Shown: piece after piece, positions 1 to 50,990 of the stretch | Layout: the number at the start of each line of letters is the position of its first letter | How positions within the stretch are numbered: position 1 is the stretch's first letter | Source of the DNA: Opitutales bacterium | Lineage (GTDB): Bacteria > Verrucomicrobiota > Verrucomicrobiia > Opitutales > Coraliomargaritaceae | Assembly: GCA_018607135.1 (NCBI GenBank) | Contig: JABBCA010000083.1 | Location: forward strand, 1 to 50,990 | DNA: 50,990 nt | Direction of reading: 5' to 3' | Program-made: the position numbers and the translations under genes | Notes under the pieces: model-generated | Seen by the model: the letters and a program-made list of their open reading frames with translations, nothing else | What the model was told of the DNA's origin: nothing | Databases searched by the model: none

Positions 1-1480
<1,480 letters not shown>

Positions 1481-1530
1481 TATTAATAGAAGTCAGAATT
1501 AAGAATACAGGATTCAGAATAGATCAGCAA

Positions 1531-3075
<1,545 letters not shown>

Positions 3076-3120
3076 TTTTAAAGAGGAGAAAGAAGGTAGG
3101 AGTTAGAAGTTAGAAAAACT
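3076..3120 (-). promoter_or_regulatory. Pyrimidine-rich leader with CTAACTTCT motif before atpA
   Basis: The spacer between atpH and atpA reads on the coding strand as a C/T/A-rich run containing TCTAACTTCTAACTCCT and ends in CTCCTCTTTAAAA just before ATG. It is the same motif as upstream of atpD (542-583). No Shine-Dalgarno match is present. A role in translation is inferred only from position and repetition. Confidence 0.4.
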
Positions 3121-3516
3121 TTAGTGGACGTTTTCGGCGAGGCGTTGGAGGCGACCGGCAACGGACGCATCATACACATCGTCGCCGACGCGCACACGCA
3201 CACCAGCAATGAGAGAAGTATCTTGAGTAGTGACCGCGGTGATTGGGCGGCCGTAGATTTTTGTGTAATTCGCTTCGATTGCTTTCAGCGCGGCGTCACT
3301 CAGTGCACCAGGTGTTGCCACCACTGCAGTTTGAAGTGCCACTTCGCGGCGAAGGTAGCCGAGGTAGGACTTAAGCACAGTCAGATGATGGCGGTGCTTC
3401 GCTTGCTTGAGACCAGCGAGCACTTCGCTGACTTTAGCATCTGTCACGACACCGTTGTCCTTCGAAAGCTCGACGAGCTTCTTGGCTAACTGAGTGATCT
3501 TTTTGTCGCGTTTCAT
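3121..3516 (-). CDS. atpH: ATP synthase F1 subunit delta (OSCP), short form
   Basis: Subunit that ties the top of F1 to the b-subunit stalk. The C-terminal half is clear: AGVRVRVGDDVYDASVAGRL matches the conserved GxxIRxGDxVxDGSVxGRL region of delta/OSCP. At 131 residues it is about 45 shorter than typical bacterial delta (near 175-180). The deficit is in the N-terminal helical domain that normally binds the alpha N-termini. An in-frame TAG lies five codons upstream of the ATG at 3516, so the frame cannot simply be extended. It sits between atpF (19-nt spacer) and atpA. A functional compact form is more likely than a broken gene, because the frame is intact and operon order is kept. Confidence 0.92.
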   Translation of the reverse strand: MKRDKKITQLAKKLVELSKDNGVVTDAKVSEVLAGLKQAKHRHHLTVLKSYLGYLRREVALQTAVVATPGALSDAALKAIEANYTKIYGRPITAVTTQDTSLIAGVRVRVGDDVYDASVAGRLQRLAENVH

Positions 3517-3535
3517 CTGGTAGGAATTCTAGGGC

Positions 3536-4171
3536 TTAGTTGTTTGCCAACTCTTTAGCAGCAGATTCGGAGAAGTTGCTCTTCTCTGAATCCGAAAGGT
3601 CACGTGAAAGCACCTTAGAAGAAGTTGCGACCACAAGGCGTGCCACTTCCTGGCGAACATCGGAAAGCATCTTCTTGCGCTCTTGCTCAGTAGCCTCGCT
3701 TGCTTTGCGGATGATGGCTTCAGCTTGAGCAGCGGCTTCTTGAGTCTTTTTCTCGATCATCTCCTTTGATTGCTCGCGGGATTCGGTAAGAATGCGTTGT
3801 GCGTCTGCAGCCGCTTCCTTGATCTTTTCAGCACGCTCACGCTCAGCAGCAGCGAGTTGTGCCTTCATTTCTTCAGCATACTGAAGACCGTCAGCGATCT
3901 TTTGCTGGCGTTCGTCAAGCGTCGCAGCGATTGGCTTAACCGCAAATTTGTAGAGAACGAAGGCTACGATGATAAAGTTAATCATCTGCGCGATCAAAGT
4001 AGGCCATGTAACGCCGAACTTTCCAGCGATTTCAGTGAGCTTGTTACCTTCAGCGTGCCCAGCAACATCGCTAACTGCATCGTGCGCTGCTGCGGCGTGC
4101 GCATCTTCTGCAGCGAAAAGGCCAAGCGGTAAAGAGAGTGCGAATAGCAGAGTGATGAAAAGTGCCTTCAT
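3536..4171 (-). CDS. atpF: ATP synthase Fo subunit b with N-terminal signal-peptide-like extension
   Basis: Peripheral stalk subunit joining Fo in the inner membrane to F1. It has 211 residues, longer than the usual 156-170. Residues 1-20 look like a secretion signal ([20 protein letters not shown] followed by AEDAHA). A hydrophilic His/Ala-rich stretch follows, then the true b-type membrane helix near residues 53-80 ([21 protein letters not shown]), then a long charged Ala/Glu/Lys coiled coil to the C-terminus. Start ATG at 4171. Processing of the first 20 residues is inference. A start further inside would lose only the signal and leave a standard b subunit, so the annotated start could be wrong, but atpB shows the same kind of extension. 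Confidence 0.95.
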
Positions 4172-4207
4172 TGTTGAGAAAGTGTAATGGGAAGAAAGTC
4201 AGAAAGA

Positions 4208-4231
4208 GTCGGCGCCCCGAAGGACGCCGAC
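4208..4231 (-). other. Stable UUCG-capped hairpin in the atpE-atpF spacer
   Basis: The arms GTCGGCG (4208-4214) and CGCCGAC (4225-4231) pair perfectly. On the transcribed (minus) strand the loop reads CC-TTCG-GG, giving a C(UUCG)G tetraloop after one mismatch. It lies 18 nt after the atpE stop codon and 36 nt before the atpF start. Hairpins at this site can protect or attenuate mRNA, helping the c subunit to be made in excess; here that is inferred from position and stability. Confidence 0.6.
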
Positions 4232-4249
4232 AAAGACTGGAAAACCAGA

Positions 4250-4456
4250 TTAGCCAAGGAAGATGGCGAAGAAGACGATCGCTTCGGCAAAAGCCATAGC
4301 GATAATCGACTGAACAAGCACCTTAGTAGCTGCTTCTGGGTTACGACCGACAGACTCACACGCCTTAAGACCGATGAGGCCAATGCCAACAGGAACTGCA
4401 AGAGCTGCTGCTGCGACGTGAATTTTACCTGTGATTTCTGCGAGGATTTCGAACAT
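4250..4456 (-). CDS. atpE: ATP synthase Fo subunit c
   Basis: Proteolipid of the rotor ring. The 68-residue protein has two hydrophobic helices joined by the polar loop GRNPEA (usually RQPE). The ion-binding carboxylate is the Glu in AMAFAEAIVFF in helix 2. Aligned by eye with the sodium-binding Ilyobacter c subunit, the Gln ligand in helix 1 is Ile here, and the Ser-Thr after the Glu are Ala-Ile. This points to proton rather than sodium coupling. It is short at the C-terminus but complete. The gene lies 89 nt after atpB. Start ATG at 4456. Confidence 0.97.
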   Translation of the reverse strand: MFEILAEITGKIHVAAAALAVPVGIGLIGLKACESVGRNPEAATKVLVQSIIAMAFAEAIVFFAIFLG

Positions 4457-4545
4457 AATGTTTATGCGTTGAGTTTTGTATTAGTTGTTTTCTGCGTCGT
4501 CCACGGTTTGCTTCATGGTCCCGAGCGCGGAAAGGTAGTAAAAGT

Positions 4546-5385
4546 TTAGTGCGCTTCTTCGTCGTGGTTGGTCATAAGGCCAATGTAAATGGCGACGAGG
4601 AGCGTAAAGATGAGCGCCTGAACCACGCCGACCAAAACTTCATAGAAGTAGAAAGGAACTGGAATCAAGTAGGGTGCGAGACCTGTCATGCTGGTCAGCA
4701 AGTTTTCGCCCCCGAAAACATTACCGTAAAGACGGAAGGAAAGTGAAACCGGGCGGAAAGCGATCGAAACGACTTCAATGAAACCAACACCGATAAAGAT
4801 CGGAATCAACATCAAGTAGACAGGTTTCGGCGTTTCCTTTTTGTCGGCCTTATTGCCGAAAAGCTCCCAAATAAAGAACTTACCACCTGCAACTTTGATA
4901 CTGATGAACAACCAAGCAATCATGGCAACGAGCGCCATACCAAGCGTGGCATTCAAGTCGGAATTCGCAGGACGCATCCAATATTTCAAGTGGCCATGGT
5001 CATCGTAGAATCCAAAAACACCCACACCTGGAATCAAACCACTCCAGTTATGAATCAGGATGAAAAGAAACAAACCGATCAAAAGCGGGAACGTCATCGG
5101 GAACGCCTTCTTACCAACGATTGGCTCTAGAAGACCACGCAGACCATCGATCAAGTTCTCAACGACCGCTTGCCCCTTGCCAGGGATCAACTTTGGAGTG
5201 CCGACACTAATCTTCACGACGAGGATCAGTAGCAGCGAAATCGCCCATGTGGTTACAATCGTATTGGTCAGTGGTAGACCAAACAACTCTGTCAACTTAT
5301 ATGGAGACGGACTTACGCCATCCGCGGCATTCAAAGCAGTAGCGGATCCGGCAAGGAGGAAAACTGATGGTAGTAGCTTGTTCAC
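4546..5385 (-). CDS. atpB: ATP synthase Fo subunit a
   Basis: Stator channel subunit that carries protons to and from the c-ring. It has 279 residues with at least five hydrophobic helices. The essential arginine is in [14 protein letters not shown] in the fourth or fifth helix, the family signature. Residues 1-20 ([20 protein letters not shown], then AD) resemble a cleavable signal peptide ahead of the first conserved helix, as in atpF. It is the first gene of the visible operon; no atpI/atpZ is seen upstream. Start ATG at 5385. Confidence 0.97.
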
Positions 5386-5465
5386 GAAGAACTTGAGAGA
5401 GAGTTAGTCGGGTGTGATTGACACACAAGAAAGGCGCTGTTGATGTAGTTGGGTGAAGTGCTCGT

Positions 5466-5506
5466 CAACACTAGATTTACCTTTCAATGCCCAACATTAG
5501 ATTTAC
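5466..5506 (-). promoter_or_regulatory. Direct repeat in the atpB upstream region
   Basis: CAACACTAGATTTAC (5466-5480) and CAACATTAGATTTAC (5492-5506) agree at 14 of 15 bases, with a 26-bp period, in the 194-bp gap between atpB and the divergent gene at 5580. The spacing puts them on nearly the same DNA face (about 2.5 turns). They could be paired binding sites of a regulator controlling the atp operon or the divergent gene. No convincing -35/-10 pair was identified. Function is unproven. Confidence 0.35.
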
Positions 5507-5579
5507 TTATACCCGCTATCACTTCGCAGCGGTCTGCTAAACGATAACACGGCCATAATCTTTAAGAAACCTTTCTCAA

Positions 5580-5804
5580 ATGTCTGAATTAACAAACCTT
5601 ACTGACCGTATCGCTCATTTGAGAGAGCGCAAAGGAACCTCGGAGGTCTTGCAAGCGAATCGCCCCCCTTCACGTCCATCTAGGCATCCGCTGACCAAAG
5701 AACGTAAATTTGCCACGGATACATTTATGCTCTTTGCCTACGGCTTAGTGTGCATCGCATTGATGGCACAATTTATATTAATTTTCTGGTTAGACGTCAT
5801 CTGA
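5580..5804 (+). CDS. Small single-pass membrane protein of unknown function
   Basis: I do not recognise this 74-residue protein. The N-terminal 45 residues are polar and basic (…TDRIAHLRERKG…, then PPSRPSRHPLTKERK). One hydrophobic helix near residues 50-71 (MLFAYGLVCIALMAQFILIFW) ends almost at the C-terminus, so it is probably tail-anchored with the basic part in the cytoplasm. It is divergent from atpB and runs convergently into trmB with a 10-nt gap. The tidy fit between two genes and the clear membrane helix suggest it is real. It does not resemble AtpI or AtpZ closely enough to say so. Confidence 0.6.
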   Translation: MSELTNLTDRIAHLRERKGTSEVLQANRPPSRPSRHPLTKERKFATDTFMLFAYGLVCIALMAQFILIFWLDVI

Positions 5805-5814
5805 GCGCTTGGCA

Positions 5815-6411
5815 CTAGACACGACGTGCCACAACCGAATAATACGCATCCATGAGTTTCTGGAAATAAGTTTCCATTTCATGCGGCCAAGGCGCTTGAG
5901 GGTCGATTTCCCATTCCGAATGCGCATTTAAATGCTCTACCGCCCAGTCAAAATACGGCCGATCATCTGAACGGAAGCAGAAGGTTCCACCGACATCCGT
6001 GCGTCTAGCAACTTCATCTAGAAACTCAGTTTGCACCATACGGCGGCGGTGATGCTTTGCTTTAGGCCATGGGTCTGGAAACAAGAGGACGGTTTGTTCA
6101 AATTTGATCGTGCTGGGAAGCACTTCCAAGAACTCCCCCAATTCCGCTTTATAAAAATGCACATTCCGCAGTCCTCGCTTGGTGCACTTATCAAGGCCTT
6201 TTCGAATGCGCCAAGAGATGAGATCAATACCTACACATTTTGTATTTGGATTGGCTTCACCGTAACTGGTTAACCAGTGACCATGACCGCAGCCTGCCTC
6301 GAATAAGATGGACTTTGTATCTGCAAGGTCAGATGCAACCAGTGCCTGTAGCTCCGCCTTGCGTGCGGCTTGCTTCTCTAACTCTCGTGCGTGTGCTTCG
6401 GAAATTTCCAT
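5815..6411 (-). CDS. trmB: tRNA (guanine-N7-)-methyltransferase
   Basis: Transfers a methyl group from S-adenosylmethionine to N7 of G46 in the variable loop of tRNA. The SAM-binding motif I reads [10 protein letters not shown]. The family signature [17 protein letters not shown] follows the central strand, and DDRPYFDWA lies in the C-terminal part. I chose the ATG at 6411 ([10 protein letters not shown], 198 residues) because the longer frame to 6435 runs into the terminator at 6437-6471. The gene is downstream of the tpsAB operon and converges on the small gene ending at 5804. Length is normal for the family. Confidence 0.95.
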
Positions 6412-6430
6412 ACACGTCAGATGCTGGATA

Positions 6431-6471
6431 CACAAAAAAGGTCAAGGCTGCATACACAGACCTTGACCTTT
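6431..6471 (-). terminator. Rho-independent terminator of the two-partner secretion operon
   Basis: AAAGGTCAAGG (6437-6447) and CCTTGACCTTT (6461-6471) form a perfect 11-bp stem. On the minus strand it is followed by a run of T (complement of 6434-6439). It lies 23 nt after the tpsB stop codon and separates that operon from trmB. Confidence 0.85.
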
Positions 6472-6493
6472 AGAAAGAGATCGGAAGCACTAA

Positions 6494-8338
6494 CTAGTAG
6501 CTCAAAACTACACCGATGTGGCCGCGTGAATCACCGCTTTTGCCCACAGCTGAGTCCTTAATTTGCCAGCCATAGTCGAAGCGAACACTTAAGTGTTGGG
6601 ACATTGAGTAGCGAAGGCCGATGCCTGCAGCGCTCAAGGAATAGCTCTTAGGAGCTGGACTGCTTTCATCCGCACTGTGACGCTCCAGTTGTGCGTAATC
6701 CCAAAATGCGAGTAACTGAACTTGGTCGTCAGGTAGTGGGTGACCTGCGACTCTGACCTGCTGATTTGAATGGATTGAGAAACTCGGTGAACGAAGCTCA
6801 AGGCTTGTAATGACCCCCTCCTCTGCATTTGCCACGCGCTCGTTGTAACCACGGACGGTTGCGTAACCACCTGCGCCAAGCTGTTCACTCGACAATAGGT
6901 TTTCGCTACTCAACTGTCCGGTGACCGATGTGAGTAATGTAAAGTCGTGTGGTAGACGTGTGATACGTTCAAGTGTGAGACGACCATAAACGTAATCGGA
7001 CTGCCCCTCAAAGGATACGGCCTCAAAATCTTCGTCGTCATTATGCGAAAACATCCCACCAGGACTGTAGTAAGCAGTTACGTTCATGCTAGTGGAGCCC
7101 CAACTGTCACGAAGCGCAGCACTATAACCGAGGTTGAACTGGCTGATTTCTGTTTTGGTTTCTGGTAGCTCAATGCCACTGAATGTGATTGCATTTTCAG
7201 AATATTTATATTCATAGCCACCAAAGACTTCATGACTAAACTGCTCAGATCCGCGAAGTGGGATTGCATAGCGAATACCTAAACTGTAGCTCTCACCGTC
7301 TGCCTCTAAAATATCAGAGGCGATTTCAGCAGTTGAATTGGAATATGCCCCGTAAAAACTCAAGATATGGCGCCACTGAGTGATTGGAATGACGTAACTT
7401 GCGGAGTGCGCGTAGAAATCCTCCATGTCTGGGGCCATCGTATATTGATAGTTCAATTGATGATCCAAGCCAAATGCATTGCCCCAATTTATCCCCGCAA
7501 AAAGCCGGTCTCTATCCGTAGACTTGGTGCCTGAATTTTCGTATCCTGCATAATAACGCACTGGTCTGCGATCCTCGACTTGAAAGTTTAAGTCCGTCTG
7601 CGAAAAATTGCTGCCTCGACTGAAGAGCAAGTTCACATTGCGGAATGGATTACGATTGATCCAATTTAAGTCATCGTTAATCGTATCGCCAGTGACGACT
7701 GAACCTGAAGAGCTACGCAACTGAGCAGCCAACAGCTCTGACGAGAAATACTCGTTGCCTGAAAAAGCAATCTCTCCGACCGTCCCTTGAATCACGATCA
7801 TTTGAACACTGCCACCAGTAATGTCTTGCTCTGGGACAATGACATCCACCACTGGATAACCATTTTGACTTAGGAATTGGGTAGTATCGCGATTGAGCGC
7901 ATTGAGTTTCCGTAGTGTCAGAGGTTGACCAATGTAATTGGCTGCAACTGTCTGAGCAAAGTCCTCGCCAGCCAACACTGCGATCGAATCCTCTGCGGTG
8001 ACACCCGAAACCGAGCTACCGTTACGCTGCACTGCAGACTCAGATGAAACAAACGCCAAGCCGCTGAGCTCCTGAAGGAGGACCGTATTCAGACGAGCTT
8101 CGCTTATTTTAGGATCAGTGGCCTCACTGCGAGCTGTTGCTGCGTTGCCCGCATTAGGATCCACAATACCGTCGTCGCCTGGCAACTTAGGCTGAATGCG
8201 CTCATAGGTTTCGGCGGATAGTGGCGCGATGGCCATGCCACCAAGCAATAAGGCAGTTGCCAGAACCTTCGCATGAGTGGCAAAGGACTGAGTTTGAGTG
8301 TCCGTAATTTTGTTTGAAGTGTTTACGTAAATTTTCAT
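6494..8338 (-). CDS. Two-partner secretion outer-membrane transporter, ShlB/FhaC/HecB family (TpsB)
   Basis: Omp85-superfamily pore that exports the giant exoprotein encoded just upstream. Using the ATG at 8338 it has 614 residues. A signal peptide comes first (long polar start, hydrophobic VLATALLLGGMAIAPLSA, then ETY). POTRA domains follow, with the segments PLTLRKLNALNRDTTQFL, NGYPVVDVIVPEQDITGG and GNEYFSSELLAAQL. A 16-strand-type barrel makes up the rest. The hallmark VRGY motif of the loop-6 hairpin is seen in GGYATVRGYNERV. The chain ends in …GVVLSY, an aromatic C-terminal residue expected of an outer-membrane barrel. A GTG at 8380 would add 14 residues; neither start has a Shine-Dalgarno sequence. 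It follows the exoprotein gene by 47 nt with no terminator between, so they are probably cotranscribed. Confidence 0.94.
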   Translation of the reverse strand: MKIYVNTSNKITDTQTQSFATHAKVLATALLLGGMAIAPLSAETYERIQPKLPGDDGIVDPNAGNAATARSEATDPKISEARLNTVLLQELSGLAFVSSESAVQRNGSSVSGVTAEDSIAVLAGEDFAQTVAANYIGQPLTLRKLNALNRDTTQFLSQNGYPVVDVIVPEQDITGGSVQMIVIQGTVGEIAFSGNEYFSSELLAAQLRSSSGSVVTGDTINDDLNWINRNPFRNVNLLFSRGSNFSQTDLNFQVEDRRPVRYYAGYENSGTKSTDRDRLFAGINWGNAFGLDHQLNYQYTMAPDMEDFYAHSASYVIPITQWRHILSFYGAYSNSTAEIASDILEADGESYSLGIRYAIPLRGSEQFSHEVFGGYEYKYSENAITFSGIELPETKTEISQFNLGYSAALRDSWGSTSMNVTAYYSPGGMFSHNDDEDFEAVSFEGQSDYVYGRLTLERITRLPHDFTLLTSVTGQLSSENLLSSEQLGAGGYATVRGYNERVANAEEGVITSLELRSPSFSIHSNQQVRVAGHPLPDDQVQLLAFWDYAQLERHSADESSPAPKSYSLSAAGIGLRYSMSQHLSVRFDYGWQIKDSAVGKSGDSRGHIGVVLSY

Positions 8339-8385
8339 AGGTCGTGCTAAAGTGAGTGGTCGTTCAAAGTTTACATGCACAGTGA

Positions 8386-11300
8386 TTAAGGAAGAATCAC
8401 AACATCTTCAAATACGGTTTGCGTGACTCCAGCCGAACCTTGGCTGTAAGATGAAGCTTGAACGCCTCCCGCTCTACCTGACGCGCTTGGGATGTTCCCA
8501 GCTAGGTTAGAGAGTGCAGCGCTTTCTTCGTAGGCGACTTCGGCTGTCTTGGTGTTACCAACACGGCGAATGCGCTCACGATCGCGCTCCACAAATGGAT
8601 TCAGCGGATCACGGTAGAAGTAAGCACCGATCTGGAAGAGGTTACCATTCTCCATCGTTAGGCCTGTGAACTCATTTTCGATCTGCCATGAAGCGTAGAA
8701 GCTTGGGTAGCTTGGTGCTAGGCTTAAGAAGCTGATCGAATCAATCGCACCTGCAAAGATGGTGATGTCGGCGGCATCCGTGCCGAGGAAGTTGCCACCT
8801 TGGAAGACAGCATCTGGGTTCGACTCTGTGCCAAATGTATTCGCATCCGTGATAAATGTGTAGTTAAGCCCTGGCGCTACAGTGACTGTGCCATTGTTGA
8901 TAAACGAACCACCAATGATCGCGGTGAGCACTGTATCATCCAAACCAAGAGTGCTTGGATCGGTCGCACCAGAATCGAAGTTAAACTGTGTATCATCGGA
9001 ATTGAGAACAAGATAACCGAGTGGGTTGTTCAAGCTACCAATTGCATCGTTAAAGCGAGCATCTCCGTCCACTTGAAGACCAGCTGGACCAATCAAGGTG
9101 TTGTTGAAGATGACTTCATCTGCAGAAACGATTTGCGTGTTGGAGCTGAGCACTACTTCAGATTCAAACGTCTGTGTGCCTACATCCGTAGTAATGGTGC
9201 CAACGCCCAATGGATCGGTCGGACCACTGATATCCAGTAGTGGATCGTAAGCAGTAGCGCTCGCCGCATCGAGTGTAAGGAGGTTCGTATCGAATAGGAT
9301 GTTTCCACCAGTAGAACGAACTGCATCAGCGGCAATGGTGATGTCACCTGCAGCAATGATCTCAATATTACCCGTAGCATAGATGCCCTCTCCCGCTGGG
9401 ATATCGGCAGACACTGCGCGGTTGCTGAAGGTCGCTGCTGGAATAATTGATTCGATCGTGATATTGCCATTCGCGATGACACCTTGGAAGTTCACAATCT
9501 CGGAAGAACCCAGATCGATGTCACCATCTGTAGTGAGCAAGGTAGCTGTATTGGCTGCGATTGCAGCAGAATCAGTCAAGCTTCCTGTGCTGGAGAGGAT
9601 CAAGTTGATCGAGTTCGCAACACCTTCAATCGCCACATCACCAACACGCTCATCAAGCGCAAGATCCTTGGCAGCATTACCGAAGTCAATAATTCCCGCA
9701 GAGGTGACCACTCGTAGATCGTCTACAAGTGTTGGATCGGTAGCGCCCACTGAACCAACTCCATTGAAGAAGATTGTTTCAGCACCCGCATCAGCGATGA
9801 TGTGAATATGCGCAGGATCAACGTCAGCTACGGTAATCGCGCCGCTGTTATTGATCGTGACTGTTTCAGTGAGGCCAGATTGACCAACTTGAACGTCGTC
9901 GGTCCATACGCCACCAGCATTGTTTAAGGTGCTGTTGATTGCGTAGACATCTACAGTCCCGCCGTTGACACCAGTTAGGTTGGTAACGCCAACGCTTGTG
10001 AGAACTTGGTCGTCTGCAAGCGAGTCGACGATGATCGTTGAGCTATCTGCTGCGAGATCGATCAAGCCGCCTGCGTTTACAGTTTGCAAGCCGTCAACTG
10101 ACTCGATGATAACTGTGCTGCCAGTATCCGCGACAACAGTCACATCATTTTCAGCATCTAAGAGTTGTGGACCTGCGTTATTTCGAATCGTCAACGCGGA
10201 GGCATCCATATCGACCGCAATGTTTCTAGCTGCGTCCAATGTTTGGCCAGTTGCAGCTTCTACGGTCAAGCCTGAGCCAGCGATCCCGTCGATAGTGATG
10301 TCACCAGTCGTCGCGGTGATGATTTGATCGGCCAAGGCAGAACGTAGTGTCACTCCAGCATTGTTACCGTTCAATTCGACATTGTTTTCAGCAGTGATTG
10401 TCTGCAGACCAGAATCTGCCTGGACCAACACTCCGGATAGGTTTGTCGAATCAATATCGATATCCGTGCCCGCTGTCAGTGTCTGTGCTCCAGAGGTATT
10501 ACGAATAGTCACAGTCGATGAATCCGTCGCACTAACGATGAGTTCACCCGCTGTCGCTTCGATTGCTTGCGTGGTTGCCGCGAGCACATTGATGCCAGAA
10601 GCACCTGTTGCTTGAATGGTGATGTCGCCGGTTTCAGCTACGATGGACTGGTCCGCAGTCGTGGATTCAACCAGTAAGCTCGAAGTCGTGTCGGAAGTGA
10701 TGTCTATTGTCGTCTGCGCATCGATGTCCTGTGTGAGGAGCGATGTCACAAACAGACCGGAGTTCACTTGTGAGTTCAAATTGATCGCACCATCGACCGC
10801 ATCAATCGTCTGCGTGTTGTTTGTAGAGTCGATAGTGATGTTACTTGCGCTCATTGAAGAAGCGCTGATTAAGCCATTCGTCGCACGCAATGTTTGTGCG
10901 CCATCAAGTGCTTGGATCAAGCCGGAGCCTGTTGTGACATCAAGAGTGATGTCCTGTCCAGCGAGGAGCTGCTGAGTATCACTAGTGTTTTGAATGGTCA
11001 AAGCGCCTGTATTCACAGTGCCATTGATTGAACCCGTTGCCGCCTGAGCTTGAAGAAGCTGCGTTGTTTCTGCAAGGACGCTGGCACTTCCATTGGTGAC
11101 ATCGAATGTGATATCACCTGCAGTTGCAGTGAGCGTTTGATCGGCTGTTACGGAGTCGATAGTCACACTACCAGATACGACATCTACATCAATGTCATCA
11201 CCTGCAGTTAATGTTTGGCTGCCATTCGTTGCCTCAACAACTGCAGAACCATTGGTCACATCGAGGCTGATACTTGCTCCCGCAAGCAGGTCTTGAGTGC

Positions 11301-14300
11301 CTAGGTCATTCTGAATAGTCAAACCTCCGACATTCACTGTGCCAGCGATATTACCCTCTGTTGCTTCTAGCAATTGAGTAGTGCCAGCGAGAATTTGGCC
11401 AGAGCTACCATTGATCAAGTCGATGGTGAGGTCGCCCTCTTCAGCAGTGAGCGTCTGATCCGATGTGACGGACTCGACACGGATGCTACCTGAAGAACTA
11501 TCCATATCAATATCGTTGGTAGCTGTCAGTGTTTGACTACCATCAGTCGCCTCGACTGTGATGGCGCCACTGGTTACGTTGAGCACGATATCGACATCTG
11601 CGTCTAGCTCCTGTGTGCCGACATCGTTCTGGATGGTTAACGAGCCAGTGTTGATGTTTCCTATGATAGAGCCGAGTGTTGCTTCAATGAGTTGATTCGA
11701 TCCAGCAAGGACGTTGATCGTCGCACCGTTGATGCCGTCGAAAGTGACATCGCCTGTATCAGCAATAATGTCCTGTTCCGATGTAACGGATTCAATACGG
11801 ACGAGACCAGAATTCACATCTACGTCGATATCACCAACAGCAAGTAGGGATTGATCGCCGTCAGTCGCTTCAACAGTCGCCGCGCCATTAGTTACATCAA
11901 TCACGATGTTTGTGCCAGCGGTAAGATCTTGTGTGCCAGCATCATTCTGAATGGTGATGCCACCCGTATTCACAGTTGCGATAATGGAGCCTTCCGTAGC
12001 GTCGATGGCTTGCGTGCTACCCGCGAGCACTTGGATGAAGTCGTTGCCGTTCACATCCAAAGTGATGTCACCCGTTCTAGCAGTGATCCCTTGTGTGCCA
12101 GTGCGTGCTTCGACCAATACTTGCGAAGAGTTGGAAGCATTCACGTCGATGAAGGTTTCCGCATCGATTGTTTGATTGGTATCTGCGGTCACGTTGATCG
12201 CAGCAGAATTATTTGCTGTGATGGTGATACTTTCATTCAGTGCATCGATATCCTGATCGGCTGTCAGTGAATTAACGGTAACAATCGTGCCAGCACCATC
12301 CGCATCAATATCGATACTATCACCCGCTTCAATGGTTTGTGTGCCAGCGTCAGCTTGGACGAGGACCGTGCCAGCAGTGTCAGCATCGACTGTGATGTCG
12401 GTGCCCGCCGTGATGTTTTGAACACCAGTAGTATTTTGAACGACTACTGCAGCAGTGTTTGCTGCTTCGATGTCAATACTGGTTGCGGCATCGATCATTT
12501 GCGCAAGCCCCGCAGTGATGTCGACAGTCGCACCTGTGCCAGTTGCAACGACATCAATATCCGCGTTTTCGCTGGTGATCGTTTGCGTATCTACTGCCGT
12601 GATATCTACATCAGAAGCAGCGAGGAGTGCATTGATATCGATCTCGTTTTCGACCTCAATAACTTGAGCACCCGCACTGCTTATGCGTGCAACTGTTCCA
12701 GCAGCACCACCGTTGACGGTCATTGTGCCCGCTGGTGAAGGTGTTCCATTTACGTCGATAGACTGGCTTTGATTTGCGTTGGTGCTGTCAATCGCCGCAT
12801 CGCCACCATTTACTGTGGTGCTTGCAGTTACGATGAGCTGGCCGTTTTGAACTGTAATTTGTTGAGCAGCTTCAGTTGGAGACTGATCGGTGCCTGCACC
12901 GCGAATAATCGCATCTGCATTTTGACCAGAGCCACCGAGCACACTTAAGTTACCCACGCCACCGACTGTCACCTCTTGGAAGCCGGTTGCAGAAGTGGAA
13001 CTTATAAGCGCTGCACTGTCTGTGACGGTGCCACCAGTCAACGTGATGTTACCATCCGTAAGTGTGTCGATCGTTTGCGATCCATCGGAAACGATTGCTG
13101 CGCCAATACTCTCACCGTCTACTGCAACACTGGAGGTCGCAGAGTTGGCATTGAGTGTGATGTTATCTTGGACATTAATCACTTGAGCGATGTCACCACC
13201 GGTAATGCCTGTGCCTTGTGAACGGATAAGTGCGTAGGCATCTTCGCCCGTGCCGCCGTTCATGGCTAGATCACCTGATGTGGCACCCACCGTGATTACT
13301 TGAACTGCGGTCGCCGCAGTGTTCGTCATTTCAATAAGTGCCGCAGAATCGTCGATTGTGCCACCAGTGAGGATCAAATCACCTGCACCATTCAACGTGA
13401 TCGTTTGCGCTAGGCCGTTGTTGATGATACCAGCTCCGAACTCAGTGGTTGAACCATCAACCGGTGCGCTGCTGTTGCCTTGAATACCTGATAGGTTAAT
13501 ATCGCCAACTGTGGTTGTAATGGTCTGCGTGGATGTGCCATCTGTGCCACCAATGATTAACGCGTAATCGTCGCTGCCAATTGATGTGCCCCCTTGGACA
13601 GCAATAGCAACCGGATCGCCATTGGTATTCACTACAGCGATGTCTTGTATACCGTCTGCACGAACGTCTGCAAATGAGCCATTACCAGCGCCATTACCAC
13701 CCCGGACCACCAATACACCACTCGCGTCGATGTCTTGATCATTTCCAGAAAGGATACGTGCGCGCTCGTCGTCTCCAGTGCCACCAGTAACGAAGATATT
13801 ACCGTCACCTGCGACACCATCGACATCAATGATCTGTGTAGTAGTCGTGGAGAAAGACTGGATGTAAGCTTCACTGCCATTAGCCGCGCTATCAGTGTTA
13901 CCGAGGACACGAATATCACCCTGTTGAACCTGAACAGTCTGAGTCGTTGCGCCGTTAGCGAGGATGTAGGCTGAAGCATTCAGACCATTGCCACCACGAA
14001 CTTCTAAATCACCCAAACCACCATTGTTGGTCGCACCACCGAGGACGACGGTTTGGTCGCCACTACCTGACTGATGGATCGCGGCATTCGAGTCTTCGCC
14101 TGTGCCGCCAGTAAGCGTTGCGTTGTTGTCGACGTTCACCACTTGGATACCTGTGCCCGTATTTTCAATACCAGCGAAAGCCGATGTGCCGGAGCCACCT
14201 GTAATCGTGAGGTCGCCATTTACATCGTCTGTATCGTTACCGATGGTGACTGTCTGCAGGCCGTTACCTACGAGCTGAATACCCGCGGAGGAGTTATCGC

Positions 14301-17300
14301 CTGCACCACCCTGCAATGTCGCATCGCCGAGAAGCACTTCCACAGTTTGTGGTGAGTCACCTACTAGTAGGATCCCTGCTGAGGAATTGTTGCCCACGCC
14401 ACCAGTAATGTTGAGATCACCTGCACCATTAACTGTAACTGTTTGAGCACCGCCAGTAGTTGTGGTTGTGATCAATGCCGCGCTGTTATCAACAGTGCCG
14501 CCAGTTAGCGAAATACTACCTGCTGTGAGTGTGTCGATGTCTTGTGTGCCATCAGATACGATGGCCGCACCGATGTTTTGACCATTAACAGTCACACTGG
14601 AGGTCGCAGCGTTTCCATTGAGTGCAATGCTGTCTTGAACTTGGATGGATTGAGAAGTCGCACCAGTGCCTTGTGAGCGGATGAGCGCATATGCGTCTTC
14701 GCCCGTGCCACCATTCAGTGTCAGGTTTCCAGCAGTTGAGCCAACTGTGATTGCTTGGGCTCCTGCAATGTTGGTCATTTGAATTGCTGCTGCGGTGTCT
14801 GCTTCAGTGCCACCAGTTAAGCTAAGGTCTCCATCTCCATTGAGCGTGATTGTCTGCGCAAGACCGTTGTTTACGATCGCCGCACCGAACTCAGTTGATG
14901 TGCCATCGACTGCCGCGCTGCTGTTACCAGCATTGCCCGCAAGAATGATGTCGCCCTGAGTCGTAGTGATAGTCTGAGTGGATGTGCCATCTGTGCCACC
15001 AATGATTAACGCGTAGTCATTGTTACCCGTTGAGCTACCACCTTGGACATTGAGTGCTGTGCCAGTGTTGTTGGTATCACCCGCTAAGATGTCTTGGATA
15101 CCGTCTGCACGGATTTCAGCATATGAGCCATTGCCAGCTGCACCACCGCCTGTGAGTGAGATGACGCCGGTCGCTGAGATGAATTGGTCATTGCCTGAAA
15201 GGATTTGCGCGCGCTCGTTGTCGCCATTACCGCCAATGAGCGTAATATCACTACCACCGGAAACTGCGATTGTTTGTGTCGTGTCAGAAGAGAATGCTTG
15301 GATGTATGCATCTGAATTGTTGTTCACTGTATCCAAGTTTCCTTGGAGTGTGATGTCACCAGCTTGAACAGTCACATTCTGGATCAGTGCGCCGTTCGCG
15401 AGAATATAAGCGTCTGCATCTTCGCCGTCACCACCTGTGATGTTGAGGTCGCCATTGCCGCCATTATTCGTAGCACCACCCAGTGTAACAAATTGATTAC
15501 CGGTATCCGACTGGTGAATTGCTGCGTTGGCTTCTAGGCCAGTGCCACCCAATAGTGTGAGGTTATTATCCACATTTACTACTTGGTTACCTGTGCCAGT
15601 ATTCTCTATACCTGCAAAAGCAAAGTCACCCACGCCCCCTGTAATAGACAGATTACCGAATGTATCATCTGTATCGTTACCAATAGTGACTGTTTGGAGG
15701 CCATTGCCGTCGAGTTGTATGCCTGCAGACGCATTCGCACCTGTGCCACCTTGGAGCGTAGCATCGCCGAGAGAAACGGTTACTGTTTGATCTGCATCGC
15801 CCGCGAGTAACATACCTGCAAGTGAGTTCGCACCTGCGCCGCCAGTGACTGTAAGATCGCCATCAAGGAGCGTTACATTTTGAGTGCTACCAGCAGCAAC
15901 AATTGCGACGGCGGCATCTGCGTCGCCACCCGAAAGTGTCATATCACCATCAGTGAGTGTGATGTCTTGGGTTTCAGTTGCAGCAAATCCTGCGATTCCT
16001 AAGATGCCTGTGTCCGAACCATTCACGATGAAGTCACCTTCAGTGATGTTCACAGTTTGAGAGCCGCCACTAATTGCACCTGCGGCTGCATTGTTACCCG
16101 CACCTGCATTTGCGACAAGATCACCGTTATTGATCGTAATCGTGGTATCGTCTTCAGAGAAAGCACCCGCGATTGAACCGTCATTATCACCGCCTAGGAT
16201 GTTCACTGATGAGGTGCCAAGACCTGTAATCGCGATATCGCCATTGTCTACGCCACCCGCGGTGATGATCGCATCGGCATCGGCTGCGTCCGAGCCTTGA
16301 ATGAGAATGCCATCTGCATTATCCAAAGCAGCGCTGTTTCCAGATGTCAAAGTGATGTTACCATTGACCGTGGTCACAAAAGTATCGGCAGTCGCAGCTG
16401 CATCGCCAATTACGATGTCATCGCCTGCAGTCAAATCGATTCGATTATTGACCGTTGGATCTGTGTTGGATGCTGCTGTAGTGGCTACGGTTGCTTCACT
16501 GATCAAGATATCTTCACCCGAGTTCAGATTGATACGGCCTTCACCCCCTGCAGTAAGATCGGCATTCACGATGATGTTGTTCGCGTTGATTTGAATACCA
16601 CCACCCGCAAGGATCGGAGGCTGTGTCGCGTAAACGGGTGTTTGGTCACTGCTAGTAGTGATTGGGCCGCTAACCGTTGTTGTGCCAAAACCTTGCTCTT
16701 GCAGGAAGGTCGTAGACAAGATCGCATTGCCGCCAGTGATATCGACATTGTTCGCTGCAGTGATGACAATGTCACCCATCTCAGTCGTTGTGCCTGCACT
16801 ACCATTGAATTCGATGTCTCCAGTGACTGCGACATTGCTGGTGTCACCAGCAGTGAGGACGAGATCATTGATACCGGCAGAGAGACCGTTGAGATCGCCA
16901 TTGAAAATGATGTCACCCGCAGTTGTGTCATCGACAGCCACATGTGTTGTTAATGTGTTTGGAGTGGTTCCAGTGCTACCCCCTCCAACAAATATACCAT
17001 TTGCAGCGTTATAAGTTTGTGTGCCGTAAGTCTGAATCGTGATTCCAGTCACATCTTGTGTAAGTGTGTTATTCGATGCGGCCGTAGCGTCACCATTGAT
17101 GACGATGGCATCGGATGTAACTGTGAGCGTTTGCAATGGATTCGTTGTGCCCACAGAGGTGTTGAAACGAGTGGTCGCGGAATCTGTAATCACTAGATTC
17201 ACAGGATTCGCGAGCACTTGTGACTCAAGGCCACCGTTGAATTCTACTCCACCGCCATTTAGGGTAGTGGTTCCCGCATTGGCATTAGTGAGTAAGACGT

Positions 17301-20300
17301 TGTCATTATAAATCTGGACACCCGTTGTATCTACAGCCAGCGCACCACCATTAATGATCGTGTCGCCACCTCGTTGAGCAGGATCCCAGTCAGTAAGGAC
17401 TTCAGTTGCGTCCACATCATCTGTGAAAGTCGTAGTGCCCGAGGTGTTGACCTCTAGGCGATCCAGAGGATTCGCACCTGCACCGACAGTGTAAAGGAAG
17501 GTTACATCACCTGTGCCTGCATTGTCAGTTAGATCAAATGGACCTACGGCACTATCTACAGTCGCATCATAAAGAATGTTGCCCCCAACGCCAGTGCCTG
17601 TGCCATGAACAACGTCGCCAGTAAGCTGAACATTCAAAATATTATCCGCAGATGTGAAGGTGATATTATCACCAGTCGTAGTGATATCGCCTGCTGTGAA
17701 CACTTGACCGAGGCCGAGCGCAGAACGTGTGATCAACACATCGCCCGTTGAGACGATGTCGCCAGTGGCAGCGAAAACGAGATCATTGGCGCCGCCGAAT
17801 GTGATGTCTACAGTGCTGGTGCCGAGTAGCTCGCCCCCACTTGTAGTCACGAGATCGTTGAAATTAATTTCACCATCTGCAAGTATACCGTTTGTGCCAT
17901 CATATGCGAAGCTACCTTGGCTTGCGGTAACAATTCCAAACGCGCTAATGGCATTACTGCTGAATGTATCCAAAAGGATGTTACCTTCGTTAGTAATAAA
18001 GGAGGCAGTGCCATCAACCGTGATGATGCCACTTTGTGTGATATCGCCAGGGTTGTTCGTGATTAAAGTGAGGTCACCTTGAGTATCTGCGACCGTCTGA
18101 CCGATGGATACACTGTCGTTCTCGCGTAGGAACATGTCAGAAACACTGTTCTGTTTGTTGAAATTCAATATAGCGATGTTCGTAAGAATATCTTCCCCAA
18201 GTGCGCCAGTGCCGATGTTACCACCGCCCACAAGCTGGTCATTGATGTTCAGCACGCTCGCAGTGATGATTGCATCTGTGTCACTAGTTGGACGAGTCAA
18301 GTTACCTTGATTGTTAATGGTGACACTCAGTGTAGAGTTATTGCCGATCGCGTCGCGCATGACCATGTTACCAAAGGTCAACTCAACAGTGTTTCCGATA
18401 ATCGTGGCATCTTCGAGCTGATCGATATCCAATCCACCGACATCAATGGTTGTGCCGCCGACCGAGGAGGTGATAGGACCCGCAACGATTAAATTAACGC
18501 CACCACTATAAGTGAACGCATTGGTGGCAAAGCCATTATCAATCTGTGCGACTGAGTTGGTCTCGTCGAGTAGCACGCTTCCATTTAAACTGGAGATCGT
18601 TAAGGTATTCGCGGTCAGCGTTGCACCAGCACCTTGTGTGATGTTGCCATTACCACCAATCGTGCCGTCGACCGCCGTTGCAGCTTCGAGGACTAGATTA
18701 TCAATCGTAGAGGCAGCACTAAAGTTGATGCCATCTTGCTCGCGGATAAAACCATCATCCAATGGGCGAGTGATTTCGAGGTTAGCAACCTGTGTGCGTA
18801 AAGGATTCGCAAGTTCACCAATATCGCCATCACTGGAGCCGCCAATGGTATCGCCATTGAATACGAGCGTGCTGGTTGGGCCTTGGATGCTACGGTCACC
18901 ACCTTCTTGAATCACATTAAAGCCAAGATTATCGCGCGGTGTGAGCGTAATGGTGCCGCCATTGTTTAAGACGATTTCTGGATTTCCAGAATCACTATCA
19001 AAGACTACTGAATTACCTGAGTTACTACCAGCTGTGGTGCCTGATGTAATCGTCAACCCTTCGATCGCAGCACCATTTTGGTAATCCCCTGTGAGCTCTG
19101 AATACGTCATGTCCAGATTGCCACCACCGTTGAGAATGACTTCACCATCATTCAGAGCACTCGTTGAAATCCAGACAATACCGCCGTTGCCGTTCACGTC
19201 GGTATCTGCGTTCAAGGTAAGATCCCCCCCGCCGTTCACCGTCAATGTCGCACCGATGACAATATCTTCAAGTGCGCTCAAAACGAGGTTACTATTTACA
19301 GTGAGATCGCCCAAGATGGAAGTCGTTGGGTTTTGATCTGAAATATAAACATCCGCGATGCCGACCGTCGGAGCGACATTAATTGTTGGGCTACCTACAA
19401 TGATGAAATCGCCACCTGCACCTGCACCGCTAGAGACAACTGCGTCAATGGTCACTGGACCATTGATGTAATTACCTACAAGTTGAACAAAGCCGGCGGT
19501 TGCGCCAACAGCTTGATTCACATCCAACGCACCATCAGTATTGATCTCTACACCATTGGAAGCATTTACGCCATTAGTTGCACCCAATACGCTGGTGCCC
19601 GAATTCACATTTAATAGCCCCGTGCTCACGTTTTGCACATAGAATCCACCGCCATTTGCATTACCAACAAGTGTGCCATCTAGATCAATTTCAAGTGCGC
19701 CAGTAGATACATCCCCTTGAGCGTGGCCAACGAGTGTGCCAACAGATCCGCTGTTTGTGCGAAGGATTAAAGTGCCATCCGTGCCACCTACGATGATTTG
19801 ATTGCCAGGAGCTCCCTTCAAGATCGAGCTACCGGAACGAATTTCTGCAACACTGCCACCAAGCGTGTTGCTCAAGTTAAGGTCTGCAGCACCGATTGTC
19901 ACATCAGAACCACCATTGGTTTCCATCACAAAGTCGCCACCAATGGTGCCAGCAATTTCAATCGCAGCACCACTGTTGTTTTGTATGCGAACTAGATCGG
20001 TCGTCGCCGCCTTTTGAAAATCAATTGTTGAGGCATTGGTAGTAAGCTCATTCGTAGCAGCTGCGCCGCCGACCCCACCATTGCCTTGTAAGATCACGTT
20101 GGTCGCCGAGACTGTGCCTATAGTGCGAGTCAATGTGCCCGTATTATTAATGGTCGCGTTCGTGGTGGTGCCATTCGCACCCACATTTGCGCCCAATGCC
20201 ATCGTGCCGCCAGATGTTAGAGTAATGTCAGTCGCCGAGGCGGTGCCGATATTTGCACCTGGGTTGATCGCTAGGTCTGTGCCCGCATTGATATCAATGA

Positions 20301-23300
20301 CTGAGCCACCAGTATCGCCGACTGCTCCACTTAAAGTAACTGTAGTAAGCGCATCGATATCAATCGTGCCCGCTGCGCTGTTCACTGTCTGTCCTGCTGA
20401 ATTGCTCATTGCACCACCAGAGGCATTGAGTGTTACACCATTAATGGCACTCACCGCGCGATTCAAAGAAATATCACCAACTGTGTTGGTTAAGCTGACT
20501 ACACCACCAGAAGAAACAAGACCGCCTCCGATAACGACTGGAATACCAGGGATCGTGCCAACAGTCACGTCACCTGAGACATCATTTTGTATGACCAGAT
20601 CACCACCAAATGCTTGGCTTTGTATTGTGTAAGAACCTTGTGTGAGTAGAGGTGTGCCCACAGCACCAATCGAAAGGCCACTCAACTTAAGACTGCCGGA
20701 GTCCATGATAATAGCGCCACCAGTCTGAGCGATCGCACTCTGTGCATCGATAACGACATTTGCGGTGCCTGGCGTTATATCTTCAGCGAGTGTGATTCCA
20801 CCAAATGTAGTGAGTGTAACATTCGCATCCGTAGTGGTGATGCCATCTACTACTGTTGTATCGAGTGCAGTGACTGAGCCGACTGTAAAGCCGTCGACTT
20901 CTTCAAAGTCAACCGCACCTGTAGTCAGTCCAGCGAAGGTAGTCACATTATTAAGACCAGAATTACTCAAAATTACCGAACCGGGAGTTCGAACAACTAG
21001 GCTATCTGCTAAAATTCCTGCGCCAAAGCCTTGTGTGATATTTCCAGCTGTAGTGCTCAAATCTACAATGCCAGAAGCTGCAGAAATCAATGTTGCGAAG
21101 GATTGACCAAGGTTCGCATCATTTTGGAAAGCAAAATCGCCACCCACAGTCACATTGCCTAAGGCGCCAGTCGCATTGCTGAATGAATTGATCTGAGAGC
21201 CTAGATCCAAACTACCAGCAACCGAAGCAGTCAGTAGATTGGATGTGCCACTCGCAGTGATTACACCAGATTGAGTCACTCCTGATGTGGTCGTTTGAAT
21301 AGTTAAATTACGAAGCAACGTGCTTGTAGCGAAATCGATGTCGGCTGCACCCCCGTGCGCGATAGAAACGTCACCAAGTGCCAATGCGCTGGTTTCTTGA
21401 ACATCAAAATCGATTGTTCCCGCGAGGTCATTGGCTGCGTTGTTAATAAGTATGCTACCGCGAGTCACACCGAGATTGTTACCTGTTGATGCTTCTGTGA
21501 TAAACGTAGCGCTGCTCGTAGCCGGTGTCGCAAAAGTCACCGCGACCGATTGTGTGATACCGGTTTCAGCATTACTTACAAAAGTGCTGCCAGCGGCGAC
21601 ATCCGTGCTGAAGGCGACATTGTTAAAGTTGTTACCCGCTTCGTTCAGGGTAATGGCTGCACCATTTTGAATCGCAGTGAAGGCGACACCATCGTCCTTA
21701 GATTCAACAACAAGGTCACCAGTGATACCAGTCACTGTCGCTGCGTTGACTGTCGTGCCCAGATCGACTACGCCTGCGCGTGAAATCGTGACATCGCCAC
21801 TTCCTCCAGAACCAACAACAGTTACACTGTTATTTGGATCGTCTAGAGTCACAGTTGAACCGCCGGTCACTGTAAGCAGTCCTGCTACAGCCACTCCATT
21901 TGCATCGTCTGCGTCTGCAGAATCAGTCACTGCACCAGCAGCACCTGTGTTGATATCAAGATCACCACCGACCAATGTGCCTCCTGGTAACAAGGCTGGA
22001 TCGTTCTGGAAATTAACGTTACCATCAGAATCGGCAATGGTCACATCGCCTGTCGCTGCAAGCGTGGTCGCAGCACTAAAAGAACCCGCAGAAGTAATTG
22101 AGGTTCCAGCAGTTTGATTGATTGCATCCTCTGATGTCACAGTCACGCCCCCTGCAGCATTCGTTTGATTGATCGTGCCCAGTGTAATGGTGTTACCCGC
22201 ACCTGTGTTGGTAATTGCAATCGCACCTGCCGTTGCATTCGCGGAGTCAATTGAGCCAGCAAGATCGATAACGCCAGTGTCAGTAGTCAGTGTCACAGTG
22301 CCAGTTGTCGCCGCAATGCTGGAAGCTGCATCTTGAGTGATTGAGCCATCACTATCAGTGTCAGCTACGCCCGCTTGTAGCGTAATATCCTCTGCCGCAG
22401 AGATATCACCGTCCACTACCACACTATCTCCAGAAAGCATTGCCAGAGAGCCAGTCGTTTCAGAAACGGTCACACCACTATTAATAGTGATGTCATCTGC
22501 ACCCGCAGCACCGTCGTCACTACTGGTATAAGTGAATGTATTGCCGGAGCCAGTATTCGTCGTGGTGTTGACTGCAAAGGTAATCGGGCTACCCGCAGTG
22601 ATTGTGCTATCCGTATCGCCAGTAATAGAGGTCGTCGCGAGCGAGCCCTCAAGTGCACTCAGATCTGCAATCGTAAGCGTCCCCGTGTTGGTTAACTCAA
22701 ATGAACCAGCGCCAGTTTTTTGAACCGCGAGATTGCTAACTTCGGTCACTAGGCCTGAAACTGCGCCATCCGCAAGAACACCCAAGTCTTGAGCCGTAAG
22801 CGTGCCTGAACTTTGAGCGATGCCAGCAGCAGAATCGATTAAAATCGTGTTTGAGGAATCGACATCTGCATTGATACTAATTGATCCTGTCGATGTAGCC
22901 AAGCTCACGTCCGTGCCAGCTAGCAACGCTTCTTCAACAGTGAGTGCGCCAGCGCTCTGAATGTCGATAACTCCATTCGTGGCTTCAATGCCGGTGAGAT
23001 TTGGATCGGGAACTACGTCAACACCAACGCTTATATCGCCCACACCACCAATGGTAACCGCCTGGCTGCTTTCAAGATACACATTCGTATCCGCAATTGC
23101 TTCTACATTTGCAACTGAGATACCCACTGCTTCTGAGGCAACAGCGGTCCCGATGGAACCTCCCGCCTCTAAACGTGCACGTGCTCCAATAATGTTCGCG
23201 CTTGAGCCTCCAGTAGCATCCGTAATGTCCCCACCTGCAACGACACTGACCGCATCACTCGCGGACAATACGCCCAATGCTACATTCGTCGTAGCATCGT

Positions 23301-25605
23301 AACGAATATCGCCACCACTAGTTTGAGCACTGCTTGACATTGTAATCGCACTCGCAGAGTCGAGCCTAACATCACCTGAAGCAGTGATGTTAGCAGACTG
23401 AGTCACGGTGTTTGCTGTGACACTAATATCACCAAAATTATTTTGTAAGCGACCACTGTTTAAATCGAAAGTGCCAACAGCAGTGATTTCTAGATCACCT
23501 GCAGCTTCCACATCGACCCACGTTACATTATCGATTGTAATATTACGCCCCGCATCGAGAGTTAGGTTTCCTCCACTGTCAATATCTCCCCAAGAACCGC
23601 TCGTTCCTAGAAGGATATCTCGGCCAGCCGTTAAGCTGACACTACCAATTGAATCGATAAACAAAAAGCCTCCAGCAGCCTGAACGTCAGAAGTCACACC
23701 ATTTGCAGTTACGCTGACATCACCTGACGTCGTCGTAATAATTTGACCAGTTCCAGCATTCGAAAGAATCGAGCCATTGCTGACCAACTCGATGTCACCA
23801 TTCACGCTCGTGATGTCAGAAGCGCCAATCACCAAATCTACACCGCTTGTATTCTCTATAAAAATTCCACCAGAGGTAACATTGTCAGCGTCAATCGTTC
23901 CTGTGCTTACCGCAATCGATGAACCCAAAGCTCCGATACCAGTGGATGCATTAAGAGAAACTGAATTGGCAGTGATCGTGCCAGCAGACTGACTGATTAA
24001 GCCGTCTGCATTGGCGATAAAATCACCACCTGCTAAATTGGCCGAATCATTTAGAAATACACTGCCTGGCGCATTCAATGTGAGATCAAGAGTGTCGCCG
24101 CCTGCCGCGCTATCTAGAAATTGTCCATTTATAAAAATGTCATTACCTGCGTCGAAAACTAGAGAATTGTCACCAGTGCCGTCAAAGTCCCAATCCGTTG
24201 ATAAGGTAATGTCGCCAAGATCTGGGCCTATGCCATTCGCGAGTAAGGTCAAAGTGATTCCCCCAGTAAGAATCGCATTTAAAAATCCGACTCCGACCTG
24301 ACTGCCTACAAAAGCGCCGTTACCTGCGATAATCTCAATATCATTTGGGTCGATAAGCCATTCTCCTCCTGCGTTCAGTTCGGGGATTTTAGCAAGCACA
24401 AGATACTCCGCTCCTGAGGTTTCAACAAACCCGCCAGAACCGTCGCCAGCTCCTAAAGCTGTGAGAGTGCCAAGAATTACTGCTTGCTGACCTGCATAGG
24501 TGATGATCGTGCCGCCGCTTCCACTAATGAGTGCATCCGCAGAAAGCGTGGCGTTTTCACCGATAGTCAAATTGTCTGCATTATTGATCGTCGCATCCAA
24601 ACCTTGCTGGCCACCACCGATCTTGATCGAACCACCGCCAAAGTCACCCGATGCATCCACAAGTGCGTTGTCAGTGAGGTAAACATCATCCGCAGTGACC
24701 TCAATCTCACCGCCTGTTGAACCTGTCGCATCGATTGTGCCACTATTATAGATATCGCCGCCAGTTCCAGTCAGACGAACACGGCCGCCTGAGGTGTCAA
24801 AATTTTGCGCGCGGATCACGCCAGTGTTGTTCACGGCGGTGGAATATGCAGAACCCGTTGCATTTAGAGTGACCATTGCTGCTTGCACCTCACCTGAATT
24901 GCGAATGGCTTCGCCGTCCAGCTGTGTATCCGAAGTCGAACCGACCAAAACACTCACACGGCTATCTTCACCCGCTGGCTGTAATAAAATCTGTGTGCCA
25001 CTTGCGAGGCCCACTTCGTCAGCAGAGACGACACTACCTTGATTGTCCACTTGCTGGGCAAAAAGAAAAACCCCGGCATCTCCAGAGATGGAACCGAGGT
25101 TGGTAATTGCTGCATTCGACTCTCCAAGAAATGAAAGGTCGCCGCCATTCAAGAAGTCTTCATTGGATACGTCAAGTGTTGCCCCTATAAATGCCGCTGT
25201 ATCGATGACACCATTTGCTCCCACTGTGATGCCATTTGGATTAATCAAGAAAATTTGTCCGTTCGCAGAGAGCGTGCCGTCAATCAAGGATGGTGTTAGC
25301 GTCACGACTCGATTCAAAGCTGCTGCGTTTGATCCCGTCTGGATGAATTGAGTGAGCGCTCCCTGACTGATCGAAAAGTCGTCCCAATTAATAATCGCAG
25401 TCTGGCTCCCTTGCGTGATGGTCAAGACATTGCCGTCGCGGTTGAAATTGACATCACCGGAGATGACTTGCTCTCCCGAAGGGACCGACGCTGAAGCCGC
25501 TACGATTAAAGCGCTTGGGTGCATGCCGACCATTAGGAAGGCGGTGGTTCCGGCGATTAGCTTGTTAAGTTTAGATGGGCGACCGAGACGTATTAGTGAG
25601 AGCAT
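8386..25605 (-). CDS. Giant two-partner secretion exoprotein, filamentous haemagglutinin/adhesin-like (TpsA)
   Basis: Predicted surface or released adhesin of about 5,739 residues, one uninterrupted frame. Numbering from the ATG at 25605 (a GTG at 25638 adds 11): signal peptide about 1-39; TPS domain about 40-270 with NWDDFSI and the diagnostic NPNGI at 122-126; then the GGFVETSG (391-398) and GGEWLIDPNDI (413-423) motifs typical of large TpsA proteins. The rest is Gly/Ala/Ser/Thr/Asp/Asn-rich beta-helix sequence. It includes a 483-residue tandem duplication (about 3250-4218) and a ladder of 26-27-residue rungs (about 4320-5215). I saw no cysteine where I checked closely. The last 110 residues differ: they are aromatic and charged (QIENEF…YFYRDPLNPFVERDRERIRR) and end in FEDVVILP. 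No RTX, toxin, intein or LPXTG signal was found. It is strongly acidic. An adhesive or biofilm role is inferred from the family; the ligand is unknown. Transporter gene is directly downstream. Confidence 0.95.
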   Translation of the reverse strand: MLSLIRLGRPSKLNKLIAGTTAFLMVGMHPSALIVAASASVPSGEQVISGDVNFNRDGNVLTITQGSQTAIINWDDFSISQGALTQFIQTGSNAAALNRVVTLTPSLIDGTLSANGQIFLINPNGITVGANGVIDTAAFIGATLDVSNEDFLNGGDLSFLGESNAAITNLGSISGDAGVFLFAQQVDNQGSVVSADEVGLASGTQILLQPAGEDSRVSVLVGSTSDTQLDGEAIRNSGEVQAAMVTLNATGSAYSTAVNNTGVIRAQNFDTSGGRVRLTGTGGDIYNSGTIDATGSTGGEIEVTADDVYLTDNALVDASGDFGGGSIKIGGGQQGLDATINNADNLTIGENATLSADALISGSGGTIITYAGQQAVILGTLTALGAGDGSGGFVETSGAEYLVLAKIPELNAGGEWLIDPNDIEIIAGNGAFVGSQVGVGFLNAILTGGITLTLLANGIGPDLGDITLSTDWDFDGTGDNSLVFDAGNDIFINGQFLDSAAGGDTLDLTLNAPGSVFLNDSANLAGGDFIANADGLISQSAGTITANSVSLNASTGIGALGSSIAVSTGTIDADNVTSGGIFIENTSGVDLVIGASDITSVNGDIELVSNGSILSNAGTGQIITTTSGDVSVTANGVTSDVQAAGGFLFIDSIGSVSLTAGRDILLGTSGSWGDIDSGGNLTLDAGRNITIDNVTWVDVEAAGDLEITAVGTFDLNSGRLQNNFGDISVTANTVTQSANITASGDVRLDSASAITMSSSAQTSGGDIRYDATTNVALGVLSASDAVSVVAGGDITDATGGSSANIIGARARLEAGGSIGTAVASEAVGISVANVEAIADTNVYLESSQAVTIGGVGDISVGVDVVPDPNLTGIEATNGVIDIQSAGALTVEEALLAGTDVSLATSTGSISINADVDSSNTILIDSAAGIAQSSGTLTAQDLGVLADGAVSGLVTEVSNLAVQKTGAGSFELTNTGTLTIADLSALEGSLATTSITGDTDSTITAGSPITFAVNTTTNTGSGNTFTYTSSDDGAAGADDITINSGVTVSETTGSLAMLSGDSVVVDGDISAAEDITLQAGVADTDSDGSITQDAASSIAATTGTVTLTTDTGVIDLAGSIDSANATAGAIAITNTGAGNTITLGTINQTNAAGGVTVTSEDAINQTAGTSITSAGSFSAATTLAATGDVTIADSDGNVNFQNDPALLPGGTLVGGDLDINTGAAGAVTDSADADDANGVAVAGLLTVTGGSTVTLDDPNNSVTVVGSGGSGDVTISRAGVVDLGTTVNAATVTGITGDLVVESKDDGVAFTAIQNGAAITLNEAGNNFNNVAFSTDVAAGSTFVSNAETGITQSVAVTFATPATSSATFITEASTGNNLGVTRGSILINNAANDLAGTIDFDVQETSALALGDVSIAHGGAADIDFATSTLLRNLTIQTTTSGVTQSGVITASGTSNLLTASVAGSLDLGSQINSFSNATGALGNVTVGGDFAFQNDANLGQSFATLISAASGIVDLSTTAGNITQGFGAGILADSLVVRTPGSVILSNSGLNNVTTFAGLTTGAVDFEEVDGFTVGSVTALDTTVVDGITTTDANVTLTTFGGITLAEDITPGTANVVIDAQSAIAQTGGAIIMDSGSLKLSGLSIGAVGTPLLTQGSYTIQSQAFGGDLVIQNDVSGDVTVGTIPGIPVVIGGGLVSSGGVVSLTNTVGDISLNRAVSAINGVTLNASGGAMSNSAGQTVNSAAGTIDIDALTTVTLSGAVGDTGGSVIDINAGTDLAINPGANIGTASATDITLTSGGTMALGANVGANGTTTNATINNTGTLTRTIGTVSATNVILQGNGGVGGAAATNELTTNASTIDFQKAATTDLVRIQNNSGAAIEIAGTIGGDFVMETNGGSDVTIGAADLNLSNTLGGSVAEIRSGSSILKGAPGNQIIVGGTDGTLILRTNSGSVGTLVGHAQGDVSTGALEIDLDGTLVGNANGGGFYVQNVSTGLLNVNSGTSVLGATNGVNASNGVEINTDGALDVNQAVGATAGFVQLVGNYINGPVTIDAVVSSGAGAGGDFIIVGSPTINVAPTVGIADVYISDQNPTTSILGDLTVNSNLVLSALEDIVIGATLTVNGGGDLTLNADTDVNGNGGIVWISTSALNDGEVILNGGGNLDMTYSELTGDYQNGAAIEGLTITSGTTAGSNSGNSVVFDSDSGNPEIVLNNGGTITLTPRDNLGFNVIQEGGDRSIQGPTSTLVFNGDTIGGSSDGDIGELANPLRTQVANLEITRPLDDGFIREQDGINFSAASTIDNLVLEAATAVDGTIGGNGNITQGAGATLTANTLTISSLNGSVLLDETNSVAQIDNGFATNAFTYSGGVNLIVAGPITSSVGGTTIDVGGLDIDQLEDATIIGNTVELTFGNMVMRDAIGNNSTLSVTINNQGNLTRPTSDTDAIITASVLNINDQLVGGGNIGTGALGEDILTNIAILNFNKQNSVSDMFLRENDSVSIGQTVADTQGDLTLITNNPGDITQSGIITVDGTASFITNEGNILLDTFSSNAISAFGIVTASQGSFAYDGTNGILADGEINFNDLVTTSGGELLGTSTVDITFGGANDLVFAATGDIVSTGDVLITRSALGLGQVFTAGDITTTGDNITFTSADNILNVQLTGDVVHGTGTGVGGNILYDATVDSAVGPFDLTDNAGTGDVTFLYTVGAGANPLDRLEVNTSGTTTFTDDVDATEVLTDWDPAQRGGDTIINGGALAVDTTGVQIYNDNVLLTNANAGTTTLNGGGVEFNGGLESQVLANPVNLVITDSATTRFNTSVGTTNPLQTLTVTSDAIVINGDATAASNNTLTQDVTGITIQTYGTQTYNAANGIFVGGGSTGTTPNTLTTHVAVDDTTAGDIIFNGDLNGLSAGINDLVLTAGDTSNVAVTGDIEFNGSAGTTTEMGDIVITAANNVDITGGNAILSTTFLQEQGFGTTTVSGPITTSSDQTPVYATQPPILAGGGIQINANNIIVNADLTAGGEGRINLNSGEDILISEATVATTAASNTDPTVNNRIDLTAGDDIVIGDAAATADTFVTTVNGNITLTSGNSAALDNADGILIQGSDAADADAIITAGGVDNGDIAITGLGTSSVNILGGDNDGSIAGAFSEDDTTITINNGDLVANAGAGNNAAAGAISGGSQTVNITEGDFIVNGSDTGILGIAGFAATETQDITLTDGDMTLSGGDADAAVAIVAAGSTQNVTLLDGDLTVTGGAGANSLAGMLLAGDADQTVTVSLGDATLQGGTGANASAGIQLDGNGLQTVTIGNDTDDTFGNLSITGGVGDFAFAGIENTGTGNQVVNVDNNLTLLGGTGLEANAAIHQSDTGNQFVTLGGATNNGGNGDLNITGGDGEDADAYILANGALIQNVTVQAGDITLQGNLDTVNNNSDAYIQAFSSDTTQTIAVSGGSDITLIGGNGDNERAQILSGNDQFISATGVISLTGGGAAGNGSYAEIRADGIQDILAGDTNNTGTALNVQGGSSTGNNDYALIIGGTDGTSTQTITTTQGDIILAGNAGNSSAAVDGTSTEFGAAIVNNGLAQTITLNGDGDLSLTGGTEADTAAAIQMTNIAGAQAITVGSTAGNLTLNGGTGEDAYALIRSQGTGATSQSIQVQDSIALNGNAATSSVTVNGQNIGAAIVSDGTQDIDTLTAGSISLTGGTVDNSAALITTTTTGGAQTVTVNGAGDLNITGGVGNNSSAGILLVGDSPQTVEVLLGDATLQGGAGDNSSAGIQLVGNGLQTVTIGNDTDDVNGDLTITGGSGTSAFAGIENTGTGIQVVNVDNNATLTGGTGEDSNAAIHQSGSGDQTVVLGGATNNGGLGDLEVRGGNGLNASAYILANGATTQTVQVQQGDIRVLGNTDSAANGSEAYIQSFSTTTTQIIDVDGVAGDGNIFVTGGTGDDERARILSGNDQDIDASGVLVVRGGNGAGNGSFADVRADGIQDIAVVNTNGDPVAIAVQGGTSIGSDDYALIIGGTDGTSTQTITTTVGDINLSGIQGNSSAPVDGSTTEFGAGIINNGLAQTITLNGAGDLILTGGTIDDSAALIEMTNTAATAVQVITVGATSGDLAMNGGTGEDAYALIRSQGTGITGGDIAQVINVQDNITLNANSATSSVAVDGESIGAAIVSDGSQTIDTLTDGNITLTGGTVTDSAALISSTSATGFQEVTVGGVGNLSVLGGSGQNADAIIRGAGTDQSPTEAAQQITVQNGQLIVTASTTVNGGDAAIDSTNANQSQSIDVNGTPSPAGTMTVNGGAAGTVARISSAGAQVIEVENEIDINALLAASDVDITAVDTQTITSENADIDVVATGTGATVDITAGLAQMIDAATSIDIEAANTAAVVVQNTTGVQNITAGTDITVDADTAGTVLVQADAGTQTIEAGDSIDIDADGAGTIVTVNSLTADQDIDALNESITITANNSAAINVTADTNQTIDAETFIDVNASNSSQVLVEARTGTQGITARTGDITLDVNGNDFIQVLAGSTQAIDATEGSIIATVNTGGITIQNDAGTQDLTAGTNIVIDVTNGAATVEATDGDQSLLAVGDIDVDVNSGLVRIESVTSEQDIIADTGDVTFDGINGATINVLAGSNQLIEATLGSIIGNINTGSLTIQNDVGTQELDADVDIVLNVTSGAITVEATDGSQTLTATNDIDMDSSSGSIRVESVTSDQTLTAEEGDLTIDLINGSSGQILAGTTQLLEATEGNIAGTVNVGGLTIQNDLGTQDLLAGASISLDVTNGSAVVEATNGSQTLTAGDDIDVDVVSGSVTIDSVTADQTLTATAGDITFDVTNGSASVLAETTQLLQAQAATGSINGTVNTGALTIQNTSDTQQLLAGQDITLDVTTGSGLIQALDGAQTLRATNGLISASSMSASNITIDSTNNTQTIDAVDGAINLNSQVNSGLFVTSLLTQDIDAQTTIDITSDTTSSLLVESTTADQSIVAETGDITIQATGASGINVLAATTQAIEATAGELIVSATDSSTVTIRNTSGAQTLTAGTDIDIDSTNLSGVLVQADSGLQTITAENNVELNGNNAGVTLRSALADQIITATTGDITIDGIAGSGLTVEAATGQTLDAARNIAVDMDASALTIRNNAGPQLLDAENDVTVVADTGSTVIIESVDGLQTVNAGGLIDLAADSSTIIVDSLADDQVLTSVGVTNLTGVNGGTVDVYAINSTLNNAGGVWTDDVQVGQSGLTETVTINNSGAITVADVDPAHIHIIADAGAETIFFNGVGSVGATDPTLVDDLRVVTSAGIIDFGNAAKDLALDERVGDVAIEGVANSINLILSSTGSLTDSAAIAANTATLLTTDGDIDLGSSEIVNFQGVIANGNITIESIIPAATFSNRAVSADIPAGEGIYATGNIEIIAAGDITIAADAVRSTGGNILFDTNLLTLDAASATAYDPLLDISGPTDPLGVGTITTDVGTQTFESEVVLSSNTQIVSADEVIFNNTLIGPAGLQVDGDARFNDAIGSLNNPLGYLVLNSDDTQFNFDSGATDPSTLGLDDTVLTAIIGGSFINNGTVTVAPGLNYTFITDANTFGTESNPDAVFQGGNFLGTDAADITIFAGAIDSISFLSLAPSYPSFYASWQIENEFTGLTMENGNLFQIGAYFYRDPLNPFVERDRERIRRVGNTKTAEVAYEESAALSNLAGNIPSASGRAGGVQASSYSQGSAGVTQTVFEDVVILP
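10870..12150. repeat. 106-codon super-repeat (318 bp) in the C-terminal third of the exoprotein gene
   Basis: The encoded TIQND/TIQNT rung recurs at DNA positions 11945, 11627, 11309 and 10988, a spacing of 318, 318 and 321 bp. Each 106-residue unit holds four 26-27-residue rungs in fixed order, ending respectively in VEATDG, VESVTS, VLAGS/VLAET and LTIQND types. Adjacent single rungs continue on both sides (about 9960-12640) with weaker four-fold order. Unit edges are approximate. Confidence 0.8.
12940..14395. repeat. Large tandem repeat in exoprotein gene, second (C-terminal) copy
   Basis: This copy is offset by 1440-1449 bp from the one at 14396-15850 over its whole length. For example, 38 bases starting at 13529 are identical to 38 bases starting at 14978. 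The encoded segment IIGGTDGTSTQTITTT is identical in both. The order of rungs (ENTGTG, NNGGxGDL, YILANGA, RARILSGNDQ, DYALIIGGTDG, GEDAYALIRSQGTG) is the same. Edges are approximate. Confidence 0.85.
14396..15850. repeat. Large tandem repeat in exoprotein gene, first (N-terminal) copy
   Basis: Partner of 12940-14395; together they encode two successive copies of about 483 residues. The copies have diverged in many codons but contain long identical DNA blocks, so the duplication is either fairly recent or kept similar by gene conversion. Confidence 0.85.
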
Positions 25606-25652
25606 AGTAAAATAAACTATTATGACAGTTAGGGACACAGTTCACCCAGTGG

Positions 25653-25701
25653 GAATAAGTGAATAAGTGACATGGTTATTAACAATTAGACTTATTAACA
25701 A
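25653..25701 (-). promoter_or_regulatory. Two direct-repeat pairs upstream of the exoprotein gene
   Basis: GAATAAGT occurs twice back to back (25653-25668), and TTATTAACAA occurs twice with a 16-bp period (25676-25685 and 25692-25701). Both are in the AT-rich gap between the exoprotein start and the divergent gene at 25835. Tandem sites 48-96 bp ahead of the start suggest regulator binding. No confident -35/-10 pair was assigned. Confidence 0.35.
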
Positions 25702-25834
25702 ATAACTGTCCTATGGCTGTCAACGAGATATGCCCAGAAACTTTACGTAATTTGTTTAGTTAGAATACGGTAAAGCGCTTAAAACACCTCTAGATATTTC
25801 CCTCTGGACAGACATAGAGATATCCACATCAGTG

Positions 25835-26125
25835 ATGTGTATGCAATACCTCACGAAATTGAATGCACTCCTTGGAATCACCGCCGTCGCATTGGTCGTC
25901 ATGCTAATACTGCAAAACAACGCGAATAAAGCGCTACAGAGCGAATCTCAGCAACAAGTCTTAGAGATACGCAGTGGACAGCAAACCCAGCAAGTAACTG
26001 GACAAGTTGCGGCCAATATTATTCGAGACCTCGCTCAACTCTCTATCGCCAACGAGAACCTGCGCGACTTACTCGCAAAGCATGGCTTCCAGGTAACTTT
26101 AAACAATCAACCACAGTCTCGATAA
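25835..26125 (+). CDS. Small membrane-anchored coiled-coil protein, first of a related pair
   Basis: Not recognised. About 96 residues from the ATG at 25835; GTG 25832 and ATG 25841 are other possible starts. A hydrophobic helix near the N-terminus (LLGITAVALVVMLIL) is followed by a long polar helical stretch rich in Gln, Asn and Ala with coiled-coil character, ending with NLRDLLAKHGFQVTL. It would sit in the inner membrane with its helix outside. It is divergent from the giant exoprotein gene and followed after 3 nt by a gene of the same design, so the two are probably cotranscribed and translationally coupled. A link to secretion of the exoprotein is suggested only by position. Confidence 0.65.
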   Translation: MCMQYLTKLNALLGITAVALVVMLILQNNANKALQSESQQQVLEIRSGQQTQQVTGQVAANIIRDLAQLSIANENLRDLLAKHGFQVTLNNQPQSR

Positions 26126-26128
26126 ACG

Positions 26129-26443
26129 ATGTCTCAAAATACTTCCTGTAACTCCTCTAACTGTTGCAATACTTTGGGGCAACTACTGCTCAGCAGTGCG
26201 GTCATCATCTTACTAGCCTGGCAGCTATCCATTAGCCGAGACGTTCACGCAGTTCTAGAGTCTGCAAAAGAGCAGCGTGCAGTAATCATAGAGCAAGCCA
26301 CCACGAACCAGGCTAAAACTTCACAACAATTAGAAAGCTTTTTAAGTGATTTACTCATGCTGGCCGATAATGATGCACAAGCAGCGGCAGTCGTGCAAAA
26401 ATATGGTATAAAACGGAATACACCCGACGCTCCGGCTAACTAG
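26129..26443 (+). CDS. Small membrane-anchored coiled-coil protein, second of a related pair
   Basis: Not recognised. 104 residues. A Cys/Asn/Ser-rich N-terminus with four Cys among the first 13 residues precedes a membrane helix (LLLSSAVIILLAWQL), then a helical region rich in Gln, Ala and Glu. The end, AAAVVQKYGIKRN, parallels NLRDLLAKHGFQVTL of the preceding protein. The two share length, helix placement and tail pattern and look like diverged duplicates. It ends 5 nt before the convergent phoR-like gene. The four Cys could bind metal or form disulfides; this is speculation. Confidence 0.65.
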   Translation: MSQNTSCNSSNCCNTLGQLLLSSAVIILLAWQLSISRDVHAVLESAKEQRAVIIEQATTNQAKTSQQLESFLSDLLMLADNDAQAAAVVQKYGIKRNTPDAPAN

Positions 26444-26448
26444 CCACT

Positions 26449-27735
26449 TTAACTGCCTTCTGGGCATGTCTCAAGAGGCAGGCAAAAACTCACTTCGGTC
26501 CACTCGCCTTCGCAGCTTTCTGCATAGACGGTCCCACCGTGTAGTTGGACAATGTGCTTCACGATACTGAGACCTAACCCGGTGCCACCACGCTTGACCG
26601 AGCGCCCCTTATCCACGCGGTAAAAGCGCTCAAAAATGTGCGATAAATCCTCCTCAGGGATGCCTACCCCATCGTCCTTGACCGAACAAATTACCGTATT
26701 CGCCACCGTGTTTAACCGCGCACTTATGGTAATTTGATTAAACTTCGAAGCGTAGCGTAATGCATTCACAACAAGGTTGTCTAAAACTTGGTTGATTCGA
26801 AAACGATCGAATTCGAATTCAGGCACCTCTGGATCAATATCGATAACGATTGATTGGTGCTTCTCTAATTTGGGCAAATAGTCCTCAGCCACATCTTCAA
26901 AGACTGGCAACAAGCCTTGGAGCTTGGGCTCAAATTGATCTCTTTTCGATTCCAGACGTGATATGGTCAGCAAATCTTCAACCAGCACATTCAAGCGCTC
27001 TGCGTTCTTCAGGATCTTAGCCAAATAACGCGCACGCATTTCTATAGGCAACACTTCGTAATCGTCCACAAGGGTTTCTGCAAACCCCTTAATGATCGTT
27101 AGTGGCGTCCGTAACTCATGCGAAACATTCGCAACAAATTCGCGACGCATGACCTCTAAAGACTTTAAACGAGTAATGTCATGTAAAACCATTAGGGAAG
27201 ACATCAATTTTGGCTCTGCGATACCACGCACCTGCGTGCATGAAGCCTCAAACCACAATACTGACCCCTCACGCTCGATGCTAATTTGCTGATTACCATT
27301 CGTCGAATCTGTGTCCTTATTTTCTAAAAATTCCAGTAACTCCAACGAGCGCATTGCGGCATCTACCCGAAGTCCCTTCATCGTTCGAGCACTATTAAAC
27401 AGTTGCTCCGCCGCTGTATTGGCAAATTCAATCACACGGTCACCATCAAAAATAACGACCACCTCCTGAACCGCTCGCAGCATCGCTTCAATTTGCTTTG
27501 AGTAGCCGGTATTCTCAGTTGCATACAGCTTGTGACGATCAATAAAGTCATTGGTCTCACGAATCAGGCCTTTCAAGCCATGGAGCTCGATCGTCGCATT
27601 AGAGGCTTCAGGCAAGAGTCGACGCTGAGCATGCACCGAATCCTCTAGCTCTGCTAAAAGTTGACGAGTGCGTCGTATATGCAGCAATAACCAGAGAGTG
27701 GTTATAAAGAAAAAGATACAAGTCAGTGAAAGCAT
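26449..27735 (-). CDS. PhoR-like sensor histidine kinase
   Basis: Inner-membrane sensor kinase of 428 residues. One membrane helix lies at about 3-20, a linker coiled coil at 25-80, and a PAS-type domain at about 85-190. The HisKA domain has the phospho-acceptor His206 in FVANVSHELRTPLTII. The HATPase domain shows the N box (NQVLDNLVVNALRYA), DDGVGIPEE and GGTGLGLSIVKHI. The architecture matches PhoR more than other kinases, but only one membrane helix is seen. Its ATG overlaps the stop codon of the response-regulator gene (TAATG), a sign of coupled translation. Phosphate sensing is not proven by anything nearby: no pst or phoU genes are in the window. Confidence 0.92.
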   Translation of the reverse strand: MLSLTCIFFFITTLWLLLHIRRTRQLLAELEDSVHAQRRLLPEASNATIELHGLKGLIRETNDFIDRHKLYATENTGYSKQIEAMLRAVQEVVVIFDGDRVIEFANTAAEQLFNSARTMKGLRVDAAMRSLELLEFLENKDTDSTNGNQQISIEREGSVLWFEASCTQVRGIAEPKLMSSLMVLHDITRLKSLEVMRREFVANVSHELRTPLTIIKGFAETLVDDYEVLPIEMRARYLAKILKNAERLNVLVEDLLTISRLESKRDQFEPKLQGLLPVFEDVAEDYLPKLEKHQSIVIDIDPEVPEFEFDRFRINQVLDNLVVNALRYASKFNQITISARLNTVANTVICSVKDDGVGIPEEDLSHIFERFYRVDKGRSVKRGGTGLGLSIVKHIVQLHGGTVYAESCEGEWTEVSFCLPLETCPEGS

Positions 27736-28436
27736 TAGATATCGACTGCACGATAACCTACACCGCGTTTAGTCTCAATCAAATGTGCATATGGACCTAA
27801 CTTTTCTCGAACACGCCGCACGTGAGTGTCCACCGTTCGCGTTTCAATATCAGTGTCGTAATTCCAGACATTTACCAGTAAATGCTCACGTGATTGCACT
27901 CTGCCTTTGCGCTCCATAAGCAATTTGAGCAGACGAAACTCCGTTGCAGTTAATACAACCTCTACATCGTCGACGCGCACCTGATGGAGCTCTTCGTCAA
28001 TTAAGACACCTGCAATTTGTATGCGCTTGAGCCCAACAGGTTCTTCAGTCTTAACGCTGCGCGTTAAGACATTTGCAACCCTGAGCAATAACTCTTTGGT
28101 ATTGAAAGGCTTAGGTATATAGTCATCCGCGCCCGTTTCCAGTCCAGCAACTCGGTCTTCTGCTTCACCCTTAGCAGTCAAAAAGATGATTGGTATATGC
28201 TTCATTGCAGAATCTGCACGTGCGATCCGACATAGTTGAAGGCCATTCAGTTCTGGCATCATAATATCGAGAATCATGAGGTCAGGCTCGAACTCACGCA
28301 CGCGAGCGATGAAGGACAAGGGGTCATTCAACACATCTACTCGATATCCTGCCTGCTCCAATTTATATTGAAGTAGCTCGGTTACATCAGGTTCATCATC
28401 AAGAACTAAGATACGTTGAACTTTATGAGTGCTCAT
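27735..28436 (-). CDS. PhoB/OmpR-family response regulator
   Basis: Transcription factor paired with the downstream kinase. 233 residues from the ATG at 28436; a TTG 30 nt further out is less likely. The receiver domain has the acidic pair Asp13-Asp14, phospho-acceptor Asp57 in MILDIMMPELNG, FLTAKG and IPKPF. The C-terminal winged helix reads LTATEFRLLKLLMERKGRVQSREHLL and RTVDTHVRRVREKLG, typical of PhoB/OmpR. It lies about 215 nt after mnmG, so it probably has its own promoter. It could plausibly control the nearby secretion locus, but no matching binding site was identified. Confidence 0.93.
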   Translation of the reverse strand: MSTHKVQRILVLDDEPDVTELLQYKLEQAGYRVDVLNDPLSFIARVREFEPDLMILDIMMPELNGLQLCRIARADSAMKHIPIIFLTAKGEAEDRVAGLETGADDYIPKPFNTKELLLRVANVLTRSVKTEEPVGLKRIQIAGVLIDEELHQVRVDDVEVVLTATEFRLLKLLMERKGRVQSREHLLVNVWNYDTDIETRTVDTHVRRVREKLGPYAHLIETKRGVGYRAVDI

Positions 28437-28634
28437 ATTCGAAATCCAGTATACATGGGTGCTCAATCAAGTTCCAAAGTAAAATAGCGACAAACTCAAT
28501 TGAATGTGGTTACGAAGAACCCTGTAATTAAGCGGGTTCGTCAATAATTAAAGACCGATACGATGCAGCTCACGACCTATTTCACATAAATGGCACAATG
28601 ACGTAACCTTGCTGCTCCAAACAGTCAAATCACC

Positions 28635-28660
28635 TCACAATGACTGTCCTATCATTGTGA
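28635..28660. other. Perfect 9-bp inverted repeat overlapping the mnmG stop codon
   Basis: TCACAATGA (28635-28643) and TCATTGTGA (28652-28660) pair perfectly around an 8-base loop. The right arm contains the mnmG stop. On the minus strand no T-run follows directly, so it is not a standard terminator. It may stabilise the mRNA 3' end or be a protein site upstream of the response-regulator gene. Confidence 0.45.
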
Positions 28661-30541
28661 CTTACGCTTTCGACTCGCAGCTTCCAGATGCACCATCAAA
28701 ATGCTGATATCGGCAGGATTCACCCCGCTGATTCGACTCGCTTGTCCCAATGTTCGCGGAGCGATCTTTTTAAGCTTTTCTGCACTCTCACTGCGCAATC
28801 CCTTGACCTGGGTATAATCAAAACCTTCAGCCAATCGAATATGATCGATATGACGCATTTTCTCTATCTGCTTCTTCTCACGCTCTAAGTAACCCTTAAA
28901 GACCACACGGTAGTGAACTTCCTCACGCACCTCACGCGGTGCCGCTTTAAGCTCCTCAGGAAAGTCCTCTTGAGAACGAGAGCGCCGTAAATGCAGTGCG
29001 TAGGGCTCCCCCTTAACGCGCTCAACTTCCAAGCGCTCAACCCATTCAGAAATCGCAAGTGATTTCATTTCAATCCTCTTAAGCCTATCACTATCAATTA
29101 GTTGCAAATCCTTGGAGTGTTCTAAAAGTCGCAATTCAGCGCTAGGATGGTTAAATAATAAACGATGCTCTGCACGACTTGAGAACATACGATAGGGCTC
29201 TTGAGTGCCCTTAGTCACGAGGTCATCAATCAAGACACCGAGATACGCCTCATGACGTTTCAACACCAATGGCTCCCCTCCCCTAAGCTTCTGAACGGCA
29301 TTGACACCAGCAACCAAACCTTGACCCGCAGCTTCCTCATAACCTGAGGTGCCATTGATCTGCCCTGCGAAAAAGAGGTTCTCCACCTTCTTAGATTCTA
29401 GCGTCGGAAAGAGCTGCGTAGGGGGCGCAAAATCATACTCCACTGCATACGCAGGTCGCAACATGTGGACACTCTCTAAACCATCAATACTGCGTAGCAT
29501 ATCGAGCTGAACCTCGAAGGGTAAACTAGTTGAAAGACCGTTGATATACCACTCATTTGTATTTCGCCCTTCAGGCTCTAGGAATAACATGTGACGGTCC
29601 TTATCCTCGAAACGAACAAACTTATCTTCGATACTCGGGCAATAGCGTGGACCCGTGCCTTCGATCTGACCAGAATACATCGCAGACAGGTGTAAATTAT
29701 CCTTCACTACCTGTCGCGTCTTCTCTCCGGTATAGGTCATCCAACAAGAGACTTGTTTATCACCAGGCAACCAACCCAGCTTCTCTTGACCGAAATGTTC
29801 CACGTGGAACAAATCTTCTTCGCCACGGGTATCGTAGAATGCAAACAAAGTGGGTTCGGCATCTCCAAGTTGCTCCTCTAAGCCTGTAAAATCGATGCTA
29901 CTACCGAGAATACGCGCGGGCGTGCCCGTCTTGAGACGCTCCAGCTCGATGCCAGCCTCCAAGAATGAACCAGAGAGCCCCTTCGCTGAAAAATCTCCCA
30001 TACGGCCCCCCTCGTTCGTATTCTTGCCGACATGCATTAAGCCTCGGAGAAAGGTTCCCGTAGTGACCACCACGGTCTTGGCATAAAAATCGACATCCAA
30101 GTTAGTGCGCACACCGACGACTTTATCTCCATCGAAGATTAAGCCCTGCACCATCGCTTGAAACAGATCTAAATTCTGCTGCAGCTCTATCACGTGTTTC
30201 ATGCGATACTGATAAGCCTTCTTATCACACTGCGCCCGTGGCGCTTGCACTGCAGGCCCCTTGGAAGCGTTTAACAAACGAAACTGTATCGCAGTCGTGT
30301 CCGTGTTGATCGCCATTTCACCACCTAGTGCATCGATCTCACGCACCATGTGGCCCTTGGCCTGCCCACCAATTGCAGGATTGCAGCTCATTTGGGCAAT
30401 TGTGTCTAAATTTCCAGTCAGCATGAGCGTGTCCGCACCCAATCGCGATGCCGCTAGCGCGGCTTCACATCCCGCGTGACCTGCACCACAAATAATGACG
30501 TCATATGGCTGATTAGGCCCGAATTTAAGTCCACCACTCAT
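28652..30541 (-). CDS. mnmG: tRNA uridine-5-carboxymethylaminomethyl modification enzyme, FAD subunit
   Basis: With MnmE it installs the (carboxymethyl)aminomethyl group at C5 of wobble U34 in certain tRNAs, using FAD, NADH and a folate one-carbon donor. 629 residues from the ATG at 30541. The Rossmann FAD motif [20 protein letters not shown] is at the N-terminus. Conserved MnmG blocks follow: [42 protein letters not shown] and SSRAEHRLL. Its ATG overlaps the mnmE stop codon (ATGA), so the two partners are translated as a coupled pair. A TTG 12 nt upstream is possible but would only extend the overlap. Confidence 0.97.
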
Positions 30542-31896
30542 TTCCCAATACAAAATTGTTTAAATAGGCTATCAAGCATACGCTCATTATCAACCTTACC
30601 CACGACTTGCCCAATAAACTCAACCGCATCCCGTAAATCAGCAGCGACGAGCTCAGTAAGCTCCAAGTCACTGAGTTTATCAGATGCGAGCTCTAGCGCA
30701 TCTCGTGCAGCGCCCAAAGAACTAGCGTGGCGTGCATTCACAATGACGCCGTCTGCATTTGGCAGCTTTAAACCAGCTTCAATGGACTTCTGCCACATCG
30801 AACGCAGTTCACTAAGCCCTTTACGCTCCAATAAAGATAAACGTGCATGCTGAAACTCACTCAAGAATTCAACATGGTCAGCTGCGCCTGGTAAATCTGT
30901 CTTGTTTTCAATAACAATTGTATTCGCGGCATTCATCCGAGATAGCAATGCATCTGGCAGGGTAGGGGACTGACCGGCAGCATCTAGCATGAGTAAAAAG
31001 AAGTCTGCGGTCTCCGATTGTTGGATGGTGTGGTCAATACCGAGCTGCTCAATCGCGTCGCCTGCCTCATGTAATCCAGCTGTATCCAAAATTTCGATAC
31101 GCCATGGACCGACCATTAGAAATGCCGAAACATAATCACGCGTTGTGCCTGGAATGTCACTAACTATCGACCTTTCAGCGCCAGTAAGTGCATTTATCAA
31201 GCTACTCTTACCTACGTTTGGTTCGCCTACAATGAGTGTCTTTATGCCCTCGTGAAGTAGGGCAGAGTAGTGCTGAGTCTCTATCAATTCGTCAATGTCA
31301 TTGATTAGATTACGAAGGTCTTGAGCGGGGCCTGCTTGATTCTCATCAGGTAGATCCTCCTCTGGAAAATCAATATAAGCCTCTAAGTGAGCCATGACCG
31401 CGAGTAAGCGCTCAGTCAGCTCACTCATTTTACGACCTACCGAGCCATGTAACTGACATTGTGCCACTTCGATACTTCGCTCGGAGCGTGCACGGATCAA
31501 ATCAGAAACCGCCTCTGCTTGGCTTAAATCCATCTTTCCATTCAGGAAAGCAGTGCGCGAAAACTCACCTGGCTCCGCAGGACGGCATCCACGAGCCAAT
31601 AAGTCCTCCATAATCATCTGCACAATCAAGGGATTACCATGCGGCGCGATCTCCAACATGGCCTCACCAGTGAACGATTTCCCCTGTTCAAAGAAGGTAA
31701 TGACACAGTCATCGACATGCTTCCCTTTGATATCCATATAGTTACCAAAGTGAGCGTGACGAGGCTTGAGTTTAGAATCACGCGCGAACACAGCCATGCC
31801 CAATTCAGGGCATGCAGGACCGCTCAGGCGGATCACTGCTATTGCAGATTCACCAGCTGGCGTTGAGAGTGCGACGATCGTATCGGAAGCGGGCAT
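30538..31896 (-). CDS. mnmE: tRNA uridine-5-carboxymethylaminomethyl modification GTPase
   Basis: GTPase partner of MnmG in wobble-uridine modification. 452 residues. The N-terminal folate-binding domain ([21 protein letters not shown]) precedes a helical domain interrupted by the G domain. The G domain has P-loop GEPNVGKSS, switch [12 protein letters not shown], and NKTD for guanine recognition. The C-terminus FCIGK keeps the family CI(L)GK ending with the functionally important Cys. It overlaps mnmG by 4 nt (ATGA) and follows recA after 181 nt on the same strand. Confidence 0.97.
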
Positions 31897-32010
31897 AATG
31901 AGAGTCCGCTAAACTCGCTAAATCGGGCGCAGCGTCAAGTGCACATGTCACTGATTGACTAGGACTAGCAAAATAAATGCGCGATTTTTAGAGCTTCAGA
32001 ATCGAATCAA

Positions 32011-32050
32011 CGAAAATCTATAGGCTAGATTACAGCGGTATCTCGCTGTA
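32011..32050 (-). terminator. Possible weak terminator downstream of recA
   Basis: Two adjacent stems are present: TACAGCG/CGCTGTA (32031-32050, 6-base loop) and AATCTA/TAGATT (32015-32031, 5-base loop). On the minus strand they are followed by ATTTTCGTT, a poor T-run. They lie just after the recA stop and could reduce read-through into mnmE. Not a convincing intrinsic terminator. Confidence 0.3.
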
Positions 32051-32077
32051 GAACCGCTATATTTAGTGAATTATCGA

Positions 32078-33145
32078 CTATTCTTCCACTTCATTGGTGC
32101 CAGTGATCGAATCACCACCTTTAGGGTGCACTTTCTCTAAAATCAACTGAGTGAGCTCATTTGCTAATTTTGCATCTTCTTGAATGGCTGTTTTTGCAGC
32201 CTCACGACCTTGACCCACCATCTCACCCTTATACGAGATCCAAGAGCCTTTCTTTTCTAGAATCTTATGCTCGACACCGAGGTCCACCAAGGAGCCAGAA
32301 TGTGAGATACCTTCATTATACATAATGTCGAACTCGGTCTCTGTGAATGGGGGAGCGACCTTATTCTTCACCATTTTGATGCGAGTGCGATTACCGACCA
32401 CCTTACCAGCAGATTCTTTAATTTGTCCGATCCGGCGAATATCCATACGAACGGATGAAAAGAATTTCAGCGCACGACCACCTGGTTGCGTTTCTGGACT
32501 GCCGAACATCACCCCAATCTTTTCACGAATTTGATTGGTAAACAGCACCACACATTGCGATTTGCTAATAGCTGCGGTCAAACGACGCATTGCTTGACTC
32601 ATCATACGCGCTTGCAAACCAACGGTTGTATCACCCATCTGCCCATCAAGCTCATTCTTTGAAACAAGGGCCGCAACTGAGTCGACTACGATAATGTCCA
32701 CTGCACCTGAACGAATCAAAGTTTCAGTGATATTCAGCGCGTCTTCGCCACTCTCTGGTTGCGAAACCATCAGGTTATCTAGATCAACACCAACTATTTT
32801 TGCATATCTTGGATCGAGCGCGTGCTCTACGTCGATGAAAACAGCGTTGCCGCCTTCTTTCTGTGCTTGAGCGATTACACTTAAGCAAAAAGTCGTCTTA
32901 CCTGAGCTTTCTGGACCATAGATTTCGCAGATACGACCACGAGGTAATCCACCGACACCTAACGCTAAGTCAATCGCGATAGAACCGGTAGAAATCACAT
33001 CGATCTCCATTTTGGTTGCCTCACCAAGACGCATCAATGCACCGGGGCCAAATTGCTTGTTGATACCAGACATCGCGAGATCGAGGTTCTTGCGATCAGC
33101 TTCAGGGTTACGTGCAGTCTTTTGAATTTGTGCTTTAGCGGCCAT
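32078..33145 (-). CDS. recA: Recombinase RecA
   Basis: Forms filaments on single-stranded DNA for strand exchange and promotes LexA self-cleavage in the SOS response. 355 residues from the ATG at 33145 ([13 protein letters not shown]). A longer frame to 33211 adds residues not typical of RecA and would overlap ogt. Walker A GPESSGKT is at about 77-84. Also visible are [24 protein letters not shown] and [12 protein letters not shown]. The C-terminus is acidic (GTNEVEE). It is divergent from ogt, and a perfect inverted repeat lies 82-114 nt upstream of its ATG. Confidence 0.98.
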
Positions 33146-33204
33146 AGGTCTAATTGTTGGTGTTAATCGTTTCTTTTTGATCAAAATTGGAATATTGACC
33201 CCAC

Positions 33205-33744
33205 ATGGCAAGTATAAATGATAATTTGTTCACTATTTCTAAGCAACAAGTAGTGAACATAGATGTAGGTTGTCGAATCATGACTCGATGGGGACCGATT
33301 CAAGCGCATTTTTCTGAAAAGGGTCTCTCGCATCTCTATTTTGATCATTCCACGCATAATGAAATCACAGGAGAGACTATAATAAGAGACGCCTTCCTAG
33401 ATTGGCTGAGTCATTTCGAGTCGCTCTCAGCCGACAAACGTTTCGAGCTGTTGGATCTGCAAGGCACTGCCTTTCAACAGTCCGTTTGGAGGGCACTGCT
33501 CGAAATACCCTTTGGCAAAACCGTCAGCTACAACTATATCGCTGGGGAAATAGGTAAACCTAAAGCAAATCGAGCGGTCGGCACAGCGGTCGGGGCGAAT
33601 CCGATCACAGTATTGATTCCTTGCCATCGTGTGCTTCAAGCATCGGGTGCTGTGGGAAATTATCGCTGGGGAGCCGATAGAAAGCTCGCATTACTTGACG
33701 CCGAGCAGGAGGCAGGCTCTGATTTGCTCAGATTATTTAAATGA
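33205..33744 (+). CDS. ogt: Methylated-DNA--[protein]-cysteine S-methyltransferase
   Basis: Suicide repair protein that moves methyl groups from O6-methylguanine to its own cysteine. Up to 179 residues. The active-site motif IPCHRV has Cys140 in this numbering. The helix-turn-helix part reads [23 protein letters not shown], followed by [12 protein letters not shown]. The start is uncertain. The ATG at 33205 gives a normal length, but an internal ATG at 33280 would leave the inverted repeat 33227-33259 in the promoter region. The gene overlaps the next one by 4 nt (ATGA) and is divergent from recA, so the two DNA-repair genes share a regulatory region. Confidence 0.94.
33227..33259. promoter_or_regulatory. 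Perfect 9-bp inverted repeat between recA and ogt, candidate operator
   Basis: TGTTCACTA (33227-33235) and TAGTGAACA (33251-33259) are exact reverse complements with a 15-bp centre. They lie upstream of recA and at the start of the divergent ogt. The outer TGTTC/GAACA halves resemble half-sites of some LexA boxes. If ogt starts at 33280 the repeat is non-coding and could control both repair genes. If ogt starts at 33205 it lies inside codons 8-19. Confidence 0.45.
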
Positions 33745-34166
33745 GCGAACCCAATCCAAGCACACCAATCAACCAACAAACCGCAGACGGCCTACGCTAT
33801 GCTCGTTGGGCGGGTCATTTATTGGGTATATTGCTCATAGGTCTCGCGATTAAGAACTTGTTGGTCGGAGCGATGGGAACCTTCACCGCCGTCCAAACCA
33901 GCTATTTTATTATTTACGGGCTCCTGCTCAACGCACCGTTCACCAAAGTGCCCGATGCTTATTGGAAACGCGTCTATGCAGTGCTAATCGCTCTCTCCTT
34001 TCTTTTTGTGTTTCTCATGATCGCGACCGTGATGTTTGCCTACATGGCGGCAGCAGATCGCGGGGAAAAACTCGGAGTGCCTGGCTTTGAAGGCACGCTC
34101 ATCTTCCTCGCGCTGTTGCAGGTGCCGGTGATCTTGTTTCAACGCAAACCAGACCTGCTTGATTGA
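33741..34166 (+). CDS. Multi-pass inner-membrane protein of unknown function
   Basis: Not recognised. 141 residues with four hydrophobic segments (about 23-43, 54-65, 80-103 and 118-133), short loops and a polar N-terminus ([17 protein letters not shown]). The last residues, QRKPDLLD, are charged and probably cytoplasmic. Its ATG overlaps the ogt stop (ATGA) and its stop overlaps the next start (TGATG), so the three genes form one coupled transcript. The operon gives no clear functional hint. Confidence 0.8.
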   Translation: MSEPNPSTPINQQTADGLRYARWAGHLLGILLIGLAIKNLLVGAMGTFTAVQTSYFIIYGLLLNAPFTKVPDAYWKRVYAVLIALSFLFVFLMIATVMFAYMAAADRGEKLGVPGFEGTLIFLALLQVPVILFQRKPDLLD

Positions 34167-34813
34167 TGGCAACCCCCTACAAACACATCATCTGGGACTG
34201 GAACGGCACCTTACTCAACGACACCTGGTTGTGTGTTGAAGTGCTCAATGGTCTACTTGCTAAACGCGGACGTGAGCCGATCACTGAAGCCACCTACCGA
34301 CAAAACTTCGGCTTTCCAGTAATCCACTTCTACGACTATTTAGGCTTCGATACCGATACTGATAGCTTTGAAAAAGTGAGTCATGAGTTTATTGGCGACT
34401 ACGAAGCTCGTTGGCTCGAAGAGACCAAACTGCACCCCCAGACCAATGAAATCTTGGCCCAGCTGAGCAACAGCGGACACACGCATTCGGTGCTCTCAGC
34501 CGCGAAGCAAGAAGCACTCGAATTTGGTATCGAACATTTTGGTTTACGCTCTCACTTCACAGGTCTCATGGGTGCCGACAATATCTACGCAGAGGGAAAA
34601 GTAGGGCAGGGAATGCGTTGGATCCAACAACTCCAATGGGAGCCGCAAGAGGTGGTGCTCGTCGGAGATACCTTACACGATTTCGAAGTCGCCGAAGCCA
34701 TGGGCACCCACTGCATTTTAATGGCACATGGGCATCACACCCCAGACAGACTGGCAAAAACGGGAGCGCCCGTTGTGCATAGCTTGGAAGAGCTTGTGAA
34801 ACTCTTGCACTAA
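34166..34813 (+). CDS. HAD-superfamily hydrolase, phosphoglycolate-phosphatase-like
   Basis: Predicted cytoplasmic phosphatase of 215 residues. Motif I is DWNGTLLND, with Asp11 as nucleophile and Asn where the second Asp of DxDGT usually stands. Asn at this place is found in some Gph/HAD relatives. A helical cap follows, with motif II in HTHSVLSAAKQE and motif IV in VVLVGDTLHDFEVAEAMG. This pattern fits the phosphoglycolate phosphatase/beta-phosphoglucomutase group; the substrate cannot be told. Start ATG at 34166 overlaps the preceding stop. A HAD phosphatase in an operon with ogt would fit clean-up of repair products such as phosphoglycolate, but this is only inference. Confidence 0.88.
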   Translation: MATPYKHIIWDWNGTLLNDTWLCVEVLNGLLAKRGREPITEATYRQNFGFPVIHFYDYLGFDTDTDSFEKVSHEFIGDYEARWLEETKLHPQTNEILAQLSNSGHTHSVLSAAKQEALEFGIEHFGLRSHFTGLMGADNIYAEGKVGQGMRWIQQLQWEPQEVVLVGDTLHDFEVAEAMGTHCILMAHGHHTPDRLAKTGAPVVHSLEELVKLLH

Positions 34814-34988
34814 TTTGCTCAAAATACGTTTGCCAATGGCAACATTGAACATTGCTAATACGTGTTGAGAAGCGCTGCACTAGGCGAACCTCAACAACAT
34901 TACATCCGAACACTACCGGACACTCACCGCGTCTTTGACGAACCCCATTCCGGGCGTTCTCCGCGAAACGAGACATTTTTTACATCCT

Positions 34989-36491
34989 ATGGACATTGCT
35001 ATTGTCACTGGCGCCGAGACACCACTCGGTCTCCGGATCATTGAAGGTTTGATTCAGCAGGGCTGCCGTGTGCATGGCATCGGCAACAACCTCTCGAAAG
35101 TCACTTACGCAGATCGTAACTTTATCGCACACGCGATCGACGTCAGCGACCTCACCGCAGTTCAAAAAACTGCCAGCGAAATCCTCGAGAAAGAGGGCGC
35201 GCTACACATTTTGATCCATGCGATCGATGTCACACCTGGAGGCAGTTTTGAAAACCTTCCCGTCGGAAATTTAGAAGCAATCTTGAAGATTGGCTTGCTC
35301 GGCCCAGTAATGCTCACGCGCATGGCATTGCCGAACTTGCTCCGCTATCGCGGGCAACTAATCAACGTGATTCCAGCCAACAAAAGCGGTCATGCGCCCA
35401 GCGCAGTCAATGCACTCATCGAAGGTGGACTGCGCGAAATAAACACCGCTCTCTTTGACCAAGCACGGGATGCAGGTCTCAAGCTGACCAACCTCATTCT
35501 ACGTCAAAACACCGAACTTCCTGCTGCGACCATCAGCGACGATCAACTCAATCAAACGCGAATCGATCTCGAACAAGTCGCCCGCACCATTGATTACTTG
35601 CTCAACGCCAACGAATCCAATGTTCCCAACGAAATAACTTTGCATCCGCGCTTGAGCCAAGATGCCACTAAAGCACTTCCAGAAGCTCCACTACCCGTAG
35701 ACCCTTACAACGCAATCGTGCTCCCTCCAGCAGAGTATTGCCCACCAGAGCAGCCAAAGATTCCAACCAAACAGCCGGAGAGTATCAGTCGGACCATTCC
35801 ATACAGCGATGAGGAAATGGAGGAGAAAATCGCCGCAGCGATTGAAGATTTTGAAGAGCACCCCGAGCGCTACGAAGCTAAGGCTGAGAAACCAGCGCCG
35901 AAGAAGCACCACGACAATAAACCGCAAAACCAAGACGCAGAGAGTGGCTCGTCCAAGCGTCGCCGAGGCCGTCGCCGTGGAGGTCGTAATCGCAACCGCA
36001 ATCGTGAAGAAAACGAGTCTCAAGCTCCACAGCAGAGTGAAGCACAAAATAAGCAGAGTCAGCCAAATCCGCAGAAGACGAGCGACTCAAAAGCAATTGC
36101 AAGTCCGACTGAGCAAGAACAATTTATCAGCAAGAAGCCAAACAATCGCCGCCGCCGTGGACGCAAGCCAGAACAGGCTAAAGGCAATACCTCTGTCCAA
36201 GCTCCTGCTCACAAAGAAAGCACAGCTTCGAAGCCAAAATCGGAAAAAACATCAAAGCCAGCACCTAAAGAGACACAGGTTGATACAGCTGCACCAAAGC
36301 CTTCCGAGTCTAAGCCAGTAAAGAAAAAAGCAGCTAAGAAAGTCGTAGCTAAAAAGACAGCGACTAAGAAATCAGCAAAGAAAACTGCGGCGAAAAAGAC
36401 GCCAGCAAAGAAGGCTGCCAAAAAAGCTGCGAAGAAGACCGCCAAGAAAACGGCCGTTAAAAATACGGCTACTAAGGGATCATTAGATTAG
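34989..36491 (+). CDS. Degenerate short-chain dehydrogenase fused to a histone-H1-like basic tail
   Basis: 500 residues from the ATG at 34989. Residues 1-217 have an SDR Rossmann fold: VTGAETPLG at 6-14 fits TGxxxGxG loosely, and AIDVSDL fits the adenine-ring Asp. The usual NNAG reads HAID, and the catalytic Ser…Tyr-x3-Lys region reads INVIPANKSGHAPSAVNALI with neither Tyr nor Lys in register, so catalysis is unlikely. An acidic, Pro-rich linker (about 230-300) follows, then Arg-rich patches (KRRRGRRRGGRNRNRNR near 323; RRRRGRK near 387). The end is about 50 residues of Lys/Ala/Thr repeats (KKTAAKKTPAKK…), as in histone H1 and bacterial Hc1-like proteins. It probably binds DNA or RNA. No frameshift joins the parts. 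A longer frame to 34935 is possible. It is 175 nt after the HAD gene. Confidence 0.85.
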   Translation: MDIAIVTGAETPLGLRIIEGLIQQGCRVHGIGNNLSKVTYADRNFIAHAIDVSDLTAVQKTASEILEKEGALHILIHAIDVTPGGSFENLPVGNLEAILKIGLLGPVMLTRMALPNLLRYRGQLINVIPANKSGHAPSAVNALIEGGLREINTALFDQARDAGLKLTNLILRQNTELPAATISDDQLNQTRIDLEQVARTIDYLLNANESNVPNEITLHPRLSQDATKALPEAPLPVDPYNAIVLPPAEYCPPEQPKIPTKQPESISRTIPYSDEEMEEKIAAAIEDFEEHPERYEAKAEKPAPKKHHDNKPQNQDAESGSSKRRRGRRRGGRNRNRNREENESQAPQQSEAQNKQSQPNPQKTSDSKAIASPTEQEQFISKKPNNRRRRGRKPEQAKGNTSVQAPAHKESTASKPKSEKTSKPAPKETQVDTAAPKPSESKPVKKKAAKKVVAKKTATKKSAKKTAAKKTPAKKAAKKAAKKTAKKTAVKNTATKGSLD

Positions 36492-36536
36492 TCACTGAAT
36501 TTTGTAGTTAGCCACTTCGCTTCGCTACATGAGCGC

Positions 36537-36554
36537 GCGGACCTCCGTGTCCGC
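36537..36554. repeat. Short palindrome, REP-like
   Basis: GCGGAC-CTCCGT-GTCCGC is a 6-bp stem with a 6-base loop, GC-rich against its surroundings, in the 161-nt gap between two convergent genes (SDR fusion and GGCT). It resembles the short intergenic palindromes spread in many copies through some genomes. Other copies of this exact unit were not seen in the window. Confidence 0.4.
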
Positions 36555-36652
36555 ACACGCCGCCGAGATTTAGAGCGTTTCTCAAAAGTCATAGCGCCTA
36601 TTTTGAACCTTCAGATCGCACAATACTCGGCACGGTGGCCGACGCTCCCGTA

Positions 36653-37057
36653 TCATACTGGCCAGTCGCCACTCTCGATTAAAGTGCCTTTGTGCTGCCT
36701 CAAGGTAGTTTCCGTCATTTCATAGGCCCAGAAATCACCGAGTGATTCACCAGCCGGCGTGTAACACGGCACTTTCAAGCGAATGTATTCGTTTTGCTCC
36801 ATCGGTCGATTCGCCTCGTAGCCCTCAAGCCAATCCAATTGTTCAAGATCTTGGCGACTCGCAAAGGTCAGCAAACAACCCTGCACCCACCTGTCACCAC
36901 GCAACAACAGTCCAGGATAACCTAAATGTAGATCGTAAAGCTCACCGCGTATCTTAGCGGGCTGCACTTCACTTACTTTGCCCTCGCAAAACCGCGGCCA
37001 ATAATGACCACCTGGTTTTAAGGTGCCATACACAAAGACTGTAAACGGTTCATACAT
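36653..37057 (-). CDS. Gamma-glutamylcyclotransferase-like (AIG2/GGCT-fold) protein
   Basis: 134 residues from the ATG at 37057; a TTG start at 37117 is less likely. The signature FVYGTLKPGG near the N-terminus and the segment WLEGYEANRP with a conserved Glu mark the GGCT/AIG2-like fold. Members cleave gamma-glutamyl amino compounds to 5-oxoproline, or handle gamma-glutamylamines. The real substrate cannot be told from the sequence. It is downstream of the ahpCD terminator on the same strand, so it probably has its own promoter. Confidence 0.85.
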   Translation of the reverse strand: MYEPFTVFVYGTLKPGGHYWPRFCEGKVSEVQPAKIRGELYDLHLGYPGLLLRGDRWVQGCLLTFASRQDLEQLDWLEGYEANRPMEQNEYIRLKVPCYTPAGESLGDFWAYEMTETTLRQHKGTLIESGDWPV

Positions 37058-37164
37058 AAGTGATAATGTCGCTAACTTTCTGGAAGGCTGCGCAGTGTCG
37101 TAGCTGGACGCGACCAATGGCTCTTTTTAAGATTCTGCGCTTGCGACAAAGCGCAACCCTTCAA

Positions 37165-37203
37165 AACAAAAAAAGAGGCTCCGCACATCGCGGCGCCTCT
37201 TTG
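37165..37203 (-). terminator. Rho-independent terminator of ahpC-ahpD
   Basis: AAAGAGGC (37172-37179) pairs with GCCTCTTT (37195-37202). On the minus strand the stem is followed by a T-run (complement of 37168-37174). It starts 23 nt after the ahpD stop codon. Confidence 0.8.
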
Positions 37204-37225
37204 AAAGAATAAATGGAAAGATCGC

Positions 37226-37750
37226 TTATACGATTTCAAGCGCGACTGCCACTCCGTGCAAAATCGCTGAAATACGCACGGCGTCGTGAATATTATCCTC
37301 ACTCAAACCATCCTTCTTCACAGCAGCTTCGTGTGCTTTTAGGCACATTTCACAACCAGCCAAGGCAGCAGGTCCAATTGAAAACAACTCAAAATTCGCC
37401 TTCGACGTCGCGACTTGCTGCATACGCATCATACGCAAATTAGCAGGGCGTTGATTGTAAGCTTCCGCATTCATCAAGTGACGAAACCGATAATAAATCG
37501 TGTTCATACCCATGATCGAAGCCGCACCGCGCGCATCTGCGATAATCTCCGCAGAAATACCTGCCGCTTGTGCATCAGCTAAAAGGGCAGCAGTCAACTC
37601 TGGCTTACGAATGTAATAAGCCGCAGCGAGCGCTGTGCCCCAAGTTTGCTCTGCATTTAACGATTCACCACCAAGCACACGCTTGAGGTTAATACGCAAA
37701 TCCTTCGCTTCTTCAGGAAGCTGAGAAAGTAGTTCAGCGGTCTTTTCCAT
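37226..37750 (-). CDS. ahpD: Alkylhydroperoxidase AhpD-type reductase
   Basis: Carboxymuconolactone-decarboxylase-fold protein of 174 residues. In mycobacteria AhpD hands electrons from lipoylated dehydrogenase subunits to AhpC. The active site is complete: Glu121 in FELFSIGPAALAGCEMCLKAH, Cys133, Cys136 and His140, matching the Glu-Cys-x2-Cys-x3-His arrangement of M. tuberculosis AhpD. It starts 5 nt after the ahpC stop, so the pair is cotranscribed and ends at one terminator. No ahpF is present here, which fits AhpD as the reductant for AhpC. Confidence 0.93.
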   Translation of the reverse strand: MEKTAELLSQLPEEAKDLRINLKRVLGGESLNAEQTWGTALAAAYYIRKPELTAALLADAQAAGISAEIIADARGAASIMGMNTIYYRFRHLMNAEAYNQRPANLRMMRMQQVATSKANFELFSIGPAALAGCEMCLKAHEAAVKKDGLSEDNIHDAVRISAILHGVAVALEIV

Positions 37751-37755
37751 ATTGA

Positions 37756-38283
37756 TTAAACTTTGAGCGTTGCTTCACCCTTTTTCCAGTTACATGGGCA
37801 AAGCTCATCTGACTGAATGGCATCGAGAACCCGAATGATTTCACCCACATTACGACCGACGCTGAGATTGTTGGCAGATGCATATTGAACGACACCGTGT
37901 GGATCCACGATAAATGTCGCCCGTAGGCAAACGTTCTCTTCTGGGTCTAAGATACCGAGCTCACGAGCAAGCTTTGGTGCCGCAATCAGAGGAAGCTTTA
38001 GCTCACGAAGGTCTTCGTGGTCATTGCGCCAAGCTAGGTGGCAGAACTCATTGTCTGCGCTACCGCCAATTACTACAGTATCGCGATCTTCGAACTCTTC
38101 GACATTCTTGCTGAACTCAACAATTTCAGTAGGGCATACAAATGTGAAATCCTTCGGGTAGAAGAAAAACACCTGCCACTTGCCACCGAAGCTATCATTG
38201 GTGAACTCTGTGAGGTCATCGTTAGTCAAACCATTGCAGGCTTTTACTTTAAATTGAGGGAAGTTATCTCCAACTGTGATCAT
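37756..38283 (-). CDS. ahpC: Alkyl hydroperoxide reductase C, typical 2-Cys peroxiredoxin
   Basis: Reduces hydrogen peroxide and organic hydroperoxides in the cytoplasm. 175 residues from the ATG at 38283; the frame extends to 38322 but those residues are atypical. The peroxidatic Cys50 lies in FTFVCPTEI, and the resolving Cys is in DELCPCNWKKGEATL at the C-terminus. It is first in the ahpC-ahpD operon. The upstream 294 nt hold palindromes but no clear OxyR or other operator that I could identify. The C-terminal segment is shorter than in E. coli AhpC, closer to the mycobacterial type. Confidence 0.95.
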   Translation of the reverse strand: MITVGDNFPQFKVKACNGLTNDDLTEFTNDSFGGKWQVFFFYPKDFTFVCPTEIVEFSKNVEEFEDRDTVVIGGSADNEFCHLAWRNDHEDLRELKLPLIAAPKLARELGILDPEENVCLRATFIVDPHGVVQYASANNLSVGRNVGEIIRVLDAIQSDELCPCNWKKGEATLKV

Positions 38284-38462
38284 TATCTGTGCGTATTTTC
38301 TGGTTAATTTACGAAAAAGCACGCGAGGTTGCGCCTAGAGGTAACAGAGTCAAGCCAGCCGAAAGATTTTTCAGCAACTACTACACTGGTTAATGATCTG
38401 GTAAACAGAATAGCCGAAGTGGGGAGGGTATATCTCCTAATAAAGATCATTTCTTTTGGAAG

Positions 38463-38482
38463 GGCGACTCTCACCAGTCGCC
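38463..38482. repeat. Short intergenic palindromes between ahpC and the TetR gene
   Basis: GGCGACT-CTCACC-AGTCGCC is a perfect 7-bp stem. About 40 nt further on, TTGGGGAG…CCTCCCAA (about 38524-38545) forms an imperfect one around AGATCT. The 294-nt gap 38284-38577 holds no gene. These resemble dispersed REP-like elements or the tail of the TetR transcript, rather than a terminator with a T-run. Confidence 0.35.
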
Positions 38483-38577
38483 GCCGATAGCTCCAAAATA
38501 AATAACTCTACCCGAACGGCAGTTGGGGAGATCTGCCCTCCCAATTTAGCTACAGTTCAAACATCCTCATCAAAAAA

Positions 38578-39147
38578 CTACCCACGGTTCACACCGCAAA
38601 GCTTTTCAGCCATCGCCAGGGCATCATCCATCGGCCACGTAGCCTTAAGGTTTTGCGCTTCAGTCATCGCACCCGAAAACAGTAAAAAAACCGCAGTTCC
38701 AATCCGCTGCGCGTCTTCCTGTGAGACCAAAGTGCCCACCAAATCGATAAAAAACTGTCGCTGTGCGCGTTTATATTGGTCAATAATATGAAACAACTCC
38801 TCATCTTCTTCAGCTATCACGCAGGCGGCGGTGTTAGCGAACTGACAAGAGCGAAAGCCACTGTTTTCTAACCAACCACGTATCGAGAAAAAATACTTTC
38901 TTAAGCGGCGGTCGCGGTCTCCTGGATTTTCCAAAAAACCCTCGTTTACATGCTTCATCTGCTTGGATAAGCGTTCCAACCACGCCTGCCCCAATTTTGA
39001 CTTAGAACTGTAGTTTTGATGAAAGGTCGACTTCGCTACACCGCTAGCGTCGATCACATCTTCGATGCTTACCGCAGCGTATCCGCGCTTGTGAAAGAGC
39101 TCTCCAGCTTTGAGCAATATAACCTGACGAGGTGGGATATTTGACAT
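38578..39147 (-). CDS. TetR/AcrR-family transcriptional regulator
   Basis: 189 residues. The N-terminal helix-turn-helix reads ILLKAGELFHKRGYAAVSIEDVIDASGVAKSTFHQNYSSKSKL, typical of TetR (core residues about 10-52). The C-terminal helical domain probably binds a ligand and contains two Cys (RSCQFANTAACVIAEEDEE). The target is unknown. It could control itself, the ahpCD operon downstream on the same strand, or the divergent miaB region. Start ATG at 39147. Confidence 0.92.
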   Translation of the reverse strand: MSNIPPRQVILLKAGELFHKRGYAAVSIEDVIDASGVAKSTFHQNYSSKSKLGQAWLERLSKQMKHVNEGFLENPGDRDRRLRKYFFSIRGWLENSGFRSCQFANTAACVIAEEDEELFHIIDQYKRAQRQFFIDLVGTLVSQEDAQRIGTAVFLLFSGAMTEAQNLKATWPMDDALAMAEKLCGVNRG

Positions 39148-39474
39148 TCACTATTAAGAACAGAAAACGGTTAGTTAGGGCAAGCGCTTCTGTGGAGTTC
39201 AACGTATTTTCAAAATTTTTAACATCTCTTAGACTCAACATTCGGGAGTCAGCCTCTGATCCTAAAGTAGTTATAGAATCGCAGCACCTCGTCTTTGTGG
39301 CGCCGCTTCCAATTCCGAAAGTCGTTTGCACGCAATTCTGAACTCCAAATAGCTTCGCTGTCGATGGCAGGCCTCCATCTGTCTCTTGACTACTCTTTTT
39401 TTAATATAGGATCTTCGACCAATACGAATTCTGAGTTTACAAAGCCCTCAAGCTCAACATTGTCCGACTTCCTC
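39148..39474. other. Gap of 327 nt between tetR-type gene and miaB
   Basis: The gap between the divergent TetR gene and miaB holds no gene I can support. The miaB frame extends back to 39295, but those 60 codons have no family match. It should contain both promoters; no operator palindrome or clear -35/-10 was found. Confidence 0.5.
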
Positions 39475-40860
39475 ATGAATCGGGTGTATATCAAGACCTA
39501 CGGGTGCCAAATGAACGAACGAGACTCCGAAGCGGTTGCAGCCATGCTTCGCGGGAAGGGCTATGCTGTGATCGATAACGAACAAGAGGCCGACGTTGTT
39601 CTCCTCAACACGTGCAGTGTGCGCGATCAAGCTGAACAAAAGGCGATCGGCAAAGCCGGACACCTCATGAAGCGTAAGCGTAAAGACCCTAACTTTATTG
39701 TCGGGGTCATGGGCTGTATGGCTCAAAATCGGGGCCAAGCACTACTCGATAGTCTTCCAGATCTTGATCTCGTCGTAGGCACACAAAAATTTCACCGCGT
39801 GCCCGACCATCTGAGCAACATGATCGCCACCCTGCAAGGGCAGGGACCACGCCCAGAATCCATTGTCGACCTTGCCGAAGAACTAGATTCTCAAAACACA
39901 ATTAAGTCGCATGTCGACGACAAGCCACAGGTCACTGCATTCGTCAGCATCATGCAGGGCTGCAACATGAAGTGCTCCTACTGCATCGTGCCGAAGACCC
40001 GCGGCGCCGAGCGTGCGCGACCGATGGAAGACATTGTCAAAGAGGTCGAAGAACTCGCCGCCAAAGGAACGCGCGAAGTCACTTTACTCGGCCAGATCGT
40101 TAACCAATACGGCATCCGCGAATTTCCGCATATCGATAAAAAGAGCCCGTTCGTCCAGCTACTTGAAAAAGTCCACAAAGTCGAAGGCATTGAGCGTATT
40201 CGCTTCACCAGCCCACACCCAGTCGGCTTCAAACAAGACCTAATTGATTGCTACGCGCGCCTACCAAAACTCTGCGAATACCTGCACTTCCCAATGCAAA
40301 GTGGCAGTGACCGCATTTTGAAAGCAATGCGCCGTCCTTACAGCATCGAGCGCTTCCGCGGGATTATTGATCAAATCCGCAAGGTGCGCTCAGACATGTA
40401 TATCTCCACCGACATCATTGTCGGATTCCCAGGCGAAACGGAAGAAGACTTTGAGCTCACACGAAAGCACTTTGAAGAGATCGGGTTCGATATGGCCTAC
40501 CTGTTTAAATACAGTGTGCGTCCAGATACCACGGCCGAGCCGCTTGGCGATCCGATCACCAAGGAACTAAAAGAAGAGCGCAATCAGGTGCTGCTCGAAA
40601 TTTTGGCCAGAAGCTCTCTGAGACGAAATCAAGCATTAATTGGAAAAATCGAAGACGTGCTCTTCGAGGGTCCTGCAAAAAAAGGGGAAGGCATGTTTGT
40701 CGGTCGCACACGGGGCAATCGTGTAGTGATTGTCAAAGCTAGCTCACGCCTTGTCGGGCAACTCGTGCCTGTGCGCTTCAGCCGTGTCACTGCAAACACA
40801 CTATACGGTGAGCTCGTGCTAGAGGGGGTGGAAAACGACTCAGTTACGGCTGAATCGTAG
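39475..40860 (+). CDS. miaB: tRNA-2-methylthio-N6-dimethylallyladenosine synthase
   Basis: Radical-SAM methylthiotransferase acting on i6A37 next to the anticodon. 461 residues from the ATG at 39475 (MNRVYIKTYGCQMNERDSE); the longer open frame from 39295 is rejected. The UPF0004 domain cluster ligands are Cys11, Cys47 and Cys81. The radical-SAM triad is Cys163, Cys167, Cys170 (GCNMKCSYC). FPGETEEDF follows, and a TRAM domain lies at the C-terminus (about 395-455). Its stop codon touches a long inverted repeat that may end the transcript. Confidence 0.96.
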   Translation: MNRVYIKTYGCQMNERDSEAVAAMLRGKGYAVIDNEQEADVVLLNTCSVRDQAEQKAIGKAGHLMKRKRKDPNFIVGVMGCMAQNRGQALLDSLPDLDLVVGTQKFHRVPDHLSNMIATLQGQGPRPESIVDLAEELDSQNTIKSHVDDKPQVTAFVSIMQGCNMKCSYCIVPKTRGAERARPMEDIVKEVEELAAKGTREVTLLGQIVNQYGIREFPHIDKKSPFVQLLEKVHKVEGIERIRFTSPHPVGFKQDLIDCYARLPKLCEYLHFPMQSGSDRILKAMRRPYSIERFRGIIDQIRKVRSDMYISTDIIVGFPGETEEDFELTRKHFEEIGFDMAYLFKYSVRPDTTAEPLGDPITKELKEERNQVLLEILARSSLRRNQALIGKIEDVLFEGPAKKGEGMFVGRTRGNRVVIVKASSRLVGQLVPVRFSRVTANTLYGELVLEGVENDSVTAES

Positions 40861-40924
40861 CGTGCGAACTTGCTCGCGCCTTATACGGTTTCGAATCACT
40901 GCTGGCGCGAGCAAGCTCGCACAC
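40860..40924. repeat. Long imperfect inverted repeat directly after miaB
   Basis: Arm 1 (40860-40880, GCGTGCGAACTTGCTCGCGCC) and arm 2 (40904-40924) pair at 19 of 21 positions around a 23-base loop. Arm 1 begins on the last base of the miaB stop. No T-run follows. It looks like a REP/BIME-type element or an mRNA 3'-end stabiliser between two convergent genes. Confidence 0.55.
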
Positions 40925-40938
40925 TACAGGTTCCGACT

Positions 40939-41304
40939 CTAAATCGAGCAACCGCCCGTGCCGCTGCTTTCTTTCAGTTCATAGCGGCCATTCTTAAAAT
41001 CAGCGAAGTAGCAGCTGATGCGTGGGTGCTCAACAGGTGCCTTGGTTGGATCCTCTTGTAGATTCGACTGGGCCACATAGGTGCTTAAGCCCCCACTTTC
41101 GTGCACCAAGACATGATACCAAGGCTGTTCCTTGGCTGGCTGTGTTTTGTTCGAATAATACCACTTATCGCCAGCAACACAATGCGTGTCATAAGCCACG
41201 ATGACCCCGCGATAACCATAGAGTTTATGCTGCACAACCGTCCCAATCTCATAATAGAGACTGGGCTTCGCACCACCTTCACTGTCTGTAATTCCGAATA
41301 ACAC
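40939..41304 (-). CDS. HspQ/YccV-like (hemimethylated-DNA-binding fold) protein
   Basis: 121 residues from a GTG at 41304. The YccV/HspQ domain is clear: GTVVQHKLYGYRGVIVAYDTHC, QPWYHVLVH, LSTYVAQSNL and HPRISCYFADFKNGRY. In E. coli HspQ modulates Lon and binds hemimethylated oriC DNA. Here no Dam system is visible, so the protease-adaptor role is the better guess. It follows ispH on the same strand by 31 nt and may be in a different transcript order (ispH ends at 41336 and this gene lies downstream). Confidence 0.85.
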   Translation of the reverse strand: MLFGITDSEGGAKPSLYYEIGTVVQHKLYGYRGVIVAYDTHCVAGDKWYYSNKTQPAKEQPWYHVLVHESGGLSTYVAQSNLQEDPTKAPVEHPRISCYFADFKNGRYELKESSGTGGCSI

Positions 41305-41335
41305 TTTTCATAAGATAGCAGGATCTGCGCATCGT

Positions 41336-43039
41336 TCAACTTTCAGACTCAAATGCTTCCAAAATAGATTCTACCGAACGCAGTGAGTCTGCAGGAAAAA
41401 AGCCGTTTATTTTATGAATTACTTGCTGAATGATTCCATCAGGACACGAGGCTCCGCCCGTCAATAAAATCTGTTTTTTGGCACCATCGTTTTTAAGGAA
41501 TGGGCGCACTTCCTCACAAACGGTCGGTATCTCTTTAAGATTGTAAGGGAAGATATAATGTAAAACGGACTCAATAGACTGTATATTTACCTCCGATTGA
41601 ATGTAGTGTGCATTCTCCCCAAAACGTTCTTGGCAAACGCGATACAATTGAAAGGTGTTTGAGCTATTCTTCCCACCGACCACAAGCGCTGCATCAATCG
41701 GCTGCTCAACCGCTTTTTGCAATGCATCTTGATTCACTTGAGTCGCATAGCACAAAGTATCTCCTTTGCCCTTGGACCACAGATGCGCTGCCACTTGATC
41801 TTCACCATATTTTTCCGCCACCACACTGCGTAAATACTCGATAATTTTTAGGGTTTCATTGCGTAAAAGAGTCGTTTGATTCACTACTGCAATGCGTTCT
41901 AAATCTTTGAGCGGATCAAAACCCTTCGAATAGAGACCACTGAAGTAGGTCTTAAAGAGTTCCTCTTTGTCAGAATCCGCTGCTTGAATGATTTGTCCAA
42001 GTCGCTTCGCATGTTCCATCGTTCTAAGCATCAGTGCAGGACCATAACTCGAACTGTTGGAGAATGTTGCTTTGGTTTCTTCGTGCTCAGATTTACCATG
42101 GATCAATACCGTGAAGCCCTCTTGCGCATAACGGCGAGCAGCCTTCCAGACTTTTTCCACCAACATACAAGTCGCATCATTCTCACGCACCGACAAGCCT
42201 CGTCGTATCAGACGAGTCTTATCCTCATTAGTGGCACCAAATGCGGGTATAATCACGATGTCTTCATCGGTTAGCTGATTCCAAAGTGCCTCTGGATCAT
42301 TTGGATCTGACGCGACAGCACCATCACTTCGAAGCGGTAAACCTTTGTCTGTTTGCAAGTATTGTAGACCGCGTGCCAATAAATCCTCATTCACAAATGG
42401 GTTATGTATTAACTCGCTCAACATAAAGACGCGCTTACCTGGATTCGCAGCGACCGTCTCATAGGCACGTTCAATCGCATTCTGCACTCCCAAACAAAAA
42501 CCAAAATGGCTTGGAATCACATAACTCACAGGTCCAAAATCGATTACAGCAGGCTCTCCCGAAGACTTTTCCTTTGTGCGACGTGCTGCTTTAATTGCGG
42601 CGCACAGTCGGCTCTGATAGAGCGCATCCGATTGCGAATCCACATAAACAGAGCGATTGCGCTCTTTTACGGTGCGGAAACGGTAAATATACTCGTTCTC
42701 GCCCATGTTGAGGTATGGCAAGCGATGCAAACTCGGAGCAATTGCTTTCAGTAATTCTCGCGACGCATCCGACAGCTTTATTTCACCTGAACCATCCATC
42801 TGCTCCAGTGCGTGGAGACTAAAATGTCCTGAATTTTCAACATTTGACACTAATTGGTGACAATAAATTTCAGTAATAATTCCTGCAACTTCAAAAGTCG
42901 TTAGTAAATAAGAGTCAATAGTCGTATCTAATTCATTATCAATTTTATACAGACCTGAATCAGTCTTGTGAACATGAATTCGATTACGCGAATCGAAAAT
43001 CAGCATACGCTTTTTTCTATCAGTAGAAGCAGCCATCAT
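41336..43039 (-). CDS. ispH: 4-hydroxy-3-methylbut-2-enyl diphosphate reductase with long N-terminal extension
   Basis: Last enzyme of the MEP isoprenoid pathway; makes IPP and DMAPP with a [4Fe-4S] cluster. 567 residues from the ATG at 43039. Cluster ligands are Cys182 (FGFCLGVQ), Cys291 (ATCMLVEKV) and the Cys in LTGGASCPDG. Other marks are ELIHNP, IHGKSEHEETKAT and VVGGKNSSNTF. The core is of the longer plant/cyanobacterial kind (GFDPLKDLERIAVVNQTTLL, DTLCYATQVNQDAL), not the 316-residue E. coli kind. The first 170 residues match no domain I know; they contain LDTTIDSYLLTTFEVAGIIT and RFRTVKERNRSVYVDS. Its ATG overlaps the osmC stop (ATGA), so translation is coupled. Confidence 0.93.
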   Translation of the reverse strand: MMAASTDRKKRMLIFDSRNRIHVHKTDSGLYKIDNELDTTIDSYLLTTFEVAGIITEIYCHQLVSNVENSGHFSLHALEQMDGSGEIKLSDASRELLKAIAPSLHRLPYLNMGENEYIYRFRTVKERNRSVYVDSQSDALYQSRLCAAIKAARRTKEKSSGEPAVIDFGPVSYVIPSHFGFCLGVQNAIERAYETVAANPGKRVFMLSELIHNPFVNEDLLARGLQYLQTDKGLPLRSDGAVASDPNDPEALWNQLTDEDIVIIPAFGATNEDKTRLIRRGLSVRENDATCMLVEKVWKAARRYAQEGFTVLIHGKSEHEETKATFSNSSSYGPALMLRTMEHAKRLGQIIQAADSDKEELFKTYFSGLYSKGFDPLKDLERIAVVNQTTLLRNETLKIIEYLRSVVAEKYGEDQVAAHLWSKGKGDTLCYATQVNQDALQKAVEQPIDAALVVGGKNSSNTFQLYRVCQERFGENAHYIQSEVNIQSIESVLHYIFPYNLKEIPTVCEEVRPFLKNDGAKKQILLTGGASCPDGIIQQVIHKINGFFPADSLRSVESILEAFESES

Positions 43040-43446
43040 GACTTCCAATGAAAAGAGATTGGCTTTTCGATCTCGGGATGAAGGCTATGATGAACGGGAC
43101 AATTAGTAGCAGCAGTTTCCACTTTTTTCATCTGCGATTCTGAGAGTTGCACTGGTAACCACACTTCGGTTTCGAGTCGTGCAATACGGCGTGGAAGATC
43201 CGCGGACATTTCTTTGCAAACTTCAATCTGCATGCCTTTCAAATCGATCCCCAGTGCCTCCATCTGCATGCCGACAATAGTCGCAATGCAAGTGCCTAAG
43301 GCTGATGCACACAAATCGGTCGGCGAAAACCTTTCTCCTCGCCCATTATTATCCACTGGTGCGTCTGTCTCTAGGGTGCTTCCGGATGGTCCATGAGTTA
43401 ATGTAGTGCGAAGCTGACCTTCATATTCGATTGTGATACTTACCAT
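43036..43446 (-). CDS. OsmC-family peroxiredoxin-like protein
   Basis: 136 residues from the ATG at 43446 (MVSITIEYEG); a GTG at 43464 would add six. The OsmC/Ohr fold shows the two active-site cysteines: Cys53 in SPTDLCASALGTCIATIVGMQ (with another Cys46 nearby) and Cys116 in TNCPVHHSLHP. Such proteins reduce organic hydroperoxides with lipoyl or thiol reductants. It fits the YhfA/OsmC branch better than Ohr. It overlaps ispH by 4 nt, linking it to an oxygen-sensitive iron-sulfur enzyme. Confidence 0.88.
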   Translation of the reverse strand: MVSITIEYEGQLRTTLTHGPSGSTLETDAPVDNNGRGERFSPTDLCASALGTCIATIVGMQMEALGIDLKGMQIEVCKEMSADLPRRIARLETEVWLPVQLSESQMKKVETAATNCPVHHSLHPEIEKPISFHWKS

Positions 43447-43596
43447 GGGTTGAACTTTGAGCACTTTCGAATCACGGTCAATCCTAGCAATCAGACCTTA
43501 AGCACTCAATAAGCGTCCATATTCTGCGATTGCACAGGTGCCTAACTACTCTAATGTCCCGTCTGCAATCATTTCGAAACCAAATAGCTACAAATA

Positions 43597-43959
43597 ATGT
43601 TTCAGGTAAATTTCAGTGAACAAAGTATGCACGAGCTCAACAAGCTCGATACACCCTCACAGATGCTTTTAGTGGAAGTCGTTAGCACGCTCAAACAAGA
43701 ACAGCTCGATAATCCAAACGATGAGCTCGGTCGTTTTCAACGTAAGGGCAAAACCTTCTACCGTGTGCGAGCAGGCGAGTTTCGCATCTACTTTGAACAG
43801 GATGGTGAATCACTCTACTCACACTACATCTTACATAAAAACACGCTTTCTGATTTCCTCTTCCGCTTTAAAATGCCTGTGACCGAGGAATTTCTGATCG
43901 AGCAAAACGACTCTTTTTGGAAATATATCGATTCGATTCGGCATAAAGACGGAGCATAA
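43597..43959 (+). CDS. Solitary RelE/ParE-fold protein
   Basis: 120 residues. The middle carries the RelE/ParE pattern: an N-terminal FQVNFSEQSMHELNKLD helix pair, then GRFQRKGKTFYRVRAGEFRIYFEQDGE, the strand set with basic residues used by RelE toxins. About 40 extra residues (DFLFRFKMPVTEEF…YIDSIRHKDGA) follow the core. No antitoxin gene is adjacent: upstream is 132 nt without a gene, and downstream, after 17 nt, is pssA. It may be a domesticated RNase-like protein or a translational regulator rather than a plasmid-type toxin. Confidence 0.75.
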   Translation: MFQVNFSEQSMHELNKLDTPSQMLLVEVVSTLKQEQLDNPNDELGRFQRKGKTFYRVRAGEFRIYFEQDGESLYSHYILHKNTLSDFLFRFKMPVTEEFLIEQNDSFWKYIDSIRHKDGA

Positions 43960-43976
43960 GTTCATCGTATTTAATT

Positions 43977-44834
43977 ATGTCTGAAGAAGAAAATAAGCCA
44001 AAACACCAATACGCGGATTCTGGCGAAGCAAGTCACATCTACTTGCTACCTAACAGTTTAACGGCGGGAAATCTATTTTTTGGCTTTCTTGCCATCTTGC
44101 GTTGTATTCAAGCAAACTACGCAACCGATCCAGCACTAGAGTCCGAGTATTTTACTCAAGCAGTCTGGTTTATTCTATTTGGCGTGATCTGCGATGCACT
44201 GGATGGCCGTGTCGCTCGACTCGGAGGCCGTGAATCACTCTTTGGTAAAGAATTCGATTCGATCGCAGATGTCATCTCATTCGGCGTCGCTCCGGCGATG
44301 ATGATGATCTTCTTGATCCTATCACCCACTGAAAAATATCCGTTCTTCTTACAAATCGGCTGGTTGATCGGCTTCGTTTATCTACTTTGTGCGGGTGTGC
44401 GACTTGCCCGATTCAATGTGCTCACGCACCCAATGTTGCCACCCGCAGAGCGACTGAAAGGGACTAAAGACTTTTTAGGTCTGCCCGTTCCTGCCGCTGC
44501 TGGGATGATTGCTTCTTTAGTGCTCGTCTATACTAGCTTCGACCTACACGACGCGTGGGTCATCGTGATGCCAGTCTTCATGCTTGCGATTGCAGGTCTG
44601 ATGATCAGCAATATTCCGTATCCGAGCTTTAAAGACATCGATTGGCAGACCAGCACACGCTTTCGGACTTTTATCATTCTAGTCCTCGCACTCGGTGTTG
44701 CATTCATCATCAAAGAACTCGCATTCGCGGTCATCTTCTTTGCTTACATTGCATTTGGACCCATTCGCCACTTTTATCGAATCTATCGAGCACGTAAACG
44801 ACTCCAAAAAGTCGCAGCTAAGGCAAGTGAATAA
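43977..44834 (+). CDS. pssA: CDP-diacylglycerol--serine O-phosphatidyltransferase
   Basis: Inner-membrane enzyme making phosphatidylserine, the precursor of phosphatidylethanolamine, from CDP-diacylglycerol and serine. 285 residues with about eight hydrophobic segments. The CDP-alcohol phosphotransferase signature D-G-x2-A-R-x8-G-x3-D-x3-D is complete in DALDGRVARLGG followed by KEFDSIAD. The N-terminal helix reads LPNSLTAGNLFFGFLAI, typical of the type-II PssA family. It starts 17 nt after the RelE-like gene, so the two probably share a transcript. The C-terminus is basic (RIYRARKRLQKVAAK). Confidence 0.93.
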   Translation: MSEEENKPKHQYADSGEASHIYLLPNSLTAGNLFFGFLAILRCIQANYATDPALESEYFTQAVWFILFGVICDALDGRVARLGGRESLFGKEFDSIADVISFGVAPAMMMIFLILSPTEKYPFFLQIGWLIGFVYLLCAGVRLARFNVLTHPMLPPAERLKGTKDFLGLPVPAAAGMIASLVLVYTSFDLHDAWVIVMPVFMLAIAGLMISNIPYPSFKDIDWQTSTRFRTFIILVLALGVAFIIKELAFAVIFFAYIAFGPIRHFYRIYRARKRLQKVAAKASE

Positions 44835-45078
44835 CTTCTGAATAAGTGTTAAAGCTGTGTGTGATTAAAAAAACTTTTCCACATCATTCACCCTTCTACA
44901 ATTGAACTCACTTTGTTTTTAACACTGAAAAATCACCCTAAATTACTTGCGAGCAGTAAGTTGATGAGTTTTTCTCCCTATTCACCCCACTTACTGTTAA
45001 GTAGAGATTTAAATATATAAAATACCTATAATACATAAGCATTGCCAGTAACTCTGAAATTGCCGACAAATCTACACC
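44835..45078. promoter_or_regulatory. Structured, AT-rich pssA-dnaN gap with a DnaA-box-like site and a -10 element
   Basis: This 244-nt gap holds TTTTCCACA (44875-44883, one base from the DnaA box consensus TTATCCACA). Two perfect inverted repeats are present: AGTGTTAAA/TTTAACACT (44845-44853 and 44918-44926) and CAGTAAGT/ACTTACTG (44954-44961 and 44989-44996). An AT-rich stretch follows (45007-45036), with TATAAT at 45027-45032, 46 nt before the dnaN ATG. The dnaN promoter is plausible; an origin of replication is possible but would need more DnaA boxes than I can find. Confidence 0.45.
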
Positions 45079-46206
45079 ATGAAGTTTAAGATCACCAAAG
45101 ATCATTTTAGCAACGGTCTCCAACAAGTTCTCAACGTTGTTGCGACTCGATCAACAATGCCAATCCTCAGCAACGTGCTGATCGAAGCTGAAGAGGGACA
45201 CATCTCTCTGACCACCACCAATCTCGATCTCGGGATTCGTTGCCGTATCAAAGCCGACGTCTCCGAAACAGGATCCATTACCCTTCCTGTCCGCAAACTT
45301 GCTACGATTGTTCGTGAGCTTCCACAAAGCGAAGTCTTCATCGAGACCAGCGAAAAGAACCAGGCCAAGATCACTTCAGGTGGCTCCTTGTTCAAAATCA
45401 TGGGTATCAGCAGTGAGGAATTCCCTCCGCTTCCAACTTTCGAAAATCGCAAAGTTTTCGAACTTTCCCAAGAGCAAATCGTTGGCATGTTGAAGAGCGT
45501 TTCATACGCACAATCCAACGACGAAAATCGCTACATCTTGAACGGTGTGTATTTCAATTTCGCGGATGAAAAACTTACTCTGGTAGCGACCGATGGTCGC
45601 CGACTTGGATTGACCGCACTTGAAACTGAAATCAGCGACGAAAATGCGGGCAGCTTAATTCTTCCAGCCAAGACAGTCGCAGAACTTGAGCGCCTTATGG
45701 GCAAGGGGGAGAAGGTCAAAATAGCCTTCAACGACCGTCAAGCAGCCTTCGAAATTGATATCGATGAATCTGGTGATACCGGACTAGTGGACCACCTTTA
45801 TCTAGTATCCAAGATTGTTGAAGGAAACTATCCGAACTACCGACAAGTGATTCCAAAAGAAACGGAGCACCGCGTGAAAATTGAGCGCGAACTGATGCTT
45901 GAGTGTGTGCACCGTGCAGCTTTGGTGACTTCCGATAAAAGCAACTCTGTGAAACTCAAGGTAACGAAGAATCTTCTCGAAATTTCAGGCTCTTCTAGTG
46001 AATACGGTGAATCTCATGAGTCGATGGCGATTGCTTACGATGGCCCAGAAGTGCAAGTAGCTTTCAATCCACAGTTCCTTATGGAGCCCTTGAAGGCACT
46101 CACTAAAGACGAAGTCTTCTTCGAATTTAAAGATGAGCTCAGCCCAGGCCTTTTCAAAACGCTCGATAACTTTATCTGTGTTATCATGCCACTGCGCTTG
46201 AACTAA
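45079..46206 (+). CDS. dnaN: DNA polymerase III subunit beta (sliding clamp)
   Basis: Ring-shaped processivity clamp. 375 residues, normal length, with the three clamp domains in order. [21 protein letters not shown] is the typical start, followed by [23 protein letters not shown] marks the second domain; the end is [11 protein letters not shown], the conserved VIMPxR/L C-terminal strand. Start ATG at 45079; no Shine-Dalgarno sequence seen. No dnaA or recF is adjacent; pssA is upstream and an unknown membrane protein downstream, so the classic dnaA-dnaN-recF order is not kept here. Confidence 0.98.
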
Positions 46207-46243
46207 GCGGGTGCGATTTTAGACCGAATTTAAACATTTCAAC

Positions 46244-46276
46244 AAAAGGACGGTCTAAAGAGACCGTCCTTTTTTA
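46244..46276 (+). terminator. Rho-independent terminator after dnaN
   Basis: AAAAGGACGGTCT (46244-46256), loop AAAG, and AGACCGTCCTTTT (46261-46273) form a perfect 13-bp stem followed by T to 46275. It is a strong intrinsic terminator 38 nt after dnaN. The next gene starts only 6 nt after the T-run. Confidence 0.92.
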
Positions 46277-46281
46277 TTAAA

Positions 46282-47166
46282 ATGCTCAACGAAACTACCA
46301 TCGAATATTCATTATTACTACTCGCCGTCATCACAGTGCTTTTGCCCATGATGGGCGGGCGTTTTACGCTGCCATTACTCACAGTGTTTGGACGTTGGTT
46401 GCGCTGGGGGCTTTTTGCTACGGTGTTTGCCTTTAGCTTAAATTACTTCGAACTTTCGTTTCGTCCGTATTGGGTGCACGTCATCACAGGATTAACTCTT
46501 TGGTTTGTTTTAGAGACAGGCTATAACTGGATCGCGATTAAAGCGCTCAGCCGCAGCGAACTTCCGCTTTTTCCAGATTTTGAATTGAATAAAGATGGAG
46601 ATGAATGGCCTGCGGATAAGAAATTCATCGAGTTGCGCGAATGGCTGAGGGCTGAAAATTTCAAGCGGCTTGCAGCAATGAAAGCAGAGCTGTTTGAAGA
46701 CACTTATTTACGAGCGTCTGTTTACGAAAGCGAAGATCAGCTCACTCGTATTCAGATATTATTTCTGCCAAAGCGAAAAGATGGAGCCACTGCGTGTTAT
46801 TCGATCACCACACAAGGTAAGGAAGAACGACGCTTAGTGACTGATAATTTATTTCTTCCCTACGGTGGTTATTACCCAAGTGAGTGGGAGATGTCGCGTA
46901 AACCTCTGATAGGCTCTCTACGACGTTTATTGAAGCTTCACCACACGCGACTTTTAAAAAGCACACTGACGCCCATTAAAGCCGAAGATACACCGCTTGA
47001 AGAGTTAAACGATCAGCAGCGTATCTTAGAACGCCTAAACTTAGAAACAGGTTTTCTTGTGCCGCGTGCACTTCAACAAGAAGAGGGTAAGATTACCTAC
47101 GAAGGCCGTTACCGTTTATGGAAAGAAATGTGGATGCTCGCATATTTAGGTAAGTCGATGGCCTGA
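46282..47166 (+). CDS. Membrane protein of unknown function
   Basis: Not recognised. 294 residues. Three hydrophobic segments fill the first 90 residues (about 9-27, 43-58, 66-85, including LLLLAVITVLLPMMGG and WVHVITGLTLWFVLETGY). A large soluble region rich in Arg, Glu and Leu follows, probably cytoplasmic, with no motif I know. The ATG at 46282 lies just after the dnaN terminator, leaving no room for a leader. Either transcription starts inside the terminator region or the true start is further in (for example Met at codons 23-24, inside the first helix). It converges on gnd. Confidence 0.8.
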   Translation: MLNETTIEYSLLLLAVITVLLPMMGGRFTLPLLTVFGRWLRWGLFATVFAFSLNYFELSFRPYWVHVITGLTLWFVLETGYNWIAIKALSRSELPLFPDFELNKDGDEWPADKKFIELREWLRAENFKRLAAMKAELFEDTYLRASVYESEDQLTRIQILFLPKRKDGATACYSITTQGKEERRLVTDNLFLPYGGYYPSEWEMSRKPLIGSLRRLLKLHHTRLLKSTLTPIKAEDTPLEELNDQQRILERLNLETGFLVPRALQQEEGKITYEGRYRLWKEMWMLAYLGKSMA

Positions 47167-47218
47167 GTGGTGTGACTTGACTGACGGCGGCGTGCCTCGA
47201 GCCACAGCCCTTCGATCA

Positions 47219-47250
47219 CAAAAAAAGCCTCCCGTTTCTGGGAGGCTTTC
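47219..47250 (-). terminator. Rho-independent terminator of gnd
   Basis: AAAGCCTCCC (47224-47233), loop GTTTCT, and GGGAGGCTTT (47240-47249) form a perfect 10-bp stem. On the minus strand it is followed by seven T (complement of 47220-47226). It lies 25 nt after the gnd stop and may also stop transcripts from the convergent gene. Confidence 0.9.
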
Positions 47251-47274
47251 GAAATCTAATTCAATTGGTGAGAT

Positions 47275-48780
<1,506 letters not shown>

Positions 48781-48965
48781 AATGTGTCTAGGTTAAAAAG
48801 TAAGTGAGGAAATTAGCTGGTAGAGTTTACGCAAGGTCAGACTCGGATTCCGTTTTGAATAAAAGTCATACTTAGGATTAGCGGTAGTGAGGATCGGCTA
48901 CCATAAAGTGCTTAAAGACAGAGTAAAATTATATAAATGTAATAATAGTTACAAATATGCGCAAA

Positions 48966-49766
48966 TTACTTAGTAGTCCAAAGTGCATCGGCGAAGTGAT
49001 CCAGCATTTCAAAGGCGCGCTGCGAGGTGCGTGGGTGATAACGCGAGCCGTCAGAGTTCGCATCTGGATTGGTAAAGGAGTGCACGGCGCCACTGAATTG
49101 CACCAAGGTCCAATCGTCGACTTCACCCGCTTGCATTGCTGCAGTGAAAGCGGCGACGTCGGCTTGTGGCACGTAGGGATCGTCGGCTCCGTGCAGCACG
49201 AGCAGTGGAATTTTGATTTGATCTGCGTCCGATTCCAGCGTCGGAGATTTTAAATCGCCATGAAAAGACACGACCCCCTGCACTGATTCAGTTCCACTTC
49301 TTGCAAGTTCCAGCACTGTTCCACCGCCGAAGCAGAAACCGATTGCAATGGTATTATCGGGATTGATCGGATGCTCCTGCGCTAGGGCATGAAAGACATC
49401 GACCGCTTTTTGTGCCCGCGCGCGCATCATGCTACGGTCGCTGCGAAGGGTTCCAGCTGTTTTGCCCGCTTCGGAGCTGTTACTTGGACGCACGTTAACG
49501 CTATACATATCGGCCACAAAGACTGCAAAGTTATCCCTAGCGACCATCCGTGCCTTTTCGAAGGCGTTTTCGGTCGGCCCCATCCAATTTGGAATCATCA
49601 CGATACCGGGCAGCGGCTGTGAGTTGGTGGCAGCTTGATCGTAAATCAAGGTGCCTTCAAAATGAACCCCTTCGAGTTCATAAGGAATCGTCTTTTGGAT
49701 AAAGTCAGCGCTGGCGAGCGAGGCTGAGCCGAGGACACTGAGGAAGAGGAGAGCAAGCTGTTTCAT
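48966..49766 (-). CDS. Secreted dienelactone-hydrolase-family protein
   Basis: Alpha/beta-hydrolase of 266 residues from the ATG at 49766. Residues 1-20 form a signal peptide ([20 protein letters not shown], then DF), so it is probably periplasmic. The DLH triad is visible: nucleophile Cys in [12 protein letters not shown], Asp in LHGADDPYV, and His in [11 protein letters not shown] longer frame to 49844 would bury the signal and is rejected. The natural ester substrate is unknown. It stands alone between gnd and the toxin-antitoxin pair. Confidence 0.9.
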
Positions 49767-50061
49767 AGTTTGAGTAAGGAACGGATTCTTGCAAATTGCA
49801 AAAGAGTCCTCTGGTTTGGCTTCATTTTTAGTCTGAATGTCCAAATGGATACATCACGGTTGCTCGATGTAATATGAGTAAGGAAAGTAGGAAAGGCGAA
49901 ACAGGCGTGCATGGTGTCTTTTCAAAGGGCTTGTCGTTAAAACTAGCTGCTGCCCCAGGTAGCCCCGAAGCTAGGTTGATAAGTTGCTGCGTGATGCGCC
50001 TAAAAGAAAAAGAACAAACGACTATTAGTGAGTTAATCTATTTTCTACCGTCGATCCTTTT

Positions 50062-50532
50062 TCAGCTCTTGCGCGGTTCATTACTCAAATTGATGATTTC
50101 AAAAGCGTTCAACACGGAAAAATCACGTGCATTTGAGGTCAATAGTGCGCGCACGCCGTGCTCATAATAGATTGCCGCAATACGTGTATCATTAATTCGC
50201 TTACGTCCAAGACGGTGCCGCAACATCCAATCGAGATGGAGACGATTGCTGTCTTCTGTAGGGATAATGGTGACGGTTTCTTGGCTTTGCAACCAAACCT
50301 GCGCGAGATGAATCGCTTTAGCCATTTTTAGCGGACGCTCAAAGCGCCGTGGATCTGTAACGACATGGAGGAACTCATCAATAACCGTCGGACAAAGCGC
50401 CAGTAGTTTGTTTTCATTGAGCAAACGCTCACAACAGGCCAGTGCTTGTGTGTGCTCAGCGTGCTCAAGCACCGTATGCGCCACCAGAAATGGAGTGTCC
50501 ACTCCTACAAGAGCTGCTTGTGCTTGCCGCAT
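50062..50532 (-). CDS. PIN-domain toxin, VapC-like
   Basis: 156 residues from the ATG at 50532. The PIN-fold acidic residues can be placed: Asp in VGVDTPFLV, Glu in TVIDEFLHV, Asp in RINDTRIAAI, and a final Asp in TSNARDFSVL. PIN toxins cleave RNA with Mg2+. It starts 6 nt after the antitoxin gene, so the two form an operon. The toxin matches a VapC-like subgroup often found with ribbon-helix-helix partners. The gene is intact. Confidence 0.85.
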   Translation of the reverse strand: MRQAQAALVGVDTPFLVAHTVLEHAEHTQALACCERLLNENKLLALCPTVIDEFLHVVTDPRRFERPLKMAKAIHLAQVWLQSQETVTIIPTEDSNRLHLDWMLRHRLGRKRINDTRIAAIYYEHGVRALLTSNARDFSVLNAFEIINLSNEPRKS

Positions 50533-50538
50533 CAAAAG

Positions 50539-50778
50539 CTAGAAGTGGATCATTTCGTCTAGAAGATCATCCTCCGAGTTCATCGGTTGGAGCACCTCAC
50601 CCAACGATTCTGGACGAAGCTCACGCAGACTTGAAACCCCTGTATTTTGAATTTTCTTCTCACGATAAAGCTCCATAGCTTCACGAATAAGCTCCGCAGT
50701 CTTCCGATCCTGACGCCGCGCATAGTCCTTAAATTCCTGATAAGTGCTTTCGGATACATTAACAGTAATGGGTCTCAT
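50539..50778 (-). CDS. Ribbon-helix-helix antitoxin
   Basis: 79 residues. The N-terminal MRPITVNVSESTYQEFKDYA followed by DRKTAELIREAMELYREKK is a MetJ/Arc/CopG-type ribbon-helix-helix: a DNA-binding strand, then two helices. The acidic C-terminal part (SEDDLLDEMIHF) should wrap and block the toxin. Such antitoxins usually repress their own promoter, which here would lie in 50779-50850. It is first in the operon with the PIN toxin. Confidence 0.85.
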   Translation of the reverse strand: MRPITVNVSESTYQEFKDYARRQDRKTAELIREAMELYREKKIQNTGVSSLRELRPESLGEVLQPMNSEDDLLDEMIHF

Positions 50779-50990
50779 ACATTAAATGAACAATATATAC
50801 TGCGCAGAGTCAAGCCACAGATAGGCCGCGCGTCTTCACACGTAGACGATGGTAGTCCCAGAGCGCAGTCGGCGTAGCGTAGGGACGGTTGACATGGAAC
50901 GGGGACTTTCGGACATCTGTTGTTAACTTGATACTATAGGCAGTTAGAGGATGACCACAAAGGTAATGACATGTCCCTTTTTAGTCTTCT
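50779..50990. other. Right-hand edge, no gene supported
   Basis: 212 nt with no convincing coding region. The part next to the antitoxin start is AT-rich (AACAATATATACTG) and should hold its promoter. The last bases include an ATG at 50953 that could begin a gene continuing beyond the window, but too few codons are visible to judge. Confidence 0.4.

Follow-up and report, generated by a model that had tools for sequence, protein, structure and literature searches.

What does a protein do that has the fold of an SDR, has lost the residues by which an SDR works and carries a long basic tail? The question is raised by a 500-aa gene product encoded in the window, i.e., the whole stretch of 50,990 nucleotides that was analysed, from an Opitutales genome of 3.5 Mb. 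The original prediction saw in it a pseudo-SDR fused to a histone-H1-like tail, and took the SDR half for an NAD(P)-sensing or purely structural domain tied to chromatin or RNA. The pseudo-SDR and the basic H1-like tail have stood up to the analysis; NAD(P) sensing has not. Single-copy conservation across the order and a set of conserved gene neighbours, both absent from that reading, are added here. The features of the locus are collected in Table 1.

Table 1. Coordinates of the pseudo-SDR gene, its parts and its neighbours in the window
Feature	Position	Strand	Basis
Upstream gene for a HAD-family hydrolase; neighbour conserved across several genera of the gene's own family	34163..34813	+	profile match, gene order
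Conserved 5' leader	34929..34988	+	once in genome; no Rfam match
Whole gene, pseudo-SDR core and disordered basic tail, 500 aa	34989..36491	+	ORF/translation
SDR-fold core, residues 1-224; without catalytic Tyr/Lys/Ser and NNAG, with part of the Gly loop	34989..35660	+	Pfam, AlphaFold2, Foldseek, alignment
Pro-rich linker, residues 225-273, conserved LPPxxYxPPE..IxT motif	35661..35807	+	alignment
Acidic predicted helix SDEEMEEKIAAAIEDFEEHPERYE (helix 274-290)	35808..35879	+	conserved in the gene's own family; a different acidic stretch in other families
Arg/Gly/Asn patch KRRRGRRRGGRNRNRNR	35955..36008	+	sequence; genome motif search
Second Arg patch NNRRRRGRK	36141..36167	+	sequence
Lys/Ala/Thr-rich histone-H1-like C-terminal tail	36318..36482	+	composition
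miaB (tRNA ms2i6A37 methylthiotransferase), downstream; adjacent to pseudo-SDR in distant families	39295..40860	+	profile match, gene order

The gene and its reading frame

The gene starts with an ATG at 34989 and its stop codon ends at 36491. From the N- to the C-terminus the product consists of the SDR core (1-224), a Pro-rich linker, an acidic helix (274-290), an Arg/Gly/Asn patch, a second Arg patch and a Lys/Ala/Thr tail; reading frame, coordinates and layout are all as the fusion was first described. Core and tail form one open frame in the examined complete orthologues, down to 23-30% core identity. Because this single frame is conserved, a sequencing error or a pair of mis-joined genes can be ruled out, and the two halves are parts of one gene. 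In one orthologue, that of the 1.7-Mb genome G015 (L014/L042), the frame is shifted after about residue 52; this copy (L042:6001-6707) reflects either an assembly error or a decaying gene.

Pfam, NCBIfam and PDB returned generic SDR matches and no family name. Literature on the pseudo-SDR plus basic tail layout, on pseudo-SDRs, on Opitutales and on SPL homologues was searched, and nothing relevant was found. The view that no described system has this layout holds for the libraries and papers searched. Plasmid matches, sought as a sign of a mobile origin of the gene, were not found. Elsewhere in the window a giant ORF of 5750 aa (8386-25638, minus strand) carries, close to the N-terminus, a domain for two-partner secretion (TPS), and a 628-aa ORF (6494-8380) may be its transporter.

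An SDR fold without SDR catalysis

Residues 3-128 match Pfam adh_short (PF00106) with E = 1.4e-13, a match found in 41 of 42 family members. The AlphaFold2 model of residues 1-240 is a classical SDR fold (pLDDT 88.6, pTM 0.86) with an intact Rossmann fold, and the best PDB matches of Foldseek to the core model are all classical SDRs, with E down to 4e-14. By fold and by homology the protein at 34989-36491 belongs to the SDR superfamily.

To compare catalytic residues, 41 members of the family were aligned with ordinary SDRs from related genomes, 13 in number, as controls. The catalytic Lys is present in all 13 controls and in none of the 41 members. The catalytic Tyr is likewise present in 13/13 controls and is kept by a single member of the family (1/41), L105, which has Asn at the Lys position. 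In the protein studied here, Tyr has become Asn141, Lys has become Glu145, the catalytic Ser is Pro, and the NNAG stretch reads H-A-I-D (77-80). NNAG is replaced in most of the family, and the PG motif is also lost in most members. No Tyr-x3-Lys pair aligns elsewhere, and the loss of NNAG, Tyr and Lys that had been read from the one sequence is borne out by the comparison. An active classical SDR enzyme was considered and rejected, as Tyr-x3-Lys and NNAG are missing and TGxxxGxG is incomplete. Conserved polar residues that might serve another kind of catalysis were not seen at the former active site. In beta1, beta2, beta7 and alphaE, all remote from the active site, conservation within the family equals or exceeds that in the controls, whereas the active-site loops are less conserved. 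Helices alphaE and alphaF and strand beta7, which are interface elements in classical SDRs, are conserved in the family.

The glycine-rich nucleotide loop, first described as kept, is kept only in part. Here it reads G8xxxP12xG14, with Pro12 in place of the second Gly of TGxxxGxG. Across the 41 members the first Gly never varies, the third is retained in 36 (Ala in 5) and Asp51 in 28; the second has been swapped for P, E, R, S and others, and a complete TGxxxGxG survives in 9. The residues that persist, together with the intact Rossmann fold of the model, are what an NAD(P)-sensing switch could draw on, in which the core would bind NAD(P) without turnover and the redox state would alter binding by the tail, as in NmrA-like regulators. 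A conserved sensor would be expected to retain the pocket for its ligand, so the eroded loop counts against such a switch, as does the loss of NNAG and the PG motif in most members. With the full loop in only 9/41, NAD(P) sensing is disfavoured as the conserved job of the family and seems improbable. A purely structural domain, the other possibility named in the original prediction, is the better fit.

Distribution and selection

A single-copy orthologue of the same layout occurs in 74 of the 273 Opitutales genomes sampled (76 matches less two ordinary SDRs, in G041 and G104), which gives the fusion a range of nine families (f1, f3, f5, f8, f11, f19, f20, f21 and f22) with one copy per genome. 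It is absent from the small genomes of genera g4 and g5, at completeness up to 99%. The members in f22 (L120-L123) are divergent and unchanged in layout. Beyond Opitutales, no tail-bearing homologue was recognised in the class-wide sample, whose non-Opitutales matches have much lower scores and, in most cases, the length of an ordinary SDR; the two long-frame matches outside the order that were checked (G400 and G466) are ordinary SDRs.

The proteins with both pseudo-SDR core and tail form one clade (support 100/96). Beside it branch the active SDRs L124 and L132, whose genes each follow an SPL-like gene directly; the nearest active relatives found are encoded in the same SPL-linked slot as the pseudo-SDR. 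Where dS was usable, nearly all pairs give a core dN/dS of about 0.04-0.1 (for example, dN 0.046 and dS 1.1 in L001/L031), and in every pair for which dS could be estimated the core dN is roughly one tenth of it or lower. The core is under strong purifying selection, and ratios this low argue for a real pseudoenzyme in which the dead core still serves a purpose. The protein represents a real, conserved and unnamed family of the order Opitutales, undescribed as far as searched. Automatic annotation would label it an SDR oxidoreductase, a job it cannot do.

Gene neighbourhood

Conserved neighbours encode radical-SAM and tRNA-modification enzymes. The pseudo-SDR gene shares 16 genomes with a gene for an SPL-like radical-SAM protein (PF20903, with scores that come nowhere near the cut-offs for true SPL equivalogs); in 14 of them, from five families, the latter sits directly upstream in the same orientation. 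In 12 of the 14 the matched frames of the two genes overlap by 7 nt, or by 10 nt with the stop codon; the remaining two pairs are separated by about 20 and about 600 nt. The SPL-like gene is usually preceded by a PNP/nucleosidase gene. Downstream, miaB shares the strand of the pseudo-SDR gene in 16 genomes from five families, including the locus at 34989-36491, and is never found on the opposite one. In f22 and f5 it touches the pseudo-SDR gene or follows it after 18-60 nt. After miaB come a gene for a small membrane protein and then gmk.

These arrangements are not universal. The SPL-like gene and miaB are both absent within about 5 kb in f11 and f19, in most of f20 and f21 and in part of f1, and in f2 and some f8 genomes the two stand together without the SDR. 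At the locus studied here miaB is 2.8 kb away with other genes between; those at 36653-39147 (minus strand) encode GGACT, AhpD-like, AhpC/TSA peroxiredoxin and TetR proteins. In the gene's own family, recA and an ogt-like gene lie near the pseudo-SDR gene, and no match to the SPL-like gene was obtained at E<=1e-30; this family has apparently lost it. The SPL-like proteins themselves make up a divergent Opitutales radical-SAM family (e.g., L095:6016-7056, minus strand, and L104:4028-5080, plus strand, among others), encoded nearly always after a PNP-type nucleosidase gene.

The order nucleosidase - SPL-like - SDR, in which G104 and G044 have an active SDR in the same position, and the constant 10-nt overlap in 12 genomes would also suit an accessory role in an unusual radical-SAM reaction. 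On this reading the ancestor of the SDR was an enzyme that worked together with the SPL-like protein and the nucleosidase (e.g., on 5'-deoxyadenosine or its sugar), and the tail would bring the complex to nucleic acid. Most genomes with the pseudo-SDR, the host of the 34989-36491 locus included, lack the SPL-like gene, and SPL-like genes often occur without the pseudo-SDR, which makes this reading unlikely. Of the two settings first suggested, chromatin or RNA, the neighbours (SPL-like radical SAM, nucleosidase, MiaB and Gmk) lean to RNA or nucleic-acid modification and not to chromatin.

The 60 nt before the ATG are also conserved, in 24 distinct leaders from the gene's own family. Across its genera they share a GAACCCC/GGGYGTTC hairpin (GAAC/GTTC plus CCC/GGG) and an invariant TCTCC; in the window the hairpin is GAACCCC-ATTCC-GGGCGTTC at 34940-34959. 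Standard pairs fill 98.6% of the pair cells and most pairs never vary. Covariation is weak, with double changes in two pairs, a result equalled by 26 of 500 shuffles, and a 65-nt leader stretch folds no better than its shuffles (z -0.27). A search of Rfam with the leader gave no match, and a sigma-70-like promoter was sought there and not found. The leader may work as an RNA hairpin with a regulatory role or, at the DNA level, as an operator.

The basic tail

The acidic linker, the Arg/Gly/Asn patches and the Lys/Ala/Thr tail are as they were first described. The tail has a pI of 10.2, against 5.4 for the core; its last 60 residues are 40% Lys and 42% A/P/T, and its Arg/Gly/Asn patch reads RRRGRRRGGRNRNRNR. 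At the sensitivity used, the Arg motif has one site in the host genome; for the Lys/Ala motif a single further, weak match was obtained. The only other Lys/Ala tail from the host-genome tail search is H1-like, Lys/Ala-rich and N-terminal, in a zinc-finger protein of the DksA/TraR type (L129:781-1677, minus strand, contig C2), whose gene adjoins an lspA-like gene and an apparent ileS.

Among 58 tail sequences, some of them from the same genome and near-duplicates included, 51 have a pI above 9, 42 have at least 7 Arg within 12 residues, and 40 have at least 25% Lys over the last 60 residues. A clear Arg patch is missing from the f19 tails and from a few more. Tails differ in length and evolve faster than the cores in nearly all pairs, as might be expected of an ordinary SDR with a functionless low-complexity tail or of a mis-joined gene pair. 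Given the layout shared by nine families, one copy per genome, the strong selection on the core and the retained charge pattern of the tail, such an explanation is very improbable. From its composition the tail, basic and H1-like, probably binds nucleic acid.

That nucleic acid could be chromosomal DNA. The main rival to the interpretation proposed below is a nucleoid tether, in which the tail would sit on the chromosome as in PhaF and AlgP, and the core would bind a protein or granule, thereby positioning cargo or compacting DNA. The H1-like composition of the Lys/Ala/Thr tail suits it, as do recA and the ogt-like gene close by in the gene's own family. AlgP and PhaF likewise combine a non-catalytic N-terminal domain with a Lys/Ala-rich DNA-binding tail that positions granules (PMC9239181, PMC5658603). 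The Arg/Gly/Asn patch is not typical of either protein, however, there is no known cargo, and what the ancestral gene order suggests is radical-SAM and tRNA-modification functions rather than granules; a PhaF/AlgP-like tether is a doubtful candidate.

Proposed function

The preferred interpretation, to which we give a probability of roughly 40%, is a non-catalytic SDR platform whose basic tail binds nucleic acid, RNA or tRNA more likely than chromatin, and which serves as an accessory to the SPL-like enzyme and MiaB. The catalytically dead core would be the protein platform. It would be oligomeric, sharing a fold whose usual state is a dimer or tetramer, and the flexible tail, with its Arg/Gly/Asn patches and Lys/Ala end, would bind nucleic acid without much sequence specificity. 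With one tail on every copy, such an oligomer would bind nucleic acid multivalently. The conserved gene neighbours suggest that the protein evolved as the downstream partner of the SPL-like radical-SAM enzyme and that it may act on a substrate class shared by that enzyme and MiaB, most likely RNA (tRNA) and not chromatin, its role being to concentrate or present the substrate.

The lean to RNA over DNA comes only from the gene context and the Arg/Gly/Asn patch, which do not separate the two. Counting against the interpretation are Lys/Ala tails of the AlgP/PhaF kind, which bind DNA, those tails of the family without a clear Arg patch, the missing SPL-like gene and the distant miaB in the gene's own family, and the families with neither neighbour close by. 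To our knowledge MiaB needs no such partner in other bacteria. A fuller history, in which a former operon partner of the SPL-like enzyme ceased to be catalytic, acquired a tail for multivalent RNA binding and turned into a platform for tRNA/RNA modification, an independently evolved bacterial counterpart of what SDR5C1 does in mitochondria, is conceivable and on balance rather unlikely. If the tail does bind RNA, the family would be a second case of an SDR fold turned nucleic-acid platform, and would offer a handle on the job of the Opitutales SPL-like radical-SAM enzymes.

Comparison with known systems

Classical SDRs (FabG, 17-beta-HSD14, 3m1a and others) have the same fold and clear homology to the core, whereas the pseudo-SDR lacks Ser-Tyr-Lys, NNAG and the full Gly loop and has a tail added. 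Bacterial H1-like proteins of the chlamydial Hc1/Hc2 type share the Lys/Ala-rich tail by composition only and have no SDR domain; homology to them is not claimed, because likeness between low-complexity sequences is compositional.

PhaF and AlgP of Pseudomonas, like the pseudo-SDR, have a folded N-terminal domain followed by a long disordered Lys/Ala-rich tail. Their N-terminal domains are helical and not SDR, and their tails are KPAA-type repeats without an Arg/Gly/Asn patch. PhaF is a tetramer, and in both proteins the H1-like tail binds DNA (PMC9239181, PMC5658603).

The closest working precedent for the proposed function is human SDR5C1 (HSD17B10/MRPP2) in the maturation of mitochondrial tRNA, where it is the non-catalytic SDR part of the TRMT10C-SDR5C1 tRNA complex. 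For the pseudo-SDR, the gene neighbourhood with miaB hints at a possible association with a tRNA-modifying enzyme. Unlike the pseudo-SDR, SDR5C1 is an active dehydrogenase; its partner is TRMT10C and not a radical-SAM enzyme, and the kinship of the two proteins is noted only at the level of the SDR superfamily. We know of no such basic tail in SDR5C1. Its role in tRNA modification and processing is independent of dehydrogenase activity or an intact NAD site (PMC3526285, PMC10602865).
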